From an uncultured Desulfobacterales bacterium (GTDB lineage Bacteria; Desulfobacterota; Desulfobacteria; Desulfobacterales; JAHEIW01), in assembly GCA_947259495.1 (NCBI GenBank), contig CAMYLV010000029.1, positions 1-36,296 on the forward strand: 36,296 bases of DNA, given 5' to 3'. Below the pieces are notes generated by a model that was not told the DNA's origin, ran no database searches, and saw only the letters and a program-made list of their open reading frames with translations. The position numbers and the translations under genes are program-made. Positions 1 through 36,296 of the stretch are shown piece by piece. How positions within the stretch are numbered: position 1 is the first letter of the stretch; the number at the start of each line of letters is the position of its first letter.

Positions 1-1
1 A

Positions 2-1015
2 CATGCCAACTATACCATTCCCGATCGCACCCATGGCTACTGCACCGATGATAATGCCAGAGCGCTACTGGTTGCCGCCATGGGTCAAAAATACCTGCCA
101 ACAAACGGCTTGGGGCTTGATTTTCTCAGCGGTCATTATCTCGGATTTCTTCTGTATGCCTATAATGAAAAAAATGGGCGCTTTCGCAATTTCATGACTT
201 ATTCGCGGCAGTGGTTGGAGGAGATCGGATCCGAGGATGCGCATGGCAGATCGCTCTGGAGCCTTGGCAAAGCGGTGGCTTTTCTTCAAAATCCCGGGCA
301 TCTCGCAATGTGCACGACCCTTTTCAAAAAGGCACTGCGAGCTGCAGAAAATTTTCATTCGCCCCGCGCCATCGCTTTTTCCCTGGTGGGCATGCATGCC
401 TACCTTCATAAATTTTCCGGCGACAGTGACGTGCGCAGAATCCGGGACGCTCTTGCCGACAGGCTTTTCGATCAGTTTAAAAACAATGCAACCGACGATT
501 GGCCCTGGCTTGAAAACGCTTTGAACTATGCCAACGGCAAACTGCCGCATGCCCTGCTGCTGTCCGGCCACCGATTGCAGCGCAACGACATGATCGACAT
601 GGGACTCAACTCCCTCAAGTGGCTGCTTGCCATCCAAACCGAAGATAATCACTTTGTGCCCATCGGCAGCAACGGATGGTATGAACGAGGCGGCGCCAGA
701 GCCCGTTTTGACCAGCAGCCCGTCGAGGCCAATGCCATGGTCGAAGCTTGTGTGGAAGCCTTTAATGTCACCCGGGACCATACCTGGTTTGAGAATGCGG
801 TCATGTGCTTTAATTGGTATCTTGGAGACAACGACCTCAACTTGCCGCTCTATGATCCCAAGACCGGCGGCTGCCGAGATGGGTTGATGGCCGACGGCAT
901 CAACCAGAATGAAGGCGCCGAGTCCTCCCTTGCCTGGCTGCTTTCGCTGATGACATTGCAAAAGCTTTATGCCGACGAGATTTTAAAGCAGCCGTCGTCC
1001 CGGCAAACCAATTAA
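2..1015 (+). CDS. 5'-truncated helical sugar-active protein (glycosyltransferase-associated C-terminal domain)
   Basis: The frame is open to the left edge of the window, so the start codon lies outside it and the Met codon at position 80 is internal. Just before that Met the frame encodes PDRTHGYCTDDNARALL, a motif I associate with an alpha-helical, probably toroid domain found C-terminal to, or beside, GT4 glycosyltransferases. The rest is rich in Trp, His and Gly loops typical of helical carbohydrate enzymes (for example GSNGWYERGGARARFDQQP and ending NQNEGAESSLAWLLSL). About 337 residues are visible; the full protein may carry a glycosyltransferase domain upstream. A GT4 gene follows after 14 bases and two GH130 genes after that, so a role in making or recycling a mannose-type saccharide is plausible. 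The catalytic activity is unknown. Confidence 0.75.
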   Translation, partial: HANYTIPDRTHGYCTDDNARALLVAAMGQKYLPTNGLGLDFLSGHYLGFLLYAYNEKNGRFRNFMTYSRQWLEEIGSEDAHGRSLWSLGKAVAFLQNPGHLAMCTTLFKKALRAAENFHSPRAIAFSLVGMHAYLHKFSGDSDVRRIRDALADRLFDQFKNNATDDWPWLENALNYANGKLPHALLLSGHRLQRNDMIDMGLNSLKWLLAIQTEDNHFVPIGSNGWYERGGARARFDQQPVEANAMVEACVEAFNVTRDHTWFENAVMCFNWYLGDNDLNLPLYDPKTGGCRDGLMADGINQNEGAESSLAWLLSLMTLQKLYADEILKQPSSRQTN

Positions 1016-1029
1016 CAGAAGGATCAGCT

Positions 1030-2049
1030 ATGCATATCGCCATGCTCTCACCCATTGCCTGGCGCACGCCGCCACGTCACTACGGCCCCTGGGAGAGCGT
1101 GGCGTCCCTTTTGACCGAGGGGCTGGTATCGCGCGGTCATGATGTTACCTTGTTTGCAACCGCGGATTCGCAAACCAGCGGCACGCTGCATGCCGTTTGC
1201 CCGCAGGGCTATGAAGAAGATCGCTCACTCATACCAAAAGTCTGGGAGTGCTTGCACATTTCAGAACTCTTTGAGAATGCCGATGGGTATGACATAATCC
1301 ATAACCACTTTGACTATCTGCCACTGACCTACACCGGCCTTACCACCACCCCGGTGGTGACCACCATTCACGGTTTTTCATCGCCCGGGATTCTACCCGT
1401 TTACAAAAAATACAGCGGCAAAGTCTTTTATGTTTCCATCAGCGATGCCGACCGATCGCCGGATCTTGATTATATCAAAACCATTCATCACGGTATTGAT
1501 ATCCAGCAGTTTGATTTTCAGTCCCAGCAGGATGATACGCTACTTTTTTTTGGGCGCATTCACAAAGACAAAGGAGCCCGACAGGCCATTGAAATCGCCA
1601 GGGCCTGCAATAAAAAGCTGATACTGGCGGGTATTATCCAGGACCAGGCTTACTATGACCAATATGTGGCCCCTCACATCGACAACAACAAGGTGATTTA
1701 TGCCGGCAGCGTCGGACCAGCTGAGCGCAACCGGCTGCTCGGCAAAGCTGTCGCGCTATTGCACCCCATCCAGTTTGATGAGCCCTTCGGTCTGTCCGTT
1801 ATCGAATCCATGGCCTGCGGGACGCCCGTGATTGCCTTTGACAGGGGCAGCATGCCTGAACTTATCAAAAACGGAAAAAGTGGTTTTTTGGTCAACAACG
1901 TGGACGAGGCCATAGCGACGGTTGCACGTATTAAAGAAACTGACCGCGCAACCTGTCGTCGCCATGTTGAACGGCATTTCACAGTCGACCGCATGATCAA
2001 TGAATACATACAAGTCTATGAAATGATTCTTGACTCTGAAAGACTGTAG
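1030..2049 (+). CDS. GT4-family glycosyltransferase
   Basis: This 339-residue protein has the GT-B layout of family 4 glycosyltransferases, which move a sugar from a nucleotide-sugar donor to an acceptor in the cytoplasm. The N-terminal half starts MHIAMLSPIAWRTPPRHYGP and has HNHFDYL and TIHG segments of the acceptor-side Rossmann domain. The C-terminal half has the donor-site EX7E motif EPFGLSVIE at residues 251-259, followed by CGTPVIAFDRGSMPELI. An AAGGA-type ribosome site lies 5-10 bases before the ATG. It sits 14 bases after the upstream helical protein and 79 bases before a GH130 gene, so the group is probably co-transcribed. The donor and acceptor cannot be read from sequence; a mannosyl transfer is an inference from the GH130 neighbours. 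Confidence 0.88.
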   Translation: MHIAMLSPIAWRTPPRHYGPWESVASLLTEGLVSRGHDVTLFATADSQTSGTLHAVCPQGYEEDRSLIPKVWECLHISELFENADGYDIIHNHFDYLPLTYTGLTTTPVVTTIHGFSSPGILPVYKKYSGKVFYVSISDADRSPDLDYIKTIHHGIDIQQFDFQSQQDDTLLFFGRIHKDKGARQAIEIARACNKKLILAGIIQDQAYYDQYVAPHIDNNKVIYAGSVGPAERNRLLGKAVALLHPIQFDEPFGLSVIESMACGTPVIAFDRGSMPELIKNGKSGFLVNNVDEAIATVARIKETDRATCRRHVERHFTVDRMINEYIQVYEMILDSERL

Positions 2050-2128
2050 AATGGCCTCGAAAAATCGGGAACAGATAGCCGGTACCGGGCGCCTGAAATA
2101 TTAAAATGATTTAATAGGACAGACCCAT

Positions 2129-3070
2129 ATGAAAACGCATAATCCAATAATAACACGTTGTAAAAAAAACCCCATACTGACAAGAAAGGATGTGCCCTAT
2201 CCAGTAGCTACCGTTCACAATGCGGGCGTCGTCAAACACAACGATCGTTACATTATGCTTTTCAGGTCGCATCTGCTAAACGGGCGCTCCATCATCGGCA
2301 GGGCCGACAGCGAGGATGGCTTTTCATTTACGGTTCATCCCAGACCCTTTCTGATACCTGCAACGGACAATCTTTTTGCCGAATATGAAGCGTTCGGCGT
2401 CGAAGACGTGCGGATTTCCCTGGTAGAAAATGATTACCTGCTGACCTATAGCGCCTATTCCCGTCACGGCGTGCGGATTGCCCTGGCGCGCACACGGGAC
2501 TTTGAAAAAGTGGAACGTATTGCGCTGATCACCCAGGCCGACCTGCGCAACGTGGTCATTTTCCCTGAAAAGTTCGGCGATCGGTATGTGCGGTTGGACC
2601 GGCCGCATTCCGAAATTTCGTCCTGGTCGATCTGGATTTCCTATTCTCCCGACCTCGTGCACTGGGGCGATTCCCGGGTGATCATGAAGCCGGTGGCCTA
2701 TCACTGGGATGAAATGAAAATCGGGCCCGGTGCACCGCCATTTAAAACCGACAAAGGCTGGCTTCATATTTACCATGGGGTTTTTAAGACGATGTCTGGA
2801 ACAGTGTATCGACTCGGCGCAGCTCTGCATGACCTTGATAATCCGGCCAACATCCTCGGCGTTTCCGATCAGTGGATATTGCAGCCTGAGGATCCTTGGG
2901 AGGTAAGTGGCTATGTCCCCAATGTTGTCTTTACCTGCGGTGCTGTTCCGGAAGTTGATGGTACGGTAAAAATATACTGGGGCGGTGCGGATACGGTTAT
3001 GTGCGCCGGCACAGCCTTGATCGATGATCTCGTATCGGTTTGCCTTTCGGCTTCCCGTCCGCCGTTGTAG
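2129..3070 (+). CDS. GH130 beta-mannoside phosphorylase/mannosidase-like protein, short form
   Basis: The 313-residue protein is a five-bladed beta-propeller of glycoside hydrolase family 130. Family members cleave beta-mannosides, most by phosphorolysis to mannose-1-phosphate and some by hydrolysis. Visible hallmarks are NPILTRKDVPYPVATVHNAG near the N-terminus, the GVEDVRIS motif around residues 88-95, which holds the family's catalytic Asp, the DRPHSEISSWSIW segment, GPGAPPFKTDKGWLHIYHG, and the C-terminal GYVPNVVFTCGA. The EDVR version of the usual EDPR motif is slightly unusual. The start ATG is in an ATATG context with only a weak AGGACAG sequence upstream. It lies between the GT4 gene and a longer paralogue, which suggests turnover of a mannoside made by the same cluster. 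I cannot decide between phosphorylase and hydrolase. Confidence 0.87.
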   Translation: MKTHNPIITRCKKNPILTRKDVPYPVATVHNAGVVKHNDRYIMLFRSHLLNGRSIIGRADSEDGFSFTVHPRPFLIPATDNLFAEYEAFGVEDVRISLVENDYLLTYSAYSRHGVRIALARTRDFEKVERIALITQADLRNVVIFPEKFGDRYVRLDRPHSEISSWSIWISYSPDLVHWGDSRVIMKPVAYHWDEMKIGPGAPPFKTDKGWLHIYHGVFKTMSGTVYRLGAALHDLDNPANILGVSDQWILQPEDPWEVSGYVPNVVFTCGAVPEVDGTVKIYWGGADTVMCAGTALIDDLVSVCLSASRPPL

Positions 3071-3157
3071 AGTATCCTTTCCGGCTGAAGACAGACCGAG
3101 TAAGCTGCCCTTAGTTTTATGAACTGATCCAGATACGCTTTCGAAGATAGGCTTATA

Positions 3158-3256
3158 GTGGTTGTCAAAAAAACGTTCCGTTATTCCAACGTTTTTTTCT
3201 ACAACCCCTTATGCCCCACTTCCGTATATCGGAACACTATTATGGAAGGCGGTATA
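3158..3256 (+). repeat. Double-hairpin intergenic repeat, copy A
   Basis: This 99-base element recurs in reverse orientation at 26191-26288 with roughly 85-90% identity by eye. Hairpin 1 pairs GTTGTCAAAAAAACGTT (3161-3177) with AACGTTTTTTTCTACAAC (3188-3205), leaving a 10-base loop and a small bulge. Hairpin 2 pairs CTTCCGTA (3219-3226) with TATGGAAG (3241-3248). The A-run/T-run hairpin could also act as a weak bidirectional terminator between the two GH130 genes. There is no coding capacity. It is a dispersed palindromic element of unknown mobility. Confidence 0.85.
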
Positions 3257-3332
3257 AATGAAAAATCTGCCCTGATGAACAGACTTTCGATGCACAACAT
3301 GAAATTTCAATCAACGCTAAGGACACAATGAT

Positions 3333-4817
3333 ATGCAGGCAAAAAATCATGAAAGACTGAAGGTTAAAAGAAAAGCAATTAAGATTTTAGGGGATACATC
3401 ACGGGTAATTACCCTTCTTCATCTTCCCGATGACAGGCATCGCATATCTAGAATAATTCAGCGGATAATGAGCATGTCTGAAACAGCGGCTAAAAATTTA
3501 ATTGCTCAAATAATGATTGACTTTTCCGGACGACACGAAGACATCGGACTCATTTTTGAGCGGCATCTTAATGAGGTGAAAGGTTATCTTCCCCGGGATG
3601 CAATGCTCAGCGAAGTTAAAAGGGCTATCATCGGGGCTTACTTTACAAAAGAGTATGCCATTGAATCAGCCGCCCTTTTCAACCCTTCCATCGTCCCCCA
3701 TCCTGATCAAAGCGATCTGAATAAAGGCAGCTTGCGCTTTGTCATGAGTCTACGGGCAACCGGCGACGGTCATGTTTCGTCAATTGTCTTTCGCAGCGGC
3801 GTCCTTGACCGGCACAATACGTTCCATTTCGACCCGATCAGTGATTTTGTGGAAACGCCGGATCTCCAATTAGACCCGGACCCGGTTTACAAAAACAATA
3901 TTTTTCAGCGTAAACTGATCGAGATGGGGGCCAGCAAAGAGATTGCCGTTTATATTCTTAACCAATTGCCGGAAGATTTTAAGTATAATGAATTAAAACA
4001 AAAAATTGCAATACTTCACGCAAAACCGCAATTTTCTGAAAGGATCCAAAACAGAACCTTCGAGATCATGCGCCGGCTTGCGGATTCCAATTATGAGGTG
4101 GCCTTCCACCCCGATCACCGCATATCCGAACGGGTGATCTTTCCCGTTTCGAAAAACGAAAGCAGGGGCATTGAAGATGCCCGTTTCGTTCAATTTTTCA
4201 ATGACAACGGTGAGGTCGTCTATTTTGCGACCTATACCGCCTATAACGGCGTGACGATTTTACCGCAGTTGATCGAAACAAAGGATTTCATCAAATTCAA
4301 CATTTTAACGCTCAACGGTAAAGCAGTAAAAAACAAAGGCATGGCGCTTTTCCCGCGGAAAATCGGCGGCCGCTATGCCATGCTCTCGCGCCAGGACGGT
4401 GAAAACAATCATATCATGTTCTCAGACAATATCCATTTCTGGCAGGAGTCTCAAATCATCCAGGAGCCTGAGCATCCCTGGGAATTCATGCAGATCGGCA
4501 ACTGCGGCTCCCCCCTCGAGACCGATGAAGGCTGGATCGTGCTCACCCACGGTGTTGGGCCCATGCGCCAATATTGCATCGGCGCCATGTTGTTTGATCT
4601 TGAAAATCCAACAAAAATCATCGCCCGCATGGATGAGCCGTTGCTTGCCCCGCATGAGAAAGAGCGCGAGGGATATGTTCCCAACGTTGTTTATTCCTGC
4701 GGTGCGTTAATTCATAACAACCAGTTGGTCATTCCCTACGCCATGTCCGATATCAATTCCGGTATAGCAACCGTTGCAGTCAACGAGTTGCTTAACTGTA
4801 TGCGCGCGGTAGCTTAG
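3333..4817 (+). CDS. GH130 family protein, long form with N-terminal extension
   Basis: The 494-residue protein has a GH130 propeller in its C-terminal two thirds, preceded by about 150 residues not found in the short neighbour. Propeller motifs are GIEDARFVQFF (catalytic-Asp motif near residues 278-282), the GRYAMLSRQDGEN segment, GNCGSPLETDEGWIVLTHG, and the terminal GYVPNVVYSCGA, which matches GYVPNVVFTCGA of the upstream paralogue. The N-terminal part is charged and probably helical (LKVKRKAIKILGDTSRVITL, MSMSETAAKNLIAQIMIDF) and resembles extensions on long GH130 members. It lies 262 bases after the first GH130, with repeat copy A in the gap, so it may have its own promoter. Likely role: cleavage of a mannoside or mannosyl-glucose linkage. 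Specificity and reaction type are not determinable here. Confidence 0.87.
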   Translation: MQAKNHERLKVKRKAIKILGDTSRVITLLHLPDDRHRISRIIQRIMSMSETAAKNLIAQIMIDFSGRHEDIGLIFERHLNEVKGYLPRDAMLSEVKRAIIGAYFTKEYAIESAALFNPSIVPHPDQSDLNKGSLRFVMSLRATGDGHVSSIVFRSGVLDRHNTFHFDPISDFVETPDLQLDPDPVYKNNIFQRKLIEMGASKEIAVYILNQLPEDFKYNELKQKIAILHAKPQFSERIQNRTFEIMRRLADSNYEVAFHPDHRISERVIFPVSKNESRGIEDARFVQFFNDNGEVVYFATYTAYNGVTILPQLIETKDFIKFNILTLNGKAVKNKGMALFPRKIGGRYAMLSRQDGENNHIMFSDNIHFWQESQIIQEPEHPWEFMQIGNCGSPLETDEGWIVLTHGVGPMRQYCIGAMLFDLENPTKIIARMDEPLLAPHEKEREGYVPNVVYSCGALIHNNQLVIPYAMSDINSGIATVAVNELLNCMRAVA

Positions 4818-4872
4818 TGATTTTAAGGTTGGCGCACCCAAAACTTCAAACGGTTGGTTACGGGGGATTAAA

Positions 4873-5178
4873 ATGAAAATTTTCATTGGCAGCCTCTCAT
4901 ATAATGTCACTGAAGAAGACTTGCGCGACGCTTTTGAGGCCTTCGGGCAGGTCGCGTCCGCAATTGTTATCAAGGATGAACAAAGTGGTCGGTCAAAAGG
5001 CTTTGGGTTCGTGGAGATGCCCGTACAAGTAGAGGCTCAGGCTGCAATCGCTGCTTTAAATGGACAGGCTCTTAAAGGAAGAACGATTACCGTCAATGAA
5101 GCTCGCTCTCAGTCTGACGACCGTAGAGGTAAAGACAGAGGAGGACGTGGAGACAGACGCGGCAGGGGGCGCTACTAA
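4873..5178 (+). CDS. RRM-type RNA-binding protein
   Basis: This 101-residue protein has one RNA-recognition motif and a basic Gly/Arg/Asp tail. RNP2 is IFIGSL at residues 3-8 and RNP1 is KGFGFVEM near residue 42, the two beta-strands that stack on single-stranded RNA. The tail (RRGKDRGGRGDRRGRGRY) is typical of bacterial RRM proteins of the cyanobacterial Rbp type. GGGGGATT just upstream of the ATG is the ribosome site. Family members are often linked to cold or osmotic stress. It is followed after 37 bases by a RelA/SpoT-type gene, so the two could be co-transcribed. Confidence 0.93.
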   Translation: MKIFIGSLSYNVTEEDLRDAFEAFGQVASAIVIKDEQSGRSKGFGFVEMPVQVEAQAAIAALNGQALKGRTITVNEARSQSDDRRGKDRGGRGDRRGRGRY

Positions 5179-5215
5179 TTTCAGAACAAATTTGTATTTT
5201 TGGAGATTTTAATGC

Positions 5216-6355
5216 ATGATTGAATATCAAAAGGAAGCCATTCTAATTTCGTTTTTGAATGAAAAAGAAAGATATAAGAGGCTCGCAGAATACATTGTTC
5301 ATCTGATCAGCGACGATCCTTCATCACCAAAGGAAAGTTTGCATACAATTATATATCGCATCAAGGATGAGTTAAGAATTATTGAGAAAATTGATAAGCA
5401 GAATAAAGCGCTTGAGGCTGGAGCACCGCCAATTACGGAAAAAAATTATCAGGCGAGAGTTAGCGATCTATTAGGCGTTAGGATAATCTGCCTGCGTCTT
5501 TCAGATATCGGGAAAGTCGAGGCATATCTTGGGCTTTTGTCCGATGAGAAAATCTTGCGTTTTGTAAAAGGACCCGATCAAAAGAGATCCTTCATCCTCC
5601 CGGTTGACCCAGGCGAGTCGATATCAGATGGCATGGATCTAACATATAGCGGATACTCATCAATTCATTACCAGGTAGAGTTGGGCGAGAATTCAGATGC
5701 GCCTTCTGGATTGGAGGATCTTCAATTCGAGTTCCAATTGAGGACGATTCTCGAGGAGGCGTGGGGCGAAATTGATCACAAATACAGGTACGTGCGCAGT
5801 CGAAATGGCGTAGCTCTCCCTGAGTATATACACACAGGCTTCTATAATTTAAGTGCCTACCTTCAGGTCGCCGCTCTTCAGGCAGAGGATTTATGTCGCC
5901 TGGCAGAATCTCACAGTCGAAAGAAGACCGCCAAACTTAAAGGGAAACAAGAGACTCCGTTTGTAGTTGAGCCCGGCTCAATTGATATTGACGAGAATGA
6001 GGCCCGTCAGAAACCATTAGCGCTTACTGTTGAGATGTACCTGGAACAGATTTTGGGGTTTAAGGTTACGCCCAGAACGTTAAATTACATCGAAAGGCGT
6101 CTCGATGAAGTCGGTTTCGTAGAACAACCATACGAAATACTTCAAAAGGTGTTTACAGAAGATCGGATACTTGAATTTAAAGCCATTTTCCGTGAAACTC
6201 TTAATCTTGTACCTTTTACCAACCAGAAGGAGAGGAACATTGATGTAATAAATGCTTTAAATTTTGCCATTTTCGACGAGCTCCAAGGGAAAAGGGTCGC
6301 ACAGGAAGGATTGAGGTCCGTATTGAGATGGAGAAAAGAGGTTTCAACATGTTAG
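5216..6355 (+). CDS. Stand-alone RelA/SpoT-domain nucleotide pyrophosphokinase
   Basis: The 379-residue protein has a RelA/SpoT synthetase fold without the N-terminal HD hydrolase or C-terminal TGS/ACT domains of long Rel proteins. Core motifs are DLLGVRIICL (about residues 84-93), the G-loop region YSGYSSIHYQV (about 143-153) and FEFQLRTILEEAWGEIDHKY (about 170-189), which corresponds to the conserved ExQ(I/L)RT...AWxExxHKY. About 190 residues follow the core, far longer than ordinary small alarmone synthetases. The ATG at 5216 is chosen because GGAG lies 10 bases before it and the ATG at 5212 stops after three codons. It could make (p)ppGpp or, as in toxic small alarmone synthetases, modify other nucleotides or tRNA. 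Function is open. Confidence 0.85.
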   Translation: MIEYQKEAILISFLNEKERYKRLAEYIVHLISDDPSSPKESLHTIIYRIKDELRIIEKIDKQNKALEAGAPPITEKNYQARVSDLLGVRIICLRLSDIGKVEAYLGLLSDEKILRFVKGPDQKRSFILPVDPGESISDGMDLTYSGYSSIHYQVELGENSDAPSGLEDLQFEFQLRTILEEAWGEIDHKYRYVRSRNGVALPEYIHTGFYNLSAYLQVAALQAEDLCRLAESHSRKKTAKLKGKQETPFVVEPGSIDIDENEARQKPLALTVEMYLEQILGFKVTPRTLNYIERRLDEVGFVEQPYEILQKVFTEDRILEFKAIFRETLNLVPFTNQKERNIDVINALNFAIFDELQGKRVAQEGLRSVLRWRKEVSTC

Positions 6356-6580
6356 CATCTCTATATGGAGCAGATTCTATTCTTAGGCGCATCGGTCTTG
6401 GTTTATATTTAGAAATTTAAGGGCCCGCGCAATAACTCTTGACCTGATCAGAAAATTTCGGATGCATGTTCTCTGAAGCTGAAAGAAATGAAATGGAACA
6501 AAAATTGGATGAAGCCCTGGCTCTCTTCAAAGATTGAAAACTGCTAAACCTGCCGGGCTTTGAATTCAAGGAGGCACGAA
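6356..6580. other. Intergenic region without a recognised gene
   Basis: This 225-base stretch separates the RelA/SpoT gene from the desaturase. It has a 23-codon open frame at 6466-6537 with no ribosome site, which I do not count as a gene. AAGGAGG at 6568-6574 is the ribosome site of the desaturase. No terminator or promoter is convincing. Confidence 0.6.
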
Positions 6581-7621
6581 ATGCCTGATAGTTTTGTCTC
6601 AACAACAATTAAAAGGGGCAAACCAGATTGGTACCACAGCACTAGAAGATACGAACGATCTCATCTTCGGAAGGCCATCTGGCAGCTTATAAACACCTTC
6701 ATTCCCTATTTTTTGGTGTGTATTTTGATGTATTTAAGTCTTACAGCAGGCTATTCCTACCTGGTCATTTCGGGCTTGGCCATTGTGGCCGCCGGCCTGC
6801 TGGTGCGGATTTTTATCTTTTTCCATGACTGTGCGCATCATTCATTTTTTGCTTCCCGCAAGGCCAACACTGTTCTGGGATATGTGTGTGGGATATTAAC
6901 CTTCACGCCCTATGAAGAATGGCGCAAATCCCATGGGATACATCATAACACTGCCGGTGACCTTGATCGCAGGGGAAATGGCGATGTGTGGACGTTAACA
7001 ACAAATGAGTTTATGGCGGCGTCCAAACTAAAGCGTTTCTGGTACCGGTTTTATAGAAATCCTTTTGTGCTTTTGGGTTTGGGCCCCGCCTATCTGTTTT
7101 TAGTATCCTACCGATACCCGCATAAAGGCGCGCGAAGACGCCAGCACTATAGCGTCATCATCACAAATGCCGCAATTATGGCCATCATCGTGGTCGCCAG
7201 TCTGACCATCGGTTTTAAGACGTATGCATTGATTCAGTTTCCGGTAATTTTTATGGCGGGTATGATTGGCACCTGGCTGTTTTATATTCAGCATCAGTTT
7301 GAAGGCGTTTGCTGGAAGCGTCATGACCAATGGGATTCGATGACCGCATCATTGCAAGGCAGCTCATACTATAAACTGCCTAAAGTGTTGCAGTGGTTTA
7401 CCGGTAGTATCGGGTTGCACCATGTTCACCATCTTCGCGCTCGGATTCCAAATTATAATTTACAATGCTGCTACAATGAAACGCCGGCTTTAGAAACAGT
7501 TGCCCCGCTTACGTTCCGCAAAAGTCTCAGCTGCCTGCGGTTGAAGCTCTGGGATGAGAAAGAACAAAAGTTGGTGAGGTTTCGATCGGTTAATTGTCTG
7601 CAACCGTCAACGAGCAATTGA
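6581..7621 (+). CDS. Membrane fatty-acid (acyl-lipid) desaturase
   Basis: The 346-residue integral membrane di-iron desaturase has the three histidine boxes of the family: HDCAHH from residue 82, HGIHH at 118-122 and HHVHH at 280-284. Hydrophobic segments lie around residues 28-75, 150-170 and 195-240. The family inserts a double bond into an acyl chain using O2 and electrons from ferredoxin or cytochrome b5. The ATG at 6581 is chosen over an upstream TTG at 6560 because AAGGAGG lies 6 bases before it. An oxygen-dependent enzyme next to an apparently anaerobic gene set is unexpected. Alternatives are a role in membrane adaptation under trace oxygen or a related hydroxylase/acetylenase. The preceding gene is 225 bases away, so it is probably its own unit. 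Confidence 0.9.
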   Translation: MPDSFVSTTIKRGKPDWYHSTRRYERSHLRKAIWQLINTFIPYFLVCILMYLSLTAGYSYLVISGLAIVAAGLLVRIFIFFHDCAHHSFFASRKANTVLGYVCGILTFTPYEEWRKSHGIHHNTAGDLDRRGNGDVWTLTTNEFMAASKLKRFWYRFYRNPFVLLGLGPAYLFLVSYRYPHKGARRRQHYSVIITNAAIMAIIVVASLTIGFKTYALIQFPVIFMAGMIGTWLFYIQHQFEGVCWKRHDQWDSMTASLQGSSYYKLPKVLQWFTGSIGLHHVHHLRARIPNYNLQCCYNETPALETVAPLTFRKSLSCLRLKLWDEKEQKLVRFRSVNCLQPSTSN

Positions 7622-7904
7622 CTTTGCGGAAGTTTTTGCACAAGTGGCATGTCGGGGTAGAATCGAGCCTATCTAACTAAGCCTCATCGCCACCTAAAGC
7701 GATTCGATTTTTTCCACGCAAGATTTTGCGAATTCCCTCTTATCAGGCAATTATTTTGCCCACCGAAACCCGAAATCGTTGATTGAATTAAAAAGGATAA
7801 ACATTTGATTACCGGCTGAATTATGACGACATTCGAGGAAAAGAATCGTGATGAGTTGTTGGCTTGGTTCGCCCTCCAATTGCAGTGGATGAGATGTGAT
7901 GGGG

Positions 7905-8594
7905 CTAATCTTTGTTAAGTCGATAGGTAAATGTTGCCGTTGTGGTATTGTTGTGGCCGTCGATATAAGAGAGTTCGATGCCACAATTTTTTTGAAATTT
8001 TCGGGACCTGAGTGCCGAACAGACGACCGGGATGCGCCGTAAGAATCCGAGCTCCCTGTGAATGTTGCCGGCCCGTATGGACAAACTTTTTTTACCGGCT
8101 TTTTTGGCAGGATCGATATATTTGCGCTTGACATGGTCCCGAACCCGATCTGAAGGAGGCAATATCTGGTCTGCAGGAATGCCCAGATACTTTTGGTTCA
8201 GTTTGTAACAACCCTTACCCAGGTAGGTAAAATAATCCTTGCGATTCGAGGAGTGCCGGTGAGAGGGGTGATTGGGTGCAGCTGCAATCACCTGCGCTGC
8301 AAATGTGTTGCGTTTTAAGCTGGGGTGTTGCACGAGGGATAGATTGAAAAGCTTCGCACCGGTAAACTTGTTTTGGCCGGAATCTAACACGTACTTTTTG
8401 GCCGTTTGCAGGATGATAGCATGGATTGTCTTTTTCTTGGTCCTGGACGAAGCGTTGCTGTTCCGGGAATTTAAGCGGACCGGCAATGAAATGACAGCCG
8501 GCATTAGATTGACATTTTCAATATTGATGCTTGCTCGATCTTCTTTGAAAGTGAGTGAGAGGTTAATGGTGATTGAAAAATTTAATGGTTTCAT
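7905..8594 (-). CDS. Two-domain protein of unknown function (HTH-like plus basic domain)
   Basis: The 229-residue frame is preferred over the overlapping plus-strand frame because its sequence has recognisable conservation. Residues 55-135 (IHAIILQTAKKYVL... then APNHPSHRHSSNRKDYFTYL and GKGCYKL) resemble winged-helix domains of the DUF7669/HARE type seen beside restriction and defence genes. Residues 150-229 (VRDHVKRKYIDPAKK, IRAGNIHRELGFLRRIP, VCSALRSRKFQKNCGIELSY, TTTATFTYRL) match a small basic domain common in hypothetical proteins of mobile or defence neighbourhoods. The first 50 residues are less convincing and a later start is possible. It stands alone on the minus strand in A+T-rich DNA. 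DNA binding is an inference; no catalytic motif is seen. Confidence 0.65.
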   Translation of the reverse strand: MKPLNFSITINLSLTFKEDRASINIENVNLMPAVISLPVRLNSRNSNASSRTKKKTIHAIILQTAKKYVLDSGQNKFTGAKLFNLSLVQHPSLKRNTFAAQVIAAAPNHPSHRHSSNRKDYFTYLGKGCYKLNQKYLGIPADQILPPSDRVRDHVKRKYIDPAKKAGKKSLSIRAGNIHRELGFLRRIPVVCSALRSRKFQKNCGIELSYIDGHNNTTTATFTYRLNKD

Positions 8595-8706
8595 AAATAT
8601 TACCTTTTCCCTAATTTTATATAAAACATATTACAGGTAATATTACTTGTCAAATCCTTAAAGTAATACTTCTATTTTATAAAACAGGTGTTATCCGTCT
8701 TTTCGC

Positions 8707-8735
8707 TTGACTTGAACATCATATCTCAATAATAG
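8707..8735 (+). promoter_or_regulatory. Candidate sigma70-type promoter for the plus-strand mttB
   Basis: TTGACT at 8707-8712 and TAATAG at 8730-8735 are spaced 17 bases apart, about 40 bases before the start codon at 8775. The -35 box is good and the -10 box is poor, so this is only a candidate. Confidence 0.35.
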
Positions 8736-8774
8736 GTCTTAAAATTTTGCTGAAAGGGTAAACGGATAAACGGA

Positions 8775-10187
8775 ATGCACCGTTTTGAAATTTTGACCAA
8801 AACTCAGGTTGAGAAGGTTCATGCAACCTCATTGCGGATTCTGGAACAAATTGGATTGGATTTTGGCTATCCGCCGGCTCTGGCGGTGCTTAAAAAAGGG
8901 GGCGCAAAAGTCGACGGCCAGCGTGTCTTTTTCCAATCCAAGCTGGTCGAAGCACAAATTCAAAAAGCGCCCCGCCGCTTTACCCTGCATGCTCGCAACC
9001 CGCAAAACAATGTTGTGGTCGGCGGCGGCAACACGGTCTTTACCCCCGGTTACGGTGCTGCTTTTGTCACTGATCTTGAAAGCGGCAGGCGCAAAGCAAC
9101 TCTGAAAGACTTTGAAAACTTTGTCAAATTAACCGGTGCCAGCGCCAACCAGGATATTTTAAGCGGTACGGTCGTCGAACCCACCGATGTGCCCTATGAG
9201 ACCCGCCATGCCCATATGGCTTATACCGCCGTGAAATATTCGGATAAATGTTTCATGGGCAGCACCATGGGAGCCCGGGCCGCCAAAGAATGTATTCAAA
9301 TGGCGACTATCCTGTTCGGAAGTCGGGATCAAATTGAGTCAGCTCCTGGAATCATCGGTATCATTGGACCGCTGACACCCCTGAAATACGATGCCCGGAT
9401 GCTGGGGGCCCTGATGGAATATGCTGCAGCCGGTCAACCAGCGCTGATAACGTCATTGGCGATCGCCGGGGCAACAGGGCCGGTTACGCTGGCCGGAAAT
9501 CTGGCCCTCCAGAACGCTGAGGTTCTGGCTGGAATTGTACTGACCCAGCTGATACGCGAGGGCACGCCGGTAATCTTCGGTGGTGCATCTTCCAATGCCG
9601 AGATGCGCAACGGCACGTTGAGCATCGGCTCGCCCGAAATGGCCATCAATACTGCGGCGACGGCTCAGATGGCCCGTTATTACAAATTGCCGGCACGAGG
9701 CGGTGGGGCGGTTTGCGACGCCAAATTACCTGATGCCCAGGCTTCTTATGAGTCCATGATGAGCCTTTTAATGGCCCTGGTCTGCGGCGTCAATTTTGTG
9801 CTGCACAGTGCCGGCATCCTGGAATCCTTTAATTGCATGTCCTATGAAAAATTTATCATCGATGATGAAATGTGCGGGATGGTGAAAAGGATCCAGAGAG
9901 CAATTGAAGTCAATCCGGCTACCCTGGCTCTGGATGTTATCAAGGCGGTCGGGCCCGGGGGTCATTTTCTGGACAAAGACCACACCTTCGACCATTTTAG
10001 AACCGAATTTTATCAACCCCGCTTATCCAACCGTGACGACTTTGTAACCTGGCAGGCCGGCGGATCCCCCCAGAGCATGGGAACAGCCAATAAAAAGGTT
10101 AAAGAAATTTTGGCAACCTATGAAGCCCCGGAGCTGCCGGCCGATGTCGATAAGGATTTGCAAACGTTCATCGCAAAATTAGGATAG
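8775..10187 (+). CDS. MttB-family corrinoid-dependent methyltransferase (non-pyrrolysine), copy 1
   Basis: The 470-residue protein is a TIM-barrel member of the trimethylamine methyltransferase superfamily, which moves a methyl group from a methylated amine to Co(I) of a corrinoid protein. Family features are the N-terminal HATSLRILEQIGLDF helix, GSTMGARAAKECIQMA, GPLTPLKYDARML, IFGGASSNAEMRNGTLSIGS, the central CDAKLPDAQASYESM, and the C-terminal VGPGGHFLDKDHTFDHFR. The frame is continuous with no internal TAG, so it is not a pyrrolysine enzyme; characterised non-Pyl relatives act on betaines or carnitine. It is the only mttB on the plus strand, converges on the minus operon with a 40-base gap, and lacks the GCTD motif of the other three copies, which suggests a different substrate. 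The ribosome site is weak. Confidence 0.93.
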   Translation: MHRFEILTKTQVEKVHATSLRILEQIGLDFGYPPALAVLKKGGAKVDGQRVFFQSKLVEAQIQKAPRRFTLHARNPQNNVVVGGGNTVFTPGYGAAFVTDLESGRRKATLKDFENFVKLTGASANQDILSGTVVEPTDVPYETRHAHMAYTAVKYSDKCFMGSTMGARAAKECIQMATILFGSRDQIESAPGIIGIIGPLTPLKYDARMLGALMEYAAAGQPALITSLAIAGATGPVTLAGNLALQNAEVLAGIVLTQLIREGTPVIFGGASSNAEMRNGTLSIGSPEMAINTAATAQMARYYKLPARGGGAVCDAKLPDAQASYESMMSLLMALVCGVNFVLHSAGILESFNCMSYEKFIIDDEMCGMVKRIQRAIEVNPATLALDVIKAVGPGGHFLDKDHTFDHFRTEFYQPRLSNRDDFVTWQAGGSPQSMGTANKKVKEILATYEAPELPADVDKDLQTFIAKLG

Positions 10188-10227
10188 CCTCCCAAATGGG
10201 TTTCATGTGATCGGGATTTGATTGCGC

Positions 10228-11661
10228 TTATGCCCAGTTTGCTTGCATACGATCCAGCTCTTTGATGACATCCTCAGCCAGCGGTGCCGGCCGGTGCGCC
10301 ATGGCTTCTTTGGTGAGATCGCGCAGCCGCTCTTCAAAGCGTTTGCCGCCCATTTCTTTCCATTGATCATAAACAGCCCGTTCAAAAAGCTTTGAATACC
10401 TGACCTCGCGGAAATGCGCCATTGTGTGCTCTTCTTGCAGGTAGTGCCCGCCGGGTCCGACCCGATCGATCAAATCAATTGCCAGGGTTTCTTCCGTTAC
10501 CGGCAGCCCCTTCATGTATTGATTCACATTATGAAGGATTTCGTTAACCATCACCATAAACGCGGGCGATACCAGCGACCCGTGGTCCATCCAGCTGCTG
10601 CAGTCATGAACTAAGCCGGATCCAATGGCTGCGGAGCTGAGGCACTGAAAGGTCGCTTCGGCGGCCGCCTGGGGATCGCAGAACTTAGCATCGGTGCAGC
10701 CGGCTGTGCCAAAAAAAGGAAGTCGGTAGAATTGTGCCATCTGCGCCATGGCGCCGACCATCAGACTCATTTCAGGTGCGCCATAAGAAAAAATCGATGT
10801 TTGCATGTCCATTATGGTTGTAAAGGCGCCATAAATAAAGGGTGACCCCGGCCGGGCAATTTGGGCAAGGACCAACCCACTCAAGGATTCGGCACTTCCC
10901 TGAACAATTGTGCCGGCAAAGGTGGCCGGAGCGGAACCGCAGGCCTGGGGTGCCGGGAAATTGATCAACGGGATGCCGTGTTCGACGGTGAAAAGCATTT
11001 TATCCACAGCCGGATCATAATACTCCAGTGGTGAAATCGGCTCCGAATATTGAACAATCGTCGGCGCATTTTCGAAATTTTCTTTGCCCCCGCAAATCAG
11101 CAGGGCCATTTCGTAAATGTCGCGCTCGCTGTTGGCATCCTTGCAGCAAAAGACCAGCGGTTTTTCGCAATAGCTCAGCGCCTGTCGCACGATAACGCGG
11201 TCAGCGATGTCGGGCGGTTGATCGTCGGCCATACCGATGATCATGGACCAGTGAAAATTGGGCAGGGCATCGGCCAGGGTGGCCGTGATGCGGCAGTGCT
11301 CGCTGGTAAAACGCATGCGCTCATCGGTAATGGGATCCAAATAATCAATGCAGTCCAAACTGGGCCCGAACCAGGATTTGTCTTCTTCCAGAAAGACACA
11401 GCGGTCGCCGTTGCGATTTCCTAATGTGACGCGCGACGGCGCTTTGTGGATGGCATCCTCCACCAGCCAGGCCGGTATGCGGACCCGATCCCCTTCCACT
11501 CGGGCACCTGCCCCGTCCAGCATTTCCAAACCCCGCGGATGGGTCATCTTAACGCCGGTTCGCTCTAAAACTTCCAATGCAGCCATATGAATCTGTTTGA
11601 TTTGGTCTTCATTGATGACCTGAAGCTTCGGTTTAAAATAAAGCGGCGGCTGTTGCATCAT
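10228..11661 (-). CDS. MttB-family corrinoid-dependent methyltransferase (non-pyrrolysine), copy 2
   Basis: This 477-residue MttB homologue is the last gene of the minus-strand operon. Motifs include AALEVLERTGVKMTHPRGLE, EPISPLEYYDPAVDKMLF, IYGAFTTIMDMQTSIFSYG, FGTAGCTDAKFCDPQAAAEA and VGPGGHYLQEEHTMAHFR. There is no internal amber codon, so it falls in the non-Pyl group that includes MtgB, MtpB and MtcB; the exact substrate cannot be read. Its first ATG overlaps the stop of the MFS gene by four bases (ATGA at 11658-11661), and AAAGGAGGG lies just upstream inside that gene, so translation is probably coupled. Coupling to a transporter suggests that the imported compound is the methyl donor. 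Confidence 0.93.
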   Translation of the reverse strand: MMQQPPLYFKPKLQVINEDQIKQIHMAALEVLERTGVKMTHPRGLEMLDGAGARVEGDRVRIPAWLVEDAIHKAPSRVTLGNRNGDRCVFLEEDKSWFGPSLDCIDYLDPITDERMRFTSEHCRITATLADALPNFHWSMIIGMADDQPPDIADRVIVRQALSYCEKPLVFCCKDANSERDIYEMALLICGGKENFENAPTIVQYSEPISPLEYYDPAVDKMLFTVEHGIPLINFPAPQACGSAPATFAGTIVQGSAESLSGLVLAQIARPGSPFIYGAFTTIMDMQTSIFSYGAPEMSLMVGAMAQMAQFYRLPFFGTAGCTDAKFCDPQAAAEATFQCLSSAAIGSGLVHDCSSWMDHGSLVSPAFMVMVNEILHNVNQYMKGLPVTEETLAIDLIDRVGPGGHYLQEEHTMAHFREVRYSKLFERAVYDQWKEMGGKRFEERLRDLTKEAMAHRPAPLAEDVIKELDRMQANWA

Positions 11662-12911
11662 ATCTTTGCCCTCCTTTCAATTGGGTGAATCTCTTTTTCA
11701 CAAATTCGTAAACATAAAACTGTAGCGATAAGGGCCATGACCGCAAATGATAAAAAAACGGCGTTAAAGGATTGAAACATATCAGCGATCTTGCCTGAAA
11801 CCACGTTGGTAAAAATACCCGCCAGGCTGGTGAAAGTCGTTAGAAAGCCCATACCCGTGGCCGACAGTTTGCGCGATAGAATATCCGCAGGGTAGGTCGC
11901 CAGAAGTATATCGGGCATGATAATCATAAACCCGATTACGGTCAGCAATGCGATAGCCGTCGCAAGACTTATCCCGCTGGAAAGCAAAAACGTTGTCAGC
12001 GCCAGGGTCCCCAGCCCAATGAATAATAGCGGCTTGCGTCGGCCGCTGAAATAGTGGTCGGATACAAAACCGGCAACGGGAGACGCGAAAATTCCGGGGA
12101 TCAGCACAACGGCAGCAATCATGCTGGCGCGATCGATGGACAGGGCATAGTTTTCCGTTAAAAAAGTGGGGATCCACACCAGGCAACCGAACTGCACATA
12201 CACAAAGCAAAAATATACCAGCGCCACGGCCCATAGGGTTGGATGGGTCAACACCAGCCGGATGTTTGGTTCAGCAGGATTGCTCGAGATGTTTTCCGAC
12301 CGGGTGTCGTCATCAAAATCTGCAAGTCCTTTTTCGGAGGGGCTGTTTCGGACAACGAGCCAAAACACCAAGGTCACAGCTGCCAGCAAAGCGGGTGGAA
12401 CAATGAATGCGCTTTGCCATCCCAAATGATCGCCTAAATATCCGGAAAACCGAATTCCAAAGCTGCTTCCGGCACTGACACAGGTTGCAAAAAATCCGAT
12501 CGCTGTTGCCCGTCTTGCGCGCGGAAACCAGTTGACAACCAATTTAAGCGCGGAATTCCAGCCCATGGCCTGCCCCAGACCGTTAATCACCTGACCGACG
12601 GCGAGGATGCTAAAGATCGTCCCCTGACTGATAATCAGATTGCCGGCGATGGATATCAAAGCGCCAACGGTCAGGATTTTACGGGGCCCGAAGCGGTCTC
12701 CCAGATAACCCGACGGCAGCTGAAAGGCCGTATAGGCTACAAAGAACAAGGCCATCAGCCATCCGGCCCTGGCGTTCGAAATCGCCAGATCGGCTCGAAT
12801 GAGCGGCAAAACCGACGCATAATTAAACCGGCTGGCATAGTATAGCCCGAACAACAGCCACGTCAGAAATAAAACCTGACCGGCCGGCCCCTTTAAGTTG
12901 AAGCGATTCAT
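11658..12911 (-). CDS. MFS transporter, probably for the methylated substrate
   Basis: The 417-residue protein is a 12-helix major facilitator. The signature loop GYLGDRFGPRK lies between helices 2 and 3 (about residues 68-78) and the related loop GFVSDHYFSGRRKP lies in the second half (about 285-298). The N-terminal LLFGLYYASRFNYASVLPLI resembles the anion:cation symporter/GlpT-like branch more than classical betaine carriers (BCCT, ProP). It overlaps the HyuA-like gene by four bases (12908-12911) and the downstream mttB by four bases, so all three are translationally linked. Import of a betaine-like or carboxylated quaternary amine is an inference from context. Confidence 0.9.
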   Translation of the reverse strand: MNRFNLKGPAGQVLFLTWLLFGLYYASRFNYASVLPLIRADLAISNARAGWLMALFFVAYTAFQLPSGYLGDRFGPRKILTVGALISIAGNLIISQGTIFSILAVGQVINGLGQAMGWNSALKLVVNWFPRARRATAIGFFATCVSAGSSFGIRFSGYLGDHLGWQSAFIVPPALLAAVTLVFWLVVRNSPSEKGLADFDDDTRSENISSNPAEPNIRLVLTHPTLWAVALVYFCFVYVQFGCLVWIPTFLTENYALSIDRASMIAAVVLIPGIFASPVAGFVSDHYFSGRRKPLLFIGLGTLALTTFLLSSGISLATAIALLTVIGFMIIMPDILLATYPADILSRKLSATGMGFLTTFTSLAGIFTNVVSGKIADMFQSFNAVFLSFAVMALIATVLCLRICEKEIHPIERRAKI

Positions 12912-14917
12912 GAAGACGGGTTTCCCTGCACTTCGGACAATCTGGGGTTTCCAGCTGCGTGTGCCACGACTCTTTCCAGGCTGCCTTCCCTGTGCTTTTC
13001 GACTATGACCTGCGGCTCTGCGGCACCTGCCGCAACCGCACTTTTACGGGCAAGCCGGGCAACAATTTTTTCGGCATACCTGCAGGCATCATCAATTTCT
13101 AGAAAGCGTTTGTTGCTTCCCTCGATTTGCACCACATATGCCCGGGCGCCTTCGTTTTCCCGGGGATAGACGAGAGCCTCTTTGGCCACTATCACCGAAC
13201 CGGCCACCGCGCCCACCGCATTGGCAACCGGCGCATGATCCGGCAAAATAAAACGGGTGCCCAGGGACGCGGCCACTTTTTTAATAAATATTTGAGCGGG
13301 TGCACCGATACCGATAATGGGATAGCGGCTGGCTATGGTGACCGCCAGATACGGATTTTTTCCGGTGAGGGCTTCATTGACCAACCAGCGCCCCCAGGGG
13401 CCGTCAATATGTTCCGGCAATTGATCTTCACTGATCTGGCGTGCCAAAAAAACGATGGCTTCTTTGACGATGTCAAGGCCAATTGAATCAAGCGTCTGCT
13501 CCACGAAGATCGCCTGATTTTTTGCGTGCAGGGCACATGCATAGTCCACCGCATGCCGGGCCGCTGCGACACACCAGGTATCCATCTGGCCGGTTACATG
13601 CAGAAGATCGGTGGGCGTCAGGGCTGCGTGTTCGATGATTCCCTGATGGATCAGGGAATCCGCATTCAGTTGTAAGGCGTGATACACATCCATTTTTTTG
13701 AGCAGCTGCGTTAGACTCAGCGGGCCATCTTCAATCAGGGCGATCAACTGATGATGGTTTGTATTTTCGACCGCCCTTTTTTGAGAATCGATTTTTTTGT
13801 TTAAAAACCAGTATTCGATATCGGTCGCGCGCCGATCGAGCTCGCCCTTTTTTTCCAGGTGACAAATTTCTTTTTCAACTCGAGGGAAACGAGCGGCTAA
13901 ACGCGCTAAAGGCACCACACGGTGCGGACCCACCTGAACATTTGCCCCGACTTTGAAGGTAATCCGGCTGTCGCAGCCAATGGCGGTGGTTCGAATACGG
14001 GCGGCCTTGACCGCCGTCTCGAAGGCGCCCACCCGGGCGCCGTCTTCTGAAATGGTCATTTTAAAATTGTCCATCAGGGCCATATCGGTGGTGGTGCCGC
14101 CCACATCGATGACAAGTGCGCTGCCGTGTCCCGAAAGGAAGCGCCCCCCAATCGCACTGGCGGCCGGCCCTGATAGAACAGTTTCCACCGGTTTATAAAC
14201 GGCATCCCTGTAAGGCATCAGGGATCCATCGCCTTTGACAATCATCAGCGGTGCCCGGATTCCCAGGGCCACCAGAGATTTACGCACTGCTTCGATAAAC
14301 TCCTGCATGACGGCCACCAGCGAGGCATTCAAGCAGGCCGTGGTGGCGCGCTTGATGGAATCAAGCTTTGTGGAAAGCTGGTTTCCCAGAACCACCGGCA
14401 ACGCACACATTTTGCGGACCATCGCCAGGGCACGCTCTTCGTGGGAAGGGTTAAGGGGACTGAAATAACCGGAAATCGCCAGGGCATCCACTTCTTGCCG
14501 GTGTCGCGCCACCCAGGTCTCGATGCTTTTCAGATCGAGGGGTTCTTTTTCCAAACCCTGGGTGGTGTGACCGCCATTAAAGTGTGCGAATTGGCGGGTT
14601 GGAAATTTAGATGCGAGATTATAGGTGGCGATCAGCTCTCGGTCGTAGCCGATCAGCAGCAGGCCAACTTTGCGTGTTTTGCCTTCAGCGATTGAATTTG
14701 TTGCCAGGGTGCTGGAAATTCCCACCAGTCTGATCCTGGCGGGTTTCGCGATGCAGAGTTCTTTGAGGGCTTTGCTAATTCCGCGGGCGAGGTTTTCCCG
14801 GGTGGTCAGCGTCTTGCTGAAAGCCATAACCTTGCGGGATCGGTAGTCCAAAAGGACACCATCCGTATACGTGCCTCCCGTGTCGATCCCGACGACATAT
14901 TCGCCTGATGTGCGCAT
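12908..14917 (-). CDS. HyuA-like ASKHA protein (hydantoinase A/oxoprolinase family) in an mttB operon
   Basis: The protein is 669 residues from the chosen ATG at 14917. An alternative GTG at 15007 would add 30 residues, but the family normally begins a few residues before the phosphate-binding loop GIDTGGTYTDGVLLD, here at about residue 9. The second nucleotide-binding segment SGPAASAIGGRF...LVIDVGGTTTDMALM lies around residues 230-270. Other HyuA features are LGNQLSTKLDSIKRATTACL and IGIGAPAQIFIKKVAASLG. No HyuB partner and no Cys-rich ferredoxin domain are present, so it is not a normal 5-oxoprolinase or a RamA-type activase. Family members use ATP on cyclic amides. Its place between mttB and transporter genes suggests substrate ring opening or an ATP-dependent step of methyl transfer; both are speculative. 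Confidence 0.85.
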   Translation of the reverse strand: MRTSGEYVVGIDTGGTYTDGVLLDYRSRKVMAFSKTLTTRENLARGISKALKELCIAKPARIRLVGISSTLATNSIAEGKTRKVGLLLIGYDRELIATYNLASKFPTRQFAHFNGGHTTQGLEKEPLDLKSIETWVARHRQEVDALAISGYFSPLNPSHEERALAMVRKMCALPVVLGNQLSTKLDSIKRATTACLNASLVAVMQEFIEAVRKSLVALGIRAPLMIVKGDGSLMPYRDAVYKPVETVLSGPAASAIGGRFLSGHGSALVIDVGGTTTDMALMDNFKMTISEDGARVGAFETAVKAARIRTTAIGCDSRITFKVGANVQVGPHRVVPLARLAARFPRVEKEICHLEKKGELDRRATDIEYWFLNKKIDSQKRAVENTNHHQLIALIEDGPLSLTQLLKKMDVYHALQLNADSLIHQGIIEHAALTPTDLLHVTGQMDTWCVAAARHAVDYACALHAKNQAIFVEQTLDSIGLDIVKEAIVFLARQISEDQLPEHIDGPWGRWLVNEALTGKNPYLAVTIASRYPIIGIGAPAQIFIKKVAASLGTRFILPDHAPVANAVGAVAGSVIVAKEALVYPRENEGARAYVVQIEGSNKRFLEIDDACRYAEKIVARLARKSAVAAGAAEPQVIVEKHREGSLERVVAHAAGNPRLSEVQGNPSS

Positions 14918-15089
14918 AGGTTTACATTTAATTGAGGGGTCGGGGAGTTTTTTTGTCAAACTAACCGATCTGTCTATCCAAAAAGAAAGACCCTCCGTCG
15001 GACGCACTCAAGGATATCGAGCCGGTTGGGTCGTGCGCCGATCCTTCCGGCTCGTCAACGGTGACTGGCTAACGTCAAAGGTCTAATGG

Positions 15090-16580
15090 CTAACTTGCTT
15101 TCTTTTCAGCCGCAGCCTTTTTGGCCTCGCGTGCTTCCGCCGCTTGCAGGATTTCTCCAATTTTCTTCTGTGCGTCTGGCGGCACTTTGGATATGGGTCC
15201 CTCAAAGTTGGCGATAATGTCGCGGGCCTTCTCGATAACCCGGTCTCGCATGGTGGTCTGGCCCTGGGCCGCCCAGTCTTCATAATTCTGGCGGTCCATG
15301 AGGGTGGGCATCCAGAGGGCGGCCGCGTGCTTTTTGGTGTGATCTCTGTCAAAATAATCGCCGCCCGGTCCCGCCTGGCAAATTTCTTCTACGGCCAGGG
15401 TTTCTTCGTTGACTTCGATGCCCTTTGCGACCACATGACTCATGCCGATTTGTTCATCCGCCATGACCAGCTGGAGCACGGAGCCGGTCATGCCCGATTC
15501 GAAGTATCCGACGTCGTGAATGAAATTAGCGCCGCTGAGCATGGCCGAATGCACCGAAGTGGCTGCTTCGATAGCACCCTGGACATCCAGGGTCTTGGTG
15601 TCGGTACAGCCGGCTGTGGAGAACATGGGCAGTCCCGCATATTGCGCCATCTCGGTGAGGGCTGCGCTCATCAGGCTCAGCTCCGGCGACCCATAGGCGT
15701 AAACCGAATATTGCATGTCCATGATTGACTGGACACCGCCCATAATAACGCAAGTGCCGGGATTGAGCAGCTGGGCCACCACCACGCCGAGCATTGACTC
15801 CGAGAAGGCACACACCAACTGACCGGCGTGGGTGGCCGGAACGGTAGCACCACCGATACAGCAGGGGGTATAGACCTGGGGGATGCCGTGTTTGGCGTTG
15901 TACATGAGTTTGTCCATGGCGTGAAAGTCGCTTAACAGCGGTGAGATCGGTTCGCCGTAAAAGACGTAATTCGGGCATTTCTTAAACGCATCTTCACCAC
16001 CGGCCATGGCGATGGCAATTTTGTGAATGTCGCTGCAGGTATCGCGGGTGTATGACCAGGATAAAATGGGTTTGGTGGTGTTCTGAATCATCTCCGCAAA
16101 CTCATACACATCCGCCAAAGAGATGGTCACATCACTGATGGTGCCCAGAGACTGCACAAAACCGATGTTCGGAAGGGCTTCACAGACACGGGCCACCACG
16201 GAAGCATCATTTCTGATGTACTTGCGCCGCTCCAGCGTGTCAGGATCGGTATAGTTCGGCGGTGTGGGCCCGGGGCCGAATAGGACCTGGTTTTTTTCGA
16301 TACGGGTTTTGCGGGTACCGTCCCAGCTTTGCACGATCGTCACCGGCGGAACAGTCGCCAGGGCATCCACAACCAGATTTTGAGGAATCCTGACAGTTAT
16401 GTCATCTACCAGGGCGCCATGCTTTTTAAGCAGCTCGCGGGCTTCCTCATGATGAAGATGCACACCTGTGTTGCGAAGTGTTTCAATCATTCCTTCAAAA
16501 ATTCTTTGTTTCTGATCCGGTGCTAAGATGCAAAACCGTGCTGTCTGATTGATTGTCTGATTGGTTCGTGTGCTCATCAT
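15090..16580 (-). CDS. MttB-family corrinoid-dependent methyltransferase (non-pyrrolysine), copy 3
   Basis: The 496-residue protein has MttB barrel motifs: HLHHEEARELLKKHGAL near the N-terminus, FGPGPTPPNYTDPDTLERRK, GEPISPLLSDFHAMDKLMY, IMGGVQSIMDMQYSVYAYGS, FSTAGCTDTKTLDVQGAIEA and AGPGGDYFDRDHTKKHAAAL. A Lys/Ala-rich tail (EAREAKKAAAEKKAS) extends beyond its paralogues. There is no internal stop or amber codon. Its ATG overlaps the stop of the upstream mttB copy 4 by four bases (16577-16580), so the two are translationally coupled and may act on the same or successive substrates. The ribosome site is GGAGG inside the end of copy 4. Confidence 0.93.
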   Translation of the reverse strand: MMSTRTNQTINQTARFCILAPDQKQRIFEGMIETLRNTGVHLHHEEARELLKKHGALVDDITVRIPQNLVVDALATVPPVTIVQSWDGTRKTRIEKNQVLFGPGPTPPNYTDPDTLERRKYIRNDASVVARVCEALPNIGFVQSLGTISDVTISLADVYEFAEMIQNTTKPILSWSYTRDTCSDIHKIAIAMAGGEDAFKKCPNYVFYGEPISPLLSDFHAMDKLMYNAKHGIPQVYTPCCIGGATVPATHAGQLVCAFSESMLGVVVAQLLNPGTCVIMGGVQSIMDMQYSVYAYGSPELSLMSAALTEMAQYAGLPMFSTAGCTDTKTLDVQGAIEAATSVHSAMLSGANFIHDVGYFESGMTGSVLQLVMADEQIGMSHVVAKGIEVNEETLAVEEICQAGPGGDYFDRDHTKKHAAALWMPTLMDRQNYEDWAAQGQTTMRDRVIEKARDIIANFEGPISKVPPDAQKKIGEILQAAEAREAKKAAAEKKAS

Positions 16581-18052
16581 CCAACCTCCTTTTTGTCCGC
16601 CAGGCTGATGATCTTTTTCATCTCCTGAATTAACTTTTCGTCCAGCGGTTCAGGCTGGTGGGCTTCCAATAGGCGGTCAACTTCGGGTTCGAGCCGATCC
16701 TGGTAAGTTTTGCTCCCGGCGCTTGTCCAGGTTTCAAAGTTTGAGCGATCAATAATGGTCGGCTGGAACCATTGCCTAAAGTGGTCAAAGGTGTGGTCAT
16801 GACTCAAGAATTCACCGCCCGGTCCGACTTCGTTGAGAATGTCCAGCGCCAGGCTTTCATCCGTGACTTCAATGCCCTTGGCAATTTGTTTGACCATTGC
16901 GATGATTTCGTCACACATGACCAGACTTGCGAGCGATGCGGTCAGCCCGCCGTTGAGGCTGCCCACATGGTGGATCAGGTTGGTGCCGGCCATGAGGCTG
17001 TTGTAGATGCTCATCACAGATTCTGAGGCCGCCTGTTCGTCGACAAGCTTCGAATCCGTGCACCCGCCGGGTGAGGAACTCAAAAGCCCCAGCCATTTAT
17101 AAATTTCGCTAATTGCCGCCGAAGCCAAATGGAGCTCGGGTGATCCGTAATATAGATTTTTCTTTTCTTTTTCCATAACCGTCTGAACGCCGCCTAAAAT
17201 CAGGGGCATCCCCGGCTTTTGCAGGTAGCCCAGCACGACGGCCAGAAGGCTGTCGGCCAGGGTCTGGACCAGTATCCCTGCGATGGTGGCCGGCGCGGTC
17301 ACGCCCAATCCGGCACATGGCGAGTATAAAGCGGGTATGCCTTTATCCGTAGCAAAAAATAGCCGGTCTACCATTTCTTTGCTGTACACCAACGGTGATT
17401 CCGACTTGATATAGGTTGCAAACAGAGGGTTTAAGCGAAACTCTTTTTCTCCACCGCGCATCAGACAGGCCATCTCCCACTGGTCCTTTAATCCGCCCGC
17501 ATCGACGCTGGTGACGATCAACGGCTTGGCGCAGTTTTTGATCATGGCCATAAATTGATGCCGATCATACGTTTTGGTGTTAGGGGCGTCTGACACCACA
17601 CCGTATGACATACAAAAATCAAAGCGAGGCAGCGAATCCACGATTTTAGCGGCGGCTTCCACATCAGCAAATGTGCATTTGCGACGCTCTCCGATCTTGA
17701 GGTCGTACACAAAAGTGGCATCGGCCCCGCTTCCAAAAGCCACTTCGTTTCTTTGGAGTTTGATCGCACGTTTTCCGTTTCTGTCCGTCAGGGCAGCTTT
17801 GGAAGGGCAACTCTGGAGCGCGCGCTCTACCAGTGAGGTGGGAACACGGACACGATCATTCTCTGTGACGACCGCATTACTGTTTTTCAACAGCTCCAGT
17901 GCCGCCGGGTGACATATGCGGGCCCCGGAAACTTCCAGAACGTCCAGGGCCGCAAAATAAATCTGTTCAATTTGGTCGTCGGTCAGGATTTGAAACATCG
18001 TTGTACCATAGGCCTGTTGATTCATTTTGATGAGCATTGTTTTTTCTAACAT
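16577..18052 (-). CDS. MttB-family corrinoid-dependent methyltransferase (non-pyrrolysine), copy 4
   Basis: The 491-residue protein directly follows the corrinoid protein gene, the usual order for a cognate pair. Motifs are IYFAALDVLEVSGARICHPA, FGSGADATFVYDLKIGERRK, MSYGVVSDAPNTKTYDRHQF, ILGGVQTVMEKEKKNLYYGS, SSPGGCTDSKLVDEQAASES and VGPGGEFLSHDHTFDHFR. The start at 18052 is supported by AGGAGAGA 6-8 bases before the ATG; in-frame Met codons at residues 6, 10 and 19 are alternatives. No amber codon interrupts the frame. It is the best candidate for the primary demethylase, because it is nearest the corrinoid gene and second in the operon. Confidence 0.93.
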   Translation of the reverse strand: MLEKTMLIKMNQQAYGTTMFQILTDDQIEQIYFAALDVLEVSGARICHPAALELLKNSNAVVTENDRVRVPTSLVERALQSCPSKAALTDRNGKRAIKLQRNEVAFGSGADATFVYDLKIGERRKCTFADVEAAAKIVDSLPRFDFCMSYGVVSDAPNTKTYDRHQFMAMIKNCAKPLIVTSVDAGGLKDQWEMACLMRGGEKEFRLNPLFATYIKSESPLVYSKEMVDRLFFATDKGIPALYSPCAGLGVTAPATIAGILVQTLADSLLAVVLGYLQKPGMPLILGGVQTVMEKEKKNLYYGSPELHLASAAISEIYKWLGLLSSSPGGCTDSKLVDEQAASESVMSIYNSLMAGTNLIHHVGSLNGGLTASLASLVMCDEIIAMVKQIAKGIEVTDESLALDILNEVGPGGEFLSHDHTFDHFRQWFQPTIIDRSNFETWTSAGSKTYQDRLEPEVDRLLEAHQPEPLDEKLIQEMKKIISLADKKEVG

Positions 18053-18134
18053 GGGTCTCTCTCCTATTTTGTTTTTTAAAACAGCGGCCCGCGGCTATGG
18101 GTACCCCAATTTTTTTTTAAAAAACCAGGCGAAT

Positions 18135-18773
18135 TTACAAACCCAGCAGCTCTTTGCCGGTATCAACAGCGCTGGCGGCATTTGAGGCATAGGCGTCGGC
18201 GCCAATTTCTTTGGCAAACTCGGCCGTCACGGGAGCCCCGCCAATCATAATTTTGATCTGGTCCCTGATGCCCGCCTCTTTGATGGCATTGATGGTTTCG
18301 CCCATCTTTGGCATAGTGGTGGTTAAAAGCGCCGACATACCAAAGAGCTCTGCTTTGTGATCCTTCAACGCATCAACAAACGCTTGGGGCTCCTGATCAA
18401 TGCCTAAATCAATAACCTTAAAGCCGGCACCTTCGAACATCATGCCCACCAGGTTCTTTCCGATGTCATGCAAGTCGCCCTTTACGGTACCGATCACTAA
18501 TGTGCCGGCCGTCTTCACACCGGATGCTACCAGCAGGGGCCGCAAGATTTCCATGGCGCCATGCATGCACTTGGCACACCGCAACACCTCCGGAATAAAC
18601 ATTTCGTTGGCTTTAAAGCGCTGTCCCACTACATCCATTCCGGCCAGCAGTCCCTGCTCCAAAATATCCTGGGGCGATAGGCCCCCTTCCAAGGCTTCTT
18701 TTGTGAGACTTGAAACTTCATCCACTTTACCGGCGATCAACGACTCTGCCATTGTTCCGAATAATTCACTCAT
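18135..18773 (-). CDS. Methyltransferase corrinoid protein (MtbC/MttC family)
   Basis: The 212-residue protein binds the cobamide that receives methyl groups from MttB enzymes. Residues 1-85 form the four-helix cap of methionine-synthase type, and residues 88-212 form the Rossmann B12-binding domain. The lower cobalt ligand motif DxHxxG is D100-L-H102-D-I-G105 (GDLHDIGKNLV), followed by the GGAPV segment near residue 176. The ATG at 18773 is chosen because AAAGGAGG lies 8 bases upstream; an upstream in-frame Met would add 14 unlikely residues. It leads the minus operon, 82 bases before mttB copy 4. It is the only corrinoid protein here for four MttB paralogues, so sharing is likely. Confidence 0.95.
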   Translation of the reverse strand: MSELFGTMAESLIAGKVDEVSSLTKEALEGGLSPQDILEQGLLAGMDVVGQRFKANEMFIPEVLRCAKCMHGAMEILRPLLVASGVKTAGTLVIGTVKGDLHDIGKNLVGMMFEGAGFKVIDLGIDQEPQAFVDALKDHKAELFGMSALLTTTMPKMGETINAIKEAGIRDQIKIMIGGAPVTAEFAKEIGADAYASNAASAVDTGKELLGL

Positions 18774-18872
18774 GTTTGTTGCCTCCTTTACAAATAAAAT
18801 ATTGAAAAACACCATCAGCTTTATTTGGATGCCTTATCGAAGACTATCGTGCAAAAAGGACCTAACCGTGGC

Positions 18873-18901
18873 AATCTATATGATATTTATATGACAATCA
18901 A
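18873..18901 (-). promoter_or_regulatory. Candidate promoter of the corrinoid/mttB operon
   Basis: On the minus strand TTGATT (18901-18896) and TAGATT (18878-18873) are spaced 17 bases, about 100 bases before the corrinoid protein ATG. The gap after the regulator gene is 147 bases, so an own promoter is plausible. Both boxes are imperfect. Confidence 0.35.
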
Positions 18902-18920
18902 TCCGAAAAGAATTTTCTTA

Positions 18921-19817
18921 CTACTCTTTATACAGGTTAAACAGGATATCATTTTCATAATAAGCCTGCTCCAGCTTTTCCTGATGCGCTTTGAGCCGGC
19001 CGCCATTGCGGCTCGCCAGCTCCAGGACGAGATAGTTTACGATACACGAAATTGTGGTTGGATTTCCGATAAAAGGAATGTTTTTTGACGACGCGATCAG
19101 CGACAGGTGGGCAAACTGAGTCAACGGACAAAGCGCGCTATCCGCAATCACGAGAAGGGTCTGGCCGAGTCGGCGGACCATTTTGCCCAATCGAATCAGT
19201 TCATTCGGATAGCGCGTCGTAGCAATGATGGTCACCAGGCTCTCCGGCGATGCGTTTGTCAGCCAGTCGATCGCCGTGCTATCGCTGCCTTTTAGTATGT
19301 GGACATTCGAGCGAATCTTAGTCAGCGACCAACCCAGGTAGTAAGCAAATGTAAAGGAAAGACGGGATCCAATAACATAGATGGAATTGCTTGTTTCAAG
19401 AAAATCAACCATTTTTTGAAGTGCATCCATATCGACGGTTTCAAGAAACAGTTTCAAGTTTTCCATCTCTTCAAACACAACACGGCTGAGGCGATCTGCT
19501 CCCGGCTGATGCATGCCCGATAGGTCCGTACGGTCCAGCATCGTTAGCTCCGTATCCACAAAATCCCTTAAAGCCTGTTGAAATGCACCATAGCCTTTAT
19601 ATCCCAGTTGGCTGACGAAACGAACCACCGTTGCTTCGCTGACCTCGCACGCTTGAGCCAGCTCCTTTGTTGTCATAAAGACGGCTTTGCGGGGATTGTT
19701 GAGGATATAGTTGCCAAGGATCCGGGCTTTGGGCGTCAACGAATGGTGTTGTTCGACGATTCCCTGCATCGTTGGATGGGATGATTGATCTCGCATCATA
19801 TTTCTTAGACTAAACAT
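18921..19817 (-). CDS. RpiR-family transcriptional regulator (HTH_6 plus SIS domain)
   Basis: The protein is up to 298 residues. Residues 18-95 form the RpiR winged HTH (MTTKELAQACEVSEATVVRF then VSQLGYKGYGAFQQAL), and residues 120-260 form an SIS sugar-isomerase fold (IYVIGSRLSFTFAYYLG), which in this family binds a phosphosugar or similar effector. It lies between the minus-strand methyltransferase operon and the divergent sox genes, so it is the natural candidate regulator of both. No good ribosome site precedes the ATG at 19817; Met codons at 19799 or 19796 could also be used. RpiR proteins mostly control sugar pathways, so an amine-linked effector would be unusual. Repressor versus activator is not decidable. 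Confidence 0.9.
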   Translation of the reverse strand: MFSLRNMMRDQSSHPTMQGIVEQHHSLTPKARILGNYILNNPRKAVFMTTKELAQACEVSEATVVRFVSQLGYKGYGAFQQALRDFVDTELTMLDRTDLSGMHQPGADRLSRVVFEEMENLKLFLETVDMDALQKMVDFLETSNSIYVIGSRLSFTFAYYLGWSLTKIRSNVHILKGSDSTAIDWLTNASPESLVTIIATTRYPNELIRLGKMVRRLGQTLLVIADSALCPLTQFAHLSLIASSKNIPFIGNPTTISCIVNYLVLELASRNGGRLKAHQEKLEQAYYENDILFNLYKE

Positions 19818-19998
19818 TTATATAGAAAAATGAAATATATATAATCAAATGAGGTAAAACTCTACAAAATTTCACCTAAAATGGATTATTTTGACTTAAA
19901 ACGCGCTCTATATGAGTTGTTATGACCAAAAACCTTTCAAAATTAGCGGTCTATTAACAGGATGCCCTGAATAAATCAAATCCAAAATCTACCCGGAT

Positions 19999-20045
19999 CT
20001 TATATAATTAATATTATAATATTATTAAATATTTATATAATAATA
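19999..20045. other. A/T-only tract with dyad symmetry
   Basis: About 45 consecutive A/T bases lie in the control region between the regulator and soxB. They hold overlapping inverted repeats (TTATATAA-type ends and an AATATTATAATATT core). The tract could be an UP-element, a bent or silencer-binding site, or a melting region. Nothing coding is present. Confidence 0.5.
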
Positions 20046-20120
20046 GCTGTTATTCGGCACACTGGATATGCATTGGAATTGTGTAATATCAACCATATTT
20101 TTAGAATTGTCAACCTATTT

Positions 20121-20137
20121 TGAAATGATAAATTTCA
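20121..20137. promoter_or_regulatory. Candidate operator TGAAAT-N5-ATTTCA
   Basis: TGAAATGATAAATTTCA is a perfect 6-bp inverted repeat around 5 bases. It sits 15 bases upstream of the candidate sox promoter, and a related half-site (GTTTCATTATCA) overlaps that promoter. Its position beside an RpiR-type gene makes it the best operator candidate. The assignment to that regulator is inferred. Confidence 0.5.
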
Positions 20138-20152
20138 TTTTTCATTTTTTTC

Positions 20153-20180
20153 TTGACATGATTTGTTTCATTATCATAAG
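20153..20180 (+). promoter_or_regulatory. Candidate sigma70-type promoter for the sox genes
   Basis: A consensus TTGACA at 20153-20158 is followed after 16 bases by CATAAG (20175-20180), in an A/T-rich context. A transcript would have a leader of about 300 bases that includes the palindromic element at 20238-20422. Confidence 0.45.
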
Positions 20181-20237
20181 TAGTGTTCAATCTTAAAGGC
20201 GTGTCAAAACCGGGCGCGGGAAGACATGTCTATAAGC

Positions 20238-20422
20238 CATTTCAAAACCCCGTTCCAGCCGATTTGCGGCTTTTGTAAAGCGCTAAGCTTGTTACGCTAA
20301 TCCGCCTGAGGCGGAGAAAACTCGGTCTAAAGCCCTCAAACAGTTCAAGATTTTACGCTCCACGGCGCTAAGCGCTTTTTAACAAAAGTCCGCAAAATTA
20401 GCGCCAAAGAGGTTTTGAAATG
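20238..20422. repeat. 185-bp palindromic element with 12-bp terminal inverted repeats
   Basis: The ends are CATTTCAAAACC (20238-20249) and GGTTTTGAAATG (20411-20422), a perfect 12-bp inverted repeat. Inside, TTGCGGCTTTTGTAAAGCGC on the left pairs imperfectly with GCGCTTTTTAACAAAAGTCC plus GCAA on the right, and CCGCCTGAGGCGG (20302-20314) forms a small central hairpin. It lies in the sox leader, 70 bases before soxB. It has no coding frame and resembles a MITE or REP-type element; no clear target-site duplication is visible. Confidence 0.7.
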
Positions 20423-20491
20423 ACTTCAAACCATCCAACTAAATGATTTTTTAAAAATTTACATATCGCATCATCATAAGAGGTAGATTTT

Positions 20492-21715
20492 ATGTTTGGA
20501 AGGGTTAAACCCCTATGGGGGGAAAAGTCGTCGCTCAAGTCAAACTATGATGCTGTTATCATCGGCGGTGGGCTTCATGGGCTGGCTGCGGCCTATTTTT
20601 TGGCGCGGGATCACAACATGCGTAATGTGGCTGTGCTTGAAAAACGGTTCATTGGCTTTGGCGGATCAGGGCGCAATACCGCCATCGTGCGGGCCAACCA
20701 GCGCACCCAGGAAAATGTTCCGCTTTACAAGGAAGCACTCGCGCTGTGGCCCGTATTGACCAAAGATTTGGACTACAACCTGATGTTCTTTAATTGCGGG
20801 AATTTGAACCTGATGCACAGTGAGGCCGCCATGAATGCGGCGCGGATGAATGTTGCCACCGCACAGTTTCACGGGGTGGAAAGTCATTTGATTGATGCCA
20901 AACAATGCAAAGAACTGGTTCCGGCCCTTAATATATTGGCGGACATCACCTATCCGATTTTTGGTGCGATGTATCATCCACCGGGCGGAATTTTACGCCA
21001 TGATGCCATCGTCTGGGGTCTGGCAAAGGGGGCCGCCGAACATGGCGTGCATGTTCACCAGCAAACCGAAGTGACCGGCATCGGTGTAGAAAACGGAAAA
21101 ATCGTTTCCGTTGAAACGGACAAAGGCCAGATTAAAACCCCGCGGGTGCTGAATGCCGCCGGTGGCTATTCTGCTGCGCTTTCCTATCAAATGCTGGGAA
21201 TAAAATTGCCGATCAGCGTATTAACCATTCAGGCCATGGTTACCCAGCCGCTGAAACCGCTTTTAAACCATGTGGTTTCGTCCGGCGCTTATCATGCGTA
21301 TGCAAACCAGACCCTTAAAGGTGAAATCGCCACCGGCGCTCACATGGATTCCTGGCCCAATTACACGACGCAAACCACCGCTTATTATATCAAACATCAG
21401 GCCGAGGCGCTTGCAGAGATGCTGCCCTGTCTCAGGGGAGTCAAATTTATGCGCCACTGGGGCGGCCTGGCGGATATGACCCCGGACATGGCGCCCATCA
21501 TGGACGGCAACGATTCCATTGAGGGCTATTTTATGGATTGCGGCTGGGGATATTTCGGCTTTAAATCCTGTGCTGCCAGTGGGAAATATATGGCGCAATT
21601 TATGGCCAGCGGGAATTGCCCCAATATGCTCAAGCCCTTCAGCCTGCGTCGCTTTGAGCAGCACCGGCTGATGGGGGAAACCGCAGCGGTCGTCAATTAT
21701 ACGCCCGACAACTAG
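20492..21715 (+). CDS. soxB: Heterotetrameric sarcosine oxidase beta subunit (SoxB)
   Basis: The 407-residue DAO-type flavoprotein has the FAD dinucleotide motif VIIGGGLHGLAAAYFLA at about residues 22-38. The segment LRHDAIVWGLAKGA carries His170, which by alignment with known SoxB (RHDA motif) is the histidine that binds FMN covalently. The C-terminal DCGWGYFGFKSCAASGKYMA is also typical. SoxB oxidises the N-methyl group of sarcosine or a related secondary/tertiary amine; the methylene passes through the complex to tetrahydrofolate on SoxA. AGAGGT precedes the ATG. The other subunit genes follow after an unusual 123-base palindromic gap. In this context the electron acceptor may be ETF rather than oxygen (inference). 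Confidence 0.92.
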   Translation: MFGRVKPLWGEKSSLKSNYDAVIIGGGLHGLAAAYFLARDHNMRNVAVLEKRFIGFGGSGRNTAIVRANQRTQENVPLYKEALALWPVLTKDLDYNLMFFNCGNLNLMHSEAAMNAARMNVATAQFHGVESHLIDAKQCKELVPALNILADITYPIFGAMYHPPGGILRHDAIVWGLAKGAAEHGVHVHQQTEVTGIGVENGKIVSVETDKGQIKTPRVLNAAGGYSAALSYQMLGIKLPISVLTIQAMVTQPLKPLLNHVVSSGAYHAYANQTLKGEIATGAHMDSWPNYTTQTTAYYIKHQAEALAEMLPCLRGVKFMRHWGGLADMTPDMAPIMDGNDSIEGYFMDCGWGYFGFKSCAASGKYMAQFMASGNCPNMLKPFSLRRFEQHRLMGETAAVVNYTPDN

Positions 21716-21717
21716 AT

Positions 21718-21814
21718 GATTGAAAATTGAATATTTGTGGATGTCGCTTGGCTCCGTCATATTAATTTTAAATTGATCCGCCGGAGACGGACCTTAAATA
21801 TTCAATATTCAATC
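21718..21814. repeat. Nested palindrome between soxB and soxD
   Basis: The outer arms GATTGAAAATTGAATATTT (21718-21736) and the complement of 21796-21814 match at 18 of 19 positions. Inner arms TCCGTC (21753-21758) and GACGGA (21786-21791) pair exactly. The element fills the gap inside the sox gene set and could form a strong RNA hairpin in the transcript. Confidence 0.75.
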
Positions 21815-21838
21815 TTCAATTAAAATGGAGGTCACCTC

Positions 21839-22099
21839 ATGGCATTAACCCTTACCTGTCCCGTGTGCGGCAAGCGCAACGGTTATGAATTCCGCTACGG
21901 CGGAGAAGAAAAGGGGCCCCGGCCGGATGAAGCAGGTATTACGCCCCGGAGCTGGTGCGAATATGTGCACATGAACCAATGTGTGGCCGGCATTCAGAAA
22001 GAATGGTGGTGCCATAAAGATGGCTGTGGTGTCTGGTTTACAACGCACCGCGACACAACTTGTAATCTTGAGGTGGATAAACCGGAGGCGCAATCATGA
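21839..22099 (+). CDS. soxD: Sarcosine oxidase delta subunit (SoxD)
   Basis: This 86-residue zinc-binding subunit has Cys7 and Cys10 in CPVCGKR and His59 and Cys63 in CHKDGC, the same pattern as the zinc site of characterised SoxD. EFRYGGE, the W-x3-Y region and GVWFTTHRDT are further family hallmarks. It has no catalytic role but holds the heterotetramer together. AATGGAGG precedes the ATG, and its stop overlaps the soxA start by four bases (22096-22099), so the two are translationally coupled. Confidence 0.93.
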   Translation: MALTLTCPVCGKRNGYEFRYGGEEKGPRPDEAGITPRSWCEYVHMNQCVAGIQKEWWCHKDGCGVWFTTHRDTTCNLEVDKPEAQS

Positions 22100-25014
22100 A
22101 AAGGCTGGAAAAACTGTCCACCCTGCGGATTAATCCTGCGAAAACGCTTCATTTTAAGTATAAGAACAAAAATCTTAAGGGGCTGAGTGGCGATACGGTT
22201 GCGACCGCCCTTTATGCCAGCGGTATTCGCATTTTTGGGCGCAGCTTGAAATATCATCGTCCGCGGGGTCTTTACAGCCTGGATGGCGAAAGCAGCAATA
22301 CCTGCATGCAGGTCAACGGGATTCCCAACGTATGTGCGGAGACCACTCTGCTGGCAGATGGCATGGAGGTTAAAGCGCAAAATGTGGCGGGTTCACCGGA
22401 AACGGATCTGAAGGGGTTCATGGACAAACTGGACTGGGCGATGCCGGCGGGATTTTATTATCGCACCCTGCACAAACCGGCCCGCATATGGCCCATTGCG
22501 CTAAAACAGGTGCGCAAGGCTGCCGGGCTGGGAAAAATTTCGGCCGAATTTCAAATGCCCGGCAAATATGATGAAATCTATCCCAAAGCGGATGTGTGCG
22601 TCATCGGAGGGGGGCCGGCGGGCATGTCGGCGGCCCTGGCCGCCGCCGAAAACGGGCTACGGGTGATCCTCCTGGAAACCCGTCCGTGGTTGGGCGGTTT
22701 TTTTGACTACCGTACGGCGCAAAATGGCGCCGGGCTATCGCTATCCCAAAGCGTCCGGCAGGCGGCGGAGCAGCTTGAACAAAACTCCAATGTTCGCATC
22801 TTTACGCAAACCCCGGTGGTCGGCGTTTATAACAACAATCTGGTCACCGCATTTCAGAAAGGGTGCGAGACCGACTATTTTGATGAACGCTATCTTGAAA
22901 TCCGGGCCACCAGTGTCGTGGTGGCCACGGGCTGCAGCGAGCGCCCGCTGCTTTTTGAAAACAACGAGCGACCCGGTGTCATGCAGATCGGCTGTGCGCA
23001 TCGGCTGGCCCAAACCTATGGTTTGCTTCCCGGTAAACAGGCCGTTTTCAGCATCGGTCATGATTTAGGTCTGGAAGCAGCGCTGGATCTGTTTGACCTG
23101 GGCCTTGAGGTCTTATGTGTGGCCGACATCCGGGAAGATGGACAAGACCCCGCACTGATAGAAGGGCTCCAGCAGCGCAACATCCCATTTTTAAGGGGGT
23201 GGGTCGCAACACGCGCTCATGGCAATAAGACGCTTCACAAAGTCACCCTGGCCACTATCCCGGGGACCCTCCGGAAGGATTTTTCCTGCGACCTTCTGGT
23301 GGCCTCAGCCGGGATGACGCCACTGACCGGCCCGCTTTCATTGGCCCAGGCAAAGCTGGCCTTTGAACCCTACACCGGTTTTTTTATCCCCCGGCAGCTG
23401 CCGGCCAAAATACAGGTTGCCGGAAGGTTGCTGGGACTCAATCACCCTGCGACCATTGAGGCCTCGGGTCGGCTCGCCGGCACTTTAGCTGCCGGCGACT
23501 GCGGTGTATCCGTCGAAAGCCGGTTGAAAGAAGCCCGCGAAAAACTTAATCAATTACCGGGTCCGGACCAGGGCAGTAAATTGGTAACAGCCCCCGTTCA
23601 GGGCCGCAAAACCTTTATCTGCTTTGACGAAGATACGACGGTAAAAAACGTGAAACAGGCCCTGGCAAAGGGTTTTGATGCCACCGAACTCATCAAGCGC
23701 TTTACCGCCGCCGGCACCGGACCGGGACAGGGGGGTATCCCCGGGCACAATCTTCCGTTGTTTGTGGCGCAATACCATGGCGATATCAAAGCGACGGCCA
23801 TGCCGACCACCGTACGGGCACCTCTGGTTCCCACGTATATTGCCACCTATGCCGGCAGCAACCACGATATGTGCAAGCGCACGCCGGTTCACGATTCCCA
23901 GAAAGCCGCCGGCGGTGTCATCCGGCGAATTGGTGTCTGGAAACGGGCACGCTATTTTTCCAAGGATTTCAGCTGTCGCGCGGAAATCGAAAATGTCCGT
24001 AAGAACGTCGGCCTGCTGGATGCCTCTACGCTCGGCAAATTTAGGCTCTGGGGGCCCGATGCATTAAACGCCCTGCAGCGGGTTTATGCCAGCGACATGT
24101 CCAGGATTACCAACGGCAAAGTTAAATATTCGGCCATGTGCAACGATGACGCCTGTATTATCGATGACGGCGTGGTGGTCAAAAGGGCTGAAAACGATTA
24201 TTATTTTACTACCTCCACCGCCCGGGCCGGTGCCACGGTGGAATGGATCCGGTATCACACCCGCTATGACGGCTGGAATTTCCACATGGTCAATCTCACT
24301 GACGCCTTCGGGGTGATTAACATGGCGGGCCCCAATGCACGCAAGGTGCTTGCAAAAGTCACGGATGCCGATGTTTCCGATGACGCCTTTCCGTATGCCG
24401 CGTATCGTGAATTTATGATTAAAGATACCATACCGGTAAGGTCTATGCGTCTGGGGTTTGTGGGTGAGCTTTCCTTCGAGCTGCATGTTCCCTCATCTTA
24501 CATGCAGGCCCTGTGGGATCTGTTGACCGAAGCCGGGAAAGAATTTGGCATCCGCCATTTCGGCCTGGAAGCCCAAAATGTGTTGCGCATGGAAAAAGCC
24601 CACCTGATTATCGGTTCCGAATCCGAGCAGCGCACCACGCTTCACGATGTCGGGCTCGGGTTTCTATGGAGCCGCGACAAATCAGAGGAAAAAACCGTGG
24701 GGGCCGTGGCCCTCAGGCAGACCGAAAACCAGGAGGCGCGTTTGAAGCTGGTGGGATTTAAGATGGAGGATCCTTCCCGGGTCCCGAAAGATGGATCCAT
24801 CATCGTGGACAACCGCATCAGAGGATATGTGTGTATTGCGCGCCACAGCTTTGCGTTGCAAGAACCCGTCGGGCTTGCGCTGGTGGATGCACCACTGGCC
24901 GGGGAAGGCACGCGCTTGCAAATTTATGAAGATGAATGCAACGGTCAGCACCTTTATGCAACGGTGGTGCCCACCCCCTTTTACGACCCTGAAGGTAAAC
25001 GAATACGGATGTGA
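22096..25014 (+). CDS. soxA: Sarcosine oxidase alpha subunit (SoxA) with GcvT-type folate domain
   Basis: The 972-residue protein has the full SoxA layout. An N-terminal ferredoxin-like domain without cluster cysteines carries GRSLKYHRPRGLYSLDGES. A pyridine-nucleotide-disulfide-type domain follows, with VCVIGGGPAGMSAALAA near residues 165-185. The C-terminal GcvT domain (about 590-972; VGLLDASTLGKFRLWGPDAL, GVINMAGPNARKVL, FGLEAQNVLRMEKAHLIIGS) binds tetrahydrofolate. It accepts the methylene from SoxB and gives 5,10-methylene-THF, which can enter the Wood-Ljungdahl methyl branch of an anaerobe. It overlaps soxD by four bases and is 7 bases from soxG. The length agrees with known SoxA (about 965 residues). 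Confidence 0.95.
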   Translation: MKRLEKLSTLRINPAKTLHFKYKNKNLKGLSGDTVATALYASGIRIFGRSLKYHRPRGLYSLDGESSNTCMQVNGIPNVCAETTLLADGMEVKAQNVAGSPETDLKGFMDKLDWAMPAGFYYRTLHKPARIWPIALKQVRKAAGLGKISAEFQMPGKYDEIYPKADVCVIGGGPAGMSAALAAAENGLRVILLETRPWLGGFFDYRTAQNGAGLSLSQSVRQAAEQLEQNSNVRIFTQTPVVGVYNNNLVTAFQKGCETDYFDERYLEIRATSVVVATGCSERPLLFENNERPGVMQIGCAHRLAQTYGLLPGKQAVFSIGHDLGLEAALDLFDLGLEVLCVADIREDGQDPALIEGLQQRNIPFLRGWVATRAHGNKTLHKVTLATIPGTLRKDFSCDLLVASAGMTPLTGPLSLAQAKLAFEPYTGFFIPRQLPAKIQVAGRLLGLNHPATIEASGRLAGTLAAGDCGVSVESRLKEAREKLNQLPGPDQGSKLVTAPVQGRKTFICFDEDTTVKNVKQALAKGFDATELIKRFTAAGTGPGQGGIPGHNLPLFVAQYHGDIKATAMPTTVRAPLVPTYIATYAGSNHDMCKRTPVHDSQKAAGGVIRRIGVWKRARYFSKDFSCRAEIENVRKNVGLLDASTLGKFRLWGPDALNALQRVYASDMSRITNGKVKYSAMCNDDACIIDDGVVVKRAENDYYFTTSTARAGATVEWIRYHTRYDGWNFHMVNLTDAFGVINMAGPNARKVLAKVTDADVSDDAFPYAAYREFMIKDTIPVRSMRLGFVGELSFELHVPSSYMQALWDLLTEAGKEFGIRHFGLEAQNVLRMEKAHLIIGSESEQRTTLHDVGLGFLWSRDKSEEKTVGAVALRQTENQEARLKLVGFKMEDPSRVPKDGSIIVDNRIRGYVCIARHSFALQEPVGLALVDAPLAGEGTRLQIYEDECNGQHLYATVVPTPFYDPEGKRIRM

Positions 25015-25021
25015 GGTAAAA

Positions 25022-25654
25022 ATGGCTGTTGAAATTAAGCGACAATCTCCAATATCTTTTCCAGGTAACCCTCTAAAAACTGAACTTCGCGGTCATTGGA
25101 CCGTGATGCAGGAATATGAAGCTAAAGGCGATGCTCCCCGGGTGATCGACTTAAGCCACCGGATCCGGTGGGATCTTCAGGACAGCGATATTGCCAGGCA
25201 CCGGCCGGGGGGCGTGAGCATCCCGGATACACCCGGCCGGTGTGTGTTTGAAAATGGCGTTTTGATCAATCGCATGAACCGGACCCAGGCCTCGATCTGG
25301 CATCTATCCGGAGAAGACCTGTCCATCCCCGATGATCCGGCTTTTACCGACGTAACCGATGCGACCGTGTTTTTGGCGCTGTTAGGCAAGGAAATTTTTT
25401 CAATAACCGAAAAATTAACCACCCTTGATTTTTTTGACCCTCTCAAGGAAGCGCCGTTTTTACTGCAAGGACCGTTTTCACATGTCCCCTGCCAGATGGT
25501 TATATTAGGAAATACGCCGGAAAAATCTGCCATTCTGTTTACCTGTTCACGGGGCTATGCGCAGGATATGATAGCGGCTGTTCTTGAAGCCGGGGCGGAA
25601 TTTGAACTCCATCCTGCCGGTGAAAACGCATTTAGTGATTGGGTGAATAAATGA
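25022..25654 (+). CDS. soxG: Sarcosine oxidase gamma subunit-like protein (SoxG)
   Basis: The protein has 210 residues. The ATG at 25022 follows TGAGGT by 4 bases and soxA by 7; the open frame extends further upstream, but that part overlaps soxA in another frame. Sequence features are weak, as is usual for SoxG: TPGRCVFENGVLINRMNRTQ, LLQGPFSHVPCQMVILGN and a C-terminal FTCSRGYAQDMIAAVLEAGA that resembles the GcvT-like end of SoxG. The position directly after soxBDA is the main support. The protein would be a structural subunit contacting SoxA and SoxB. Confidence 0.75.
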   Translation: MAVEIKRQSPISFPGNPLKTELRGHWTVMQEYEAKGDAPRVIDLSHRIRWDLQDSDIARHRPGGVSIPDTPGRCVFENGVLINRMNRTQASIWHLSGEDLSIPDDPAFTDVTDATVFLALLGKEIFSITEKLTTLDFFDPLKEAPFLLQGPFSHVPCQMVILGNTPEKSAILFTCSRGYAQDMIAAVLEAGAEFELHPAGENAFSDWVNK

Positions 25655-25689
25655 TCAGGTTGAACGCGGACCGCTAAAAAGAGGATGCA

Positions 25690-26142
25690 ATGAACTTAGA
25701 AGACAAGATACGAACCGTGCTCGATGAACAGAAAATATCTTACGAAGTGTTTGAGCACGAGCCGGTTTATACCAATCCGACCATGGCAAAAGCGTTAAAT
25801 GTCAGCGAGTCTGAAACGGTAAAATCGCTGGTTTTAAAGACCAAAGAAGGCCGCATGATCGTTTTGGTTTTACCGGGTAACAAGAAAGTAGACTGGAAAC
25901 ACGCCGCCGCCGGTGCAAAAACAAAGAAAGTTTCATTTGCCAAACCCGAAGAGGTCAGTCAGGCGGTGGGTTGCGAGGTGGGGTGTGTACCGCCTTTTGG
26001 ACACCTGACGGCATTGCCGATTTACATGGATCCGGACTTGGTCAAAAAGAATTTTGTATACTTCAACCCGGGCGCTCACGATAAATCATTTAAAATAAAA
26101 GCCTGGGACCTAAAAAAGCTTTGCAATCCATCCCTAATTTGA
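25690..26142 (+). CDS. YbaK/ProX-type aminoacyl-tRNA deacylase domain protein
   Basis: The 150-residue single-domain protein is of the YbaK/EbsC/ProX editing family, which hydrolyses mischarged aminoacyl-tRNA in trans. Features are YEVFEHEPVYTNPTMAKALN, ETVKSLVLKTKEGRMIVLVL with the conserved Lys near residue 46, and CEVGCVPPFGHLTALPIYMD. AGAGGATG lies before the ATG. It follows soxG by 35 bases and may be read from the same transcript. A link to amine catabolism is not obvious; editing of tRNA charged with a methylated amino acid is only a thought. Confidence 0.9.
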   Translation: MNLEDKIRTVLDEQKISYEVFEHEPVYTNPTMAKALNVSESETVKSLVLKTKEGRMIVLVLPGNKKVDWKHAAAGAKTKKVSFAKPEEVSQAVGCEVGCVPPFGHLTALPIYMDPDLVKKNFVYFNPGAHDKSFKIKAWDLKKLCNPSLI

Positions 26143-26190
26143 CTTAGTGTAGCTACTTGACTTGATTGAACTGCATTTTTTAATTTTTGA

Positions 26191-26288
26191 TATACCGCAT
26201 TCCATAATAGTGTTCCGATATATGGAATTGGGGCATAAGTGGTTGTAGAAAAAGCGTTTGAAAATTGGAACGTTTTTTTGACAACCAC
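26191..26288 (-). repeat. Double-hairpin intergenic repeat, copy B
   Basis: This is the reverse-oriented partner of the element at 3158-3256. Read on the minus strand, hairpin 1 has GTGGTTGT/ACAACCAC ends pairing perfectly, and hairpin 2 pairs ATTCCATA with TATGGAAT without mismatch. Differences from copy A keep the second stem intact. It lies between the ybaK-like gene and the FAD dehydrogenase. Confidence 0.85.
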
Positions 26289-26312
26289 GATAAATCTGCA
26301 AGCGACTATTTT

Positions 26313-26364
26313 GCCTTCGACAGGCTCAGGTCTTACGGCATTCCGGAGGCAGCCTGTCGCAGGC
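26313..26364. repeat. Hairpin with 14-bp arms before the FAD dehydrogenase
   Basis: GCCTTCGACAGGCT (26313-26326) and AGCCTGTCGCAGGC (26351-26364) are complementary at 13 of 14 positions around a 24-base loop. The hairpin ends 11 bases before the AAGGAGG ribosome site of the next gene, so it may be a leader structure or a REP-type unit. Confidence 0.7.
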
Positions 26365-26391
26365 CGAAATCAATAAAGGAGGTTTATAATT

Positions 26392-27729
26392 ATGACGCAA
26401 AAATACGATGCCATTATCATCGGTGCAGGTGTCATCGGCGCTCCCATCTCTTATGAACTGACCAAGATGGGTTACAAGACGCTGAACATCGACAAGCTGG
26501 CAGATGCCGGCGAAGGCTCAACCGCTGCATCCTGCGCTATCGTGCGGGCGCATTATTCGACAGAGGACGGTGTCGCCATGGCCTACGAGGGGTTTAAATA
26601 CTGGCTGGACTGGGAAAATTACCTGAACCATGTCAAAGACGAAAAAGGCCTGGCCAAGTACATGAATACCGGATCCATTCTGATTAAATCCCAGGGGCAC
26701 GACTGGCGCAAGGTCCAAACACACTACGACAGCGTCGGCGTTAGCTATGAAGAGTGGGACAACGAGAAAATCAAAGAAATGGTGCCGGTTTATGACATGC
26801 ACGAGAACTGGCCCGTCAAACGGCCCGAAGATCCTGAATTTTTTAATGAACCGGCGAAAATGCTCGAGGGCGCACTTTTTTGCCCCGAAGGCGGCTACGT
26901 CAACGACCCGGCACTTTCCACCCATAACGTCATGCGGGCGGCAGAAGCTAAGGGCGCTGAATTTATGTTCAACACCGAGGTCGTCGAAGTCAGAAGTCAA
27001 GACAACCAGGTGCTGGGCATAACGCTTAAGGATGGGACGCAAATTGATGCGCCGGTGGTCGTCAATGCGGCAGGTCCGCATTCCTACAAAGTCAATCAAA
27101 TGGCCGAAGGGGTTTACGAGGGCTGCAACATCAAAACCCGCGCCCTGCGGCACGAAGTGATGCACTGTCCGTCTCCGGAAGGATACGATTATCTGGATAA
27201 AGGTTACCATACCTCCGACGGTGACATTGCCTGTTATTACCGTCCGGAAGTCGGCAACATGTTTTTGATCGGCAGTGAAGATCCGGAATGTGATCCGCAG
27301 GAGTGGGTCGATCCGGATGAGTTTTATGCGGGTAAAGGCGGGACCGGGCGGGACAACCAGCTCAGCGAAGCTCAGTGGAAAGCCCAAACCTACCGCTGTG
27401 CCAAGAGGGTGCCCAGCATGCAGATACCCAACCAGCCCCGCGGGGTCTGCGATCTGTATGATTGCTCAGACGATTGGATTCCCATTTACGACAAGTCTGA
27501 TATGAAAGGTTTCTACATGGCCATCGGCACCAGCGGAAATCAGTACAAAAATGCTTTGGTGGTCGGCGCCATGATGGCGGAATTGATCGACGCCTGCGAA
27601 AAGGGCCATGATCATGATAACATGCCTTTTCAGTATAAGTTGCGCTATATCGGGCGAACCATCAACGTGGGTTTCTTTTCCCGCAATCGTGAAATCAACG
27701 AAGACAGCAGTTTTTCGGTTAATGGGTAG
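26392..27729 (+). CDS. FAD-dependent amine dehydrogenase (DAO family, sarcosine/dimethylglycine type)
   Basis: The 445-residue flavoprotein has IIIGAGVIGAPISYELT at residues 7-23 and ends with the FFSRNREINEDSSFSVNG tail common to a DAO subgroup. It lacks the GcvT folate domain found in dimethylglycine and sarcosine dehydrogenases of mitochondria, so formaldehyde handling would need another protein. AAGGAGG at 26376-26382 sets the start. It lies between the sox genes and etfB, which suggests it passes electrons to the ETF encoded next door. Substrate candidates are dimethylglycine, sarcosine or another methylated amino acid; glycine or another D/L-amino acid cannot be excluded. Confidence 0.87.
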   Translation: MTQKYDAIIIGAGVIGAPISYELTKMGYKTLNIDKLADAGEGSTAASCAIVRAHYSTEDGVAMAYEGFKYWLDWENYLNHVKDEKGLAKYMNTGSILIKSQGHDWRKVQTHYDSVGVSYEEWDNEKIKEMVPVYDMHENWPVKRPEDPEFFNEPAKMLEGALFCPEGGYVNDPALSTHNVMRAAEAKGAEFMFNTEVVEVRSQDNQVLGITLKDGTQIDAPVVVNAAGPHSYKVNQMAEGVYEGCNIKTRALRHEVMHCPSPEGYDYLDKGYHTSDGDIACYYRPEVGNMFLIGSEDPECDPQEWVDPDEFYAGKGGTGRDNQLSEAQWKAQTYRCAKRVPSMQIPNQPRGVCDLYDCSDDWIPIYDKSDMKGFYMAIGTSGNQYKNALVVGAMMAELIDACEKGHDHDNMPFQYKLRYIGRTINVGFFSRNREINEDSSFSVNG

Positions 27730-27735
27730 TCGCGC

Positions 27736-27767
27736 TGGAATGTTGGAACATTGGAATACTGGAATAA
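27736..27767. repeat. Four tandem 8-bp TGGAA units
   Basis: The units TGGAATGT, TGGAACAT, TGGAATAC and TGGAATAA follow each other directly after the dehydrogenase stop codon. Their role is unknown. Confidence 0.8.
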
Positions 27768-27769
27768 TT

Positions 27770-27804
27770 AACAGGGCTTTATCAGTTTGTGGTAAAGTCC
27801 TGTT
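27770..27804 (+). terminator. Candidate terminator hairpin after the FAD dehydrogenase
   Basis: AACAGGGCTTTA (27770-27781) pairs with TAAAGTCCTGTT (27793-27804) as 12 RNA base pairs including one G-U, with an 11-base loop. The following bases are only moderately T-rich, so termination may be partial or Rho-assisted. Confidence 0.55.
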
Positions 27805-27837
27805 CTGTATTCATTCATTTAATCTAAATTAAGTTTT

Positions 27838-27990
27838 CAGGTGTCAGGTTTCAGGCCTTTGGTGGCCAGTTTCGGGCGTCTAGTCATTAAGATCGCAGCG
27901 CGTTAGTTGTTTTCTGATTTCAGTCTTATGTCTACTGACACCCGACACCTGAAACCTACTTAGAGCTGACACCTGAACACTGACACCTAA
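27838..27990. repeat. Inverted CAGGTGTCA-type repeat cluster
   Basis: CAGGTGTCAGGTTTCAGG at 27838-27855 is repeated in reverse as related GACACC/CCTGA units between 27935 and 27990, three to four copies in all. The cluster occupies most of the 323-base gap between the dehydrogenase and etfB; no gene is seen there. Confidence 0.7.
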
Positions 27991-28052
27991 TTCCTTGGCA
28001 TCTAACAACCGGAACCTTTTTCAACCTTATATCGGATAAAAGATAGCTCACC

Positions 28053-28820
28053 ATGCGGATCTACGTGTGCGTCAAACATGTACCGGACTCGGCGGCGACG
28101 ATTACCATCCGGGGAAACAATCAGATCGATGAAAGTGTCACCTTCTTACTGAATCCCTATGATGAACATGCCGTCGAGGAAGGCGTCCGGCTCAAAGCAC
28201 AGATAGGAGCTTCAGAGGTGGTGGCCGTGACTCTCGGTAAAGAAGCGGCAATCAATACCCTTCAATCTGTTTTGGCCATGGGAGCGGACCGGGGGATATT
28301 GATCAAAACCAATGATCGGCCCGACAGTATTTTCACGGCACGGGCTTTAAAAGCGGCCATCGAACAGGACGGTAAACCGGATATCATCTTTACCGGTAAA
28401 GAATCCATCGACAGCGAGGGCATGCAAACCATGTTTCGGCTGGCAGCCGCACTGGACATGCCCGTTGCCACCAATGTGGTCGCTTTTTCAATTGACCGGG
28501 AGCATGCTTTTGTGGAGTGTGAAATGGAGGCCGGTGTAAGGCAACTTTTAGAAATGCCGCTTCCCTGCGTCATCGGCACCGGTAAGGGGTTGAACAAGCC
28601 CAAATATCCCACTTTTATCGATATCCGCAAAGCCAAGCAAAAGGAAATTAAACAGATCGTTCTGGCAAGCTTAAAAATTGAAAAACCCGCTGCAAGCATG
28701 GAAATCAGCGAATTGAAACTCGCCGTGGAACAGCGGCAACCCAAAGAACTCAAGGGGCAACCGCAAGAAATCGTCAAGGAGCTCATTCAGGTGTTAAGGG
28801 ATGAGGCGAAAGTCCTTTAG
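28053..28820 (+). CDS. etfB: Electron transfer flavoprotein beta subunit
   Basis: This 255-residue ETF beta subunit binds AMP or FAD and docks with dehydrogenases. Hallmarks are VCVKHVPDSAATITI at the N-terminus, LLNPYDEHAVEEGVRLK near residues 32-48, LAMGADRGILI and GKESIDSEGMQTMFRLAAAL. The length is usual. No strong ribosome site precedes the ATG. The etfA gene follows after a 185-base palindromic gap, whereas these genes normally abut or overlap. The upstream neighbours are amine dehydrogenases, so it probably takes electrons from them. Confidence 0.95.
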   Translation: MRIYVCVKHVPDSAATITIRGNNQIDESVTFLLNPYDEHAVEEGVRLKAQIGASEVVAVTLGKEAAINTLQSVLAMGADRGILIKTNDRPDSIFTARALKAAIEQDGKPDIIFTGKESIDSEGMQTMFRLAAALDMPVATNVVAFSIDREHAFVECEMEAGVRQLLEMPLPCVIGTGKGLNKPKYPTFIDIRKAKQKEIKQIVLASLKIEKPAASMEISELKLAVEQRQPKELKGQPQEIVKELIQVLRDEAKVL

Positions 28821-28825
28821 AACCT

Positions 28826-28960
28826 ATCTCAAAAATGCATTTTGGGTTGAGCCCGTTGCCGGTTAAAGAAAAAAACTTGAGATTTTCACTTTCCTACGGG
28901 CGCAACTGGCTTAACCGGCTCAACCGGCCAACCTGAAAAAGTGATCCACGTTTTTGAGAT
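28826..28960. repeat. Imperfect palindrome between etfB and etfA
   Basis: The ends ATCTCAAAAA (28826-28835) and TTTTTGAGAT (28951-28960) are exact complements, and GGTTGAGCC and GCCGGTTAA on the left pair with GGCTCAACC and TTAACCGGC on the right. A 26-base part (28908-28933) recurs on the other strand at 33157-33182 with 24 matches. Confidence 0.75.
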
Positions 28961-29005
28961 GGATCCTGGTACAAGACACCAGCGTTGCTGAAAAAGAAAT
29001 CGATC

Positions 29006-29974
29006 ATGGAAAAAGTTGGTATTTTAATCGAATTCAAAGACGACAAAATTAAGAAGACCAATTACGGTGTGATCACCCTTGCCCGCCAACAAGGGTGTGA
29101 ACTGTATGCGCTGGTATTAAACGGCAACGCAGCCGCATGCAAGGAACAACTCCAGCAATACGGTATTAAAAAAATAATTGATATTGCTTCCAAAGAAGGC
29201 CCCTTGCAGTGGCACCCGGTCAAATGGGCCAGGGCCGTCGTCGCCGCCATGGACCACTTTGGTATCAACACCCTTTGCGGACTTACCAGCGCCCAGGGAA
29301 AAGAATTGTTGCCGCGAATTGCAGCCGACCTCGATGCCCCCCTCGTCATGGATTGTACGGATGTTGTTTTGAATGAGCGCGCGGCCAAAAAATCCCAATT
29401 TTCAGGCAAGACCGTCGCTACCATTAAAGTCAATGGGAACCATTTTATATTTGGCATCCGTCCCAATGCCATAGAGAAGCAACCCGATCCATGTGAAGCT
29501 GAAGTCATCCCTTTTCAGACAACAGTTGATAAGGAAGCGCTGGTCGTAAAGGAGATCAAACTGCAAACCCATACCGGCATCGACCTGACTGAGGCCGATA
29601 TCATTATATCCGGTGGACGGGGCATGCAGAAACCGGAAAACTTCGCTATTCTTTTCGAGTGTGCGCAAGTGATCGGCGCAGCGGTGGGTGCTTCCAGGGC
29701 TGCCGTCGATGCCGGATGGGCGCCGCATTCGATGCAGGTCGGGCAAACCGGAGCGACTGTGAGCCCCAAAGTTTACATCGCCTGCGGCATCTCCGGGTCT
29801 GTGCAGCATTTTGCAGGTATGAAAACCGCCGGCCTTATCGTGGCCGTCAATACGGATCCGGAAGCAAACATTACCAAAAATTGTGATTATTACATCGTTG
29901 CTGATTTATTTGAAATCGTTCCCATACTGTCCCGTCAGTTAAAATTGGTTGTCGGCGAGAATCAATTGACATAA
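29006..29974 (+). CDS. etfA: Electron transfer flavoprotein alpha subunit
   Basis: The 322-residue ETF alpha subunit carries the electron-transferring FAD. The C-terminal FAD domain is clear: ADIIISGGRGMQKPENF, GASRAAVDAGWAPHSMQVGQ, YIACGISGSVQHFAGM and VNTDPEANITKNCDYYIVAD. The ATG at 29006 is chosen because it gives a normal N-terminus (MEKVGILIEF); an upstream in-frame TTG has no support. No N-terminal ferredoxin insert is present. It is followed after 11 bases by the membrane oxidoreductase gene, which should receive its electrons. Confidence 0.95.
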   Translation: MEKVGILIEFKDDKIKKTNYGVITLARQQGCELYALVLNGNAAACKEQLQQYGIKKIIDIASKEGPLQWHPVKWARAVVAAMDHFGINTLCGLTSAQGKELLPRIAADLDAPLVMDCTDVVLNERAAKKSQFSGKTVATIKVNGNHFIFGIRPNAIEKQPDPCEAEVIPFQTTVDKEALVVKEIKLQTHTGIDLTEADIIISGGRGMQKPENFAILFECAQVIGAAVGASRAAVDAGWAPHSMQVGQTGATVSPKVYIACGISGSVQHFAGMKTAGLIVAVNTDPEANITKNCDYYIVADLFEIVPILSRQLKLVVGENQLT

Positions 29975-29985
29975 GCTGAACAGAG

Positions 29986-31980
29986 ATGAGCGTTTATTTC
30001 ACAATTAAGTCTATTTTGGTTGTGTTCGGACTTTTGGGAAGCTTCGGATTTTTTTTTATCCGATTTCGCCGTCTGATTCAGTTAATGACCCGCGTGCTGG
30101 GCTCAAACACCATCCCGCTGGACCGATTATCCGAACGGGTAAAGATTTTCTTCAAAGAAGTCATGCTGCAATCCAGAGTGCGCGAAAAGCGGTTTCCCGG
30201 TTTAGCGCACACCCTGATCTTTTTCGGCTTTATCGCCGTAATGCCCCATACAATTGAAATTATGCTTGCCGGCATTTTCCCCGGCTTCAGTTTCGCGAGC
30301 ATCGCCCCCGGGATATACCGATTATATGCCTTTTTAGCAGAAATTCTGGCCTTGCTGGTCCTTTTGGGTCTGGCTTATTGTATCTACCGACGGTTAATTC
30401 TGAAACCAAAATATTTAACCAATGGTTTAGACTCGCGGCTGATTCTTTTATTTACGGCAATCATCATCTTTAGCTTTTTTTCCGTCAATGTCTTTCGAAT
30501 TGCGCTGAACCAGCAGACCTTACAAGATTTTACAAGATACTACGTGATTTCGAACCCCATTGCGGGATTTTTAGGGCTGGAGCATCTGACCCGACAGGAA
30601 TTGATCATTGGGCTGGAAGCCTCCTACTGGATTCACCTGGCGGTTATTTTATATTTCCTAGTTTATATTCCCGGGTCCAAGCATCTTCATATCCTGGCGG
30701 CCATCCCGAACGTGATTTTGGCGCCTTTAGAAACGTCCAAGCCAATGGTTAAAACCGATTTAGAAGACGACACGATTGAAAGTTTTGGGCTGGGTAAGAT
30801 AGATGAACTTAACTGGCAAAACGTTCTTAATTTGTATGCCTGCACAGAATGCGGAAGATGTGAAGAACAGTGCCCGGCGGATATGACCGGCAAGCCCCTT
30901 TCTCCGAAAGCTGTCGTTGTGGACATGAAAGATGATCTAATCCAGCAATCCTCCGGAAATGAGGATACGATCAAACCGATCGTTCGAGATGGGTCGCCGA
31001 TTACCGATGATGTCATCTGGTCCTGCACGACTTGCAGAGCCTGTGAAAGCATTTGCCCGCTTCACATCCAGCATTTGGATTTCATCCTGGAAATACGGAA
31101 AAGCCTGGTTATGATGGAATCCAGGTTTCCCGAGGAATTACAGGAAACCTTCACCAATCTGGAATATCAATTTAATCCATGGGGCTTTGCTCCGGAGACA
31201 CGGGCGCAGTGGTGCCGGGGGTTGGATGTTGCCTTGATGAGCGACCACCCGGAAGCCAGGATTCTTTACTTTGTCGGGTGTGCCGGTTCTTTTGACGAAA
31301 GAGGTAAAACGGTCGCCAGAGCCATTGTCAATCTTCTAAAAAAAGCAGACCTCGATTTTGCCATTCTCGGCCCGGAGGAAAGGTGTACCGGAGATGCTGC
31401 CAGGCGGGCGGGTAACGAATATCTTGCGCAACAGTTGATACAGGCTAATTGGGAAACCATCAACAGGTACAGGCCCGCAAAGATCCTAACCGGTTGTCCC
31501 CATTGTTACAACACCTTGAAAAATGAATATCCTCAATTCGGGGTGATGCCTGAAGTCCTCCACCACACCGATTTTTTTGCGGATCTCATTCAAAATAAAA
31601 GATTAAAGCCAAACGGCAACCTGGAAGAGATCATCACCGTGCATGACTCTTGTTATCTGTGCCGGTGGAATGATATGATTGATGCGCCCCGGAAAATATT
31701 AGGCTCGATTGCCGGTCTTCAAATTAGGGAAATGGACCGCATCGGCCGCAAAGGGCTGTGTTGTGGTGCCGGCGGGTCCAGAATGTTTATGGAAGAAAAG
31801 ATCGGAAAGCGCATCAACCTCGAGCGTATTCAAGAGGTGGTGGCTACAAATGCTGAAACCATTGTGGCGGCGTGCCCCTTTTGCAATACCATGCTCAATG
31901 ACGGTGTCAAGGAAACCGCATCCGCGATTGCGGTTAAAGATATAGCCGAAATTCTTGATCTGGCAACCGATTCGTCATAG
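29986..31980 (+). CDS. Membrane-bound ETF:menaquinone oxidoreductase (EMO; HdrD-like Fe-S protein with NarI-like domain)
   Basis: The 664-residue protein joins a NarI-like membrane domain (about residues 1-240, roughly six helices, with candidate haem histidines in GLAHTLIFFG, MPHTIEIM and YWIHLAVILY) to a cytoplasmic HdrD-like part. Two 4Fe-4S motifs are CTECGRCEEQCP from residue 286 and CTTCRACESICP from residue 347. Two CCG-type modules follow: FVGCAGS...LTGCPHCYN and HDSCYL...GLCCGAGGSRM...AACPFCN. This architecture is known beside etfBA in Geobacter, Syntrophomonas and sulfate reducers, where it passes ETF electrons to menaquinone. It lies 11 bases after etfA, so co-expression is near certain. 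It closes the electron route from the amine dehydrogenases to the membrane. Confidence 0.93.
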   Translation: MSVYFTIKSILVVFGLLGSFGFFFIRFRRLIQLMTRVLGSNTIPLDRLSERVKIFFKEVMLQSRVREKRFPGLAHTLIFFGFIAVMPHTIEIMLAGIFPGFSFASIAPGIYRLYAFLAEILALLVLLGLAYCIYRRLILKPKYLTNGLDSRLILLFTAIIIFSFFSVNVFRIALNQQTLQDFTRYYVISNPIAGFLGLEHLTRQELIIGLEASYWIHLAVILYFLVYIPGSKHLHILAAIPNVILAPLETSKPMVKTDLEDDTIESFGLGKIDELNWQNVLNLYACTECGRCEEQCPADMTGKPLSPKAVVVDMKDDLIQQSSGNEDTIKPIVRDGSPITDDVIWSCTTCRACESICPLHIQHLDFILEIRKSLVMMESRFPEELQETFTNLEYQFNPWGFAPETRAQWCRGLDVALMSDHPEARILYFVGCAGSFDERGKTVARAIVNLLKKADLDFAILGPEERCTGDAARRAGNEYLAQQLIQANWETINRYRPAKILTGCPHCYNTLKNEYPQFGVMPEVLHHTDFFADLIQNKRLKPNGNLEEIITVHDSCYLCRWNDMIDAPRKILGSIAGLQIREMDRIGRKGLCCGAGGSRMFMEEKIGKRINLERIQEVVATNAETIVAACPFCNTMLNDGVKETASAIAVKDIAEILDLATDSS

Positions 31981-32009
31981 CGGTGGTAAGATCGGCAAGC
32001 CCTCTTGGG

Positions 32010-32085
32010 GTTTCAAATTAAAGATATTAAAAATGCTAGAATTCCTTAAATTTAAATAGTGTTGTCCATATTTTTAATTTGAAAC
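32010..32085. repeat. Palindrome upstream of tdh
   Basis: GTTTCAAATTAAAGATAT (32010-32027) and ATATTTTTAATTTGAAAC (32068-32085) are complementary at 17 of 18 positions around a 40-base A/T-rich loop. The right arm ends 24 bases before the tdh start. It could be an operator or leader hairpin, or a REP-type unit. Confidence 0.75.
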
Positions 32086-32108
32086 GCTCAATTTAGGTGG
32101 AGGTAAAC

Positions 32109-33149
32109 ATGGCTACTAACATGGACGCGCTCGTGAAGTTAAAGCCCGAACCGGGGCTCTGGTTGCAAAAAGTGCCCATCCCGGAGATCGGCATCAATGA
32201 TGTGCTCGTAAAGATTCACAAAACCGCGATCTGCGGAACGGACGTGCACATTTATAACTGGAACGAGTGGGCTCAAAAAACCATTCCGGTGCCGATGCCG
32301 GTGGGCCATGAGTTTGTCGGCCGGGTGGCCGAGATTGGCGACAACGTCCATGATTTTAAGCCCGGTGACCTGGTTTCCGGTGAGGGACATCTGGTTTGCG
32401 GCCGGTGCCGCAACTGCCTGGCCGGCCGGCGCCACCTGTGCATGCGCACCAGCGGCGTGGGGGTTAACCGCCCCGGCGCCTATGCCGAGTATTTGAGCAT
32501 CCCGGTCACGAACATCTGGTATTGTGACCCCGGCATTCCGATGGATATCCTCACCTGCTTTGACCCGCTGGGCAACGCCACTCACACCGCCCTCTCATTT
32601 GATCTGCTCGGCGAAGATGTGCTCATTACCGGCGCCGGACCCATCGGCTGTATGGCCGCTGCGATTGCCAGGCATGCAGGCGCCCGTTATGTGGTGGTCA
32701 CCGACGTGATTCCCTACCGTTTAAAGCTGGCGAAAAAAATGGGAGCCACCCTGGCACTGGATGTACGCACCCGGACGGTCGATGATGCTCAGAAAAAACT
32801 GGGCATGAAGGAAGGCTTTGATGTCGGTCTGGAGATGTCGGGCAATCCGGATGCGTTGCGATCGATGCTGGCCAACATGTGCCACGGCGGCAAAGTCGCG
32901 ATGCTGGGAATTTTTCCGGCAGAAACGGCAATTGACTGGGACCTGGTGGTTTTCAACGGCCTCACCATCAAAGGGATTTACGGTCGTGAGATGTATGAGA
33001 CCTGGTATAAAATGACGGTCATGATCCAGAGCGGACTGGATATCAGGCCTGTCATCACCCACCGCTTTGATTATTCCGAATATGAGAAAGCTTTTAAGAT
33101 TATGCGATCCGGCAAATCGGGGAAGGTGATACTCAACTGGTCTGAATAG
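32109..33149 (+). CDS. tdh: L-threonine 3-dehydrogenase
   Basis: The 346-residue zinc alcohol dehydrogenase oxidises L-threonine with NAD to 2-amino-3-ketobutyrate. It aligns through its whole length with E. coli Tdh (341 residues): [14 protein letters not shown] with the catalytic zinc Cys, [28 protein letters not shown] with the structural zinc cysteines, [40 protein letters not shown], and [16 protein letters not shown] near the end. The ATG at 32109 is chosen over an upstream GTG at 32097 because GGTGGAGG lies in front of it. The kbl gene follows on the same strand, so the pair forms the threonine-glycine pathway. Confidence 0.96.
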
Positions 33150-33150
33150 G

Positions 33151-33255
33151 TTAACCGGTTGACCTGTTGAGCCGGTTAAGCCGGTTAATAAAGGAATACT
33201 GTTAATTTAAATCAAACCGGTAAACGGGCAAAACGGGCCAACGGGCTAAACCAAT
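33151..33255. repeat. CCGGTTAA-rich repeat between tdh and kbl
   Basis: TTAACCGG (33151-33158) and CCGGTTAA (33181-33188) are exact complements, with further GCCGGTTAA and AACGGGC units up to 33255. Bases 33157-33182 match 28908-28933 on the opposite strand at 24 of 26 positions, so this block and the etfB-etfA palindrome share one sequence family. Confidence 0.7.
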
Positions 33256-33331
33256 TTTTAATCTTGTACGCTTATACATAAAAGGCTTTAAAGTCGGTAA
33301 AACAGACTCAGGTTATGAAGGAGAAAAAGAG

Positions 33332-34519
33332 ATGTACGGGAAAATAAAAGATCATCTGATTAAAGAACTGGCGCAGATTCGTGACAGCGGCCTTTATAAA
33401 GACGAACGCGTCCTTGCCGGGCGCCAGGGCGCCAGGGTGCAGCTGGCCGATGGCCGGCAGGTGATCAACCTGTGCGCCAATAATTATCTGGGCCTGGCCG
33501 GCACCCAGGAGCTGGTGGAGGCGTCCAAAGCGGGTCTGGAGCAGTGGGGGTATGGCCTGTCCTCGGTACGCTTTATTTGCGGCACCCAGCAACTGCACAA
33601 GCGGCTCGAACAGAAGGTGTCCGAATTTCTGGGCACCGATGACACCATTCTTTATTCTTCCTGTTTTGATGCCAATGCCGGACTTTTTGAAACCCTGCTG
33701 GGCCCTGAGGACGCAATCATCTCCGATGAGCTCAATCATGCCAGTATCATCGACGGCATCCGGTTATGTAAAGCCCGCCGATACCGGTACAAAAACAATG
33801 ACACGACCGATTTGGAGGCCAGGCTCAAAGAAGCTCAGGACGCCCGCTTCCGAATGATCGCTACTGACGGCTCCTTTTCCATGGATGGTATCGTTGCGGA
33901 TTTAAAAGCCGTCTGCGATCTGGCAGACCGCTACCAGGCGCTGGTCATGGTCGACGATTCGCACTCGACCGGCTTTATCGGAAAAACCGGCCGGGGCACA
34001 CCCGAATACCACGGCGTCATGGAGCGGGTGGATATTATTACCTCGACCTTCGGCAAAGCGCTGGGTGGCGCATCCGGCGGGTTTACCACCGGGCACAAAG
34101 AAATTATTGATATCCTGCGGCAGCGCTCCCGGCCGTATCTTTTTTCCAATACCCTGGCACCCGGCGTGGCCGCGGCTGTTTTCAAAGCGCTCGAAACCCT
34201 CAGTGCTTCAACCGAACTCAGGGATCGGTTGGCGGATAATACAGCCTACTTCAGGCGCGGCATGACGAAAGCCGGGTTCAAGATTAACTCGGGGGATCAT
34301 CCGATTGTGCCGATTATGCTGGGGGATGCCAAAGTTGCGGCGGAGATGGCCGATGCCATGCTGGCCGAAGGTGTTTATGTGATTGCTTTTTCCTATCCGG
34401 TGGTTCCCAAAGGCAAGGCGCGCATCCGGGTTCAGATTTCAGCAGCACTGACCACGGCTGAGCTTGATACGGCTATTGCGGCTTTTACCAAGGTGGGCAA
34501 ACAATTAGGGGTCATCTAA
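33332..34519 (+). CDS. kbl: Glycine C-acetyltransferase (2-amino-3-ketobutyrate CoA ligase)
   Basis: The 395-residue PLP enzyme of the alpha-oxoamine synthase family cleaves 2-amino-3-ketobutyrate with CoA to glycine and acetyl-CoA. It closely follows E. coli Kbl: [80 protein letters not shown], and the PLP-lysine K242 in [20 protein letters not shown] precedes the ATG. With tdh it normally breaks down threonine; beside a pathway that yields glycine it could also run toward threonine or supply acetyl-CoA (inference). Confidence 0.97.
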
Positions 34520-34523
34520 ATTT

Positions 34524-34654
34524 GTTTTTAAGCCTCATCTCAGACCCAAATACTGCGTTAAACCGCGGATTGCAATGCTCACGTACTAAGGTGTACGTTC
34601 CACTTACAATCCGCGGAAAGCCTTGTCTTTGGACCTGATCCAAGGCTTAAAAAC
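34524..34654. repeat. 131-bp nested palindrome after kbl
   Basis: Three nested exact arm pairs are visible: GTTTTTAAGCCT (34524-34535) with AGGCTTAAAAAC (34643-34654), CCGCGGATTG (34563-34572) with CAATCCGCGG (34607-34616), and ACGTAC (34581-34586) with GTACGT (34593-34598). It begins 4 bases after the kbl stop and ends before a T-run, so it could also terminate transcription. Confidence 0.8.
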
Positions 34655-35204
34655 CAATTTTTTCAAGCTGTTTCTTTTTAGGCAATTTTACTAAATGCCT
34701 CCGAACAATACGCTCTGTAAGGACCGCCGGACTGCTGCACGGTTCGATCCGCTCGCTTCGCTCGGCGGACGGTGAGTGCGAACATTACAGTTTCTACAGC
34801 TCCAATAAACCTCAAATTCCACCAAACTTGGGGGTTTTTCAATATATCGCGATCGGCTGATATTTGGTTTTTTTGACATGATATCCTAAGTTTTGGTTCG
34901 GAAAAATTTCCTCCGATTTAAATCGAATCTACGAAATTTCAAAATCTTATATTATGTCAGCACATCTATCAAATTTTAAGCCTTTTTATATTTCAACATC
35001 AGGCACGATATGTCCACAATTCGATAGCTTCAAAAATAGTTTAGATTGGATTTAGTAAGATTTATTGGCTTCAGTGTTAATTTTAGCGCTATATGCTTTC
35101 CCTATTTATCCTTTCCCCATGCAATAGTTTATTGAAATTTTATTCATTTATGATATTTCTTTTTGCGTATCATTGTTATTCGTTACCATTCAGAGGAGCC
35201 AAGC
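34655..35204. other. A/T-rich stretch without a recognised gene
   Basis: The 550 bases between the kbl palindrome and the decayed receptor gene hold no convincing coding frame. A 62-codon minus-strand frame at 34691-34879 has low-complexity composition and no family resemblance. No RNA gene is recognised. Confidence 0.5.
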
Positions 35205-35771
35205 ATGGTGAGCACTTTGCATAAATCCTTGACCATCACCTTCCTGGCAGTTTCTATCTTTATCTCGGGGTTGAGCGCTGATCTGGTGAGCGCACAGAGT
35301 TCGGCGCCAGAGCCGATGGTAACCCTCACACCTGAGGAATAAGCCTGGCTGGCGGAGAACCCGGAAATCGTATTGGGATCCGCCACCGGCTATGAGCCCA
35401 TGGTGACCAAGAGGGCTGATGGCACACATGTCGGCATGCTGGTGGATTTCTTCGAACAGGTCAATCGGCGCCTTAATACCAGAATTCGCCTTCACATTGA
35501 GGATTCATGGGCCGGCGTTCAAAAAAAAACGCAAAACAGGGAGATTGACGGTTTGGCCTTTGGCGGAAGAGATCCGCGCCGGGCCTCTCTTTACAATGCA
35601 ACCGATATCTTGGTTTCCACCCCCTTTTTTCCCAATCTCCCAGTACCCTGTCTGACTCTCATTCTTTCAGCAGAAACCGTCAAAGGACACCTGCAGAACA
35701 TCTACCAGAAGATAGAAGTCAACAATTGCCGTGAAGCGGTTGAGAAAGCCAAGAAAATTGGGATTCTTTGA
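35205..35771 (+). pseudogene. Decayed SBP_bac_3 receptor joined to a LuxR-type HTH end
   Basis: The ATG at 35205 has AGAGGAG upstream and opens a signal peptide (KSLTITFLAVSIFISGLSA). After 45 codons a TAA (35340-35342) interrupts the conserved LTPEE(Q)AWLAENPEIVLGSA sequence; a CAA-to-TAA change fits. The same frame continues with periplasmic solute-binding protein family 3 sequence (GYEPMVTKRADGTHVGMLVD, VQKKTQNREIDGLAFG), then jumps at VSTPFFPNLPVPCLTL into the last helices of a LuxR HTH (SAETVKGHLQNIYQKIEVNN then CREAVEKAKKIGIL). The parent was probably a long sensor/regulator from which the middle was lost by deletion. The two lesions indicate a dead gene. Confidence 0.8.
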
Positions 35772-35786
35772 ATTCGAAGTTGGTCG

Positions 35787-36086
35787 TTACCCTTTTCTCA
35801 GGTGGATCTCCACGTCCATACGATCATGCAGGATGCGGATAATTTCAATCTCGGCAGGTTTTTGGCGGTAGAAAATTAAATGCCGTCCAACATGATAAAC
35901 CCGATAGCCCTTCCGAATATCATCACGTGCATTCCCTAAATGAGGCTGCTCAGCCAAAATATGAAAGCTTTCATCAAGTTTTGAAAGATAAATGTTGCGT
36001 TGCTCACGGCCCCAAGATTTCAGTGTAAAACGGCCAATAGATTTAAGGTCCTCAAGAGATTTTGCGCTAAGACGAAAGACCGGCAT
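35787..36086 (-). CDS. parE: ParE/RelE-family toxin
   Basis: The 99-residue toxin is of the ParE branch: FRLSAKSLEDLKSIGRFTLK at the N-terminus, REQRNIYLSKLDESFHILAE, HLGNARDDIRKGYRVYHVGR and the C-terminal FYRQKPAEIEIIRILHDRMD. ParE toxins inhibit DNA gyrase. Its ATG overlaps the antitoxin stop codon by one base (TAATG at 36088-36084), the standard antitoxin-first order. The operon would be autoregulated by the ParD-ParE complex. Confidence 0.93.
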   Translation of the reverse strand: MPVFRLSAKSLEDLKSIGRFTLKSWGREQRNIYLSKLDESFHILAEQPHLGNARDDIRKGYRVYHVGRHLIFYRQKPAEIEIIRILHDRMDVEIHLRKG

Positions 36087-36296
36087 TACCTCGCACCTTC
36101 TTTGTCAAGATCCATAAGCAGTCCATCCAATGAATACTCGACAAATCCACTCTCTTCACCTTCAATTAATGCACGGCGCAATGCGTTAAGTTTTACTTCC
36201 CGTTCTTCAAGGAACCTCAAACCCTCCCGAACGACTTCACTTGCGGATGCATACCGTCCAGTTTTAATTTGCTGAGCAATGAATTCTTCAAAATAT
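36086..36296 (-). CDS. parD: ParD-family antitoxin, 5' end outside the window
   Basis: Seventy codons are visible on the minus strand; the start lies beyond the window edge. The sequence reads [20 protein letters not shown], then [20 protein letters not shown] and ends [19 protein letters not shown], which is the second part of the ribbon-helix-helix domain followed by the toxin-binding tail of ParD (CopG-like). The stop overlaps the parE start by one base. Only about ten N-terminal residues with the DNA-contacting strand should be missing. Confidence 0.9.

Follow-up and report, generated by a model that had tools for sequence, protein, structure and literature searches.

The window, by which we mean the whole stretch of 36,296 nucleotides that was analysed, belongs to the genome of a sulfate-reducer-like bacterium and carries four genes of the MttB family (MttB A to D) and one gene for a corrinoid protein (COR), along with the other genes given below.

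8775-10187, plus strand: MttB A, 470 residues, MtgB-type (glycine betaine) methyltransferase as judged from its sequence; PF06253, 562.6 bits
10228-11661, minus strand: MttB B, 477 residues, non-pyrrolysine MttB with a Cys at the pyrrolysine column; PF06253, 308.9 bits
11658-12911, minus strand: MFS transporter; PF07690, 208 bits
12908-15007, minus strand: HYD, of the hydantoinase A / acetone carboxylase beta kind, with an ASKHA fold; PF05378 and PF01968
15090-16580, minus strand: MttB C, 496 residues, with Cys240, Cys325 and His355; PF06253, 289.9 bits; clade C support 100/100
16577-18052, minus strand: MttB D, 491 residues, with Cys246, Cys331 and His361; PF06253, 306.3 bits; clade D support 100/98
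18135-18773 (ORF to 18815), minus strand: COR, corrinoid protein; PF02310, 98.8 bits, and PF02607, 77.3 bits; DLHDIGK motif
18921-19817, minus strand: RpiR/SIS-family protein, probable regulator; PF01418 and PF01380
20492-21715, plus strand: SoxB-like FAD oxidoreductase; DAO, 221 bits; TIGR01373 (soxB), 388 bits, below the cut-off of 529
22096-25654, plus strand: SoxA-like protein with a GcvT folate domain, and an overlapping downstream ORF; TIGR01372 and PF01571
28053-31980, plus strand: ETF beta, ETF alpha and a CCG/4Fe-4S protein; Pfam ETF, ETF_alpha, CCG and Fer4

The initial annotation had described four TAG-free MttB paralogues served by a single corrinoid gene, and this inventory held. 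All four genes are intact, matching PF06253 along the whole protein far above the gathering cut-off of 25, and no stop is found inside any of them, so that all are free of TAG; none passes the cut-off (525) of the pyrrolysine MttB model TIGR02369, A, B, C and D scoring 398.7, 363.9, 351.2 and 376.7 bits, respectively. The motifs read as claimed, GCTDAK in B, GCTDTK in C, GCTDSK in D and AVCDAK in A. The A motif and GCTD have their Cys at different positions: that of GCTD aligns with the pyrrolysine of M. barkeri MttB, whereas A has a Val in this column. A single recent duplication clade is excluded, since the four proteins fall in four clades of the tree and their pairwise identities are 28-35%. 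Genome-wide, PF06253 gives 12 matches, corresponding to 11 genes, one match being split in two pieces, and PF02607 gives 4, two of which adjoin MttB genes. Only one PF02607 match lies on the window's contig, which therefore holds no other corrinoid gene of this family, including just outside the window.

The minus-strand set COR-D-C-HYD-MFS-B looks like one operon, because its genes overlap by 4 nt at D/C, HYD/MFS and MFS/B; MttB A converges on it from the plus strand. The RpiR/SIS-family protein, whose gene keeps this place in four relatives (73-86% identical), is a candidate, and probably the, regulator of this operon. COR, which probably starts at 18773, a Met internal to its ORF, has both domains of a B12-binding corrinoid protein, and its DLHDIGK conforms to DxHxxG, which we take to be the motif expected of B12-binding methyltransferase corrinoid proteins. 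The best NCBIfam model for COR is MtgC NF047996, with 233.9 bits, below the cut-off of 370; a second MtgC model, NF047995, gives 189.3 bits, again below its cut-off of 310.

MttB A is, on sequence grounds, of the MtgB type: it shares 52% identity with MtgB, which acts on glycine betaine in D. hafniense, matches the glycine betaine methyltransferase 9yce_A with 540.7 bits, and shares a clade with MtgB and 4yyc (support 98/88). At the betaine contacts Y94, N199, R309 and H345, predicted by docking (PMC6855144), it has Y, G, R and H, keeping three of the four. B, C and D lie outside the MtgB clade, are only 28-29% identical to MtgB and keep H345 alone among these contacts. The betaine precedent invoked in the initial annotation thus suits A, and fits C and D poorly.

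MttB B is part of a corrinoid-MFS-B module. Its orthologues in two congeners, 82-83% identical, adjoin COR and an MFS gene, and the congeners' MFS protein, 67-68% identical to the one in the window and possibly involved in substrate uptake, is encoded between COR and B; in two congeners this corrinoid-MFS-B module occurs without C/D. There, the COR-B locus holds an 805-residue FAD+GcvT protein, a locus-specific orthologue of which is absent from the present genome (best match 38%). These two congeners are suggestive of a rule by which DMG dehydrogenase is present where C/D are absent. As to whether C/D were gained here or lost in the congeners, the evidence leans to loss, since in the COR tree the congeners' protein falls within the type I COR clade, together with its counterparts from this genome and from two D-bearing relatives.

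The new part is the C/D pair. In the alignment, both proteins have a Cys at the columns of MttB Met249 and Pyl334 and a His at that of Tyr364. Both Cys are found in all 55 C rows and all 63 D rows of the named set, while the whole triad occurs in none of the 77 other MttB rows of the same alignment, a few of which are gapped at a column. Part of the D loci were fetched with a pattern containing the pyrrolysine-column Cys, and the frequency of this residue in D is biased accordingly; neither the Met249-column Cys nor the C rows were subject to this selection, although the classifying HMMs were built on pattern-selected rows. The two clades mirror each other in the tree. Among 23 D rows, 20 have C next to D or no more than two genes off, and three are cut short by a contig end. 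In the named set, which spans several phyla, the two genes are no more than 3.5 kb apart in 51 of 56 clear D rows, and again the remaining five end at contig ends. The clear rows come from 80 D-matching ones, after setting apart 24 with a margin below 100 bits, 10 with and 14 without a C-type neighbour. From a listing of 36 matches, the 14 lowest (37-42% identity) were left out, except for the genome's own copy on contig C51, which falls outside clade D.

Exceptions are found at the border. Two relatives of D (L160 and L168) keep both Cys with C absent nearby, as does a third (L166), where only 1.4 kb is visible on one side; the D of locus L117 has an Arg at the Met249 column. In L118-L120, a second C/D-like pair without a corrinoid gene is still a pair, its D having lost the triad and its C the 249 Cys. 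The predicted structure of D, from a 10-row alignment, is poor (pLDDT 46.6) and thus provides no geometry in support of a metal site. These sequence comparisons show C and D to be an ancient pair, travelling with a corrinoid protein and often with HYD, and sharing Cys-Cys-His in active-site columns.

HYD shows no Fe-S domain in a Pfam domain search and lacks the RACo C-terminal domain PF14574, its matches being only of hydantoinase/MutL type; the five PF14574 matches of the genome are on other contigs. Its AF2 model (pLDDT 87.1) superposes on acetone carboxylase beta (5svc_B) with Z 25.1 and 3.9 A over 515 of 699 residues; matches following the hydantoinase A / acetone carboxylase beta families begin at Z 16.5, and activator-type ASKHA proteins score about 15-16. 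A single-protein scan of genome contigs with HYD returned no relative; a phylum search did. In one genome (G546), RACo occupies the slot held by HYD in the window. HYD may thus be a plain replacement of RACo, but the two coexist in 15 of the 80 named loci and the best fold is that of acetone carboxylase beta / hydantoinase, so that an ATP-driven activation of the substrate would be as likely as a role in place of RACo.

Elsewhere, C/D loci include types I and II; the loci are not independent of each other, which makes Fisher values computed on them a rough guide. Type I clusters carry SDMT-like (sarcosine/dimethylglycine N-methyltransferase-like), SahH, MetK, MetF and MetH genes alongside; an SDMT-like gene lies by the module in 25 of 39 type I loci, a count from one collection alone, some loci being present in both. 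The SDMT and GSMT (glycine/sarcosine N-methyltransferase) searches covered 45 of the 80 named loci; among the 51 genomes searched, none reaches the SDMT model cut-off of 550, so that "SDMT-like" refers to our own line of 150 bits. No GSMT was seen in 19 of 27 genomes with an SDMT-like gene, although some absences could be assembly loss; one of the SDMT matches is partial (G635, 162 bits), and a short GSMT end piece (G633, 49 bits) may be a real fragment. In the present genome this marker of type I loci is absent, the best match having 47 bits. Some type II clusters include an MtgB-type gene. A second COR match was found in 7 of 38 D-C loci; in L138, the only one of the seven checked, the gene upstream encodes a complete MetH, which has a B12 domain itself. 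In three type I loci, a MetH without folate and B12 modules lies beside COR.

The rest of a possible pathway is partly in the window. The SoxB-like protein is 89-90% identical in two congeners. The SoxA-like protein matches TIGR01372 (soxA) with 693.6 bits, below the cut-off of 1164, and the GcvT model PF01571 with 222.5 bits, its overlapping downstream ORF giving a weak 19.1 bits, below cut-off. The ETF subunits and the CCG/4Fe-4S protein are a possible electron acceptor chain for flavoproteins. A methyltransferase II candidate, a PF00809 gene, lies on contig C43 and is 72-81% identical to a gene in the corrinoid loci of three congeners.

We tentatively propose, at somewhat short of an even chance, that A demethylates glycine betaine and that C/D handle dimethylglycine and sarcosine through one carrier, with substrates, metal and direction all conjectural. 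In a first demethylation, A would move a methyl from glycine betaine onto COR and leave dimethylglycine; C and D would act on the remaining non-quaternary N-methylglycines, dimethylglycine and sarcosine, by a Cys-Cys-His site, perhaps with zinc, where MttB has pyrrolysine. C and D, and probably also the other two MttBs, would share the one COR; the methyltransferase II encoded elsewhere would then hand the methyl on to tetrahydrofolate, and the Sox/ETF proteins of the window may carry sarcosine on to glycine. The reading is favoured by the likeness of A to MtgB, by the pairing and common triad of C and D, by the methyltransferase II candidate on C43, by the FAD+GcvT protein of the two congeners without C/D, by the SDMT-like genes near type I modules and by a gene order resembling that of strain DCMF, where the products of CoP-MTI485-CoP-MTI488-668aa-MTII-MtgB471 reach higher levels on glycine betaine than with dichloromethane (PMC9768040); DCMF uses dimethylglycine (PMC8163858), and its authors do not settle which pyrrolysine-free enzymes remove the dimethylglycine methyls (PMC9768040). 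Against it count the absence of an SDMT-like gene from this genome, the border relatives, the L117 Arg and the triad loss in L118-L120, and the Sox/ETF proteins, which could oxidise dimethylglycine and sarcosine and make C/D redundant for that. So do alternative gene assignments: the DCMF authors name a different cluster for dimethylglycine (PMC9768040), and in Sporomusa ovata An4 the same MtgB-type genes are proposed to demethylate dimethylglycine too (PMC6778437).

The premise that one methyltransferase goes with one corrinoid protein proved too narrow, as MtqC of E. limosum accepts methyls from MtpB, MtcB and MtyB alike (PMC8604678) and three MttBs are encoded with two corrinoid proteins in the betaine cluster of DCMF (PMC9768040). 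MtqC is a direct precedent for four independent quaternary-amine methyltransferases, each with its own betaine, methylating one COR, and the four clades and the MtgB-like A agree with this; we still consider it unlikely, since independent substrates would not require C to stay so near D, and since C and D have a common active-site triad without the predicted contacts Y94, N199 and R309. Several substrates feeding one carrier, as first suggested, is hence plausible, but an equal role of the four MttBs is not, A being MtgB-like and C/D a co-inherited pair. The other suggestion, a multi-enzyme demethylase, fits that pair better than four independent betaine enzymes do. C and D might also be two subunits of one hetero-oligomeric methyltransferase, one perhaps structural, as their pairing, mirrored trees and gene overlap would suit, and as would the survival of the L118-L120 pair after D lost its motif; this is a distinctly unlikely arrangement, given that the full triad is kept in both and that 9 of 12 clear C-COR-D loci have two corrinoid genes, of separate COR-tree groups, which suggests two reactions. 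That C/D serve as metal-dependent methyltransferases of O- or S-methyl compounds, without relation to glycine derivatives, is improbable: their Cys/Cys/His recalls the zinc-dependent methanol and thiol methyltransferases, but the gene company of type I clusters, and the MtgB-type gene in some type II clusters and in the DCMF cluster, speak against it.

Extending the proposal of N-methylglycine demethylation by C/D, it is conceivable, if rather doubtful, that they catalyse a reversible, corrinoid-dependent methyl transfer on non-quaternary N-methylglycines, a Cys-Cys-His site, possibly with zinc, standing in for pyrrolysine. In this bacterium and in DCMF-like organisms the enzymes would remove methyls from dimethylglycine and sarcosine; in hypersaline anaerobes belonging to several phyla they would instead methylate glycine from methyl-tetrahydrofolate, and so take over the first step of glycine betaine synthesis from the SAM-dependent glycine/sarcosine N-methyltransferase. 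A literature search at listing level returned no corrinoid route to sarcosine or glycine betaine. A named pair with two testable cysteines makes pyrrolysine-free dimethylglycine demethylation open to a simple test; should the reverse direction operate as well, energy-limited halophilic anaerobes would gain a glycine betaine route spending fewer SAM. A widespread subgroup may be misnamed when all MttB genes are annotated as trimethylamine or betaine methyltransferases.

Among known systems, D. hafniense MtgB/MtgC/MtgA is matched by A and by the best model of COR; the window differs in the C/D site, in the distance of B, C and D from MtgB and in a COR below the MtgC cut-offs. In Ruegeria pomeroyi MtgB/MtgC/MtgD, likened by description, a corrinoid protein is common to betaine demethylation and methionine synthesis (PMC12478193). 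The three type I loci with a MetH lacking folate and B12 modules are similar in this respect; in the window, no MetH of that kind is found next to COR. Eubacterium limosum, also likened by description, has several MttB paralogues per corrinoid protein; unlike here, the genes are in separate clusters, the substrates are quaternary, and the part of the report drawn on describes no tandem MttB pair (PMC8604678). The 'Ca. Formimonas warabiya' DCMF cluster (Ga0180325_114734-114742), with syntenic halves in Sporomusa ovata and Frackibacter (PMC9768040), comprises MttBs of 485, 488 and 471 residues, corrinoid protein, a 668-residue HydA-like protein and methyltransferase II, and resembles type II C/D loci by gene order and protein lengths alone; it has two corrinoid proteins against one in the window, which adds MFS and B and has no methyltransferase II in the cluster.

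The initial annotation had placed four MttB-family enzymes and one corrinoid protein in the window, and PF06253 matches and coordinates confirm this: the four genes, called A to D, contain no internal stop codons, and COR is the sole corrinoid gene.

8775-10187, plus strand: MttB A (PF06253)
10228-11661, minus strand: MttB B (PF06253)
11658-12911, minus strand: MFS transporter
12908-15007, minus strand: HYD, a hydantoinase A-like ASKHA protein
15090-16580, minus strand: MttB C (PF06253)
16577-18052, minus strand: MttB D (PF06253)
ORF 18135-18815, minus strand: COR, corrinoid protein

COR, D, C, HYD, MFS and B are consecutive on the minus strand, with 4-nt overlaps, from the coordinates, at D/C, HYD/MFS and MFS/B; an RpiR regulator lies upstream of this run, and the opposite strand carries a Sox/GcvT/ETF/Fe-S set. 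The window also encodes, at 25690-26142, a protein with a YbaK-type aminoacyl-tRNA editing domain, relatives of which (62-84%) are found again near the C/D loci L096, L108, L109, L110 and L111.

The proposed interpretation, several substrates feeding one carrier or a multi-enzyme demethylase, holds in part: a substrate may be assigned to A by homology, and C and D are a pair. In a tree of 83 MttB sequences, A groups with MtgB, the glycine betaine methyltransferase of D. hafniense, and with 4yyc (support 98/88). Its match to the D. hafniense enzyme 9yce reaches 540.7 bits, those of B, C and D to 9yce/2qne about 188-212 bits; identity to MtgB is 52% for A, 28% for B and C, and 29% for D. B belongs to a clade of 7 rows (100/100; 100/96 with congener orthologues), C to one of 17 rows (100/100) and D to one of 23 (100/98). 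The C and D clades are sisters (89/83), the subgroups of the former being mirrored in the latter; the nearest named relatives of D (77-78%) are encoded in MAGs of Desulfobacterales and Desulfosarcina, which puts the organism probably close to Desulfobacterales.

C and D make up a subgroup of MttBs that is widespread, paired and unusual in its active site. In the congeners G395 and G396 the locus reads MTII-COR-MFS-B (MTII, methyltransferase II), with C, D and HYD absent, and no D was found at E <= 1e-100 in three congeners searched; in families beyond the congeners, D is accompanied by C. Searching 242 genomes of the order at the protein level gave 36 matches, and the 20 loci read for the best ones make up, together with the earlier-found L062 and L096 and the window, 23 D rows: C is adjacent or at most 2 genes off in 20 of them, and the remaining three (L062, L101, L102) reach a contig end. 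The named scan comprised 80 loci, sorted with HMMs built in this analysis into 56 clear D rows (margin of at least 100 bits) and 24 weaker ones. Clear rows span Desulfobacterales, other Desulfobacterota, Bacteroidota, Balneolales, Opitutales, Lentisphaerae, Phycisphaeraceae, Hydrogenedentota, Spirochaetota and Chloroflexi. C lies within 3.5 kb of D in 51 of the 56; in the other five, the contig breaks off after 0-849 bases in the direction in which C should lie. Among weaker rows C is present in 10 and absent from 14, two of which (L160, L168) have no C despite full flanks and retain both cysteines of the motif described below.

The MttB active site is lined by Pyl334, Met249 and Tyr364 (PMC9842639). 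In C and D the same columns hold Cys (334), Cys (249) and His (364). In the first set, all three are found in 14 of 14 C sequences; in D, Cys334 and His occur in 20/20 and Cys249 in 19/20, L117 having Arg. Both cysteines are present throughout the named set (C 55/55, D 63/63), where His is universal save for one C row, cut short. Outside columns 249 and 334, no position has Cys in 60% or more of the rows in C and D alike, and the triad occurs in none of the 77 other MttB rows of the joint alignment, some of them gapped at those columns. B shares the Pyl-column Cys, but position 249 is Ala or Gly in most of its rows; in the window's A the two positions are Leu (249) and Val (334). We infer, tentatively, a metal site in C and D.

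A second C/D-like pair (L118 7176-10097, L119 8726-11776, L120 9346-12278), with no corrinoid gene within the fetched flanks, occurs in genomes (G598, G134, G556) that also carry a COR-D-C locus. Its C lacks the 249 Cys and its D lacks Cys, Lys and His; given this loss of the triad, D may there be non-catalytic.

C/D loci follow one of two gene orders: COR-D-C-HYD (type I), to which RACo (corrinoid reductive activase), DUF1638 and MTII are often added, and MTII-COR-C-COR-DUF1638-D-HYD (type II), with an A-type gene ahead in some loci. The window has the type I order. Among clear rows, 28 of 38 D-C loci and 9 of 12 C-COR-D loci have HYD no more than 8 kb away, and 9 of the latter 12 have two corrinoid genes. 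A quick tree of 100 corrinoid domains splits the type II proteins in two (support 90 and 99), those encoded ahead of C and those encoded between C and D; it places the window's COR with the type I proteins (96).

HYD is part of the C/D module and may activate either a substrate or the corrinoid. The best fold matches of its structure model (pLDDT 87.1) are acetone carboxylase beta, acetophenone carboxylase, caprolactamase and N-methylhydantoinase, each aligned over about 500 residues (Z 19-25); ASKHA activators with a single domain rank below them (Z about 15-16). The residues of its two phosphate-binding motifs do not vary in a 50-row alignment. Distant relatives (about 31-37%) were found at 18 loci: corrinoid, RACo, MttB or MTII genes flank nine (L044, L064, L066, L067, L068, L069, L071, L074, L080), and none of those genes is present in the fetched flanks of the other nine.

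The window's genome (4.4 Mb, 69 contigs, the window being on C29) holds 11 MttB genes (12 PF06253 matches); one, at C17:49741-51134 (L021), is matched in two pieces in different open frames, and thus looks frame-shifted or mis-assembled. None of the 11 has an in-frame TAG; MttB genes with one, likely pyrrolysine, occur in congeners and an order relative (G396 C347:55311-56723; G397 C165, C117, C281; several in G400). Four PF02607 matches were found (C29, C17, C66, C5), those on C29 and C17 alone adjoining MttB genes and that on C66 a RACo gene. No PF02607 match lies on C33 (three MttBs), C43 or C51 (one each), so that any corrinoid protein used by most of the genome's MttBs must be borrowed; MtpB, MtcB and MtyB, each of which methylates the E. 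limosum corrinoid protein MtqC, are a precedent (PMC8604678). A second kind of corrinoid locus is found on C66 (L026), with a corrinoid protein beside RACo and DUF6951 genes, and on C57 (L030), with a similar RACo/DUF6951 set. Gene sizes, RACo and a pterin-binding match make a CODH/ACS cluster on C27 probable.

The context of C/D points to dimethylglycine, sarcosine or glycine. A gene resembling sarcosine/dimethylglycine N-methyltransferase (SDMT) flanks at least 25 of 39 type I loci, a lower bound because many flanks end early, and none of the 16 loci of type II (Fisher p 8e-6, the loci not being independent); five copies tested score 362-413 bits with model NF041675, under its cut-off of 550. 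MetK, MetH, MetF and SahH, too, turn up around type I loci and are absent from the flanks of type II. At the genome level, with SDMT-like defined by our own line of >150 bits and glycine/sarcosine N-methyltransferase (GSMT) by NF051855 over cut-off, the 14 type II genomes have neither gene. Of the 31 type I genomes, 27 have an SDMT-like gene; 8, all of them among those 27, have GSMT, which leaves 19 of the 27 with an SDMT-like gene but no GSMT over cut-off. In the window's genome and five order relatives tested, SDMT and GSMT matches are all <60 bits. From these distributions type I looks anabolic, and type II and the window catabolic; their common factor is glycine derivatives. Methyl transfer from methyl-THF to an amine would be energetically downhill.

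Of four MetH proteins checked in Bacteroidota loci, one (L138) is full length; the others (L136 6161-8299, L137 1840-3951, L139 4958-7045) adjoin COR and have homocysteine and activation domains only, the folate and B12 modules being absent. An outside B12 and folate module would therefore be needed, and these split methionine synthases probably borrow COR and MTII.

By gene order and protein length, type II loci resemble a cluster of 'Ca. Formimonas warabiya' DCMF: corrinoid protein (210 residues), MTI (485), corrinoid protein (210), MTI (488), an unknown (668) named N-methylhydantoinase A/oxoprolinase, MTII (265), MtgB (471) and two transporters, the levels of all these proteins being higher with glycine betaine than with dichloromethane (PMC9768040). 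The strain also uses dimethylglycine, and sarcosine with H2 (PMC8163858); its authors do not settle which enzymes act on dimethylglycine (PMC9768040). In Sporomusa, one gene set has been proposed for the glycine betaine and dimethylglycine steps alike (PMC6778437).
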